A stretch of DNA of 64,000 bases from Topomyia yanbarensis (taxonomy: Eukaryota > Arthropoda > Insecta > Diptera > Culicidae), in contig NW_026683343.1 in the NCBI RefSeq assembly GCF_030247195.1, positions 1-64,000 on the forward strand, given 5' to 3'. Each line of letters begins with the position of its first letter. Within the stretch, counting starts at the first letter, position 1. Positions 1-64,000 of this stretch are shown here, in pieces. The position numbers and the translations under genes were made by a program. The notes below the pieces were generated by a model, which did no database searches, had not been told where the DNA came from, and saw only the letters and a list, made by a program, of their open reading frames with translations.

Positions 1-734
1 TGTGTGTGTATGTATGCATGAAATGAAACTAGTTTCAAATGAGAGGCCTAACGTGACAATTTGACACACTAATTTTTGTTTTTCGATGTTGTTTCCTTTC
101 TGAGATATAGGTGATTTTGTCAAAACACAACATGTTTTACGCAAATAGCATTCCAACAAAGCGATCACTTGGAAATAGAAAGCTTAAAATCCATTTCTAA
201 CAAGCTATTATTGTCAAAATCCGTTCACAAGCGGCGGAGATATTAAACACTTTGTATTTTTATTCCTCGCTGACCAATTTCCACTAACTAAAAATGTGAT
301 CATTACAAAGTCCTTGCTTCACTGGTGTTTTAGGGGCTAAAATAAAGCGATTTTAAATATCGGGGTATGGAAACATATCTACGTGGTTCAAGGAATTAGA
401 TTTTGTAAACTTTTTGTGAATTACTTTAATAATATATAAACTATTTCTGAAAAATTTATTTGTAAATTTTCTTCAAAGACAAAATAATGTGTGAGTTGAC
501 TTCATAGTGAAATTAGACATTACGTTCAACCGTGAGGTAGATGTTGGAGGGTATATTAATTCATAGATCTCAAATTTCAAAATAATTCTAGCAAAAATTT
601 GGCTTATTTTGCAAGGTTATACAGCTCCTGGCGCAAAAATTACTAGTTGCGTTATTTATAATAAAGGTGTAAAGAATTAACTATATCACATAATATAAAG
701 TACCGGTGGCGGCGGCGCACATAACTAGTTTTAT
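1..734. other. Non-coding repeat-derived DNA
   Basis: No credible gene is visible. The first 60 bases (TG/TATG microsatellite, then 'tagtttcaaatgagaggcctaac') match the interior of the microsatellite-bearing inverted-repeat elements at 44-50 kb, so the window probably opens inside a truncated copy. The rest is AT-rich without recognisable structure. Confidence 0.5.
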
Positions 735-1003
735 GGTAACCGAACGCCGCCGTCTTGGATTTCAAAATGGCGCCAATTGTCAATTTTCGCCTTCTACTAA
801 TTAATACCTTTCAAATGACACCCATATTGATAGTGGTTTTAAGTGTTTCGTGGTAACCGGAAGCCGCCATCTTGAATTTCAAAATGGCGTCAATCGTCAA
901 TTTTCGCATTTTACTAATCAATACCTTTCAAATGATACCCATATTGATGGTGATTTAAAGTGTTATGTGATAACCGAAAGCCGCCACCTTGGATTTCAAA
1001 ATG
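735..1003 (+). repeat. 117-bp tandem repeat, about 2.3 units
   Basis: Units begin near 735, 852 and 969, each starting with 'ggtaaccg' or 'gataaccg', followed by 'aagccgcc' and 'ttcaaaatgg'. Spacing is 117 bp both times. Units are diverged and no long ORF spans them. It is probably a decayed minisatellite or part of a repeat family. Confidence 0.8.
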
Positions 1004-1083
1004 CCAATTAATCAATCAATCGACATAATGCACTTTCGAAATATCTGGGTGAGTAATAGATGATCCTAGCAGTTAACAATTTC

Positions 1084-1245
1084 CGTGAGGTGACTTAAAA
1101 AATACGATTCTGAGAGTCACCTGGGTGACGACGGTCACCCAAAAGTCACCTCACCTAAAATGCGTCTCGGAATACCTCTTCGTGGGTGAGGTGACTGGTA
1201 AGTGAGGTGATGGTGACTCTAGTGAGGTGAGGTAGCGGTGAGAAT
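1084..1245. repeat. GGTGACT/AGTCACC-rich simple repeat cluster
   Basis: The stretch holds many copies of 'gaggtgac' and its complement 'gtcacctc', giving potential short hairpins. It is followed at 1253-1310 by 'ttgattcat'-type short repeats. No coding potential is seen. Confidence 0.6.
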
Positions 1246-1549
1246 AGGGCCCTTGATTTATTTGATTCATTTTATTTACTTGATTCATTTGATTCAATTG
1301 ATTGATTTGACTGCTAATAATCTTTGCTTGTAAACATTGCTAATTCATCACCGAACAATAAAAGCAGATTACCTCTATTAACAGAAAAGCTGCTTAACAA
1401 TTCAATCAATATTATGTCCATCATTCATTTCATTTCGAGCAAGAAATTTTCCATCCAAAACACAACCTACCTTCCGGGAGCGTCAACAGCTGCGCCATTT
1501 TTGTAGTGGCTGCTGGAACCGAGCATTCGGCTAATTTTGGCTGACGAAC

Positions 1550-1810
1550 GTCTGTTGTTGAAATCTGTGTTTCGGTCAAAAAAATCTTTTCGCCATCTGT
1601 GATGATTAAAACAGAAAAAATCAGTGAAAATCTGCGTTAAATTTCCAAAAAATCTGTGAAAAATTACATTATTTCCAAAAATTGGTGGAAATCTGTGAAA
1701 TTTTCATCAAAATGCCAAAAGTCTGCCATCTGTGAAAAAAATCTGTGATTAAAAATTGTAAAAGAATATGTTACATAACAGAAAAATCTGTGAATATGAT
1801 AACCCTGGCT
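1550..1810 (+). repeat. Degenerate 'aatctgtgaaa' repeat array
   Basis: The motif 'atctgtgaaa' or close variants recurs about every 15 to 30 bp. The same kind of motif array recurs at about 8010-8260, so it is a dispersed family. No ORF is supported. Confidence 0.6.
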
Positions 1811-1850
1811 CGTATTAGGTTCTCTACAGACACAGGTTACCTCACTTTTC

Positions 1851-1970
1851 TTGGCAGTTCGCTTGTACTGTTTACATGTACTTAGAAAAATTTGTGGACG
1901 ACTAGATTCGAAGAAAATCGTAAATAATTTTTCAAAGTCCATGTAAACAGTACAAGCGAACTGTCAAAAA
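1851..1970. repeat. Foldback, 24-bp inverted arms
   Basis: Arms at 1855-1878 and 1940-1963 are inverted copies ('cagttcgcttgtactgtt' and its complement). A related foldback with 'tgacagttcag' ends occurs at 47499-47631. It is a small MITE-like palindrome. Confidence 0.75.
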
Positions 1971-2025
1971 TGAACACTCAGTTCATTTGTAACGTCAGCA
2001 TAAAGTATTCAATTCGCTACCATCG

Positions 2026-2612
2026 GGCTGGATGTTGTTGGCTCGAATCAAAACTTGTCGAAAGTAAACAAAGTTCATTCCGTATCGTCAAACTGGTGCC
2101 CAGGTGGTGAAATCGTTGGAGTTCAATGGGGTGCTGGAGCGTTGCCAGAAAATTTTTATTTCCCAGATTAAATTTTAGGAAACTTCTCAGTTAAGCTCAG
2201 CCGAAATGTTGGCTGGTTCTAATTCGTGTTCCGGCTCCAGTGACAAAACCGATTCTAGGTAAATTGGGTGGTTTCACTGAAGCCGGAATACTCATTAGAA
2301 CCAACCAGAATTCCGGATCATTTCCGGTTAAGCTTTACTGGGTTCCGGTAACCATCCGATACTCTTCAGGAACCTCTGTTTAAGGGATACCATTTAGATG
2401 CGGCTTAGCTGCATAACCGAGGCCTAGGAACGCCGGGCGAGGTGGTCACCGACTCATCTTCGGAAGCAAGCGAACCTGTGATCCACTCGTTTGCCCGGCT
2501 TACTCAAACATATAGGTGCGGACAGCACGCGCAAAAGCGATGTGGCACTCCGGAAGAACCTATCGTCAAGTTACATTTCGACGAGTATTGATTCGAGCCA
2601 ATAATATGGGCC
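2026..2612. mobile_element. MITE with TIRs and 8-9 bp target duplication (copy 1 of 2)
   Basis: CTACCATCG lies directly on both sides (2017-2025 and 2613-2621). The ends are inverted repeats sharing 'ttggctcgaatcaa' and 'cgtcgaaa'. The interior (2163-2352) holds a foldback of the 'cccagttaag' family. The element is the inverted counterpart of 14219-14790, which has its own separate duplication. It has no transposase, so it is non-autonomous. Duplication length (8 or 9) is ambiguous by one base, so hAT, P-like or Mutator-like mobilisation cannot be separated. Confidence 0.85.
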
Positions 2613-2621
2613 CTACCATCG

Positions 2622-3496
2622 AGTTTATTTTCCGAATCGCTTGTAAATGTGTGTGTGTTTGGTTTGTATCGATTGAACCTACACGCAGAAAAAATCAGTT
2701 AACAAAATTTTCGTTTTAACGGACCACTTCACAATAAACTGTGAATATTTACTTACTGAATATAACGATTTTTTCACCGCCCTTACGGCGCCTACGGCGT
2801 TCAATTCAACACCTAAAAAAGAGCATAGAAAATATTTTAGAATGAATATAAAATTAATTCATTCATTCTTGGCAAAGATTTCCTGTCCAGAAAACTAAAG
2901 GCCTAGTACAGATTGCAATGCCATAGTGTTACCTGACGCTGCAATTCTCTGGCCAGTTTTTCTAAGCCTCTATCAAATAGATAGTACTCCACTTACCTTG
3001 ATCCCTTTGTGACACCCAAAGAAAGCTCTTCAAGTCAGCAGAATCCACCAAAAAGGCCCTTGAATCGGAATTTCCTGTCCGAAAGTTTTATGAAAGTAAC
3101 CCTTTGTTTACATTCCTATCGGCAACGCTAAGGAATTTGTCAAAATTTGCGCACACTGTGTGCATTTTGTTGTAATGTGGTCAGAATTCAATATTGAATC
3201 CTTTGAGACATATATTTCGAAACTTTATTAACTTTATACATGGACCAATGCATCGACAGTACATTTTTTTATGAAAAAACAATTTTGATGCGTATTTTTT
3301 TCGATTTACGTTCAACTAATGAATGAAACATGCCGATATAATTGACCATTCATGGTTGATGGTTTGTTACAGTGTGCAAACACGTTTCATAAAAATTATA
3401 TCACATGGCCATCTACCTATAGTTTCGCTTATTTGTTGACATACTTTCATCGCTGTTAAACGGTTTATCTAGTGAGCTAACTGAAAAGGGATTATA
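2622..3496. other. Gene-free AT-rich DNA
   Basis: No gene, RNA or clear mobile element is recognisable between the MITE and the TTA microsatellite. Confidence 0.5.
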
Positions 3497-4000
<504 letters not shown>

Positions 4001-4016
4001 CACTGTACCAAAATCG
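4001..4016 (+). repeat. Left terminal inverted repeat of the 20-kb transposon
   Basis: CACTGTACCAAAATCG, preceded by TA. It is the inverted partner of 24278-24293, with two mismatches. Confidence 0.82.
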
Positions 4017-4496
4017 AAGAACGAATTCAAATGATATTTAATATGACCCGGCCCCTTAACATTAGGCAGTTGTATTTCGGATGACTGCCATTTTGATTAT
4101 TGTCAAGCTTCATTTCGGCTGTGTAAGCAAGATTCAAATGGTACGCATACGGTAATTAAATGTAAGCGTTTTGGAATTCAAAGGAGAAATTGTTTGTGAT
4201 TGAAACATATTCATTCATTATTCAATAGCAGAATTTTGGGATTTGAATAGATAATCAATTATTTAGTATATGTAGTTAATAAGCGACACGAACTACTTTC
4301 ATTGCAAATTTGCGTGTATGTCATCAAAAAGTTGATTGAAAGTTGTTCAAACGACAACCTCATGTAGTACGTTTTAAGTAAGTGAATCTGTTCAATCGAC
4401 GAATATTCAAGGAGCTTGTTCATTATATTTCTGTCGTCCCGAGGTAATAACCAAAAGGGCTAAGTGAAACCAATATTTTGAGATGTTTCAATGTGA

Positions 4497-4502
4497 TTTA
4501 TT
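4497..4502 (-). promoter_or_regulatory. Polyadenylation signal AATAAA of the transposase gene
   Basis: AATAAA on the minus strand begins about 14 nt after the TAA stop at 4516, so the 3' untranslated region would be very short. This suits a compact transposon gene ending close to its terminal repeat. Confidence 0.6.
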
Positions 4503-4515
4503 TAAATACATTAAT

Positions 4516-7069
4516 TTATATAAAATCCTTATACATATATAATTTTCTTCTGAAAAAAATGGAATTTCCAATATGTTCTAGAAGAAATGGAGGACCATCA
4601 AATATGTTTAAATCTAAAATACTCTTAAGGTCAAGCTTTATATCTACAGCGTAAGCTTGATAATGTTCATCATAATGTTTAACTCGCCAATGGTGGGCGG
4701 CTACGAACCATGTATTTCTATGATTAATGCATTCTATTATCTCATATAGTTCTACAGTTGTATCTACAGTAACTGATAAAAAACTACCTGTCTTGTAGAT
4801 TGTATTTTTGTACGTTAGTGAGTCACATGACAACACTAGTTCGTTAGCATCGATTTCGATTGTACTTAGCAAGTTGGTTGTTGCATACGGTTTTGTACAC
4901 CATACGCTTTCTACAAATTTTCCATCGGTCTTGGTTTGTAAAAATGTTTCATTTATAACATCATAGGAGAAGAAAAGACTTGCTTTAATACACATTGTAA
5001 GGCAAACGTTTTTTCGAGAAGATGTTACATTGAAATATTCCTTGAAGTCGCGATGACGGGCTTCGTGTCTTATACAGCACATTTTTTTTATTGGTCCGCT
5101 ACTTCTAATAACGCTAGCGTAATGGTTTAGAAAATGATGTTTAGGTTTCAAACTTTTTTTAAACAAATGTTGGTATAAACGATGATGCTCGCTAACAAGA
5201 CAATTCAATAATTCCAAATCTTTTTCTGAAAAAGCTGGCAGGTTTATTGTATCTATAAGTTTCATCAAAGTGGTAGTATAATGCCACACTGGATCTTGCA
5301 AAGGAACAAAGGGTCCGCATATGAATGAAAAGAAGTTGCTGAAGGCAGCCATTTCACTAGCTGTCATTCTTAGTGTTATCGATTTAATTCGTCTGTTATC
5401 TTCTAAATCTGGCATTCGTGATAAACCTTCCTCAAACTTGAAATTGTTAAGTTCTTTTCTGCGCATATTCATCTGACTGATCGTACAAAACTTCCTCTCG
5501 TGAACGATATAGCTAATTATTTCTGTGAAACCATACATACACACTCCGGAGCTATATAAATCATGCATACTGTCGCAATATAAATTTTCAACAACGCTAT
5601 AAGACGGCAATGTATTGAACAATGAATATCCTGTTAATCCGGAGTCTGATTGCTTTAATTGCACGTCGGTATGATAATTATCTTTATTCCTTAAATATGT
5701 TTCGTACTCTATAAGATCTTTACTGAGTTGGTCTTTGCTTCTTTTGCAAAACCTGCAATAAAAATTAGCAGAAAATGAACCTGAAAATTTTAACATTTGG
5801 TGAATTCCTAGGTTATCTCCTTGTATTAACATTAATGCGAAATGTACTTTAACATTTGTATTCCCTGTGGTAATAAGAATTCCATTCTGTTCTATCGCTT
5901 TCATCTTATCTATTATATATATCATAAACATATCAATATCATGACCCGAAAAATCAATTTTCCTTATCACACCAGCGACAAAAATGTTTGAAAGCTTAGC
6001 TGCGTAGCGTTCCGGTATCGTCGGGAAACTGTAATACATAGCGAACAACGAATGCCTCTTGTTATGAGAACTGAGCGGATCGTTGACCTCGAACTCATCT
6101 CCGTACAAAAATAGTGGTATCAGAAGCCTTCCCGGATCTTTTTCTTGCACTTTTCTATAAACCGAACCGTTAATAAAATTACTATTTTTCACACTTGTCG
6201 TTAGTAGTCGCATATTTCTAATTGTTTTCTCGTAAACCTGACCGTTTTCAAAATACTTTCTGATTTGAAATTCCAAATCCATAAGAACCAAATGTGATTG
6301 GTTTCCCAAGCTTTCTAATTCTAAATCAACAGCTAAATTGATTTTATTATTGTGTATTGTATATACTTTAGGTATTTTAAACAAATCGGCCTGTTCAAGG
6401 TACCTAAACAGTTTATGCTCAGTTCCTATGAAATCAAACAGGGTCGATATCTTGTTCACGAAAGTTTCGTATAGAAATGTTTGGTCTGGGTCTACCGATG
6501 CAAAAAGTGGCGTTGATGTTTTGATTATATTTTGGAGATAACTATTTATAGTTGTAACGGCATTCTGTATATCCACGACATCCTTACGGGTCAAATTACG
6601 TTTTCGATGTAAATCAAGTGAAAAGTTTACCGCCAAACGATCAATGGCAAGTAATGATTCACATATGTAACTCTGATCTCTACCACCAGTTGAAGGCTCG
6701 CAATCAGTAGATTCTTCGATGGAGTTCGCCTAAAACAAATAAAATGCGTGATTAAATAAAGAATTTCATTTTCTCATTTTTTTTCAATACCAATGGCGTC
6801 GTCCTTTTATGCTTTGCGATATTATCTACTGATCGATTATAGTTGATTTCAGTGTTAGAGTGTGTATCTACTGAACGAACGTGAGTTATGATGTGACGAT
6901 GGAACTTATATAAATTGGACATTTTCTGAGTGCAGTCTTGGTATGTACAACGTAGTTTTAGTGGTTTGCTTAAGTTATGTGCTTTAATGTGTGTAATGTA
7001 AACAGTGGTATCTTCAGCATATTCATCACAACCCTCAACGAAACATTTGAACTGGTCACAACGCTGCAT
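4516..7069 (-). CDS. Transposase-like protein (gene B), two C2H2 fingers plus DDE-type core, 830 aa
   Basis: Exons are 7069-6791 and 6729-4516. The 61-bp intron has GT at 6790-6789 and AG at 6731-6730 and splits between codons. Joining them keeps the frame open for 830 codons. Residues 1-70 carry two C2H2 zinc fingers (C-x4-C...H-x3-H and C-x4-C...H-x4-H types), probably for binding the element's ends. The core shows YGDEFEV (D304), QGDNLG (D398) followed by CRFC (418-421), CDSMHDLY (479-483) and RHEARH (E649). These blocks recall animal TNP2-like transposases, and D304, D398 and E649 are my candidate catalytic triad. The gene lies just inside the left end of the 20-kb element. ATG at 7069 overlaps the stop of gene A. 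No frameshift or premature stop was seen, so the copy may be functional. Confidence 0.85.
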
Positions 7070-10000
7070 CGCAGAGTTTCTTCAGATCTTCAATACCTTT
7101 ATATTTTGCGGGTCTTGAAATATTGTAGAGAGTTTCTTCGATTACGTACCACACTAGCTTCGTAATTTTCGAGTATGGAAGCTTGAATACGTTGCACAGT
7201 TTAATTATTACATCAATAGCACGAGCAAGTGAATTGAACTGATAGACGATGTCTTTGAAAATGATGTAAAAATCTCCGCTCAACGCTGTGTAGTCTGTTC
7301 CAATAACAACCACCTTAGGATGTGTTGGAATGTTCTTGGCAGCGTAGGTGTCAAGTAATTCACTAATCGATCTTTTGGCAGATTCTAAATCGTTCGCAAA
7401 AACAAACACATCTTCCTGTGCTGTTAAAATCGATGGTTTGAAAGTTTTAGACACTTTGCAAGGCTGGACGCAGCAGTTCAATAGCATCAACGTACAACAA
7501 ATTAGCGTATCTGAAATAATAAAATAATTAACATTCATTAAAAAAATGCATCTGTTTAACTAGTTAACCATCACCGAGAAAACAATAAAGCTTTTCTGGC
7601 AGATACAATATAATGCTTTCGGTGGCGTCTAAAAATTTGTTTTGGAGAAAATATTTCGTAGTGGTGGTTGATTCAATTCGTTGGTTTTTTTAGAAAACTT
7701 CTATTCAAATGACTCGCGGATCAACTATTCTAAATGGTCTAAACAAAATGAATGATTTACTGTGTAGTATTGGGCGATATTGTATCGATACATCCCAGTT
7801 AAGTTCAGACGAAAAATGAACCGGAATGCTGGCTGGTTCCAGTTCGCATTCCGCCTCCAGTGACACAACCGATTCTATAGTTCGGTTGTGTCACTGGAGC
7901 CGGAATACTAACTAGAACTAGCCATAATTCCAGTTCATTTCCGGGTGAACTTTACTGGGATATAATATCGATAATTCGGAGCCAGAATCAGGGTTGCCAG
8001 GTAATATTTTGTGAAATCTGTGCGCAGCCTATGTAAAAATCTGTGTTATGGAATACGTACAAGTTTGTCTCAAAACAAAAAGTGGTGACCTTTTTTTAAG
8101 TTTTCGCTCGAGGCAAAAATTAAGTGCGCGGTCGAAAATTGAGAGATCTGCTAGTCTGTGTATTATAACAGAAAACTGGTAATCTTTGCATTTAAACAGA
8201 AAACTATGGAAATCTGTGCAGCATATTGAAAATCTGTGAAACACAGATTGATCTGTGCACCTGGTATCCATGGCCAGAATATAGAGACTTTATAAACGGG
8301 CCTTACACGATCAATATTTTTATCAATACTAGGGAGTATTTACGAATTTCGCGCCAACTCGAACAAATTTTGGCAGCACCCTCTCAGATTTTAATGAAAC
8401 CTTCTGTACATGAGAACTTTGTTACAAAAAGCCACTTTGCATACTTTGTTTTTCCAAAAATAATCTAAACTGTCTTTTAAAAAGGGTCAAACTTTTTTTA
8501 CCAATTTTTTTCAAATGGCTTTAGACTAAAAATGACAAATCCTACAAAAAATGTTGTATGAGTGATTTTCACAAAATTAGTTAAATTTTTGAATAAAAAT
8601 ATTGAAACAATTTTTCATCGACTCCTACACTGAAAAAAACAATTTTAAAAATTTAAGGTCAATTTACAAAAAAAAAAACCATCTTTGATTTGGATGAAAT
8701 TTTGTTCCAAGATAGGTAATTACGTTCCCTACCGTCAAAAATTCAAGATGGGCACTTTCAAGGAAAAAGTTATTTGAAAAAACTTTTCCTTGTCCTAATC
8801 ATCAAAGAATCCAATTTTCCAACTGCTAGTTGCCAGTATTCCAAGTATTCCAAATATTACAAGTATGCAAAGTCTTCCAAGTATTCCAAGTATGCTATGC
8901 CTTCCAAGTACAGTCGTGATTCGTTGGTTGGGCCACAGCCTATGTCCAACTAACGAATTTAATTCGCTAGTTGGACCGACTGACAAATGTCAAAAACTCT
9001 CCAAAGAAGGCATTAGTAGTGTAAAAGATTGTTAGATAGATTGTCAAAGTCAATTTGACATGAGATTTTGACGTTCAGATGCTTTTTAGTTGGACAACGG
9101 TCCAACTAGTGGAGGTCCAACTAAAAATTTAAGAGTTGTGTGCAGGACACGACCACGGCGACATTGAAAATGTAGTGTGCAATATAATTCGCGGCGTCGG
9201 CGGTAAAACATGATGAGTTATGTTCTATCAACGACCATGTATTAAACTTGGGTTGAAAGCCCAACTTCTACCAGCAGAAGCCAATCCATTCTTTACATTT
9301 CCTTTCGATCATGGCCATATGAGCCAGCCTAGTCCTAGTTTTACGTGTTATGTTTATAACTGATTCGCTCTAGAATACCTATTTTTCAATTTCATTGCTT
9401 TCGCTTCTCTTAGTCTTAAATTTGCCGAAAACAGCCCACAAAATCAATACAATAATCGAATTATCGCACGTTTACTCTCTTCACGGATATGGTCGGACAA
9501 AGTATTCATTTTGTCGAGTAGTCGTTGACGACCGGGTTGTCAAACATCAATTGAGTCATTTGATGCCAACGAAACGTGCACATATTTTATGTGTTTGGAT
9601 ATAAACCCGTATTAATCTATATGAAATGGAAAAAAACAGCGTTATATTTTACGAATACTTCAAACATTTTACATTGTGTGTCATCATATTAAAAGTATGT
9701 ACAGTTTTTCCACACATATATGAAAGCTAAAAAGAACTACTTAGACAGTGCGAAACCACGCATATAATATGAATTCATTTAAAAAAAAAATTATTGCGTA
9801 TTTAAACAATTGCTTTGAAACCTACTTTTGTTGAGTCGATAAGGTTCAACTTCAAGTTAAATTACAATATATTTCTTTCGTTTTGTTTAAATGACTTAAA
9901 ACTAGCGAATATTTGTCACGCTTCGATTTTCGCTTTACCATTTCGATCAATGCATACCGTTTTAAACAATAGCCAGTACCGTGCCAGGGGCCATGTATAA

Positions 10001-13000
10001 ATGACGTAGTACTTTAGGGGGTAGAGGGGTGTAGCAAATTTAAGACGAGGGGGGATATTGTGACAAAATGTTACGAGGGGGAGGGAGGGGTCGAAATTAG
10101 CCGAAAAAAAGCTACGTCATTTGTGTATGGCCGCAATGGGTAGGGTTACGATATGGGTCGAGCTAACTAGGGCTCAACATTTTCGGTACGCACAAATTTT
10201 AATCTTTTATGCGGAACGAGTACCTAAATAAATCGAAATGAGCAAGAGAGTGTGCCGGTGTAAATACACCGAGTTTCAAGGTGTTCCACGAAGTTCAAAA
10301 CAATCGGCTTTCCAAATTTGTGAACCGTCGATTTGTTTTTTGTCAGTTTTAAAACTCTAGTGCCGCAAAAAGCAACGCGGTACTAGATTCATCGCAACGG
10401 CATACTGACTAGCACTGAGACTGAGTGCCGTAACTCTCCAGTTGTGGTGTGCAAAGTAGTACACAGCGAACTTCATAATTTAAATTTATCTGTCACCTAC
10501 TGCTATCGTCTGCGCTCCGAGAGCAACAACCCCAACAAGCAACAATGCCCAACTTGAATTTTTGACGGTAGGTAGGGAACATAATTACCTATCTTGGAAC
10601 AAAATTTCATCTAAATCAAAGATGGGGTTTTTTGCAAATCGACTTTAAATTTTTTAAATCGTTTTTTTTCAGTATAGGAGTCGATGAAAATTTTTTTCAA
10701 TATTTTTATTCAAAAATTTGACTAATGTTGTGAAAATCACTCCTACAACATTTTTTTGTAGGATTTGTCATTTTTAGACTAGTCATTTGAAAAATATTGG
10801 TAAAAAAAGTTTGAACCTTTTCAAAAGACAGTCTAGATCATTTTTGGAAAAACAAAGTACGCAAAGTGGCTTTTTATGACAAGGTCTTCGTGTACAGAAA
10901 GTCTCATTAAAATCTGAGGGGGTGCTGCCAACTTTGAATACGATTTAGCGCGAAATTCAGTGACAAAAGTAGTGAATGTAATAGAACATTGCATTGTGAC
11001 TCTCAGATCAAAAATTAATACTCTGAAAAAAGAATCAACGAAAGCTCTTAAATTTACTAACGATCTCCTTATATTCACCGTTATTTTTGTACTTAACTCA
11101 TTTACATTAGCATTTTATTATGCAGTTTTGACAATCAGGCTTGAGGATAATTTGTCCTGTGTCTTTTTGCAGTGTAGATATTTTATTTTTGAAAAAGATA
11201 CTTGTACAAAACTATTGCAAAACCTCCGTATCATTTTGATTTAAGATTAAATGAATCTGTAGAGAATTAATATTTTTTCTTTTATTTGCAGACAATAAAG
11301 AGACAATGCAATGATGTTTACTTGCTAGTCGAAATCAAAGTCCTCCAATATATACTGAAACAATATTAACCAGTAAAATGACAACACCGTCGAAAGAAAA
11401 AGTTAACAATAGAGGTTATCTCATTGGCATTTAGGACCATTTGACATATTTGACTAGTTTTGGTAGTTTTGCTGTTTTCAAAAAATGGTATTGAAATATC
11501 AATATTCTAGAGCGTTTTTTCATTACATCATATCTAACAGAAACGTCAAACGGAGAAAATCGCGTGCAAAAATTTCCTTGCGACTTTTAAATTTATTTAG
11601 CAATTTAAGCACACAGAAGGCTATTAATTGTACTACCACCTCTGCAATTACTCATTGCAGGATCGTATAAGCATATTACATGTTTTTCGCGAAGATAATA
11701 GGGAGATAATTGATAACTATTTTTTTATTACATTTGGCCGATCACTATTATGCTCTTTTACATATGTGGTCTTGGCAACACCATTTGTATATGGCACATT
11801 TTACTGTGACGTTTTGAGAGACGGGTTTGTAGTTGTGATATATTTCATGTGCTGTATTGCAACCGAGAGTGTAGATATGAGGTTTGGCATTGGAAAAAGA
11901 TGCTAACTACAGTCGACTTGAAAAACATCACAACGCAAAACATCACATCTACATAATGTTTGCAAAACTTTGGTATAGTATATGTGACATTTTGACTTAA
12001 GATTAAATAAACATGTAAAGAGTTATTATATTTCTCTATTATTTGTGGACGATAAAGAGTCAATGCTTAGCTTTTATTTGGCATAATAAACTCAGTTTGT
12101 TTACATTTGTTAGATATGACGTTTTGAATAAACGGTATAGTATTATGTATCGATTCAATATCGCCCAATACAATTTTACAGTAACAAGAAATTTGTTCCA
12201 GTACCAGGAAAAACAGAAAGTAGCTCGGCTCCAGTGACACAACCGATTCTAACTAGAATCGGTTGTATCCCTCGGAGCCGGTGTACGAATTGAAACCAGT
12301 CAGCATTCCGGCTCATTTTCCGGCTGAACTTAACTGGGCCGGAGTAAAAAGGAGCTGCTGAGCAAGAGGACCAATAAGCGTGTACTGGAACAAACCTAAT
12401 ATTCAAAAGCTTTTTTTCAAAACGTCATTTAACATTGAGTAAATCTTTGTTTACTTTCTCTTTCCATTTTTGCGGCTAGTACTTTCAACTAATTTCACAG
12501 TACAGATCGAAGGACGATGATTCTTAGTAGCATATTATACAGAGTTGTGGGGCAAATGTTAGTGACCGAGTAATTAACAAAAGAAAGTAAACAGTCTCAT
12601 TGTTAGAAATATTTTGAAGAAAGCTGTTGTGTTGTGATTTTAGCTGAGAGGTCAACTGCTGTTAAAAAAATATGAAACAGGCCACACTGACTCTGTTTCG
12701 GGGATAAACAAAACGGCATTAGATTAAAATGTTTACCTTTTGTAACGTTGGCTCGATTCATGTGCTGCAAAATTGCGATGGAAAATTCATCCTTGACTTT
12801 AAGTATAAAATACGGTTTCATTGACGATATCACTCCTTCCCAACCAAGAATTCCTTCGGTGTATCCTAGTATCCGATAATCTTCATCCACCTTTAAGAAA
12901 ACAGGTAAACCTATTAAATAAAATTTATGCAGTATGCATTTGGTATAAGGCCGTGATTCTCAGAACAGTTTCATTTGCTAAGCAATTCCTATGTAGGTGG

Positions 13001-16000
13001 GAATGTTATGCCTATCACGGCAGTATACATTATATTTCACATAAACAATTCAGAAGCTGCTCTAGAACGTTTAAAAATGATATCGACATGACATAAATTG
13101 TTTGGTATAATACTCACGAGTTGGTATCCTAAATCATTGCAATAATGTCCGTATTTGGCAATCACAGCATCGAAACGAAGAGTTTTCAAATCCTTCAAAC
13201 GACATTCGGCACTTATTATCCAGTTGCTAAGTACCAATTCCCATGGCCGTTGGTTCAGTTGCAGCCATCGACAGGCCTGTAATGAACGTTGATCTACTTC
13301 AACGGCTACTTCTTTTTGTAGTTTCTGTTGGTGACGTAACTCTCTTTGTTCTCGATTTCTTGCAGCGTATTTCAATTTTCTATATGTCTGACATAACAAA
13401 CCACCTGGATTTCTTCTCTCTGGAGGAGCAGATGGGATATAATAAATAAGCTGAAAATGTACCAAACCGATTAGTATATAGGTAACGAGAAATGCAGTAA
13501 GAAGTAATGTGACACGCTGAGTTTCGAACATATAAAGCTGTACGCACACGAGGCGACAGGACACACGCCACAAAAAATATTCACTATGGATTTTGTTGTA
13601 CCTATACCAACGCGGCAACAGCAACATCGTTGGAATAGGTAGAACAAAATCCATAGTGAATATTTTTTTGTGGCGTGTGTCCTGCCGCCTCGTGAGCGAA
13701 CAGCTTAATTACTTTCATGGATATCAAGATCTAACTTCATATATTGAAACTCAAGTCTAGTATACTTCGGGGGTGTAAATGATTAATTACCTTATCCTGC
13801 ACTTCCCGTGGAAATAAATGCATGATGCATTCTGTGTAATTTTGTAACTCGACTTTCGTTAGAGTACTTTTATTCAGTCCATCACAATCGTTTAACCAGC
13901 TAATGTGGTGATGAGCAATGATTTCGCTGAGTTCCTTTTTGCTATCTTTCGATAACGTGCCACGATTGGCATTCTGTATGATTGCTGAACCAACTTTCGT
14001 GGCGCTTAAAAGATTTTTCAACTTGTTCGGTGTAAAAAATCGGCCTAAAGTGCCACCACGAACCGCTCTACCGGTGCTCCCTGTTGCCTTTGCTGAATGT
14101 CGCGAGAAATCAATGGCCTGCGAATGTAAAATTAACACTTACTAAGTAAAATGCGTTTTACACGATGTCGGCCTTGTTCCAGTGAAACTCGCGCACACAA
14201 TACCAACGGCATGGAAAGGGGCCCATATTATTGGCACGAATCAAAACTCGTCGAAATGTCAATTGGCGATAGGTTCATCCGGAGTGTTCATTTGTGTTTA
14301 CATTTTGCTAGCGTTGCCAATTTCATTTTGATTTCACTACCCAATGTGGCTACGCCACATCGCTTTTGCGAGTGCTGTCCGACTTCGCTACCGCTCAGTC
14401 GGACTTAAACTAGGGATAGCCCCTATGTTTGAGTAAGCCGGGCAAACGAGTGGATCACAGGTTCGCTAGTACATCTTAAACAGAGGTTCCTAAAGGGTAT
14501 CGGATGGTTACCGGAACCCAGTAAAGTTCAACCTAAAATGTGCCGGAATTCTGGTTGGTTCTAATTCGTATTCCGGCTTCGGCTGAAGCCGCAATACGAA
14601 TTAGAACCAGCCAGCATTCCGGCTGAGCTTAACTGGGAAGTTTCCTAATATTTAATCTAGGAAATAAAAATTTTCTGGCAACGCTCCAGCACCCCGTTGA
14701 ACTTTTCACCCCTTGGGTATCAGTTTGACGCTACGGAATGAACTTTGTTTACTTTCGACAAGTTTTGATTCGTGCCAACAGTGTTTGCCCCATGGAAAGT
14801 GTGGACCAAGGTGTTTAGAATTCTAAGGTGATTCGTTTTTGGCAGTAACTAGGTGAGAAGTGAGGTAAGCGTGCAACTGCGAGGGTGAAAAATGACAGCA
14901 AAAAAACTCTGTGTGCAAACTGAAATTCAAGCAATCCGAGACGAATGTTTCATCACTAGTAACTAGTAAACAATGTTGTTTGCGGTCGCTTTTAAAACCA
15001 GCATGACTGATCGGTGTTTTAGATAATCGTATCACCTGAGAATAAAAGCTCCTTGGTGTGGACGTTCGAAACATATGAATGCGCGTACGAGAAATGCATT
15101 CAACTTATCCTGACGGAACGTGCCGTTGGTGTTCTATTCCATTGAAGAAGGTTAATTCACACGATAAATCTTACTTAGAACAGGACTCGCAGATTTTTGA
15201 ATATACTTGTGTGCTCTTATCATTGTCTAAGCGATGATATAGAGCATATTTTTAAAAACTTTATTGATTTTTTCAACACAGCAAATTTGTGAGATTAATA
15301 TGATTTTTGCTTGTGGCGACACTAATTCTAACCCCACCCGCTGAGCTGACAGTAGTTGGGGCTAAAATCCGATGCAGTATCAGAGCATAGGTAAAACAGC
15401 ACACATTTTCAATTTCTTCCAAATAAATATAATTTCGTTTTTCGTCGAAAGCACCGGACGGGGTTTGAACTGCTTTATTACTTTCGAGAAAGGCAGTCTT
15501 CCAATGTATTTCAATGAAAAGCGACATAATGTTTATGAGGGAGATATTATTTTCGTAACATTCTTCTAACATGTAAAATATACCGTAACGAAAGAGATTA
15601 CCTGTCCAGACGACTCAGCGGTATCTGATGATGATGATGATGATTCACCGAAATCGGAAGATGCATTATTCTCTGTGTTAATCAAATCCATAGATGTTGA
15701 AGTTCGTTGTGGAGTGCGTTGTTTTGGTAAATCTGTATTGCTCAGATCTCGAAAAACGGTTCTCCGAGCATTTCCCAAGACATTAGCTGATTCTTCCAAA
15801 GAGTCTTCCTGGCAGTGCAATGACTGTTCATTCTGAGGAAGAAAAGTATAACAGTTATTATTTATGATATATTTGCAGTCGCGCACACCAGTGATCGGTA
15901 CTTGGGGTATGATACTAGATCTAGTATCAACAAATTAATATTATTTTTTATTACCAAATCCGACTCAGGGTCAACAAAATTTGTACTTGCATCCTTCGGA

Positions 16001-16673
16001 AGATCTGTTGGTTGGTCTTTAGTCGAACCAGCTCGACCGGTGCTATGCAAATCCTGCGAAAAAAATGACGTATAATTACGTTTAAGGTTCAAGGATGCTT
16101 GAAACTAAACTTACGTCTGGAGATTGTTGGTCATCATACACCAAAAAGCTGCATTTGTCCATTTGCGGAATGAATGGCGAAGACAATCCCTATGAAAATT
16201 TAAGAAAAGAAATCTCGTTAAACGTAACGTTTTCTCAAGCATTTTCTGCACAATCATTCACTCAAATGTTAAAGCAATCGGAAGTAACACACATGGAGGA
16301 GGAAAAGCTATTACCGGAGAACTAAATGAATAATCCAAAAAATCCTCAAAGGACCAATTTTGCGTCTATAAATAATGTTATATTAAACTTACCGAATTAT
16401 TTTTCCAATCAGCAATACGACTGCAAATGAATTCACCATCAACTCCTTGTAGGAGGTCGGACCATTCTTGTGCCGTCATGCAGAAAAACTTTTCCGCTGG
16501 TATATTGTTATCTGAATAAATGGAATTCGTTTCAATAAAAACATGCTCATGTTCATATGCTTTATTTATATTTACTTACCACTTATTGCAAATACAATTC
16601 GCACTGGTAGCTCTAGTTGGTTCGCAATTTTTAATAAATGGTTGAAATTTTGGTCGATAATGCGCAATTCCAT
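7056..16673 (-). CDS. Transposon companion protein (gene A), nine exons, 628 aa, function unknown
   Basis: Exons, 5' to 3': 16673-16580, 16511-16393, 16189-16115, 16053-15955, 15832-15602, 14117-13791, 13450-13118, 12890-12737, 7510-7056. Every intron has GT-AG ends, and phases match at each junction, giving 628 codons from ATG to TGA. The N-terminus (about residues 1-70, with MTAQEWSDLL) precedes a Ser/Glu-rich acidic spacer (about 120-205), a basic segment with GRAVRGG, then helical regions with YYIPSAPPERRNPGG and WLQLNQRPWE. The last exon holds a conserved-looking block (FKPSI..AQEDVFVF). I recognise this arrangement from uncharacterised insect proteins, but know no function. Like TNPA of plant CACTA elements it may be the second transposition protein; that is inference. 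Intron 8 is 5.2 kb and intron 5 carries a MITE. The ATG at 16673 is the first after an in-frame stop. Confidence 0.85.
7793..7960. repeat. Foldback of the 'cccagttaag' family
   Basis: 'tcccagttaagttca' at the left end is mirrored by 'tgaactttactggga' at the right. The middle contains 'tgacacaaccgattct' and its complement. It lies in intron 8 of gene A. Relatives occur at 2163-2352, 12224-12339, 14518-14638, 19300-19471 and 21032-21130. Confidence 0.85.
8345..8753 (+). repeat. Left arm of a 0.4-kb inverted repeat pair
   Basis: From 'gaatttcgcgcca' to 'ccgtcaaaaattcaagatgggc' this stretch matches 10547-10962 in inverted orientation along most of its length, with scattered differences. Arms are about 1.8 kb apart inside intron 8 of gene A. 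No coding potential is seen. It is either two copies of one repeat family or a long inverted-repeat element. Confidence 0.8.
8829..8912 (+). repeat. 'ttccaagta' short tandem repeat
   Basis: About eight degenerate copies of a roughly 10-bp motif (ttccaagta/tacaagtat) occur in tandem. Non-coding. Confidence 0.8.
9989..10132. mobile_element. Short MITE with 'ggccatgtataaatgacgta' ends
   Basis: The left end 'ggccatgtataaatgacgta' is mirrored by 'tacgtcatttgtgtatggcc' at the right. The interior is G-rich ('gagggggagggagggg'). No target duplication was established. A similarly organised but distinct MITE with 'cataaattacgtaacgc' ends is at 54262-54521. Confidence 0.75.
10547..10962 (-). repeat. 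Right arm of the 0.4-kb inverted repeat pair
   Basis: Inverted counterpart of 8345-8753; see that entry. Both arms contain the same 'gacaaatcctacaaaaaa' stretch and the same oligo-A block, so divergence is modest. Confidence 0.8.
12224..12339. repeat. Left-truncated foldback of the 'cccagttaag' family
   Basis: 'ccgattctaactagaatcgg' forms the central palindrome and 'cggctgaacttaactggg' the right end. The left end is missing or replaced. Confidence 0.75.
13535..13707. repeat. 173-bp foldback with long arms
   Basis: The left arm runs 'aagctgtacgcacacgagg...ttcactatggattttgttgtacc' and the right arm is its near-perfect complement ending 'gcgaacagctt'. It lies in intron 6 of gene A. A partial relative is at 19660-19745 ('acacacgccacataaaatat'). 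Arms can form a stable hairpin. Confidence 0.9.
14219..14790. mobile_element. MITE with TIRs and 8-9 bp target duplication (copy 2 of 2)
   Basis: CATGGAAAG flanks both ends (14210-14218, 14791-14799). The ends are inverted repeats sharing 'ttggcacgaatcaaaact' and 'gtcgaaa'. The interior carries a 'cccagttaag' foldback at 14518-14638 and matches 2026-2612 in inverted orientation. It sits in intron 5 of gene A, so it does not disturb the coding frame. Confidence 0.88.
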
Positions 16674-18990
16674 CTTGATTGAATGCGAGGATATACAAAA
16701 TGGCGTAATGTATCAAATGTCTGTCATTTGAGTCAGCCCTCAGACTGAAAACAGATGTAATGCACGGAAAACCCCGCAATCACAAAAAATAAATATTGCA
16801 TTTGTTGATTTTTGTTTTTACTGTTTCAACTAAAATTTGCTAGTACAACTAACTGTATTGTTGATTTTCGCATCACCAGTTTGTTGAAAAAAATTGTTGT
16901 TTTTGAAGGCTGTCAGTTAGCTTAAAAGAAACAGCAAAAAGGAAAACAAAAATTTGTAACGCCAATTTAACCATTGCTTTGGTTGAAAAGGATGCGTTGA
17001 TAAGTTTGCTTCTAAAATTTTGAAGTTAACATAAAAGTTTGTTAGTTTCGAAGAAAGATCTACAAATCAGTTGCAAAAACTTGAAGTGAGTAGCCAAACA
17101 TTACTATTAAAACTCATTGATGTATATTTGCGTTTAATTCATTTTTATCAAGCAGTGAAAGCAAAATATTTTTTTCGATAACTTTAGCAGATACTCAAAC
17201 ACGTATTAAGTCAAAGAGTGTTATTTGTAAATGTAAATGTGTTTGTTAAACAACCGTATCCTAAATCAATCGATCGCAGTTGCTGGGAAATAAACCCTGT
17301 AAAACAGAAGAAGTTTCAGAAAATCGTTGTTTGGCAGTAAATGATAGATCGCTTTCATTTCCATTCACAATAATCGGTTTTAGTACGCAGTAGGCAGTTG
17401 GATTGCAATCCGTTTGATTATCCTAAGAAAGAATGTTTCGTGTTCTACAAAACAGGTAACAATGTTGATTTTTAAACAAAAAAATATCCACGTATACCCT
17501 ATCTTTACTTGTATATCATCATTATAGAAATTCGCGAGGATGAGAAAAACCACGGAGTTCATATAAAATACAATCCGAGATAAAACAAGAAAACGCCAAT
17601 GTTTAAAAAATTCCTTATATATGATAGATAGCACCAGATACTTGCTATTATCGTGTCACCTGGGCTGTACTCATGCTATAGCGGATAGTCGATATTAGTA
17701 GTAACCTTTTGAGTTTCATCAATATTACTTCTAGTTAGTTTACAACAATGGGTCCAAAGATTACAAGGTAATGTACTACCCATGATCGCATAGTTGTCCC
17801 GTTTTCTATGGGATTTCCTCTTTATGGGACTGATATGCGATCATATGCAGTGTACCTAATATAAAAAGCATATATTACGAACATTAGAATGACAGAACAT
17901 CCCCTGGAGGCTAAACAGATTTGCTGTGTCCATACGCGCCTAAAACTATCAGCTACTTGTTTCTTAATTGCGTCAATCTAATAGACGACTGCGACTAACT
18001 AGTTTAAACTAATTTTGGCTAAGCAGCCGTGAAAACGGATTTCGTATCAAATTTATAGCACCAATGCTACGAATACGATGTCGATGGGATGGTTCGACAC
18101 ACATTGCAAAAGCAAAGTATTTCAAAAAATGAGTAACCCTTCATCAATGCACGCAGAATCTACGCTTTCAAAAACAAAATACTTTCCTTGATGAACATGT
18201 GACGGCGGCGCATAGTATCTATTTCTATTTGAATGCATTTATTCCAACGCGATTTTCTTGGAATTGTGAAGCTAAATACCTTTATCTATCTGCTGATAAT
18301 TTTCACCTTTCGGACATATGGTACAAAGGGTGTTTGATGAAAGTTGCAAAGAAATAAATAAAACTCAAAACGCTATGTACCTTTTTCACATATCCGTCTT
18401 CAATCAAATCTCAGTTTTCAGTTTTTTTAATGCCTCGCATACCAATGGTAAAATTTCTACGAAATATCTAAGCAAATAAAATGTAGAGAATGAAAACAAT
18501 TTTCGCAAGTGCACCAACTTTTTAACAGCTAAATATTCCGTGATATTAAATTTATTTAAACGTTAAACTTCGGATTTGCAATAAAATTTATTATTTTTAA
18601 ATTAAAGATACTTACAGGGGGAGGTTTGTAAAAGAACAAATTAGAGCTGGCTCTGGAACAAGAGATAAATCAAGGAAGACTACAAACATATTTTCAGCAT
18701 ATACTATGCTAAAAAGCAGCGATGCCAGATGTGAAGACATGTCTTCATTTTGGAGACATTTGAAAGGTCGTGAACAATTTTTCATTTAGAAGGCATTTTT
18801 TTCGGATGGATGACCGATTTCTGGCAGAATTCTGGATCAAAATCAAAAACCGATTCAGAATTCTAGTAGGAAGAAGACAAATAAAGACATTTTTCATGAA
18901 ATGTGCAGACATTTAAAAAATATTTCTGGCATCCCTGCTAAGAAGACAAGATGTACGGTCGAGAATTGTCAATAATGCAAAAGGCCTCGA
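16674..18990. other. Upstream flank of gene A, no gene seen
   Basis: The promoter of gene A should lie here but no clear TATA or initiator stands out. 16780-17100 is rich in 'gtttgttgaaa' and 'ttgttgatttt' motifs like those at 23600-24000 and 43690-43920, suggesting a repeat family. Short ORFs here have no supporting features. Confidence 0.5.
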
Positions 18991-19046
18991 AAGGGCCTGC
19001 TTAGTAGAGCGCTCTAGTTAGAGTGTGGCCAAGAGTAGAGCACTCT

Positions 19047-19300
19047 AGTTAGAGTGTGGCCAAGAGGCCATGACGTATCCAAACGAACATGAAATTTGAC
19101 GTATCTCTATTGTGTATTCGTCAAATTCCATGTTCGTTTGGATACGTCATGGCCTCTTGGCCACACTCTAACTAGAGCGCTCTAGCCAAGAGGCCATGAC
19201 GTATCCAAACGAACATGGAATTTGACGTATACACAATAGAGATACGTCAAATTTCATGTTCGTTTGGATACGTCATGGCCTCTTGGCCACACTCTAACTC
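19047..19300. repeat. Two tandem long palindromes
   Basis: Palindrome 1 (about 19047-19175) and palindrome 2 (about 19186-19300) both have arms containing 'gccaagaggccatgacgtat' and 'ccaaacgaacatg' with complements. The loops are inverted relative to each other. Shorter 'agagtgtggccaagag' units at 19017-19060 precede them. The whole could fold into a cruciform cluster. Confidence 0.92.
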
Positions 19301-19471
19301 CCAGTTAAACTCATTCTGGAACCGGTTCGGATTTCTGAATGGAGTCATTATGGATTCCAAATCAAATGCAACAACCGATTCCGACTCAGAATCGGTTGTT
19401 GCATTTGATTTGGAATCCATAATGACTCCATTCAGGATTCCAAATCAAATTCCGAATGGTTTGACCGGGCT
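19300..19471. repeat. Foldback adjoining the palindrome cluster
   Basis: It starts 'cccagttaaactcattctgg' and is centred on 'accgattccgactcagaatc'. The arms (from 'gaatggagtcattatggatt' to its complement) match almost perfectly. The outer end resembles the 'cccagttaag' foldbacks. It is followed by 'ctagagtgctctac', shared with the neighbouring palindromes, so it appears nested in them. Confidence 0.88.
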
Positions 19472-19489
19472 AGAGTGCTCTACTGCTTA

Positions 19490-21031
19490 GCAGTAGTAAA
19501 CCCATGCAACATATTTGCGCAGCTTAATCATCAAGATGGAGAGGTGGCCACATAATTCTTTGCGTGTTTACGCTACGTATTTCTTTAAGCTGTTCATAAG
19601 AGGCCCTTATACGTTCAATATTTTTTGTCAATACTGTCTAGCATAATGGCCGTTATAGAGTAAGCAACAAGACACACGCCACATAAAATATGCACTATGG
19701 ATTTTGTTCTACTTATTCAGTAGATACAGAACACTAGAATAGGATTGTCGCAGGTGTTCCCATTGCTTTCGCCTCGGAACATGTTTGTTTTGCTTCCGGT
19801 ATATATCTGTCAAAGTATCGAAAGTCTCTCTAGTACAAGTCTTTGGTCCGCACTTTTGGTACACGCAGAAAAATATGGCCTGCTTGTAACCACAAACCGT
19901 TTAGTTGAACTTCAAATTAGTAAAATGCAGAGTTTGACCATTTTTTATTTCAGTCTCGTTTATTCTACTGTGATTTTTATTAATTCAAACCGAAATCGTC
20001 CAATGCATAAAATTTGCAGCAGAATAAACGAGAGGCAAACAGAAAAATGATGTGATATTTGCCATGAAACAAATTTCTATGTGGCATACTATTATAATTT
20101 CATTAATTTTCACATGATATCTATGCGTGACAGGTAATTTTTATGTGCTACTTCAAATTACAAAAAAATATGTGTGAAGTCAATATATTCAATATAACGA
20201 ATTTTCTCGGTGTAAATTTTCAACTGTTATTGTTATAAAAAGAAAGAGTTTGTATATACCGCACAAGGAAATGAAATTTTATCAAAATTTAGTACAAGTT
20301 TAGACAATTTGTGCATTCTAATTAGTGAAAATACATTAGCCAAGAATGGCCATTGTTTTGCTGGCTAAAAGAAACAAAAATGATTAGTCGCTATGAAACG
20401 ACGATAGAGGATTTTTTTGCTATTTTTTTATTTGACCCTTTCGACAGGTATATCCCGGAATCGAAACAATGATGTTCCTACCACTGATGCCAGCGACAAT
20501 CCTAATCTAGTGTTCTGTATCTACTACTTATTCGCACGCTACGAATATAGAACGAAACCCACAGTGATTTTTGTTTGTGGCGCGGGTTCTGTCGCCTATA
20601 ATCTGAATGCCAAAACGAAAAACAAATTATGTTGTTCGGTTCACACAACTTATTTGAATTTATTCTGAAGTACCACGTTTTTCATCGATTTTAACCACTT
20701 GCAGCTAATGGTTGGTTAATCTAAACTAAAGTTTACCGTCAACTTTTTTCTCCAACACTACATAAGATTGTTGAGCCCGAAAATACTTATGTGAAACCTA
20801 TGTGTGTAATTTTAACCCTTAAATGAAATAATTCAATTTTTCTTTCGTATTACAGTATGCATTTCAGGGTTAAAAAGATACATCATACCAAATGGCTTTA
20901 AAACTACATTAATACTAAACATTTCGTATTTTTTAGTATTCTTTACCTAATTAACATAGACTATATTGGCATAATTATTCTATCAAAACACATACCTTTT
21001 GGATAAGTACTCTTGATATAAAATAACATAA
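19490..21031. other. Non-coding interior of the 20-kb transposon
   Basis: Only a fragment related to the 13535-13707 foldback is seen (about 19660-19745). Short ORFs at 19745-20050 and 20417-20668 lack motifs, splice context or a match to the two element genes. Confidence 0.5.
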
Positions 21032-21130
21032 CCCAGGAAAGTTCAGTTGGAAATGAGTCGGAATTCTGACTAGCTACAAACTAGAACCAGCCAGCATTCC
21101 GGCTCATTTTCGAGTTGAACTTAACTGGGA
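21032..21130. repeat. Short 'cccagttaag' foldback
   Basis: The left end 'cccaggaaagttcagttgg' mirrors the right end 'gagttgaacttaactggga', with 'gctacaaactag' at the centre. It is a compact member of the dispersed family. Confidence 0.8.
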
Positions 21131-21282
21131 AATAAACATACATAAAATAAACAAACAAAGCGACATCTGTGAGTGGAGAGCATTGGAGCAATGCGCTGCT
21201 GCATGGGTTTTTTAAAAGCCTTTTCATGAAATGTCAAAATCATAATTGGTTCGTTCCAGACGTTCCAGCAGAGATCCCAGAT

Positions 21283-21500
21283 TTGCAGACAAGTCTGCAA
21301 ATTCGCAGACTTTTAATTTAAGCTGTAGATTTTTTCGATGATGCAGATATTTGCAGATTTTTTAGTTTTGTTGCAGATATTTACAGATTTTTGAATTTAA
21401 AGGCTTTTGGTTACACTAGCTTTCCTGACATTTTTTGTTCTTCCCAGACTTTTAAAATTATTTTTGCAGACATTAGAAAAAAATACCTGGCATCTCTGCG
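21283..21500 (+). repeat. Degenerate 'gcagat(a/t)tt' repeats
   Basis: Recurrent 'tgcagatatttgcagatttt'-like units, similar in style to the 'aatctgtgaaa' arrays. Non-coding. Confidence 0.5.
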
Positions 21501-24277
21501 TTCCAGAGTCCAGTACATGCTCTTGCTCATGATATTCATATTGGCGATTCCCATTTTTTGCTGTATTCAAGTTTTTTTTATTCTAATTTTTAAAGTTCTG
21601 GTTAGTAAATTCATTGTTTTATAATAATACTATATCTAAAGATATATAACTTTCATTTTCAGAAATATCAATTGTTGAAATATTGAAGGTATCACCCGAT
21701 TGCAAATGCCGAATAATGTTCCTTCGGAAGCAGCATCACCCCACAGCTAAATAAATAATAAAGCTAAAATATAGTCGAGAAATTAGCGAAGAAGATATCT
21801 GGCCTCGTCGCGGTAGCGGAGAAAACTGTACCTTTGGAAATCTGATGATAGATGGGACCATTTGGGATTTCGAACCATTTAAGCTACTTCTATGGAAGCT
21901 TTCTGCTTCTAGTTCATAGGTGCAGACCGGATTCTATAGAATCCAGTGACAACCATCCAATTCATCTGCTTCTTAGTGCTATCGAGTGCAACCATCTACA
22001 GAAGCAAGCTACCTTAAGTGACATAGCAAATGTTTCGCCGTGAGCAAATCTTGGAGAGTGCAGAAGATTCTACTGCCAATTGTTACAGAATTTCTACACC
22101 TTTGTTTAGAGCAAATGACGTCCATTGTTCAACGCTCAACGGAGTCAACGCTTGCTTTCAGAGGGTATAACAGTCCGTTCGCTTAATTTGGCACAACCAT
22201 CAGTAGCGGATCGTCGCAGGTACCGAACAAAGGTATTAGGTCATTGGTATCCTTGACTTTATCAGGTTAAACATGGCAATTGAGAGAGCCGGTACAGACA
22301 GACTATACCATTACGAGGAAATTCCTTCATTAAGCATCACAATACTCTTTTTGCCCCAAAACACATACTCCCCCTCGTACACAGTCCAAAATACTCATTT
22401 GCCTCACTTTCTCTTCCATTAATAACTACGCGCCGCTTTTTCGTTTGCTCCTTATCTCTTAGCATATGAGGCTAGAATCTTTCGATATTTATCGAAACAA
22501 TGTTGAAAAGTTCCATGGTGACGCCATAATAATGTAAAGAGAAAGTGAGCACAACTCTCATTTGGGTTATGCCCTTTTCACATGGTTATCTAGAAATATC
22601 TGGTTGTATTATTGCACCTACGGATTGAAGTTAACATTAGTTTTTTAGTAGGAAAATAGTTTTTTACGAGCCCACCGCTCGAGGGACAGATAACTTGTGA
22701 TACAATTTTTAAAATCAACAAAATTAAACGAATCTCTCCATTAAAATTTAAATTTCAGTGCATTTTACCTTGCGTGTAAGACGCCAGAGCTCTGCAAGAA
22801 ACTAGCTCTACATCCAATTAAACATCAAACGCAAAAAAAAATCAAGTGTTTTTTTCGCAAAAAATTGAACAAAAAACAGTCCCAAAGACCGTCAAACGAT
22901 CCGACGCATGCAGAAAAGTAATTAAACAAAAAATCGGTTTGTGTTCTTACGATTGATAAAATATTTAATTACAATCAGTGGCGCCAGCAACGCATATGTG
23001 ACACATGATCAAAGAAAATATATTTCAATTGATCGTGGAACTTGGCGAGAAATTCTGTTCGAGCGTTATGTTCGTTTGTCTGTGGTACCAGTAGCGATAT
23101 ACACTGAGCAACCTATGATTTTTTCAGTTTCACATTTTGTACCCAAATAATTTTTCTGAGATTGAAAACTATTTTTCAGTGATGGAAACGCGATATATAT
23201 TTTGGCAAATACTCTTTCACGGATGCAAATTGCTAAATTCCTTCTAAAGCCTTCCCTATATGTCGTTTTGCAATTATGATTCTTTATACAATTTGCAGCT
23301 ATACTGGTTCCGTCTTTCAGAAGCCCAATGTCAACGTCGGTGTTACAGACAGCACAGGGGTGTTTAAATTTTCCCAGCGAATCCATATTGAATACAAATT
23401 CAGAATAAACCATGCTGGTGGAATAAAGCTACACTGGACAACTTCGAGTGAAACTGTTTTGCCGAAAACGAAATTATACTTCTCGATGTTCGGTTGATTG
23501 AAACTGGATAATCTTATAATTTATGCTATTAGATATTAAAAAATGCTTATTTTTAAGAGATATTCGTCTGCATTAAATTGATTTTGCCTCCAGATTACAA
23601 ATATTATTAATTCCTAATCACAAATCCAAACCGGAAACAAAAAATTAATTGATTAGAACAACCAAATCTCTTTATTTCCAACAAATACGTTAGCTGTTAC
23701 AATTGGTTGGGAATTATTAAATTAACAAAACCATTGATTGAAACAACTAACTTAGTCTTAATTTTCAACTCTTAATAATCTTAAAATCAACAACAACATT
23801 AGTAGATACAACTCATTTGATGAGCTAATCCGGATGATGTGTGTCTTTGCTAACTGACAGCATCGCATTTTCAACTAGATTTTATAGTTGTTTCAACCAC
23901 TATTGTGTTGACACAAAAACAAAAATGACAGTTTAGAAAAATCAACAATCGTTTAGCTGTACCAAATTTTAACCAATCGATTTCAGAAATTTGACTAATA
24001 ATTTAGTTGCTATGCGATCGAGAGCGTTTCCGTGTGGGAATGATGATCTGTTGACATTTGGAATGATCATCATAAACGTCATAGTTTTCTATTGCTGAAT
24101 GCAAGCAATACATTTGAAGCTGTATTCATCCTTCAAAAATCGGATGAGTGTTCACTCCGATATAAACATCAAATCATTCGATTTGGCATTAACTTGTTAT
24201 TCGGATGATTACTCTTCGAAAATGTAATCGTTAGGTTTTCTTGTGGTTCATATGACAAATCATACGCTAATTTGCAA
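21501..24277. other. Right subterminal region of the 20-kb transposon
   Basis: No gene is supported. The last 500 bp contain repeated CGGATGA (23831, 24141, 24202) and 'gatcatcat' motifs that may be transposase-binding subterminal repeats. That role is inferred by analogy with CACTA elements. Confidence 0.45.
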
Positions 24278-24293
24278 CGATTTTTGTTCAGTG
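24278..24293 (-). repeat. Right terminal inverted repeat of the 20-kb transposon
   Basis: Minus-strand reading is CACTGAACAAAAATCG, followed outside by TA (24294-24295). It pairs with 4001-4016. Confidence 0.82.
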
Positions 24294-24771
24294 TACTGGG
24301 CCGACCGGCCCGTGTCATTCACTCGCTGTGGATGCCGGTCGCGTGTGTGACGGTGTGCTGAACGGGGGATATTTTTGAAGCCGTAAAAAAGTGAAAAGTT
24401 TTTAAAAAATATTGAATTTTTTTTTTTACGTTGGATTTGGTGGTATTTGAGATACCAATACAGTGTGTATCAATATTAGTACGGTACAGTGCGTGTCAAA
24501 AGTGTTGGAACGGCACAAAAATCAAAATCGTCAAAGTGCGTTTTTCTTGCTCGTATTACTATCTAGTGGCTGCGTAGAAGCTAGTAAGCGAGCAGATTCA
24601 TCACTGCGCACCTACAGTGTGTCCCAAAATTGTGGGAACACTCGTAAACCGTCGACGTTGAGGGGGCAATTAAGGTAGGATCTTTCTTTTTTTGCCTTTT
24701 TGCCTATTTGGGGGTGGTACCGGGTGACCGTGCCAAAGAGTATTTTCCAACGTCTGGTGGTGTAATCCAAG

Positions 24772-26013
24772 ATGGCGGCCGCTAGTAGCGGTGATCCGGG
24801 TGGGTCGAGAACGAGAAGACTACCAGAGTACATGGACCCAACGAACAAATTTGGTGAACTGACATTCCTGCAGCTGACAGGTAAAGACGGTGTACCATTG
24901 CCAAGAAACCCGTTTATCATTGGGAAATCGGTTGAGGTTGCCGCTGGAGGTCCAATTGAAGGTGCGAATACCGAAGCTCAGGGGACACGGTATACCCTTC
25001 GAGTTCGGAACCCAGCCCAAGTTGCCAAACTTATGAAAATGACCAAGCTCATGGACGGTACTGATGTTGTGGTTGAATCCCATCCGAATCTGAACGTAAG
25101 CAGATGCGTAATTTCCTGCTACGATCTGATTCACTTGGAAGAAAAGGAAGTCTTACAAGAAATTCTAAGCCAGGGAGTGATTCGTGTGCAGCGAATTACA
25201 CGTAAAGAAGCCGAAAACAGAGTGAATACGCCAGCACTCATCTTGACTTTCTGCAAGACCACATACCCGGAATACATGAAGATCGGTTTGCTTCGCGTCC
25301 CAACTCGCCCGTACTTCCCAAACCCGATGCTCTGCTATGGTTGCTTTAAATACGGCCATACGCGTGTTCGCTGTCCTGGCCCGCAACGTTGTCCTAACTG
25401 CTCTGGAGAACATCAAAGCGAAGAAAAATGTCGAGCACCCCAGTTTTGTCTAAATTGTAAAGGAGATCACCAACCAACAAGCCGCCAATGTCCAAATTAC
25501 AAAAAGGAAGTAGAGGTTATAAAAATAAAAATCCGCGACAATTTGACATTCCCGGAAGCGCGCAAACGAGCTGAACAGCAAAATCTAGGAAGTTACGCCC
25601 AGGCTGCAGCGCAATCAAATGAGATCCTGAATAAATTGAAAGAACTGGAGCAGACAATGAAGAAGAAGGATGAGCAGATCGTTAAGCTTCTGGCAGAGAA
25701 CAAACGCAAGGACGAGAAACAACATTCCGCCAGCCAAGAAAAACCACAGCACAGTAAAGAACAAAAACCAACGAATCAAACTGTCGGGCCAATAACACGA
25801 TCCAGGAACAACTCACCAGCGATAAATACGGACTCAAAACGAGGAAGACCACAGAAACAACAAACCCCGTTCAGCAAACCAACGGCAACCTCACCGGATA
25901 ACCTAAGCCCACCACCAAAAAAAACCGCTGCCACTACCACCAACGAAACTATGGAATATTCAGACGATGAAATTGAGATTACCGAGACGCCTCCTAGCCA
26001 GCCTCTTCGATAA
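24772..26013 (+). CDS. ORF1 Gag-like nucleic-acid-binding protein, copy 1 (413 aa)
   Basis: The ATG lies in 'aagatggcggcc', a good start context conserved in copy 2. Residues about 65-185 form a Gag-like region of the kind that precedes zinc knuckles. Three CCHC knuckles follow at 188-201 (C-x2-C-x4-H-x4-C), 207-220 and 226-240. Residues about 285-315 are a Lys/Glu-rich probable coiled coil, and the C-terminal 90 residues are Pro/Ser/Thr-rich and low complexity. In non-LTR elements this protein coats the RNA and acts as a chaperone in the particle. Copy 1 lacks 12 residues after KRKDEK that copy 2 keeps (EQMIAYIHQM region). It overlaps ORF2 by 47 nt. Confidence 0.93.
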   Translation: MAAASSGDPGGSRTRRLPEYMDPTNKFGELTFLQLTGKDGVPLPRNPFIIGKSVEVAAGGPIEGANTEAQGTRYTLRVRNPAQVAKLMKMTKLMDGTDVVVESHPNLNVSRCVISCYDLIHLEEKEVLQEILSQGVIRVQRITRKEAENRVNTPALILTFCKTTYPEYMKIGLLRVPTRPYFPNPMLCYGCFKYGHTRVRCPGPQRCPNCSGEHQSEEKCRAPQFCLNCKGDHQPTSRQCPNYKKEVEVIKIKIRDNLTFPEARKRAEQQNLGSYAQAAAQSNEILNKLKELEQTMKKKDEQIVKLLAENKRKDEKQHSASQEKPQHSKEQKPTNQTVGPITRSRNNSPAINTDSKRGRPQKQQTPFSKPTATSPDNLSPPPKKTAATTTNETMEYSDDEIEITETPPSQPLR

Positions 26014-29000
26014 TTCTCATTTTCATCAACGTTTGGATACCAACGACAACCAACGCACGAATACTGACCACGAGATAGATCGGTTTGGAAGAGAGGAAAG
26101 TGTAGTACTCCTTCCAACGCAAGCACAGCAGGATGAAGGAACTATCCGGGCCGTCATACCCCAACCCGTTGATAGTGAATTCACCTCTGTGGCCGATAGG
26201 AACACCGATTTCACCACTACAGCTTGTAAACCAGCAGACCAAAAACCCACGATCGACGAACAGAAGGAGATCAGCAGAACTACACAAAGTCTATCCCCAG
26301 TGCCGACCGCAGTCGGTGTTCGTGAGCATAATAGTGTAGTTTGTACGACAGCGGTTGGCACTGTGGGGCTGGACCTTCCTCAGGTCAGTTCCGAAATTGT
26401 CAATCCCCTTGCAGGTACTGCTTGTTCTGATGTTCTTCCAGGTGACACGCTCCTTCCACATCACCACACGCTGTCGCCCGGAGAAGGTCCATCGAGATAT
26501 TCGTTTCGGGATGGAACAGCTGCCAACACAACAGTAGCGTCGAAGCAAACATCGAAAACTACACAAAGTCTTTCCCCAGTGCCGGTCGCTGTCGGCAATT
26601 CTGGAAGTAATCGTGTAGTAGTTTCGACAGCGGCTGGCACTGTGGGGCTAGACGTCCCACAGGTCAGTCCTATTCCACCTCGCTTACGAACGGATTCTGT
26701 TGCGTTTTATCCTGTTACAGATGTGAACAGCACGAATCGAACGAGTAACCGGTTTGGGGAAGAAGAGAAGAAAGTAGCTTCCCCACTTCATCATGAAGGG
26801 ATCGACCGGGGGGAAGAGGACTGTCCCTACCTCCCGGATATACAGTCCTCGCAATTCTCCTCCTGGCTTTCCGCCGGTGAAGGCACATCACAACAGCAGT
26901 TCCAGAACACCGATCTCCCAACCACGTCGAGGAACCCTATCGGCGAGCCAATACGATCTCGTAGACGTTCGCCATCAACATCGTCGTCGTCAGCGACAAT
27001 CACCACTCGCAACAGCAAAAGTTTCGCACTGCAGTGGAACATTCGGGGTCTGCGCTGCAATATCAGTGACCTTAAGCAGCTGATCGCCCAATACGAACCG
27101 AGCTTGATAGCGTTACAAGAAACAAAGCTGGACAACCGAGTGATCTCAGCAGATTTCGTCGGTAACAACTACACTCTACTACTTGAGACTGGGAGTCGCC
27201 GATACTGGCAACAAGGGGTAGGGCTCGCCATTCGGGATGGTGTACCCTTCGAGAGACTTGAGGTCGGTGGCAATATTCAAGCAATCGCTGTTCGGATACA
27301 ACTGCCACATCAAATGACGGTGGTGTCGATCTACGTCCCTCCCAGTACTCAACAATGTCAAGAGCAGCTGGGAGAATTCTTTGAGCAGCTCCCACGTCCG
27401 GTACTTGTACTGGGCGACTTCAACGCGCACCATATCTGCTGGGGTTCCAATAAATCTACTGCACTAGGCTACTTTATCGCCGAGAAAACATTGTCGGAAA
27501 GACTAGTCATTCTCAACGACGGATCACATACCCGGATTGATCCAGCTACCGGTGTCACTTCAGCTATTGACCTCTCTATCTGTTCTGAAACTGTAGCCTC
27601 GAAATTTATTTGGCGAACTCTCCCGGACACCCATAATAGTGACCATTTTCCAATTCTCGTTTCCACTCCCGGACTGTCACATACTCCAACGAAAAGACAG
27701 AAATGGATCTACGACCAAGCGGATTGGACAACTTTCGAACATCTAACCGCCAGCGCTATTCGACCGGGTGCCGAAATATCAATTGACTGTTTCGTTGACC
27801 GTTTGATTAAAGCAGCAAACACTGCGATACCCCGCACAACCGGTAGATTCGGTCCAAAAGCGGTTCCGTGGTGGTGTCCGGAGGTTAAAGCGGCCATCAA
27901 AACGAGAAGAAAAACACTGAGAGCACTAAGGCGTATTCAAGCAGAAGACCCACGGAAAGCCGATGCACTAAAACACTTCCAAGAGGCGCGTGCAGCTGCA
28001 CGAAAGTCGATCCATGATGCCAAACAGCGATCATGGGAGGAATTCGTCACGAAGATATCTCCGAGTTCCACTGCGACGGAGATGTGGCAGACAGTGAACA
28101 GGTTGAGAGGGAAACGTCAGCATCGACCAACTGTCATCAAGCGATCTAGCGGCTACACGGATAAGGCTGAAGAAGTAGCTGAAGAACTGGCACAACATTA
28201 CAGCGAACGATCCGCCACCTCCAGCTACTCGCCATTGTTCCAAAGAGAGAAGGAAAAGGCCGAACGAAACCGCGTGAATTTCTCGCCAGATACCGACGAT
28301 ACTTACAACACAGACTTCACTCTGAACGAGCTGCTTTGGGCACTCGATAGAGGACGAAGTGGCTCTTCAGGCCCGGACTGCATCGGTTATCCAATGCTTC
28401 AGCGACTGCCGTTGTCGGTGAAAACTGCCATGTTGGAACTATTCAATAGAATATGGCGTAGTGGCGTGTTTCCACCCTGTTGGCGAACTGGAATCATCGT
28501 ACCAATTCCCAAGTCAAACTCGAATGACGCGGGTCCAGCTGCATTCCGTCCAATAACCCTAACGAGCTGTATGGCGAAGGTTTTCGAGCGAATAGTCAAC
28601 CGACGGCTGACCACCGAACTAGAGGCGAACGGGCATCTCGGCAAACGACAACATGCCTTCAGGTCCGGTCGGGGCACTGACACATATTTTGCGGAGTTGG
28701 AGAGGTCATTACCCGACCGTGACGAGCACTGTCTGATAGCGTCGCTTGACTTGTCCAAGGCTTACGATACCACGTGGAGGTATGGCATACTACGAACACT
28801 AAAGAAATGGCACATACGCGGTAGAATGATCAACGTGTTGAACAGCTTCCTGACAGAAAGATCGTTCCAGGTTAATGTAGAGGGTTACTTATCGCCAGCG
28901 CATCCGCTGGAAAACGGTGTGCCACAAGGCTCAGTGCTCTCGGTTACGCTGTTTCTCGTGGCCATTCAACCCATCTTTCGCGTGGTTCCGAACACTGTGA

Positions 29001-30628
29001 AGATCTTGTTGTACGCCGACGATATCCTACTCGTAGTTTGGGGGAAGAAAGACCAGCCGCTTTATCGAAAGCTTCAGTCAGCAGTAAAAGCCGTCCATGA
29101 ATGGGCAAGAAGTGTTGGATTTACGATATCTGCAACAAAATCCAGCACCTTCTATTGTAGCCCTAATGCCCGTCGTGCACCCAGTCAAGCAATCACGATA
29201 GATCGAGTTGCTATACCGACAGAAACACGCCTGAAAATTCTCGGCGTTACCCTCGATCGATCACTCAACTTCGCAGCGCACTGCAAATTGACGAAGAAGG
29301 CATGCGAATCTAGGCTGCGCATCCTGAAGATGATCGGTGCCAAACTTCCCCGTGGTCAACGCTCATCCTTACTGCGAATTGGATCCGCAATTATTACTTC
29401 GCGACTTTTGTACGGTATAGGAATCGTTAGTAGGGGTGGAGATGCTGTCATCAAAACCCTGGCACCCGCATACAACAAGATGATCAGATATGCATCTGGA
29501 GCATACGTCACCAGTCCGATCATAGCCATTATGGCTGAAGCAGGTACTCTACCGTTAGATCTTCTCATTCTCCAAACTGTAGCCCAATTAGCCATCAGAA
29601 TGTTGGGAAACAGCAGGGAGAATGCTGACCTTCCCCTGGTTTGCCGAGCTTCCGAACGTTTGACAGAAATAGTCGGAACTGCTCTCCCAAACATCTACAC
29701 CCGAACGCGACTATCTGATCGAAAGTGGTACGACCGCACACCCCAGATCCTTTGGGAAATCAAGAAGCGCGTAAAAGCTGGAGACCCCTCGGGTATTGTT
29801 CGTCCAGTTGTTCAAGAGCTCCTGACAAATCATCTCAGCCGTTCAACAATCGTCTACACAGATGGCTCGAAAGACGATACCGCAGTAGGCGCCGGAGTTT
29901 TTGGAGAACACTTCCAACAGTCACTTGGTCTTCCACAGCAATGCAGTGTCTACTCGGCAGAGGCATTCGCAATAAAAACAGCGCTAACAACATTCAACAC
30001 GGTCAGCGACTTAGTAATAATGTCCGATTCGGCCAGCTGTTTATCGGCAATCGAAGCCGGCACATCCCAGCACCCGTGGATCCAGGAAATTGAAAACCTG
30101 CTACGAAATCGTTCAATCAAGCTTTGCTGGATTCCAGGTCACGCTGGCATCCGTGGCAACGAGGAGGCAGACAGACTCGCTGGAGAAGCGAGGAACATTG
30201 CTCCGTTAGCTATATCTGTTCCGGGGGCAGACGCCGTCAAGCATATAAAAACAGCTATCCGAAACCAATGGTACCGTCGGTGGTCAGCGTCCACTGAAGT
30301 AAAACTTCGTGAAGTTAAATTCGACACAGTGAAGTGGACTGACCGCGAGAATTCGGCCGAACAGCGAGTTCTTACCCGGCTTCGAATAGGGCATACTCGG
30401 CTAACACACGACTTTCTGCTAAAGAAAACTTCACCACCAGTGTGCGACTGCTGTGGGATCGTTGTAGATGTCCGCCATGTGATCCTCCACTGCAGAAAGT
30501 ACGACGACGTTAGAAGGAAGCACGACATCGAGTCGACTAGTCTGCGAGCGGCTCTGCGCAACGACAGGAAAAATGAGGAGAGTATGATAAAATTCCTCAG
30601 GGAAACTAACTTGTTTAAAATGTTGTAA
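25967..30628 (+). CDS. ORF2 endonuclease / reverse transcriptase / RNase H, copy 1 (1553 aa)
   Basis: An N-terminal extension of about 350 residues is Ser/Thr/Pro-rich and contains an internal duplicate (two TQSLSPVP...GTVGLD blocks). The endonuclease begins near residue 355 with LQWNIRGLR, then ALQETKL, LGDFNAHH and SDHFPIL. Reverse transcriptase shows FRPITLTSCMAKVFERI, SLDLSKAYDT, GVPQGSVLS and YADD (about 1015). RNase H begins at TDGSKDD (about 1297) with SAEAFAI, SDSASC and WIPGHAGIRGNEEAD. A CCHC-like C-D-C-C...H...H-C cluster lies near the C-terminus. It copies element RNA into DNA by target-primed reverse transcription. It is read +1 relative to ORF1 with a 47-nt overlap, so reinitiation or frameshifting is likely. 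The frame is intact. Confidence 0.95.
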   Translation: MKLRLPRRLLASLFDNSHFHQRLDTNDNQRTNTDHEIDRFGREESVVLLPTQAQQDEGTIRAVIPQPVDSEFTSVADRNTDFTTTACKPADQKPTIDEQKEISRTTQSLSPVPTAVGVREHNSVVCTTAVGTVGLDLPQVSSEIVNPLAGTACSDVLPGDTLLPHHHTLSPGEGPSRYSFRDGTAANTTVASKQTSKTTQSLSPVPVAVGNSGSNRVVVSTAAGTVGLDVPQVSPIPPRLRTDSVAFYPVTDVNSTNRTSNRFGEEEKKVASPLHHEGIDRGEEDCPYLPDIQSSQFSSWLSAGEGTSQQQFQNTDLPTTSRNPIGEPIRSRRRSPSTSSSSATITTRNSKSFALQWNIRGLRCNISDLKQLIAQYEPSLIALQETKLDNRVISADFVGNNYTLLLETGSRRYWQQGVGLAIRDGVPFERLEVGGNIQAIAVRIQLPHQMTVVSIYVPPSTQQCQEQLGEFFEQLPRPVLVLGDFNAHHICWGSNKSTALGYFIAEKTLSERLVILNDGSHTRIDPATGVTSAIDLSICSETVASKFIWRTLPDTHNSDHFPILVSTPGLSHTPTKRQKWIYDQADWTTFEHLTASAIRPGAEISIDCFVDRLIKAANTAIPRTTGRFGPKAVPWWCPEVKAAIKTRRKTLRALRRIQAEDPRKADALKHFQEARAAARKSIHDAKQRSWEEFVTKISPSSTATEMWQTVNRLRGKRQHRPTVIKRSSGYTDKAEEVAEELAQHYSERSATSSYSPLFQREKEKAERNRVNFSPDTDDTYNTDFTLNELLWALDRGRSGSSGPDCIGYPMLQRLPLSVKTAMLELFNRIWRSGVFPPCWRTGIIVPIPKSNSNDAGPAAFRPITLTSCMAKVFERIVNRRLTTELEANGHLGKRQHAFRSGRGTDTYFAELERSLPDRDEHCLIASLDLSKAYDTTWRYGILRTLKKWHIRGRMINVLNSFLTERSFQVNVEGYLSPAHPLENGVPQGSVLSVTLFLVAIQPIFRVVPNTVKILLYADDILLVVWGKKDQPLYRKLQSAVKAVHEWARSVGFTISATKSSTFYCSPNARRAPSQAITIDRVAIPTETRLKILGVTLDRSLNFAAHCKLTKKACESRLRILKMIGAKLPRGQRSSLLRIGSAIITSRLLYGIGIVSRGGDAVIKTLAPAYNKMIRYASGAYVTSPIIAIMAEAGTLPLDLLILQTVAQLAIRMLGNSRENADLPLVCRASERLTEIVGTALPNIYTRTRLSDRKWYDRTPQILWEIKKRVKAGDPSGIVRPVVQELLTNHLSRSTIVYTDGSKDDTAVGAGVFGEHFQQSLGLPQQCSVYSAEAFAIKTALTTFNTVSDLVIMSDSASCLSAIEAGTSQHPWIQEIENLLRNRSIKLCWIPGHAGIRGNEEADRLAGEARNIAPLAISVPGADAVKHIKTAIRNQWYRRWSASTEVKLREVKFDTVKWTDRENSAEQRVLTRLRIGHTRLTHDFLLKKTSPPVCDCCGIVVDVRHVILHCRKYDDVRRKHDIESTSLRAALRNDRKNEESMIKFLRETNLFKML

Positions 30629-30760
30629 CTTTATACTTTGAATTGTAAATGATAACTGACAACTGCATTGAAAATTTTTTTTCAGGTTAAATATTTTTCT
30701 TTCGACACGAATGCACCACTTCTTGGTGTAAAGTGTCGTTAATAAACAACAACAACAACA

Positions 30761-30808
<48 letters not shown>
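30761..30808 (+). repeat. (TTA)n microsatellite between copies 1 and 2
   Basis: A 48-bp ATT/TTA tract joins the CAA-repeat tail of copy 1 to the 5' end of copy 2. It is the remnant of the shared target tract or a tail-derived repeat. Confidence 0.95.
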
Positions 30809-30810
<2 letters not shown>

Positions 30811-31523
30811 TCTGAGTTGGAAACACCGTTCCGTACGGTATAAACAGCGCGCATTCGGGAATTAAACACAGTGTTTTTTCGGTGTTCTTCGCGATATTCG
30901 CGGTTTATTTTTCGACAAAAAGGTGAACGAAGTGCTTCTCTAGTGGTGAACAGTGAAAGTTTGGTGAAAATCGGTTCAGAAACGGCTGAAAAAAGTGAAT
31001 TTTAGTTTTGCCCACGCGGTGCAATAGGTAAACAGCCATCGCTGTGCCTACCCGCGTGGTTGCCGGGCCGATCTTGCATTCACTCGCTGGTGGAGTGTGA
31101 CGGTGTGCTGAACGGACGATATTTTTGAGTCGCAAAAAACGTAAAAAGTTTTTGAAAAATTAATGAATTTTTTTTTTAACGTTGGATTTGGTGGTATTTG
31201 AGATACCAGTACAGTGTGTACCGATATTTGTACGGTACAGTGCTGGCCAAAAGTGTATGAACGGCAAAAATAAAAATTGGAAAAGTGCGTTTTTCTTGCT
31301 TGTTTTGCTATTTAGAGGCTGTGTAGAAGCAAGCAAGCGAACAGATTCACCACTGCGCATCTACAGTGTGTCCCAAAACTGTGGGAACGCTTCGAAAAAG
31401 TCGACGTTGAAGGGGCAAATAGGGTAAGATCTTTCCTTTTCTTCACCTTTTTTGTCCATTTGGGGTTGGTATCGGGTGACCGTGCCACATAGCAGTTTCC
31501 AACGTCTGGTGGCGTAATCCAAG

Positions 31524-32801
31524 ATGGCGGCCGCTAGTAGCGGTGATCCGGGAGGGTCAAGTCAAAGAAGATTGCCGGTATACATGGATCCGACGAACAA
31601 ATTCGGCGAATTGACGTTCCTGCAGCTGACAGGCAAAGACGGTGTACCTTTGCCAAGAAACCCGTTCGTCATTGGTAAATCGGTGGAGGTTGTCGCTGGA
31701 GGCCCAATTGAAGGTGCGAATACCGAAGCTCAAGGGACACGGTATACCCTTCGAGTTCGGAACCCAGTCCAAGTTACCAAATTAATGAAGATGACCAAGC
31801 TTATTGACGGTACTGATGTTGTGGTTGAATTGCATCCGAATCTGAACGTAAGCAGATGCGTAATTTCCTGCTACGATCTGATTCACCTTGAAGAAAAGGA
31901 GGTTTTGCAAGAAATTATAAGCCAGGGTGTGATTCGTGTACAGCGAATTACACGAAAGGAAGAGGAGAAAAGAGTGAATACGCCAGCGCTTATCTTGACC
32001 TTCTGCAAGACCACATACCCGGAATACATGAAGATCGGTTTGCTTCGCGTCCCTACCCGCCCGTACTTCCCAAACCCGATGCTTTGTTATGGTTGCTTCA
32101 AATACGGCCATACTCGTGTTCGCTGTCCTGGCCCGCAACGTTGTCCTAATTGCTCTGGAGAACATCAAGGTGAAGAAAAATGTCGAGCAGCTCAGTTCTG
32201 CCTAAATTGTAAAGGTGATCACCAACCAACAAGCCGCCAATGTCCAAATTACAAAAAGGAAGCAGAGGTCATAAAAATAAAAATCCGCGACAATTTGACA
32301 TTCCCGGAAGCGCGCAAACGAGCTGAACAGCAAAATCTTGGAAGTTACGCCCAAGCCGCAGCGCAACCGAGCGAAATTCTTAATAAACTAAAAGAGCTGG
32401 AGCTGACAATGAAGAGGAAGGATGAGCAGATCGCAAAACTTCTGGCGGAGGCCAAAAGAAAGGATGAAAAAATTGAACAAATGATAGCGTACATACACCA
32501 GATGAAACAACAGTCCGCTAGTCAAGAAAAACCACAGCAAAGTAAAGAACAAAAACCAACGAACCAGACAGCCGGGCCAATAACAAGATCAAGGAACAAC
32601 TCACCAGCGACTAACACGGACTCGAAGCGAGGAAGACCACAGAAACAACACACCCCGTTCAGCAAACCCACGACAATCCCACCGGATAACTTGAGCCCAC
32701 CACCAAAAAGAACCGCTACCACTACCACCAACGAAACCATGGATTATTCAGACGATGAAATTGAGATTACCGAGAAGCCTCCTAGCCAGCCTCTTCGATA
32801 A
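31524..32801 (+). CDS. ORF1 Gag-like protein, copy 2 (425 aa)
   Basis: It has the same design as ORF1 of copy 1: ATG in 'aagatggcggcc', a Gag-like domain, three CCHC zinc knuckles at about 188-240, then a longer Lys/Glu coiled coil. It keeps the EQMIAYIHQMKQ segment that copy 1 has lost. The C-terminus is low complexity and acidic at the end (YSDDEIEITE). It overlaps ORF2 by 47 nt in the same relative frame as copy 1, so the overlap is conserved. Confidence 0.93.
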   Translation: MAAASSGDPGGSSQRRLPVYMDPTNKFGELTFLQLTGKDGVPLPRNPFVIGKSVEVVAGGPIEGANTEAQGTRYTLRVRNPVQVTKLMKMTKLIDGTDVVVELHPNLNVSRCVISCYDLIHLEEKEVLQEIISQGVIRVQRITRKEEEKRVNTPALILTFCKTTYPEYMKIGLLRVPTRPYFPNPMLCYGCFKYGHTRVRCPGPQRCPNCSGEHQGEEKCRAAQFCLNCKGDHQPTSRQCPNYKKEAEVIKIKIRDNLTFPEARKRAEQQNLGSYAQAAAQPSEILNKLKELELTMKRKDEQIAKLLAEAKRKDEKIEQMIAYIHQMKQQSASQEKPQQSKEQKPTNQTAGPITRSRNNSPATNTDSKRGRPQKQHTPFSKPTTIPPDNLSPPPKRTATTTTNETMDYSDDEIEITEKPPSQPLR

Positions 32802-35800
32802 TTTTCATTTTCAACAACGTTTGGATACCAACGACAACCCACGCACGAATACTGACCACGAGATAGATCGGTTTGGAAGAGAGGAAAGTGTAGTACTCCT
32901 TCCAACGCAAGCACAGCAGGATGAAGGAACTATCCGGGCCGTCATACCCCAACCCGTTGATAGTGAATTCACCTCTGTGGCCGATAGGAACACCGATTTC
33001 ACCACTACAACTTGTAAACCAGCAGACCAAAAACCCACGATCGACGAACAGAAGGAGATCAGCAGAACTGCACAAAGTCTATCCCCAGTGCCGACCGCAG
33101 TCGGTGTTCGTGAGCATAATAGTGTAGTTTGTACGACAGCGGTTGGCACTGTGGGGCTGGACCTTCCTCAGGTCAGTTCCGAAATTGTCAATCCCCTTGC
33201 AGGTACTGCTTGTTCTGATGTTCTTCCAGGTTTGACTGACAACATCGACGACACGCTCCTTCCACATCACCACTCGCTGTCGCCCGGAGAAGGTCCATCG
33301 AGATATCCGTTTCGAGATGGAACAGCTGTCACCACAACAGTAGCGTCGAAGCAGACAACGAAAACTACACAAAGTCTTTCCCCAGTGCCGGTCGCTGTCG
33401 GCAATTCTGGAAGTAATCGTGTAGTAGTTTCGACAGCGGCTGGCACTGTGGGGCTAGACGTCCCACAGGTCAGTCCTATTCCACCTCGTTCACGAACGGA
33501 TTCTGTTGCGGTTTATCCCGTTACAGATATGACCAGCACGCATCGAACGAGTAACCGGTTTGGGGAAGAAGAGAAGAAAGTAGCTTCCCCACTTCATCAT
33601 GAAGGGATCGACCGGGGGGAAGAGGACTGTCCCTACTTCCCAGATATACAGTCCTCGCAATTCTCCTCCTGGCTTTCCGCCGGCGAAGATACACCGCAAC
33701 AACAGCAGAAGCATCAGAGCACCGATATCCCGGTTGAAATCAGCGCAACCACGTCCCGGTACCAACGAAGCACACCGGCGAGAACCCGCAGGCAATCACC
33801 TTCGCCATCAACATCGTCTTCGTCAGCGACTTTCGCCAATCGAGACAGCAGATGCTTCGCCCTTCAATGGAACATTCGGGGCCTGCGAACCAACATCAGC
33901 GAGCTTAAACAGCTGATATGCGAGTACGGACCGAGCCTGATAGCGCTTCAGGAAACAAAAGTTGACAACCGAGTAGTCGCAGCAGATTTCATCGGCAACA
34001 ACTACACTCTTTTGCTGAAAACTGGGAGTTGTCGATACTGGCAACAAGGAGTAGGTCTTGCCATTCGGGATGGTGTTCCATTCGAACGAATTGATATCGA
34101 CGATAGTATACAAGCTATCGCAGTTCGGATCCAACTGCCACAGCAAATGACGGTGGTGTCGATCTACGTCCCTCCCAATACTCAACAGTGCCAAGAACAG
34201 CTGGGTGACTTCCTCGAAAAGCTTCCACGTCCAGTGCTGATACTAGGCGACTTCAACGCGCACCATATTTGCTGGGGTTCTACGAAATCTACCGCACTAG
34301 GCCACTTCATCGCCGAAAAAACGCTATCGGAACGATTACTCATCCTCAACGACGGCTCGCACACTCGGATTGACCCAGCTACCGGTATCACTTCGGCCAT
34401 TGACCTCTCGATCTGCTCAGAATCGGTGGCTTCGAAATTTGTTTGGCGAACACTTCCGGACACCCACAGCAGTGATCACTTTCCCATTCTCGTTTCCATT
34501 CCCGGACTGTCGACTATCCCAACGAAAAGACAGAAATGGATTTACGACCAGGCAGATTGGACAACCTACGAGCGATTGACCGCCAACGCTATTCGACCGG
34601 GCGTCGAAATATCAATCGACTGTTTCGTTGACCGGTTGATTAGAGCAGCAAACACCGCGATACCTCGCACTACCGGCAGAGTCGGTCCCAAAGCGGTTCC
34701 GTGGTGGTGTCCGGAGGTGAAAGCAGCTATCAAAAATCGGAGAAAAGCACTTAGAGCACTGAAGCGTATACCAGCAGAGGACCCACGAAAAGTGGATGCA
34801 CTGAAAAGCTTCCTGGAATCACGGGCAGCAGCAAGAAAGTCTATCCATGACGCCAAGAAAAAATCATGGGAAGACTTCGTCGCGAAGATATCTCCAAGTT
34901 CAACTACGTCGGAGATGTGGCAGACAGTGAACACGTTGAGAGGGAAACGCCAACACCGCCCAACTGTCATCAAGCGGTCCAATGGTTACACGGATAAGCC
35001 AGAAGAAATAGCTGAAGAACTGGCGCAACACTACAGCGAAAGATCCGCAACCTCCAGCTATTCGTCGTTGTTCCAGAGGGAGAAAGAAAAGGCAGAACGA
35101 AACCGCATAAACTTCTCGCCAGATAGCGATGATATCTACAATTCGGACTTCACCCTGAATGAATTGCTGTTGGCACTCGACAGAGGAAGAAGTGGCTCTT
35201 CAGGACCGGACTGCATCGGCTATCCAATGCTTCAGCGACTGCCATTGTCTGTGAAAACTGCCATGTTGGAACTTTTCAACAGAATATGGCGCAGTGGCGT
35301 ATTCCCACCCTGTTGGCGAACCGGAATCATCGTACCAATTCCAAAGCCAAGCTCGGATGACGCGGGTCCAGCTGCATTCCGTCCAATCACGTTAACTAGT
35401 TGTATGGCGAAGGTGTTCGAGCGAATTGTCAACCGACGGTTAACCACCGAACTAGAGTCGAACGGGCGTCTCGACAAACGACAACATGCCTTCAGATCTG
35501 GTCGGGGTACTGACACATACTTTGCGGAGTTGGAGAGGTCATTACCCGACCGTGACGAGCACTGTCTGATAGCGTCGCTAGACTTGGCTAAGGCATACGA
35601 CACCACCTGGAGATATGGCATCCTACGAACACTGCAGAAATGGCAAATACGCGGAAGGATGGTAAACATTGTCAACAGCTTTCTGACAGAGAGAACGTTC
35701 CAGGTCAACGTAGAGGGGCATTTGTCGCCAGCGCATCCGCTGGAAAACGGTGTACCACAGGGCTCAGTGCTCTCTGTTACACTATTTCTCGTGGCTATCC

Positions 35801-37461
35801 AACCCATCTTCCGTGTCGTTCCGAATTCCGTACAAGTGTTGCTGTACGCCGACGATATCCTGCTCCTTGTATGGGGGAAGAAAGACCAGTCGCTCCACCG
35901 AAAACTTCAGGCCGCAGTGAAAGCCGTCGATAAATGGTCGAGAAGTGTTGGATTTACGATATCTGCAACGAAATCCAGCATCTTCTATTGCAGCCCTAAC
36001 GTACGCCGTGAACCCATGCAGGCGATAAAGGTAGATGGTGTAGCCGTTCCGACACAAACGCTGCTGAGAACCCTCGGTGTTACTCTCGACCGATCGCTCA
36101 ACTTTAAAGCGCATTGCAAAATGACGAAGAAGACGTGCGAATCCAGGCTGCGTATCTTGAAGATGATCGGCGCCAAGCTACCCCGTGGTCAACGCGCTTC
36201 TTTACTTCAAATCGGGTCAGTAATTGTCACCTCTCGGTTACTATACGGCATGGGGCTCGTAAGCAGAGGAGGAGATGCCGTCGTCCAAACGCTCGCACCT
36301 ACATACAACAGGATGGTAAGGTTTTCATCTGGTGCATACGTCACGAGTCCAATTCTAGCCATTATGGCTGAAGCAGGTACTTTGCCGTTCGATCTGCTTG
36401 TCCTCCAAACCATCGCACGATTGGCTATCCGTATGTTAGAGAATAGTAGGGATAATGCTGCTCTTCCCTTGGTACATCGAGCTTCCAGTCGTTTGATGGA
36501 GATGGTCGGAACGCCTCTTCCAAATATCTGCTCCCGCACGCGGTTAACTACTCGGAAGTGGTACGAAGCCAAACCCCAGATCGTGTGGGACATCAAGAAA
36601 CGCGTAAAAGCCGGAGATCCTTCGGATACTGTCCGTCCAGTCGTTCAGGAGCTACTGACAGAACGTTTCAGCCGCTCAACAGTCGTTTACACAGATGGGT
36701 CGAAAGACGATATCGCTGTCGGCGCGGGAGTTTTCGGAGAACACTATCAACAGTCGCTAGGTCTTCCACAGCAATGCAGCGTCTTCTCAGCCGAGGCATT
36801 TGCAATAAAAACAGCGCTAACAGCATACCACACGTCTAGCGATTTGCTGATCATGTCAGATTCGGCTAGCTGTTTATCAGCAATCGAAGCCGGCACATCC
36901 CAGCACCCGTGGATCCAACAGATTGAAAACATGCTTCGGAACCGTCCAATCAATCTGTGCTGGATTCCAGGTCACACTGGCATCCGCGGTAACGAAGAGG
37001 CAGACCGACTTGCAGGAGAAGCCAGGGGCGTTCCCCCATTGGAAATATCCGTTCCCGGAGCAGATGCCGTTATTCAAATCAAAACAACTATCCGAAATCG
37101 ATGGTACCAGCGGTGGTCAGCGTCCACCGAGGTGAAACTGCGCGAAGTAAAATTCAACACAACAAAGTGGGCTGACCGCGAGAATTCGGCCGACCAACGA
37201 GTGCTAACGTGCTTGCGAATAGGGCATACCCGATTGACGCACGAATTCCTGCTGAAAAAAGAAGCCCCACCGGTTTGTGACAGCTGCGGGGTAACTACTG
37301 ACGTCCGTCATGTGATCCTCCACTGTAAGAGGTACGACGAAGCCAGGAAGAAGAACGATATTGAATCGTCGAGTCTACGAATGACTTTATGCAACAACAG
37401 AGACAACGAAGAGAATTTGCTAAACTTCCTCAAGGAAACAAATCTGTATAAAAAAAATTGA
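32755..37461 (+). CDS. ORF2 endonuclease / reverse transcriptase / RNase H, copy 2 (1568 aa)
   Basis: Domain order is as in copy 1. The N-terminal extension has the duplicated TQSLSPVP blocks and an extra LTDNIDD relative to copy 1. Endonuclease motifs are LQWNIRGLR, ALQETKV, LGDFNAHH and SDHFPIL. Reverse transcriptase has SLDLAKAYDT, GVPQGSVLS and YADD. RNase H has TDGSKDD, SAEAFAI, SDSASC and WIPGHTGIRGNEEAD. The C-terminal zinc cluster is CDSCG...H-x3-H-C. Residues before the endonuclease are nearly identical to copy 1, while the catalytic half differs much more, so the divergence is uneven. The frame is intact. Confidence 0.95.
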   Translation: MKLRLPRSLLASLFDNFHFQQRLDTNDNPRTNTDHEIDRFGREESVVLLPTQAQQDEGTIRAVIPQPVDSEFTSVADRNTDFTTTTCKPADQKPTIDEQKEISRTAQSLSPVPTAVGVREHNSVVCTTAVGTVGLDLPQVSSEIVNPLAGTACSDVLPGLTDNIDDTLLPHHHSLSPGEGPSRYPFRDGTAVTTTVASKQTTKTTQSLSPVPVAVGNSGSNRVVVSTAAGTVGLDVPQVSPIPPRSRTDSVAVYPVTDMTSTHRTSNRFGEEEKKVASPLHHEGIDRGEEDCPYFPDIQSSQFSSWLSAGEDTPQQQQKHQSTDIPVEISATTSRYQRSTPARTRRQSPSPSTSSSSATFANRDSRCFALQWNIRGLRTNISELKQLICEYGPSLIALQETKVDNRVVAADFIGNNYTLLLKTGSCRYWQQGVGLAIRDGVPFERIDIDDSIQAIAVRIQLPQQMTVVSIYVPPNTQQCQEQLGDFLEKLPRPVLILGDFNAHHICWGSTKSTALGHFIAEKTLSERLLILNDGSHTRIDPATGITSAIDLSICSESVASKFVWRTLPDTHSSDHFPILVSIPGLSTIPTKRQKWIYDQADWTTYERLTANAIRPGVEISIDCFVDRLIRAANTAIPRTTGRVGPKAVPWWCPEVKAAIKNRRKALRALKRIPAEDPRKVDALKSFLESRAAARKSIHDAKKKSWEDFVAKISPSSTTSEMWQTVNTLRGKRQHRPTVIKRSNGYTDKPEEIAEELAQHYSERSATSSYSSLFQREKEKAERNRINFSPDSDDIYNSDFTLNELLLALDRGRSGSSGPDCIGYPMLQRLPLSVKTAMLELFNRIWRSGVFPPCWRTGIIVPIPKPSSDDAGPAAFRPITLTSCMAKVFERIVNRRLTTELESNGRLDKRQHAFRSGRGTDTYFAELERSLPDRDEHCLIASLDLAKAYDTTWRYGILRTLQKWQIRGRMVNIVNSFLTERTFQVNVEGHLSPAHPLENGVPQGSVLSVTLFLVAIQPIFRVVPNSVQVLLYADDILLLVWGKKDQSLHRKLQAAVKAVDKWSRSVGFTISATKSSIFYCSPNVRREPMQAIKVDGVAVPTQTLLRTLGVTLDRSLNFKAHCKMTKKTCESRLRILKMIGAKLPRGQRASLLQIGSVIVTSRLLYGMGLVSRGGDAVVQTLAPTYNRMVRFSSGAYVTSPILAIMAEAGTLPFDLLVLQTIARLAIRMLENSRDNAALPLVHRASSRLMEMVGTPLPNICSRTRLTTRKWYEAKPQIVWDIKKRVKAGDPSDTVRPVVQELLTERFSRSTVVYTDGSKDDIAVGAGVFGEHYQQSLGLPQQCSVFSAEAFAIKTALTAYHTSSDLLIMSDSASCLSAIEAGTSQHPWIQQIENMLRNRPINLCWIPGHTGIRGNEEADRLAGEARGVPPLEISVPGADAVIQIKTTIRNRWYQRWSASTEVKLREVKFNTTKWADRENSADQRVLTCLRIGHTRLTHEFLLKKEAPPVCDSCGVTTDVRHVILHCKRYDEARKKNDIESSSLRMTLCNNRDNEENLLNFLKETNLYKKN

Positions 37462-37574
37462 AAAATCTGTATTGTAAATTAATGTTTGTGAAAGCGAAAT
37501 TGAAACTAACTTTCCGACACGAATGCACCCTTCTGGTGTAAAGTGTCATTAATAAACAACAACAACAACAACAA

Positions 37575-40228
<2,654 letters not shown>

Positions 40229-41333
40229 TCAATCAGTCAGAGCCGTAGCAACCTAAGGGGCAAAAGGAGGCTTTGCCCCCTCACGCGTTTTGCGCCAAAA
40301 GAAATAAAGAATTAATCAAATAAAAAGCAAGAGAGCAATTTATATAGTTTATACTGTGTTAATTAGTATCGAACCGAAATTTCATCGCCGCAATAAATTT
40401 AACACGTATAGCATAAAATATAGTTAACACTTCAATGCATAACACTGTTTTAAAACAACATTACGCAAAACATCTCAAAATTATCACAGTAATGTATTGA
40501 AACTATGAAACAATTTTCACAAAATTTAAAAAAAAAATATTTGCGCCTTTGAGGGTTAATATGACTCCCATGTTTGGAAATAAAGTCAAATGTGATGTCA
40601 GTTGATACAAAAAATATCTATTGCACATTTTTAAAAGACCTATACAACAATAATGTTGCCAAAAACGGATCCCATTTGTTGCCAAAATCTGAGTGTACCG
40701 AAAAGGGACCATGCAAAAATCGGAACGTGCCAAAAACGGAATCTTACTGTACTATCACTGAACAGCCTCCAAGAAACATAAAAACACATATCGTCAATAC
40801 TTCCTTCATTCCATTACACGTTGAATAACCTTGTCAATACGCTCCAGTATTGACAAAACAACTGAACGTGTAAGGACCGCTAATATGGAACACAAACAAG
40901 TTGTTGAATCAAACATTCTTCACTATATGATGATTGACAGCAGGAAAAACAAAAACCACCACAAAAAGGATAAGCAATCAAAACATCAGGAAAATAATCT
41001 TTAGAACAGATGGATAAATTGTCGTACCCGGAACATCACGTTCCAGATCCATTCTTAACCACTCATCATTCCGAATTAGATCCACATGACATCACTGTGA
41101 ACAGTCTAGTGAAAGAAACCGATTCCACGCACACCGGCTTGGCCACAAAGTCAACTTACTGTACTATCATACTACAAATTATGACAAACATCAAACTGTC
41201 TTGAAAACAAAAACTCCAAAGTCTGTTAATGATTAGCGGCTCTTAAGCGATCAATAATCCATTGTGGTATAACAAAGTTGGGTTGACGATGTGCATCAAA
41301 AATATTGAACGCGTAAAGTCCGCTATTCATTTA

Positions 41334-41747
41334 GAGCATGTTCAGGAGTGTTTCAGTTTTTGATTTATAATTTTGACAGTTCTATAATATAAAACTGAAA
41401 ATTTTAAAACTGGAACTTTCTGTCCCCAGCAGCAGTTTTAGCGGGCGTTCTATTCAGTTTAAAATTCATGTCTCGCCATGCCTTCAGCGTTACTGCATTC
41501 AAATTTATTTTTCCCCAGTCTATCGGTTCTAAGTGTCTGTGCTGGAAACTTTGCATGTATTTAAAACACAGTTCTAAACGTGTTTTAAAATCAGCAACAA
41601 ATAGAACGGCGTCGTATAACAGTTTTAAATTTTGAAACAAAACTGTTCGAAATAATAAAACAAAACGCTCTGCGGGGGATGTCAATGTTTTAGTTCCAGT
41701 TCTACTTTGAAACTCCTATATAAAATAAAACGCTCCTGAACATGCCC
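41334..41747. mobile_element. PIF/Harbinger-like MITE, 414 bp
   Basis: Terminal inverted repeats read G(A/G)GCATGTTCAGGAG(T/C)GTTT. TTA flanks both sides (41331-41333 and 41748-41750). A 3-bp TTA/TWA duplication with GGGCATGTTC-like ends suits the PIF/Harbinger superfamily. No transposase. Confidence 0.8.
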
Positions 41748-42400
41748 TTATACCTATGTGGAATATTAACGATATACAAAGGGACAATCTGCTCGCTTAG
41801 CAAATTACAAACACGCACATGCACTCGACTGACACTACACCACTCCATCGATACAAAACACCATGGCAGCGTCAATGCAAACAATCGCAAGCACCGCTCC
41901 CGCTCGCATGTGGTGGGAATTGAATCGATTTTCGATTTAGGCGAACATAGATCGCGATCCAAATTTTTGAGGAAGAATCGCATTGCCGAACGGATCCGCT
42001 CATCATTGTTCGAATACAATTCCGAACAAGTATCGGAAAGAATCCAAATCGCAGCGATCCAAGGTGAGCGCAAGAGAGAAAAAATACGAACATATGAGAT
42101 ACCATATTCACTTGGCTTTGGTCGATCGGGCGCTCAACAGATGCACACTCATAAACAAGAAAAACAGAATAAAGCATCGGAGGTAGGTGAGTGCGCATGA
42201 GCCTACAGTGAGCGTAAAACGATGCGATTCTTCCTATCCTTGGCGGTGATAGTCATTGAGGGGTCCTACTGAGCGGGATAAAAGAATCGTCTAAGAAGGT
42301 TCCCCTCAAGATGCGAAGCATTCTAGACCGTAACACGTCTTTTCCACTTCTGAGCTGAGCAGTTTTGTCGTTACTCTCTCCATTATCTGCCGCAGGAACC

Positions 42401-43403
42401 TTAGACTACAGGATCAACTTTATACTTCTTTAATACCTTGATGAGGAGCGAGTTCGGTATGGAGTTGTATGTCTTCTTGTAATCGATATAGGCCATACTA
42501 AGGTTCCGTTGATTACACACTACTTCTCCAACAATGACTGCATCGTTTATGGCTTGATCTTTTGTGTTTTTCTTATATCCCTTCTGCTCCTCTGTCAGGA
42601 TGCTACTCTTCTCATAGTGGGCCCTTACGTATGTAGTGATGAAGGTGCTCATGATCTTGTGCAGACTTGTTAGACAGGTAATTGGTGTGTCCTTGGGGAC
42701 GAGAATTGTGGCACCACGGGTGATGAAATCCGGCGATAAACGGGGGTCGCGTAACTCTCAATTTCAGAGATACTGCGAATCCTCGCGTACATCATTGGTT
42801 TCGACGGAGACAGCTGACATCTCGTCGATTTCTTCGCCTGCTCATTTCTCCTCGTGCCTAAGCCGCTGTTGCCCTTCGCGATGTTGTACGGGGATCTCCC
42901 AAATACTGGTTCAAAAGTTATAACGCTGATATCCGGTAGACCTTCGCTGAAATTAGGATTCTTGTGGCTGATTTGGTAATAGAAGTGTAACGCCTTAGCC
43001 ATTTTGATAAGACGCTCCGTTACTGTATTAGTGTGTCGTGTTTTTTCGTCAGCTGGCGAGCTCCCAGTATGCGAAGCTTAGTAGGTGCAATGATAGCGGC
43101 AGAGTTTTTCGAGATCCGACTCTCCAATCTCCGCTACCTTGGAGATATTTGATTTTCTCGGTGATGTTGAGACGGGTCGCCTCTAGGTGTAAATCGGTGT
43201 CGTAAACATCTTACGGTTGCCACTGCAGCACAGAATACTTCCAGGTTCTGCACAAATTCCAGGTGAATTGGGAGCCCTTTATCATTCATGACCTGAAAAT
43301 CACAGGTCAACTTAAAAGAATACTGCAGCTTCGAGATCCTGGGGCGCAACATTGGATCCGTGTCGCGACATTGCGCAACCGCTTCATCCACATTAAAGAC
43401 CAA
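42401..43403 (-). pseudogene. Decayed R2/R4-type non-LTR reverse transcriptase
   Basis: Minus-strand translation near 42720-42401 gives TRGATILVPKDTPITCL, SILTEEQKGYKKN, AINDAVIVGE, LSMAYIDYKKTYNSIPNS and KVLKKYKVDP. EEQKGC-type and YIDYKKAFDSVPHSW-type motifs belong to reverse transcriptases of the R2/R4/Dong group. Sequence between the lysine-rich and EEQKG blocks is shortened, the upstream part (to about 43403) is frameshifted, and the catalytic YADD region is absent. It sits within the hAT-like element. Clade assignment is tentative. Confidence 0.6.
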
Positions 43404-43692
43404 AACACGTAGTAGCTGCCGAAAAACGGGTGGGTCTTCTTTGTTTTTATCTAGTAACGAGCGAGACGATGAAGGAAGAAAGTTTAGAACAGCGCGGAAA
43501 AAGTCATATGAGCAAGCTTAGAGTTTGCTGACAACGTAACCCTTTGTGTTCTACCGCAGGAGTCAGAATCGTCTTGGCTCTAAATAATAAAAATAACTTT
43601 CCTTCCAGTCCCTTGCTTTTAATATACGTTAAGATTAATCGAAAAAATTGCCCTCTCACGCAAAACAGGATTGCTACGGCTCTGTCAATCAG

Positions 43693-44067
43693 TACTGTTG
43701 TTTAAAATTACAAAAAAAATTGTTTCATTATTGACAGTTTCAACTAATATTTCGTTTGAAACAACAAAGATATTAATTGTGCTTTCCTGTCATTCTCGGT
43801 GGCAACCAAACAGCATGGTAAATTTAACCAAACAAACACGTTCAAGTTGAACAAATTCAGGTTAGAATGAAACAAATCAAACGGTAGAATTAACAACCAC
43901 TAGCGAACTACTGCAACGTAATTCAGTACTTATTATCAGAAGCGTTACTGTTTTTGACCGATTTGATGGATGTTAAGATGTACGATTCGAAATGTAATGT
44001 ATATTTGTGATGATGTAAAATAAAATATTCCAATATTATTAGTATGCTTCAACGAATTTTTATTTTT
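43693..44067. other. Repeat-like DNA, no gene
   Basis: 43690-43920 is rich in 'gtttgaaacaac' and 'aaccaaacaaac' motifs resembling 16.8-17.1 and 23.6-24.0 kb. This points to a dispersed family, but no clean ends were found. Confidence 0.4.
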
Positions 44068-45180
44068 TGCCTTTCTCATATAGAAAGGTTATGCAATCAC
44101 TCTGAAAAACGTCAACCTAATCCCGGCCCGGACGACCGAGTGTCATATCCCATTCGACTCAGTTCGTCGAGATCGGAAAAAGTCTGTATGTGTGTGCGTA
44201 TGTGTGTGTGTGTGTGTGTATGTGTGTGTATGTGTGTACATGTGTGTGTATGTATGTGCGTATGTGTCAAATAATGTCACTCATTTTTCTCAGAGATGGC
44301 TGGACCGATTTGCCCAAACTTAGTCTCAAATGAAAGGTGCAACCTTCCCATCGGCTGCTATTGAATTTTGGATCAATCGGAATTCTGGTTCCGGAATTAC
44401 GGGTTTCAGAGTGCGGCCACACAGAAATTTCTCATATAAACTATAGGAAAAATTAAAAATAGAATTTTTATTTTTGATGCTAAATGTGTTCAAGGTGCAT
44501 GAAACGTCGAGATTTGTTGCAAACTGGAAAAAAAATTTGACGACGGTTCACTTTTTTGGATTTTGGCACATTTTTGCCTTTCTCATATAGAAAGGTTATG
44601 CAATCACTCTGAAAAACGTCAACCTAATCCCGGCCTTTTTTTTCGACTCGCATATGGTTTCTGGATTTTAACAGGGGCGTAGTTGATGGTTTACGGAGAG
44701 GGGTTACACCCCCCCCCCCCTCTACTGTTCACTCCCCTCCTTTAAAAATCTCTTTAAATCACCCCTCAGACCACCACCCCATCCAGCCCTCATACCCCTC
44801 CCTTTCAACCCCATCATCTTTAAACCACCACTATATCACAAAGCATACCAATTTAAGCTGGGGAGTCGTTCGTTCATGGGACTTTCGCCCTCCTCACATA
44901 CCCACCCCCGCATGACAAAATGAGTTAGTAAGCAGATAACATTGATCTAATGCTGATTAGGCTAATGGAGTATGATATTTTTTTGTTTCAAGTGTTTCAC
45001 CGTCGTAACGTAGCTCATCAAGTTCGTGGCTGGCATGCCATTGTGTATAAGTGCAAAGTGTTCTAAGAATGTAATGGACATTTCCACAATTATGTTGAAC
45101 ATAAAAAGCCTCCGTGCCATAGTTTAGAGAAATGAGAAAGGCACAATTGCACCGCTAGGTGGATTAAAACAGGTTTTTTA
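44068..45180 (+). mobile_element. Microsatellite-bearing inverted-repeat element(s)
   Basis: It starts 'tgcctttctcatatagaaagg' and ends 'gagaaatgagaaaggcacaa', so the ends are inverted ('tgcctttctcat'). After the start comes 'aatcccggcccgg', then 'agttcgtcgagatcgg', then a TG/TATG microsatellite at about 44188-44265. A second start at 44575 shows two copies merged or nested. The right end carries 'ctaggtggattaaaacagg'. No coding capacity. Confidence 0.75.
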
Positions 45181-46096
45181 ATCTTTGTTGTGCACTCTAC
45201 AACCGGTAGCACTAATCCTCGCGTGAGAATAAAACTTCTCACGCAGTGGGAACAAATATTTTGCATGAACCAACAGGGCTGTTTCGGATTTTAAAGAGAT
45301 TTGAAAACTGCAACCCTGTGCAGAGGTATCCACTGGACTGGCTTTATTAAATATTACTTGGTATCCCTAAAAATGCAAGGCCTTGTATCTTCCTACGCTT
45401 ACACTGTGATCTATCTCCGATACAGCTCACTCTGCTGATTTGATGGTTCGCGGACCGAAAATTCTGAGATGTGTCTTCATATCTTCCCGTAAAATGCTTG
45501 TGCACTCCCATCTCCAGATTTTCCAATATTTAACCCACATGTTTAGTCAGTGCTTGCTTTTAAATTCGTCTTTTCTTATCCTTTCCGCCAGCAAAAGCTT
45601 GGTACCTAACTATAGCCATCGTAAATGTATCGAAAGCTATCGGCGCGACATTTAGCTCTGCTGCCTGTTTTGCTTGTCCCCAAATTCAGTATATTTTGTA
45701 TTGATGTGCGTTTTTAGGTTCATATTTCCAATTTCGAAAATACAAAATACTTTCGAAGAAATATAACAGAAGAGTAAAAATTTGCTTCGTCGTCAATGGT
45801 TGGTGCGATCCAACTCCTTTATAAACAATTAAAAAAAATCTGAAAATTGCTACCTGACTGAGGGGAAGTATTGTTACACTTTCTTTGACATTTTATTGTA
45901 TCGCCATCTACTTCAAAGTACCGTAGAAGCTTACATATCCATCTTCAATTACTAAGCTATCTACGAGTCTCCAGGTACAGCAATACTGATGAGACGACAC
46001 CTTCGAAAAATAATGGCTCCGAATGGCACGCATCTCGAATTATTCGGAAACACTGGCGAAAGGGGAGCATTTAGTCCCATCACCAATAGTAGGTAT
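45181..46096. other. 3' flank of the acyltransferase-like gene, no other gene
   Basis: No convincing ORF, RNA or repeat is recognised apart from the polyadenylation signal listed separately. Confidence 0.5.
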
Positions 46097-46102
46097 TTTA
46101 TT
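46097..46102 (-). promoter_or_regulatory. Polyadenylation signal AATAAA of the acyltransferase-like gene
   Basis: AATAAA on the minus strand lies about 30 nt beyond the TAA stop at 46131-46133. Confidence 0.6.
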
Positions 46103-46130
46103 GCGATATTGGTTGATGACAGTCCATCCT

Positions 46131-49100
46131 TTACTCTTTAAGCTTATTTCGTATCTCAAGAGAATGCTCGGGAATGATGTTTAACTGTTTGGGAATGTCA
46201 GTGTGATTGCTGCATATAGTTCGTGAGATTATCGCATCATTTTTCTCTTCCTCTCTCGTTCCACCGCCCAACAGATGTTTAAATATAATATCGAAAGGTT
46301 TTTCCACCAAAATGTATGCCATTAGCGCTAGAGGTAAGGTGATTAACACAGTTGAACAATACACGATGATCTACAACGAATAGAATACCAAATCAGTAGT
46401 ATTACTTGATTCCACACATACACACACATATAAATCAGCTTACCACCAGCCCAACCGATATCCTCATAGCTTCATGATGGGTACCGACAATCGCTGCCAT
46501 TACAATTAAGTGGATCAAGTAGAAGCCAATGCTCAGCCTACTGAGTACCCTATAGAATGCATTCTGCAGCAGATTGGACATCCGAAGTTTCCCAAAAAAG
46601 CTACCCGGCTGGGCAAACATGAGCAGCAAGAATCCAACGCTCACAAAGCTAGTTGCGATCAGTCGAACAACTCCGGCGTATATGGACATCCACACGGAAG
46701 GTTTGCTAAAGTTGAATAGGTGGAAAAGTGGACCCGGTAGGCAAACTAAGACCAGCATCGGCACTGTGATATACTGAAGCATTGTATACAGCTGGTTCGA
46801 AAAAGAAACTTCAAGGATAGATTTGTGTCATAGATCGATTTTTAGTTACCTTTGATTTTGCCAGTAGCTGGTCATCCTTTTGCATTTTGTGATAGATGAT
46901 CCCTACTAACAACCCACCAAAGTAACACAGGCAGTGCGTTTCCGTCGCTTGGTAGGTTCGCGTCAACCATTCATCGTACCACAGCAGAAATGCTATTGAC
47001 CTTGAAACAATACAGACATGTAGTTTGGAGAATGTACATCAATTACAGCTGAAGATTACTTCATATTTATTAGCATGATGGCGTCCATTGAGTTGTAGTA
47101 CACGTTCACCATCGGTAGAATGAATCCGACCACAAGAAGAAAATATATCATTGGTCGCAGCAGACTATTGCATCTGAAATTCGCTAGAAGATAATTAGTA
47201 TTCTCGATTCTGAAAGGAAATGAGTTACTTCCACAGCACCATTAGCATCGTCAGCCCGACGATGAACAGTTGGATATCAGCCGCCATGTACCATGTATGC
47301 AATAGACACTGGTAAAGAAACGAAAATCATTAACGCACAGCATACTGAGTTGTCCAACTATGGTAACAAGTTGTTGAATTGCATACAAGAAGATTATTTA
47401 ATTGCTTGGAAGCCATCTGCGGTATGCTAAATTTAGACCTCACTTGTCTCACTATTTGAACTATAGAACAGTGCATGAAAATGTTTAACCTCAATTTTTG
47501 ACAGTTCAGAGAGCTTGTTTACATGGGCTTAGAAGTTTTTTATTCGACTCCAGTGCGAGAAGCATAATTCGAATCGCTTTAAAAATATTAAGACCTTGTA
47601 AACAAGTTCACTGAACTGTCATTTTTGCCTTTCTCATATAAAGAAAGGCTATACAATCACTGTAAAAATCGACTTTTTAACCGAGGCCCGGAGGGCCGAG
47701 TATCATACACCATTCGATTCAGTTCGTCGAGATCGGCAAATGTCTGTGTGTGTGTATGTATGTGTGTGTGTATGTGTGTGTGTATGTGTGTGTGTGTCAT
47801 TTAAACTCACACAATTTTCTCAGAGATGGCTGAACCGATTTTCGCAAACTTAGTTTCATATGAAAGGTATAACGCTCCCATAAGCTGCTATTGAATTTTT
47901 AGTTGATCCGACTTCCGGTTCCGGAGTTACGGGTTGAAGAGTGCGGTCACACAGCAAATTCCCATATAAACTGGTACCACCATGGTGTTCAAATGATGTA
48001 AAACATATTAAAATTGATGTAACATTACTCTAGTTTGCGGGTCTGGATCACTAATGATCAATCAAAGCAGCTTTGACCACATTGGCCACCTATGACGGTT
48101 CATGACGCCCTCGGGGAACCCGCCAAGTTCCTAAGCTAATATCACACCCATTCCACAACGAATTCTCTACCGATTTTTACGAACTTAATTTCAAATGAAA
48201 GATACAGTAATGCCATTGACTGCTGCTGAATTTCATTCGGTTCTGACTCTTGCTTCCGGAGTTACAGGGGTGTTAGTAAGGATACACTGGAATTTCCCAT
48301 ATAAATCGGTACAATCGTAATACCTCAGAGGCTAAAAACTATTGAAATGGTCACCAAATTACTTCTAATCGTAGATCTAGATCACTGATTGCCAATCAAA
48401 CATTCTTTGAATATATTGTCCACTATCGACGATTCCGGAAGTCCGGAATTCCGGGCATATTCCACAATTAAAGTCACATCGGTTCATCGGTGATGACTGA
48501 ACCGATTTTCTCAAACCAAGTCTCAAATGGAAGGCAAAATATGCAGTTGAGTATTGCGTAGCCGCCCCTTCCCCCCCCTCCCCACTTTGCCCTTACACCT
48601 CCCTCCTTCATCACTCCCCTCTTCTTGGATCACCCTCACGCCCAGATTTCCTTCATCCACCCCGTATACCGAAATAAGATGAAGGATTTCTGACGCATCC
48701 TCCACACCCACTCTACTAAACCCCCATTCCCTACACGTTCAAACGCATTCCACCAACCTTTGCAAATTATAATCATATGAAGATAACATTGAACTCATGC
48801 TTATTAAGCTAATTAAATATTATTCTTTTGTCTTTCTCATATAGAAAGGTTATGCAATTGCTTCAAAAACCGATTTTCTAACCGGGGCCCGGAGGGCCGA
48901 GTCTCATATAACATTCGACTCAGTTCGCCGGGATCGCAAAATATCTGTGTGTATGTATGTGTGTATGTATGTATGTGTGTATGTGTATGTGTGTATGTAT
49001 GTGTGTGTATGTGCGGATTTGTTAACAAAATGTCCACATCGGTTACTCGGAGATGGCTGAACCGATTTTTACAAACTAAGATTCAAATGAAAGGTATAAT

Positions 49101-52100
49101 ATTCCCATAGGTTGCTATTGAATTTCATTTTCAACCGACATCTTGTTCCGAATTACGAGTTGAAGAGTATGGTTACAAAACAATATTTGTTGATTTTTCC
49201 AAATCGGTTTCTCGGAATTTTCTGAACCGATTTTGACAAACTTAATTTTAAATGAAAGGTCCATCAGCTGCTGTTGAATTTTGTGTGGATCCGAGTTCTG
49301 GTTTCTGAATTACAGGGTGATACGTACGATCACGCAGCAAATCCCGATTCTAACGAATTCTGCGATGAATGTAAAAAGGTGATTTTTTCCAAAATGTAAA
49401 CACAACTGTTGAATTTGTAGATCTAGGTCCCCAACAGTCATTCAAAGTCTCTTTGGCCACACTGGCCACCATCGACGGATCCGGAAGCATCCAAAGTCAG
49501 AATAACGGTTATATTGGTTTCTCGAAAATGGCTAGATTTGCTCAACTTAGTCTCAAATGAAAGGTGTTGCGTCCCCAGAAACTGATATTAAATTCCATCT
49601 CCATCCGACTTCCAGCACCGGAGTTACGGGTTGTGGAGGTCGATCACATAGAAAACTCCGATTCAAACCGATACCGCGATGAATGCAAAAAGGTGCTCTT
49701 ATATATACTTACCAAGTGTAATAAGAATGAAAGACATTTCCATAAAGTTATATTGTACGAACCAGCTATTAAATCATAGTTTGGAGAAATGAGAAAGGCA
49801 CAATTGCACCTCTAGGTGGATTAAAACAGGTTTTTCCTTTATTATCATCATTATGAAATGTTCCATAGACAGCTACACTCATGGTACATAAGTGTCGCGG
49901 ATGTAAAAACTGCAAAACTGGCTATTAGAAAGCATGAAATAACTGATGTAAACATGCGACTAGCAAAATCAAACACACACCGCTCTATAATGGTACACTG
50001 AATGAATACACGAAACTGACATATTGTCAGTGTTTTATCAGCTAGTTGAAAACTGTGTATGGAATGTAGAAGGAAAAAAGACGATCATTTAGATCAAAAA
50101 ACTATTATTGGCGCAATCGGACCTTGTCAAAGAAGGGAATATTCCAAGAAAATCAGGTTTTAAATTAATTCAGTGTGTTTCTATGTGTGTGTGTGTTTTA
50201 GAGAGCAAAAAAATGTCAAAAAATACACTGAGCAGAAAAAATGTATAAAAACTAACTCAAAAAACGAGGTAGGCGTGGCGTAGTTGGTAAATCGATTGCC
50301 TTGTACGCAGCGCACCCGGGTTCGAGTCCCGACCCTGCACAAAGGATTAGAAATTTTTCATAAGAGTTTTTCTAACCCGAAGAGGCGAATGACCATAAGG
50401 TTAAAACCTCTATAATCGAAATAAAAAAACTCAAGAAACAGGTTTGGGAAGCTACCCTGATCCGCTAAAAAGACTACTCTTGCCCGGAACCTGATTACTC
50501 CCGGGCACTACATTACGGCATTACTTCGGGGAAGAGAATTCTCCGACGAAAGAAATTCTCCCGAAACCGAGCCAACCAGTGATTTCGGTGGAGTAGGGCG
50601 TCCGGTTCGCTGGTGCCCCGGCGACCCGTGACTGGTGGTGTCTCGTCGCGTCCGACTCAGTCTAGTCCCCGAAGGTAAATCTAGCTTACACCGACGGAAA
50701 GTTCCCCGGCGAAAGAACTTCTCCCGTTACTGATTCTTGTTTGGTTTCCGCTATAGTTCTCTTGGGCCAACCGGTAGGGTGCCATGGTTGGCCCGGCGAT
50801 TACCAGTGCAGAATGCTGCCCGGTTCGCTGGTATTCCGACGACCCATACTCTGTCGCAGTTTACACGCTGTTCATCAGACCATTTCCGCTGCAAGGCGGT
50901 CATGATCTGCGTCACCACTCTGTTGACCGCGTTCCACGTTTTTACATCGCTTGGTATTCTGTAGATATTAACCTGGTTGATGTCCAGTCTTCCCGTTTCA
51001 AGCGTCTTCTTGCGTATCGCTTCGAATCTCTGACATTCGAAGACCACATGCTCCGGTGTCTGCGTCAACGCGTGATTGGATGGACTGTAAGTTGAGGATC
51101 AAAGGCCATTTCTTCAACTACAGCATCACTACCCACCCACACTGCCCACACGATGGGAGACCCGATGACGAGAAGGAAGCGTTCTACGCAAAGCTGGATG
51201 AGGTGTACGACGGCTATTCGCAACGGGACGTGAAAATCGTCATCGGTGATGTGAATGCTCAGGTAGGACGGGAGGTAATGTTTAGACCGGAATTCGGGCC
51301 AAGCAACTCACACACCGTATCGAATGACAAGGGGCCAACGATGCGTGAACTTCGCAGCCTCCCGTGGCATGGTAGTCCGAAGTACCTTATTCCCCCGCAG
51401 AGATATCCATAAAGCCACCTGGAGATCACCTGACCAACGCACCGAAAACCAAATCGATTACGTTCTAATCGACGGTCGATTCTTCTCTGATATCACCAAC
51501 GTTCGTACCTACCGCAGTGCGAATATAGATTCGGACCATTACCTAGTTGCAGTAAGCATGCGCTTAAAACTCTGGACGGTGTACAACACTCGTCTTAGTC
51601 GGACGCCAAGGCCCAACATCGCGCAACTTCGGGACGCCGGGGTTGCCCAACACTTCGCACAGCGGCTGGAAGCAGCACTACCCACGGAAGAACAGCTGAG
51701 CGCAGCTACTCTTGAAGATAGCTGGAGGGAGATCCGTTCCGGCATAGGAAGTACTGCTATAGCGGCACTAGGTACAGCAATTCCGAATCGAGGAAACGAC
51801 TGGTTCGATAACGAATGTAAGCAGTTTATGGAGGAGAAGAATGCAGCATGGGCGAGGATGCTGCAGCACGGAACGAGACAGAATATGGAGCGATACAAAC
51901 AAGCACGGAACAGGCAAATCGCGTTCCTCCGGAGAAAGAAGCGCCAACAGGAGGAACGAGATCGCGAAGCGATGGAGCAACTGTACCGCGTAAACGACAC
52001 ACGGAAGTTCTACGAGAAGCTAAACAGTTCGCGCAAAGGCTACGTTCCGTAAGCCGATATGTGCAGGGACTTAGACGGCAACCTTTTTACGAACGAGTGT

Positions 52101-55100
52101 GAGGTGATTGACAGGTGGAAGCAGTACTATGACGAGCATCTCAACGGTGAATCAGCAGAGGACGAAGGCGGTATGGCAACGGATCTTGGAGCACGCGCGG
52201 AAGACGATCTCTGATCTCCAAGAAGTCAAGGAGGAGATCGGTCGGCTGAAAAACAACAAAGCTGCCGGTGTAGATCAACTACCCAGCAAGCTATTAAAAT
52301 ACGGTCGTGAAACACTGGCTAGAGCGCTGCACTAGGTAATCGCCAAAATTTGGGAAAAGGAGATTCTTCCGGCGGAGGGTGTCGGTAGCCCAATCTACAA
52401 AAAGGGTGACAAGTTGGATTGCTGCAACTACCGCGTGATACCACTACTTAGCGCCGCCTACAAGATCCTCTCCAAAATTCTTTACCGCCGATTGTCACGA
52501 TTTGCAAGGGAGTTCGTGGGGCACTACCAAGCGGGATTCATGGGTTGCCGCGCCACCACGGACCAAATATTCATTCTGCAGAAGTGCCGCGAATACAACG
52601 TGCCACCATATCATTTGTTCATCGATTTCAAATCCGCGTATGACGCAATCGATCGAGATCAGCTATGGCAGATAATGCACGAGTACGGTTTTGCCGTTAA
52701 GATAACACGATTAGTCAAAGCGACGATGGATCGGGTGATGTCCCTTTGTTGTTCCATCCCTTTGAATCTCGAAGAGGGTTGAGGCAAGGTGATGGTCTAT
52801 CGTGCCTGCTGTTCAACGTCCAGCTTCTTAGCTTCGCCGATGACATTGGCGTAATGGCACGGAACTTTGAGGCGATGTCGGAACCGTACATCAGACTGAA
52901 AGCTGAAGCCAGCAGGATTGGACTTGCCATCAACGTTTCGAAGACAAAATACATGAGAGGAAGAGGTTCTAGAGATGACAATGTGAACCTCCCATCCCGA
53001 GTTCGGATTGACGGTGACGAAATCGAGATGGTCGACGAATTCGTGTATTTGGGCTCACTGGTAACCACCGACAATGATACCAGCAGAGAAATTCAGAGAC
53101 GGATCTTGGCAGGAAATCGTGCCTACTTTGGACTCCGGAGGACGCTCCGGTGGAACAAAATTCGCCGCCGCGCGAAGTTGCTTATCTACAAGACGCTGAT
53201 TAGACCGGTGGTCCTCTACGGCCACAAGACCTGGACTATGCTCGTGGAGGACCAACGCGCCCTTGAAGTTTTCGAACGAAAGGTGTTGTGTACCATCTAT
53301 GGTAGCGTGCAGATGGAAGACGAAATGTGGCGTGGGCGAATGAACCATGAGTTGCATCAGCTGCTGGAAGAACCATCCATCGCGCATACTGCAAAAATAG
53401 AACGTTTGTGGTGGGCTGGACACCTCGTAAGAATGTCAGACGTGAAGATGATTCTTGAGGGCGACCCTATAGGAACAAGAAAACGGGGCGCACAGCGAGC
53501 ACGGTGGATCGACCAGATAGAAGACGACCTACGGACCCTTCGAAGACTGCGAGGCTGGCGACAAGCAGCAATGGACCGAGTACATACAGCTTCTGCATAC
53601 AGCAAGAGGCAAGGCTCTAGCCTGAACGGTAAGGTGAGTATGCTCCGGTGTCTCCTCGATGTTTTCAAACTCCAGGCCTAACGGTTACATTGCGTGCCCG
53701 AACCGATGGACATACTTCCATGTGAGGTTCCTATCGGACCATGGCTGCGACAGGTTTGGGATGCTTTTCTTTCTCCGTATTTTCCCATTCCTGCTGCCAC
53801 CTCGCCATCGAATTTATTTTCATCATCTTCCACACGTTTCTGGTGTTTCTCCGGTTCTAGCACTCGATATCCTCTGCCAAGGTGATGCAGATGGGGATCA
53901 TCCCGGCGATAGCGCCTACTACCTCCAACGATATTGTTCTGAATGCGCTTGAGACTCATACGGCCATTAACTGAAACGTCCTATGCAGATTTTCGTGGTT
54001 CCGCTTGGTTTTCAGCGCCGCATCCTAGGCAGGAACTCCACATCGCAGTATCGATGGCGATACACTAGATAAGAGACGTATCGTGCTGCTTTTAGGACCG
54101 CCGATGTTTGGCATGGTCCTCGCTATTGCGTTCGTTGCCTTCGCCGGCATTTCGTAGGCGTAGTCGACGTGATTGTTGAAGCTCAACCGGTCATCGATTA
54201 TCAGTGTACGCGTAAATGCAATCACGTGCCCTCCGACGATCTGCATCAGCTGAACCGCTTTGGGACCATTCATAAATTACGTAACGCAAAAATTGCCCAA
54301 AATTGACTCCCCCCTCCCCCTATGTAACAAATTGTCACAAATTTTTCCATCCCCCCCTCCCCTGTTACGTAACAAATTCCAAGAAAAAATTTTTTTTCTT
54401 CGATGGAAACATGTTACGTAACGATCTAGTTAACACCCCCTCCCGCCTATGTCACAACTTGTCACATCTTGTCGTACCCCCCCTCCCCCCTAAAAGCGTT
54501 ACGTAATTTATGAATGGTCCCTTTGCAGTGGCTGACCAACAACAGCTCCGTCTTGTGGTGAGCTATTTGCAGCTTGATCCCGTTCATCCAGTTCTCGATC
54601 GCATCTATTGTCTCCGTCACCGATACCTCCACTTTTTCAAGTGTCTCGCCCATCACCGTTGGTGACACGTCGTTCGTGAAACCCACGATTTTCACTTTCC
54701 TGAGCAGGTGCTGTGTTAGGACTTCATGAGGTCCCATTCCAAAGAGTTGTACCAAGAATGGAGCCTCAGGGTTAACCCGCTGTCACTCGCATTGACTTCT
54801 GCCCTTCGTTAGTCTCGTACAGCACCACTCTGCCGTGAAAGTAGCTCTTCAGGATCTGCCATAGATAGTCGGGAACCCTCATTCTGTGCAGTGCTGTAGC
54901 AATGGCTTTCCACCTATCGTTACCTATCTATCGTTACCATAGCGCAGTATCGATCTCGTCTTCGCTTCCGTTTAGATGCCTTCTCCGAACTCTTGCGCAC
55001 TGTCCAAATTGCCTCCACTTTCGATATTCTTTTGCGGAATCTGAACTGCGTCTTAGACAGTTCGCGCTCGTCCTCCGAGCATTCCATAGACCTATTGATA

Positions 55101-58100
55101 ATAATTCTTTCTAGAAGTTTTCGGAGTGTATCCAGCAATCATATAGGTTTATACGAGGCCGGATTGTCCGGTGGCTTCCCTGAATTTGGCAGCAGCACCA
55201 GCTTCTGTACCTTCCGTGTTTCGGGGAAGTTACCTTCATTTGGACACTTCGGCAGCACCATCCTAAACATGTCCGGGTATACCAGATCACAGCTTTCAGC
55301 ACAACGTTTGGTATTCATTGCGGACTGGGGGCTTCCTTTGGTTTAAGGCGCTTCGATGCTTCTGCGAGCTCATCGTTAGTCATTTGCCGATCGTCCGTGT
55401 TTGCTCCTTCTTCTTTACCGTACTGTGTCGTTGGCCATGTAGATGGATCGTGTTTCGGGAAGAGACCCTCAACGATTATCTTCAGCTTTTTCGGGCACAT
55501 TTCGCTTGGCGTGGACGAAGCCTTCACGACTCGAGATTGGCGTCTTTTTCTCGGCTCAGCTCCTTGTGGCCGACTGACTTGCTAAGCTTGATCTTCCGTT
55601 TTAAAGTATCCCTAGCTTTCAGAAACGCTGCCTTGTGCTTCGCTGTACCTGCTCCGACATTGCTCTCGAAGCCCGCCTTCTGGATCTAACAGAAGCAGCG
55701 CGCATCGATCTGAGTATATCGTTCCACCAGTAAGCTAGACGCCGTCTATTGCGTGACTTCAGTTTTCGCGGCATTGTGGCGTCACAAGCCATCACAATCG
55801 TTCGTGTTAGATGGGCTGCATTGACGTTCTCGGTCCCGCTGTCCGGCCGAAGTGCCTCAACTGAGAGGACTATGTTGAAGGCTTTCGTCTTCCATTTTCG
55901 CTCGCCGGTCATCCTTCGCCGTGCTACATCAGAGTTCCGATAGCTGATATGGTAGCAAATCGCCTGATGGTCGGCATGGGTATACTGCTCGCATACTCTC
56001 CTGTCTATGTTTGCCGTCAGTGAAGGATTACAGAATGCGACGTCGATGATAGACTCCATCGCGTCTCTCTGAAATGTGCTAACGGAACCTTCATTGCACA
56101 ATCATATTTTGCTAGAACTTCCTGCAGGATGCTGGGTACTCTACTGCCCCACTCCCAGGCATTGAAGTCACCACCAATGACTACCAGCTTTCGGCCGATC
56201 AACTGCTCAGTAACTGCTCCAGCATTAGGCTGAACTACTCCGCTGTCCACCTTTGAGGAGCGTAACAGCTACGCACAAAGACGCCGTTGATTTTAGCAAT
56301 CACGAAGCCTTCGTATGAGCAATCTACCACTTCTTGAATGGGTATCGTAGCCGTTCCCTTTCTATCCTTCACTCAGCTACCGTTATCAGCAGGACCCGAT
56401 ACGGCTTTCCAATTAAAATCATGTCACACATCGTTTCTGTCGTGGACTGCCACAGCAGTTGCAGTGCGGTTTCACAGGGATTCAAATTTACCTGGGTTAT
56501 CTCCATTACCATCTTCTAGAAAGAGCATTTGAAGCCCCGGCTCTGCGTGCAGTCTCTCACAAGATGACCCGTCTACCCGCATTTCTAGCACATTTTTGAT
56601 CTAGCCGGGCCCTTTCAAGCTACTGCCAAATGCCTAAAACCCAACCACTTAGAACATTTCTCTGTTTGTTGATTCAGTCGTAGTGCGGCTCTCAATCGCA
56701 TCTCGAACTTTGCCTACCTCAAGCGCCTTGTAAGCAGACATTACCGGTACACGAAACCATCGCTGTCTGAGTTCCTCCGTGCCCCTTCTTTAACCGTCAT
56801 CGTCGTGGGCACCTCGCTCAGGTTGCTGCTGCTGTGCACCTCTCAGCTGGTCTTCCGTCGTGATCTCATCCAGGTCCTTGCATACAATCACCGTATCCGG
56901 CCCTAATGCTTTAACTTCTGCCTCTTCACCCAGCGATTTGGCCAAAATTTCCTGCATAATCGAGCTATTAACCGTGGGATCCTCCGTCAACTCGAAGTGC
57001 GTCTCATGTTTTTGGGTACGGCCTGGTTCTTACCACGTTGTCCTCCAAATCCCTTAGCTCTGGATCATCTCTGACATTCTTGAGGAGCGCTGCATACGTC
57101 GTCGCGTCATTGGCTTTGATGAGTATGGCTTCTTTCTTGGGCGCTTTCTGATGAGCTGGAGTTTTTCCTTTCTTCTGCTCCACTTTTCTCTCCTACTTCC
57201 GCGTTTGCTGCTTCTTGTGTTTCTCCCTCCGACCTACAACGGTACTCCAGTTATATCCCTGTTGAGTGGCATGCTGCACTTCGGCAGTAAGAGTGTTCTC
57301 GCGCGTTTGCCTCTTGGGCCGGCTGGTTCTCCGACTGGCGAGGTTCTTGCCCTCTTTGGAGTCACGGATTCCTTTGCTTCGGGGAGGGAGAAGACAGCAG
57401 CCTTAGCCGACGCCAATTCTCGTTCAGCTGCATCAGTCAGTCCTCAGCGTTGCCGTGTCATACTTCTTCACGGCAGACACTAGCGCCTTTCGGATTCTGA
57501 GAACTATCTCCTTAATTTATAGACATTGTTTCTCGCGTCCACAAACTTGTGGAGCTCCTCCGCCAAGCACTTCGCTGCCACTACTTTTGGCTTCTGTGGA
57601 GTGTAACTCATCCCGCTCTGCTCTCTCTGGCTGTTGTTACTGCTTGTTCTTGTTCGCCGCGCCTGTACCGTATGTTGTTTTTCTCCATTTCATTGGGTCC
57701 CAACTCCGGGCCACTATCTCCACTCGTTGTACATAGTCACCTCTTATGATCCCATGATTATCTATGAAGCAGGGAGGTCATGCTAGGGTTGAGACTATCC
57801 TTCATAGTGTTCAAGGCCGGGTCGCGTAAAATCGGGAATGTTCCAACCGAACCTAGTGCCACCAACTAAATGTTGAGAAGTTTTGAACAACCTGCCAGGG
57901 TTTTGTTGGGACGAAGGCAGCCGTGCTGTTAGCCCACTTGCCATTTCAAGTCGGTATCATCCTTCCTTACTCAGGGAGTAGGACACCATACCTGTCAGCC
58001 AAAAGTCGCCGTCCAATTCGATATCCGTGTCCTGTCCGTTGACGTTCGCCATGGCCAGTATGTCATAATCAGGACGTTACTGGCGTCGATCCTGATCTGC

Positions 58101-60000
58101 CGGTTGGCACTCTGGTTGGGCTGGGGTGTCTTTATTGCGATGATCTTAGAGTACTGGAATGTTAGGATCTTGGCAGAAGTGGCACAGACTCGCTTCGTCG
58201 GAGTTATAGCTTTTTAGGGGTTTAGAAGAGCCCAATCCCAGGGGCGGCGAAATACTTTACGCCCGAGTGGGTAGAAAGCATAGGGTGAGGGGTCCATTAG
58301 TAAGGATTGTTTTCCTTTTCCCAATGCACACGCTTACATTACATTCACATTAAATCACGTTCGTTTATGCAAATGGAATTGTGGTACTTTGATGTTTTCA
58401 AATGTGTGTAGTGCGAGATATATGCGTTGCTCATCTAAATTTTTCGAAATTGTTCAAAATTTCGAGTGGGTAATTACCCACTCGGTTATTTTCGAGTGGG
58501 TAATACTACCCATACTACCCACGCTTTCCGCCGGCTCTGCCCAATCCAACCCCCCCTTCATATCCTAGCAAGACTCCCTATCTCGCAGAAGGTCTGGGGG
58601 AAGGTGGAAGGGTCGTTAAGCTCCTAGACTCCTGCCCTTGCTGTCCCCGTCTGTGTAATATTCTACATGCGTTCTTTTCTCCGTTGACCAGTTGGATGCC
58701 GTGGCCGAGCTAGCGATTCCATTTGGAGGGTGGCTTCCGGTTCACTGGTGCCCCGATGACCCTATACTGATGGTTTGTCGCATTCGGTACTACTCGACTA
58801 GTCTCCGGCGGTGGATCTAGCCTACTTCGGCGAAGAGTTCCCGGACGTTGACTGTACTCTCCCGAAACCGTCGTTCGCTGTTCATCACGCCATTTCCGCT
58901 GCAAGGCGGTCATAATCTGCGTCGCCACTCTGTTGACCGCGCTCCACGTGTTTACATCGCTTGGTATTCTGTAGGCGTCATTATCTGGGTTGATGTCCGG
59001 TCCTCCCGATTAATAAAAATAGGCATTTTTTCCACCCAGTGCTAAATTGTTACGCTGGTCTATTATACATTAGAATTATCTGCAATCTTCACATAATCAA
59101 TAACAATGACCGCTGTCAGTCTAACGTCAAAATGAATCGTGGAGTTTAGGCATTCATTTAGTTTCATAATAAGAAGTTGTCTGAAGAATCATGTAGTTCA
59201 AAGTACACACCTGCTCTTCGGGTCGATAATAATTGTGGATAAACAGTAAATTGATCCACCACTTCTCCCGGCATATCGTCCTACCCACCGGTATGATTCT
59301 GTACGCTGATGGATTCATCTGAAAGTGATCGGAGATCGAGGTGGTGAACAAAATTACCAAGGCATACACCGGCAAGGACCGAAGATACCGATTCACTACT
59401 CCCATCCAGAATGGTTTGATGCTGAACCGCTTGCTTTCGGTATATCTGATGAAGTGTACTGTTAGCAGAAGACCACTGATGGCCAAGAACACGTCCACTT
59501 CCAGTTGGACGAGTGTTGGGAACATTTGTGTTCCTATGTTCGAGCCGAACTGAAATGCATAACGATTAAGAACTATGTCTGCCATCAACCAAATTTCATT
59601 CGTTGCTTTTTACCTTCTCCAGCGCTTCCGGATTCTGGCTGCTAGTCATCACCAGTGCTGCAATCACGTGAGCGAGTGTTATGGTGGCCATTAAATACAC
59701 ACGGATAGCATCCAGGAAGCGCAGGTCCTGCTGGATAGGATCAGTAGTCAGTTTGAATGTGAGTCGATTGATATTTCGCCTCAGGGAGAACGCGGTCAGC
59801 AGCTTAGTCTCTGAAAACATTGTGCACACGATTAGTCAGCAGCTTCAGCTTCCGGCTCGGTGATGGCCACATACTTGTACCCTTCAAAGGCATCCGATAG
59901 TGATTGGGATCCTTTGCTAGCCAGGAATCGTAGACGGTAGACGCGAGGGCGAGTAGCAAAAGTGATCCAATGGTTGCAAAGAACGCGATATCCAAATAAT
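46131..60000 (-). CDS. NRF-6-like acyltransferase-3 multipass membrane protein, 3' eight exons
   Basis: Exons: 60000-59881, 59810-59614, 59549-59211, 47308-47229, 47173-47060, 47000-46850, 46791-46444, 46370-46131. All seven introns are GT-AG and phases agree, giving 528 codons to the stop. The order is a transmembrane helix (IAFFATIGSLLLLAL), a KLLTAFSLRRN linker, the domain start RFLDAIRVYLM, VFLAISGLL, EKWWINLLFIHNYY, CLLHTWYMAADIQLF, then repeated hydrophobic helices, and VEKPF at the end. This order is characteristic of nose-resistant-to-fluoxetine (nrf-6) proteins, which carry an acyltransferase-3 domain and act in membranes, probably in lipid or small-molecule transport. Substrate is unknown. 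The N-terminal NRF domain and signal peptide must lie upstream, beyond the window. The 11.9-kb third intron is packed with transposons; coding exons are intact. Confidence 0.92.
47499..47631. repeat. Foldback with 'tgacagttcag' ends
   Basis: 'tgacagttcagagagcttgtttaca' at the left pairs with 'tgtaaacaagttcactgaactgtca' at the right. It is related to the 1851-1970 foldback and lies in the large intron of the acyltransferase-like gene. Confidence 0.8.
47636..49835 (+). mobile_element. Two adjoining microsatellite-bearing inverted-repeat elements
   Basis: Starts at 47636 ('tgcctttctcatataaagaaagg') and at about 48830 ('gtctttctcatatagaaagg'). Each start is followed by 'ggcccggagggccgag' and a TG/TATG microsatellite. 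The end at 49785-49835 has 'gagaaatgagaaaggcacaa' and 'ctaggtggattaaaacagg'. Same family as 44068-45180. Recurrent 'ctcggagatggctgaaccga' and 'caaatgaaaggt' blocks inside each copy point to internal repetition. Non-coding. Confidence 0.75.
49836..50263. other. Intronic spacer, no feature recognised
   Basis: AT-rich DNA between the inverted-repeat elements and the SINE. Nothing further is supported. Confidence 0.4.
50264..50433 (+). mobile_element. tRNA-derived SINE
   Basis: An RNA polymerase III box A (TGGCGTAGTTGG, 50276-50287) and box B (GGTTCGAGTCC, 50319-50329) are spaced as in a tRNA. A tRNA-unrelated body follows ('cataagagtttttctaaccc', 'gaggcgaatgaccataaggtt') with an A-rich tail 'aaataaaaaaact'. 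The 3' half does not fold as a tRNA, so it is a SINE rather than a tRNA gene. It resembles mosquito Feilai-type SINEs in plan. Confidence 0.85.
51062..53639 (+). mobile_element. RTE-like (JAM1-type) retrotransposon, 5'-truncated and defective
   Basis: ATGCTCCGGTGTCT lies on both sides (51048-51061 and 53640-53653), a 14-bp target duplication. Removing the insert restores the R1-like reading NIEETPEHVVFEC. Inside: partial endonuclease (VIGDVNAQVGRE, then TENQIDYVLIDGRFF and DSDHYLVAV) and reverse transcriptase (LKNNKAAGVDQLPSKLL, HLFIDFKSAYDAIDR, LSFADDIGVMA, VDEFVYLGSLVTTDND). Frame changes and an internal stop break the ORF. A deletion joins GDGLSCLLFN directly to VQLLSFADD, removing part of the palm domain. 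It cannot be active. Confidence 0.9.
54262..54521. mobile_element. MITE with 'gggaccattcataaattacg' ends, 260 bp
   Basis: The left end 'gggaccattcataaattacg' is mirrored by the right end 'cgtaatttatgaatggtccc'. TTT flanks both sides (54259-54261 and 54522-54524). The interior is C-rich with repeated 'gttacgtaac'. It splits the R1-like coding line exactly between LVSHCK and AVQLMQIVGG, which rejoin when it is removed. Confidence 0.88.
58239..58539. mobile_element. hAT-like MITE, 301 bp, with perfect 8-bp duplication
   Basis: Ends CAGGGGCGGCGAAA and, inverted, CAGAGCCGGCGGAAA. CCCAATCC lies directly on both sides (58231-58238 and 58540-58547). The interior has 'gagtgggtaattacccactc'. It sits in the 5' part of the R1-like element. 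Confidence 0.9.
58661..59015 (-). mobile_element. 3' end fragment of a second R1-like copy
   Basis: The minus strand gives the same C-terminal and 3' untranslated sequence as 50580-50960 ('cgcgctccacgtgtttacat' and 'ccggttcactggtgccccga'). It is 5'-truncated and lies head-to-tail with the larger R1-like copy. Confidence 0.8.
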
Positions 60001-60157
60001 CTGAAATGGGTAGAGCTTAGATCATCAGAGTTTCACGGTGTGCCCAGAGAGTCGTTATGAACAGAAAATATAGTATCCGAGCACCTTCTTTGTGAATTTC
60101 GAAATGATCTATTAGTAGAATCGAAAGATATAGCAATTTGAAGTTTTGTGTCAATTT

Positions 60158-62800
60158 TCATAAAGCTACAAGCATACACCCATAGGTTTTTTTATTAGCA
60201 TTGCGAAGAAGGAGTTCATGCTGACCAGGAAGAGCGCGACTGCCAGTGCCTTGGGGAACCCCGTTTGCTCGCAAAATAGGTCTGAATGGTTTCCTCCAAC
60301 AGCACTCCTGAAACTTCGGACACTGAGGGGTACTGCTTGATGATGCAGCCAAGGTTCCCTGCGGTAGCCCCATTGGTGCAGCTGACAGAGCACTGCTTCG
60401 CGCCATATCGAATTGTAGGCCTTGGCGGTGTCTATAATGGCAATTAATATTTCGCCGAGGCAGTCTAGGTGGACGCCTCTGCCGAGTCACTTTCGGATTG
60501 CGAATTGACGACGGTAAAGAAGATCCTATTCCTCTAGAAGGGTTAACGGAATTCTAGTCACCATTCTTTTAATTGATTTCCCAATGCAGGGGATGAGACT
60601 GATGGGTCAGAAGTCATCCGGGCTTCTGGTTCCCACACATTTCTTCGTGCTGGGGATCATGAGCGCGGTTCTACAGTTGTCCGCTAGAGGCTCGCATCTC
60701 CAGATCCTGTTGAATCCGTCCAGTAGCGCTCGTTTGGCAACCGGTGGTAGATGTCTTAACAGGGGATAGCCGACATCGTCGAGTCCGACAGAATTTCCCT
60801 GTACTGTACTTAGCGCAGTGGCGAGCTCCACACCGGATAAATATTTGTTGTAATTCTGGTTCCCATATGGCGTGAATATTGTAGGGGTGGGGCATCTATG
60901 GTCCTCTTCGTTTTGAGGGTTGCGATCAAGGCGAAGTGTTTTTCGATTTCTTTAGCAATTTCGGAGGATTCAACTGTCGTGGTACCGTTGATTGTTAATG
61001 CAAAGCTGTTTTGCCTTATTTTGACACTTAAGGCATTCTTCACAGTTCCGCTGTCGACGAGTCGGAACTTATCCGTCCAGGAAGGGAGCCCAGCTGGCCT
61101 CCTTGGCTTTCGAGATGGCCAGCCTAGTCTGATTCCTAAGTCGTCGAAAATCCGCCCATCCATCCCATTGATGACGGTTCGGGGGGAGGGGTATTTTTAA
61201 GAACTTGAAGAGCTATTCGTCGATTTTTGATTGCCTTCGCTACTTCTGGGTTCCACCAGTGAACCGCCCGGTTTGGTGGTACTCCGTTCCAAGGATGCAT
61301 GATTTTGCATATCGCGACGTCGATCCGACCATGAGACATAGATGTTTGCATTGTTGGGTAGGCACGACCATCCTCAGGCTCCGACGATGGAGCTAGACCA
61401 TATGGTTAGGTCTAAGGTGGTTGTGGATCGGTCCCGGAGAAAGATTACACTGCCGTCATTTAGCGTCACTGCGTCAATGATGGCGTTACCGCGAACGGAA
61501 CACCTTTATGAGCCTCACGCTGAGTGGTGCGAGTTGACGTCACCCATTAGCAGGAAGGGAATCTACAGTTGCTTGAAGATATTCCGCAATTTGTTTCCGA
61601 CGTCGTTTACTGCCTGAGAGATGTACATAAAGACCACCGTGCATCTTATAGGAAAGTTGATCGATCTGGCAACCACGTTCATGAGAGGATGAGGTTCTAG
61701 AAACGACAATGTGAACCTCCCATCCCGAGGTTGGGTTTCACCGATCCGAACCGATTTGAAAAAAAAAAAATCAAATGATTCTAAAAGTTGAAAGAATGGT
61801 CTAGAAACGGAATCATTTGGAATTTCTATATTTATGAAAAAGTACAATTATTTGGAAGAGTGAAAGTTTAAAAATCAGGTTTTGGAAAATACGAGATAGA
61901 AATCGAGGTGGTCGACGAATTCGTGTATTTGAGCTCACTGGTAACCACCGACAACGATACCAGCAGAGAACTTCAGAGACGGATCTTGGCGGGAAATCGT
62001 CCCTACTTTGGACTCCAGAGGAACAAAATTCGCCGTCGCACGAAGTTGATTATCTACAAGACACTGATTAGACCGGTGGTCCACTACGGCCACGAGACCT
62101 GGACTAGGCTCGTGGAGGACCAACGCGCCTTTGAAGTTTTCGAACGAAAGGTGTTGCGTATCATCTATGGTGGCGTGCAGATGGAAGACGAATTCGTGGC
62201 GTAGGCGAATGAACCATGAGTTGCATCAGCTGCTGGAAGAACCATCCATCGCGCATACCGCAAAAATAGGACGTTTGTGGTGGGCTGGACACGTGTCGTA
62301 AGAATGTCGGACTACGACCCGGTGAAGATGGTTTTCAAGGGCGACCCTACAGGAACAAGAAGACGGGGCACACAGCAAGCACGGTGGATCGACCAGATAG
62401 AGGACGACCTTCGGACCCTTCGAAGACTGCGAGGCTGGCGACAAGCAGCAATGCAGCGAGTGGAGTGCAGGCTTCTGCATACAGCAAGAGAGAACAAGGC
62501 TCTAGCATGAACGGTAAGGTAAGTACGATCAGTTTCATCAACTCGGACGGCAGCTCTGGTTTCTAGGCCGAATGTCTGGAAGAGGTTCAACTCTATAGCT
62601 GAATCCCAAATGTAACGGTACCCGAGCCAAGGTGATGGTTCCGTATCACCTTTTATGTGAATCTCTTAGATTGCGAGACAGATGGAGGCTGAGCGTGTAA
62701 TCATGCATTGGAGGTCACCTAGGTTTGCTCTCAGACCATTGGTGTTCCACTGGATGGTGGGTCGGAGCTACGACTGGGACTACGATTCCTCGCCGGTCTA
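60158..62800 (-). pseudogene. Decayed I-superfamily-like retrotransposon ORF2
   Basis: On the minus strand the endonuclease starts at about 62770 (QWNTNGLRANLGDLQCMIT). After an interruption it continues at about 61600-61270 (LLMGDVNSHHSAWGS, LNDGS, VHWWNPEVAKAIKNRR). Reverse transcriptase follows at 60900-60160 (SVGLDDVGYPLLRHLPP, GFNRIWRCEPLADNCRT, IAIIDTAKAYN). The sequence stops just before the expected YADD box, so the 3' part is deleted. Stops and frameshifts occur throughout. Motif order is like I/Outcast-type elements, but the clade is uncertain. It lies upstream of the first visible acyltransferase-like exon, probably in an intron. Confidence 0.7.
61681..62535 (+). mobile_element. 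RTE-like 3' fragment, itself interrupted
   Basis: 'atgagaggatgaggttctag' to 'cctcccatcccgag' (61681-61730) and 61898-62535 match 52950-53630 of the other RTE-like copy (VDEFVYLSSLVTTDND, IYKTLIRPVVHYGHETW). About 165 bp of unrelated AT-rich sequence (61731-61897) interrupts the match. It splits the minus-strand endonuclease of the host retrotransposon. No clear target duplication was found. Confidence 0.8.
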
Positions 62801-62939
62801 TTGCTGGGTCCCATTCGTTTGGTCCTTGTCGAAATCGATAGGACGAGTGGCGTTGAGACACTCGCGGTTTTGTCTTCAGACAGCATTTGGCCCGTTTGGA
62901 TTTGCACTAAGGGTAAAGACGACAGCAATTGGGATCTGG

Positions 62940-63560
62940 TGTGTGCTGAGATGGTGGCAACTTATACGGGAGGGACTCGGGTTCCCCGCGCCGGCAACTT
63001 CCCGAGTCGGAAGTGGCGCAAGGAAGTGGTTTTTTTTGCTGTACGGTGAGCAGGTTTATTTATAAGGGGATTGATATCTGCTGCTTTCTTTGATGACGCT
63101 GAAGTTTGGCGTTAATTCGGCTTATTTTGTACCGTAGGACCATGAAGGGAGGAAGAGTGCGACAGATGGGTCCGGTTGGGTTACGGGATTGGTAGAACTT
63201 ACCCGAGGAGGCCCGGATTCCCCGCACCGGCAACCGTAGAGGACTCATCGGGGGCTCCAGCATTTCCCGAGTTGTCGGCGACGCGGGAAAGCAGGCTTTT
63301 TTGGTATACGGTATAAACGTTGTGTTGCAGGTTGTTTTGGGTTTGATGTGTTCTTCTATGACTTTGATGGTTGGTGTTGATGCGGCTGTTTGTGTGCCAT
63401 AGGACCCTATAGAAAGGAGAATGCGACAGATAAGTCCGAAAGGGTGAAGGGATGCTGGAGCTTGCCCGGAGGCGTCACGGGCTCCCGCGCTGACAACCGT
63501 TAGGGATTCATCGGATGTTTCCGACACCTCCCGAGTCCGGGCGACGCGAGGGAGGCACTT
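62940..63560 (-). repeat. Three diverged repeats of about 230-265 bp within an ORF
   Basis: 'ccccgcgccggcaac', 'ccccgcaccggcaacc' and 'cccgcgctgacaacc' start comparable blocks near 62983, 63213 and 63480. Each is followed by 'cccgagt' and a T-rich run. A fourth start is hinted at the window end (63950). They code for repeated Pro/Ser/Thr-rich segments of the ORF on the minus strand. Confidence 0.6.
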
Positions 63561-63959
63561 TTTGTAGATTTTGTTGTTATTGCTGACCCCGTGTGGATCC
63601 GAGCAAACGGATTCTGCTAACAAACTAGTGGAACATGTATGCGTGGCGTTCGCATCGCTGCTCCTGTAGTGGAACCGTACTGGGTGACAGGAGCATCCGG
63701 CTGTATGGTTTGGGTAACGGGGATAACGGTCGATGTCACTGTGGTATGGTCGATTGGAGGTGGAATCCAAAGTGTTGAGTTCTTTGTGTACTCTTGGTCG
63801 GGTATGCGCGTCGGGCAAGTGATCGTTGTTCTGCGTTTCGATGATTGACAGTCGGGTGCCGTGTGGTGGGTATTGGCTGGAAGGGTTTTTGAGGCAGTCG
63901 GTTGTGTGCTGTTGCATTTGGTCTAGAAGTACTTGTTTGGGTAAAGCCCGGATTCGCAC
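63060..63959 (-). CDS. Low-complexity ORF of the decayed retrotransposon (299 codons)
   Basis: An open frame with repeated TREVSETSDESL/TREMLEPPMSPLR and RASSGKFYQ/DASGQAPAS-like segments lies just upstream of the endonuclease start on the same strand. The position and composition fit the extension that precedes endonuclease in ORF2, or the end of ORF1, of the element at 60158-62800. It has no recognisable catalytic motif. The start codon is uncertain and the frame may continue beyond the window. Confidence 0.45.
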   Translation of the reverse strand: MRIRALPKQVLLDQMQQHTTDCLKNPSSQYPPHGTRLSIIETQNNDHLPDAHTRPRVHKELNTLDSTSNRPYHSDIDRYPRYPNHTAGCSCHPVRFHYRSSDANATHTCSTSLLAESVCSDPHGVSNNNKIYKKCLPRVARTREVSETSDESLTVVSAGARDASGQAPASLHPFGLICRILLSIGSYGTQTAASTPTIKVIEEHIKPKTTCNTTFIPYTKKACFPASPTTREMLEPPMSPLRLPVRGIRASSGKFYQSRNPTGPICRTLPPFMVLRYKISRINAKLQRHQRKQQISIPL

Positions 63960-64000
63960 CTACAGACGCTGGGGGTGCATCGGGAGGACCCGGAACGTCC

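Follow-up and report, generated by a model that had tools for sequence, protein, structure and literature searches.

The window analysed here, bases 1-64000 of the 78-kb contig C122 in a 1.17-Gb assembly of the mosquito Topomyia yanbarensis (Culicidae, Sabethini), very probably carries an autonomous-type CACTA/EnSpm (CMC) insertion that encodes a transposase predicted to be RAG1-like and a putative helper protein and that was later entered by a second transposon. The original prediction of one 20.3-kb element at 4001-24293 described a real insertion but parsed it wrongly, and its interpretation is supported in part. The span consists of a 13,019-bp CACTA element and a nested 7,272-bp element at 16763-24034. 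We assign the former to the animal CACTA/EnSpm group as a new member that has a BAH-like tail, probably moved recently and hosts a younger transposon. In the order of events that we propose, the 13.0-kb element would have entered the 5' UTR of an I-like retrotransposon by cut-and-paste, at a TA that was thereby duplicated, and the 7.27-kb transposon of another family would later have landed between the helper gene and the right end, where a TG served as its target. The annotation is corrected from one 20-kb giant to a 13-kb element with a younger element inside.

The outer borders are defined by the following features.

4001..24293, minus strand: composite CACTA element, delimited by its ends and TA, with copies at two other loci (C87 and C2)
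4001..4016, plus strand: left terminal inverted repeat, CACTGTACCAAAATCG
24278..24293, minus strand: right terminal inverted repeat, CACTGAACAAAAATCG
3999..4000: left TA target duplication; TA is also found outside the C2 copy
24294..24295: right TA target duplication

As predicted, inverted CACTG ends with flanking TA are present at 4001 and 24293, and the two repeats are identical at 14 of 16 bases. The left junction reads CCTA/CACTGTACCAAAATCG and the right junction CGATTTTTGTTCAGTG/TACT, which on the other strand begins the element with CACTGAACAAAAATCG (slashes mark borders). The window holds a single CACTG/CAGTG pair that is flanked by TA and mismatched at no more than 2 of 16 bases, and such a pair was found in none of 200 first-order Markov resamplings of it. 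The ends have the 5'-CACT..AGTG-3' (5'-CA..TG-3') form of CACTA/EnSpm (CMC) elements, and the TA duplication, read at the window site and the C2 copy, falls within their 2-3 bp. Similarity to the C2 copy begins at the left TA, and the C2 flank diverges directly after CAGTG/TA. Thus the element can be delimited to the base by its ends, its TA duplication and the independent C2 copy, but not, as had also been claimed, by alignment to an intact retrotransposon.

The retrotransposon sequences concerned are as follows.

3750..4000, plus strand: I-like copy 1, first part of the 5' UTR
24296..30760, plus strand: I-like copy 1, rest of the 5' UTR, ORF1 (24772-26013), ORF2 (25967-30628) and 3' end
30809..37575, plus strand: I-like copy 2, the uninterrupted comparison copy

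The flanks are two pieces of a single I-like 5' UTR: when they were joined and one TA dropped, they aligned to copy 2 at 81.7% identity. They aligned at 79.8-81.6% to 10 further I-like copies, fetched from the 40 places listed in the genome search, and the UTR lengths agree (727 versus 715 nt). All 40 places listed in a search with the copy 2 UTR (the best 40 of 357 candidates, among them copy 2 itself and its counterpart in C87) match through the site unbroken. The reading of a CACTA-like element that splits an I-like retrotransposon at a TA is supported. However, approximately 20 nt beside the junction differ between I-like subfamilies, and the alignment to copy 2 therefore cannot set the border to the base. 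Copy 2 was rejected as a base-exact ruler for this reason.

Both genes of the CACTA element lie on the minus strand. The transposase is encoded in two exons.

6788..7069, minus strand: transposase exon 1, C2H2-type zinc-finger region, to which residues 1-94 of protein P0001 map
4516..6729, minus strand: transposase exon 2, which is open as far as its stop and encodes the predicted RAG1-like core and the BAH-like domain at the C terminus

Across 86% of its length the transposase frame has the same residues as a T. yanbarensis protein (100% identity). A protein search yielded 85 transposase relatives, the window's own included; most are unnamed, and the named ones come from mosquitoes, a sand fly, the horn fly, beetles, an aphid and thrips. 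In an alignment of the window protein with 40 of these relatives, D180, D274, C294, H501, H505 and E525 are invariant in all 41 sequences and C297 is present in 40. These residues correspond to the CMC signature D-D-C(2)C-H(3-4)H-E, as given in an excerpt of PMC12730594. The Pfam tnp2 model (Transposase_21) scored 17.9 bits (E 0.0018), below its 28.6-bit cut-off, and matched 2 of the 41 members at E up to 10. The family profile matches C2H2 chains, and 12-16 of the 41 members give weak hits to C2H2 models (E up to 10). The best predicted-fold matches are RAG1, BbRAGL and HzTransib, the best RAG1 row giving a moderate TM score for a predicted model (0.43 by query, 0.48 by target). On this predicted model the catalytic core adopts a RAG1-like fold and the C-terminal domain a BAH fold.

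Sequence profile comparison found no BAH chain, and no BAH family stood among the best 25 of 70 families listed, so we call the C-terminal domain BAH-like only. The tail is aligned at the sequence level in transposase relatives. Its match could be that of a generic beta-barrel with no link to BAH function, an explanation that deserves attention but that we consider somewhat improbable. Among the best 50 entries listed, 13 align to residues ~568-698, and every one of these is DNMT1, MET1 or BAHCC1; 3 of the 13 titles name a BAH domain (7lmm, 7lmk and 6vil). The DNMT1 and MET1 stretches aligned here hold BAH1. Furthermore, mean pLDDT is at least 85 in 11 of the 13 ten-residue blocks between 571 and 700.

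In transposition, the DDE transposase, with its predicted RAG1-like core, would nick the DNA, form a hairpin and attack the target through the 3'OH with a 2-bp stagger. The N-terminal C2H2-type fingers would probably bind the element ends, the C-terminal BAH-like domain may contact chromatin, and the second protein, so far seen only in mosquitoes, would serve as a helper. The element may be active. Should the BAH-like domain turn out to read a histone mark, chromatin targeting would have been solved within one protein by an enzyme of RAG1-like type.

Among known systems, plant CACTA (En-Spm) elements share with the window element CACT ends, two proteins and possibly a single transcription unit. 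The plant target duplication is 3 bp, in contrast to 2 bp here, and the window element's helper, P0086, is without a Pfam match. Plant tnpA and tnpD are described in an excerpt of PMC1636069. The same excerpt covers the animal CACTA elements called TRC (SmTRC1 and the Aedes aegypti TRC), which share a CACTA-type transposase, 2-bp duplications and a mosquito host with the window element, but whose ends start CCC rather than CACTG. The element described here is 13.0 kb long, and a second protein and a BAH-like tail are recognised in it. The A. aegypti TRC, reported in 2006, is 9.2 kb long according to that excerpt, and the claim that the present element is very large for an animal DNA transposon is thereby weakened. 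The families described in PMC12730594 are fungal; they have in common with the window element the CMC-type motif and the duplicated TA, but they also carry a TET/JBP gene.

RAG1, ProtoRAG and Transib share the predicted fold, the catalytic layout and ends beginning CAC, and differ in the length of the target duplication. RAG works with a RAG2 partner, and no RAG2 relative was noticed with the window element. The PHD reader used by vertebrate RAG resides in RAG2, whereas the BAH-like domain of the window element is part of the transposase itself. Given the best fold matches, the element could be placed with Transib/RAG-like elements proper rather than with CACTA, a placement we consider very improbable. 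The duplications are 2 bp at the sites read, not the 5 bp of Transib, and the ends are CACTG. Additionally, weak matches to the tnp2, DUF4218 and Plavaka models occur in some relatives, and neither Transib nor RAG1 is represented among the 16 matched families or among the best 25 of the 70 listed. Because of the 2-bp duplication, the element is not classed with Transib/RAG, although it may act in the manner of RAG.

The CACTA element is interrupted by the following features.

16763..24034: nested transposon, 7,272 bp, with ends CACGGAAA...TTTCCGTG, absent from C87 and C2 and present in three further copies
16761..16762: left TG target duplication of the nested element
24035..24036: right TG target duplication of the nested element

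The same CACTA insertion is present at C87:14723-28069 without window positions 16763-24034. C87 reads GATGTAATG/GGAATGATG where the window reads GATGTAATG/CACGGAAA...TTTCCGTG/TGGGAATGATG, that is, the window holds a 7,272-bp insert with a duplicated TG. The CACTA element measures 13,019 bp once the insert and one TG are left out; it differs from the C87 copy by 3 mismatches in 13,015 positions and one 331-bp insertion in C87. An independent full copy, C2:102343505-102356554, is 99.3% identical over 13,005 positions and shares both ends, as the prediction required of other copies.

The right 800 bp of the span were searched in the genome, giving 48 matches listed (the best 40 of 357 candidates scored). 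Among these, the true CACTA right end (259 bp) occurs at C122, at C87 and twice at C2, and the nested-element end occurs at three loci at 100% identity; a further 34 are relatives of the nested end (84-90%) whose matches start at most 13 bases from the same border, and the remaining 7 are short pieces. The three identical loci, of which the ends only were read, are elements of 7,274, 7,275 and 7,274 bp with duplications TG, CG and CA. They lie in other flanks, which, as far as read, show no CACTA sequence. Since three other copies have their own 2-bp duplications, the nested part is a mobile family of its own. It showed no match to the proteins fetched, and hence no sign of encoding CACTA proteins. 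The blocks beside the element are 99.9% identical between C87 and C122, which makes a deletion in one of them conceivable, but that the whole of 4001-24293 is one element from which C87 simply lost 7.3 kb is scarcely credible: C2, an independent insertion, is without exactly these 7,272 bp from that very base on, and the 7,272-bp stretch possesses inverted ends and a TG duplication of its own as well as three further copies in other flanks. We therefore rejected a single 20.3-kb element. The nested element contains a fold-back stretch of clustered inverted repeats at 19003-19469, with arms of 115 nt (99% complementary) and 84 nt (82%).

The prediction of two genes was correct, and the second is the helper gene.

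7056..7520, minus strand: helper gene (P0086), last exon with stop; start approximate
12737..12890, minus strand: helper gene exon
13112..13462, minus strand: helper gene exon; both ends approximate
13791..14117, minus strand: helper gene exon
15602..15691, minus strand: first exon of the public helper model P0086
16402..16512, minus strand: probable further upstream helper exon, 46% to residues 36-76 of P0091 (E 2e-5)
8370..10931: older inverted-repeat insertion in the long helper intron, with five inverted repeats, spanned by the C87 and C2 alignments

P0086 has 452 amino acids, encoded from 15691 down to 7056, and the helper query matches a second T. yanbarensis protein at 98% over 79%. A profile search (7,997 candidates scored) returned 8 proteins, itself included, all named as mosquito. 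When four helper proteins were scanned against Pfam, three, P0086 included, had no match at E up to 1, and the fourth had a chance-level match (E 0.2). The helper fold model is poor. The same species has a further locus, LOC131683496, whose isoform X1 is a transposase relative and isoform X3 a helper relative, which suggests that transposase and helper arise from one transcription unit. The 7.27-kb element is a later insertion upstream of the recognised helper exons, so that the span does not stand as one complete element and the insert may separate the helper gene from its promoter. The older insertion in the long intron is common to the C87 and C2 copies.

A search with the left 800 bp gave 41 matches listed (the best 40 of 96 candidates scored): three full ends (C122, C87 and C2), one internal piece and 37 relatives at 69-72% whose matches begin at base 1. 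No third independent full copy was among them. C87 may be an allele or a recent duplicate of the C122 locus, so only two independent insertions of the exact family are seen. The 331-bp insertion in C87 (about 15537-15866) has CACTC...CAGTG ends and TA on both sides; it breaks the transposase within its C-terminal domain, at about window position 4811, and is the probable reason why the public transposase model is shortened. The window copy is without it. At C2:102343505-102358750, the full element is followed directly by TA, a second piece (from window 14851 to the right end), and then TA and flank. The full copy thus abuts, by its right end, a TA inside a partial second copy, an arrangement that may have arisen when one end alone inserted into a sister copy. 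Both families have copies that are nearly identical, which suggests that they moved recently in this mosquito.

Sixteen loci of the 69-72% relatives were fetched (L007-L022); they fall into three or more sequence types, and 4 of them are joints of the array described below. In the remaining 12, the left end is directly preceded by TA (9), CA (2) or TG (1). The four array-type single copies with both ends read (3,167-3,191 bp) have duplications TA, TA and CA, and none in the fourth. The array, C3:143869644-143885543, consists of five 3,180-bp units head to tail that differ by 0-2 bases and match the window element only in their first 351 bp (70.7%) and last 256 bp (71.7%). All 4 inner joints read TTGTTCAGTG/CACTGTACC, with right end fused to left end and zero bases between. 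The outer edges, ACCTA/CACTG and CAGTG/TAGG, show that the array as a whole is flanked by a single TA duplication. Genome-wide, the 19-base joint has 4 exact occurrences, always in the C3 array, and with 1-2 mismatches there are 12 further matches versus 6 for a reversed control; the joint is thus confined to a single locus.

In the simplest reading, a circular form in which the two ends had been fused was integrated by recombination into a copy already in place. Insertion of a unit into the TG or CA at another unit's end is not supported, as the extra outer TG or CA that it predicts is not seen at the outer edges. An assembly error is a possible source of the array. The zero-spacer joint has the same structure as a RAG signal joint; the RAG heptamer is CACAGTG (excerpt of PMC7481187). 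The same structure is reported for hAT episomes with joined ends, of which very few had precise joints (PMC2803484). The zero-spacer array is a natural record with which to test whether such elements, on excision, leave precisely joined ends. A far-reaching and rather unlikely extension is that insect CACTA transposases are RAG1-type recombinases with their own BAH-like chromatin reader, which would steer or license insertion, and that they release precise end-ligated circles, comparable to V(D)J signal joints, which return as zero-spacer arrays.

The I-like copies in the window lie head to tail within an (ATT)n microsatellite (3491-3749, 30761-30808 and 37576-37738), and five pairs among the 40 listed I-like places are ~6.8-7.9 kb apart in the same orientation. 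Together these observations make it likely that I-like insertion is targeted to ATT tails. Finally, C87 (38839) apparently carries a ~604-bp tandem duplication in I-like copy 2 that the window (34464-35067) is without.
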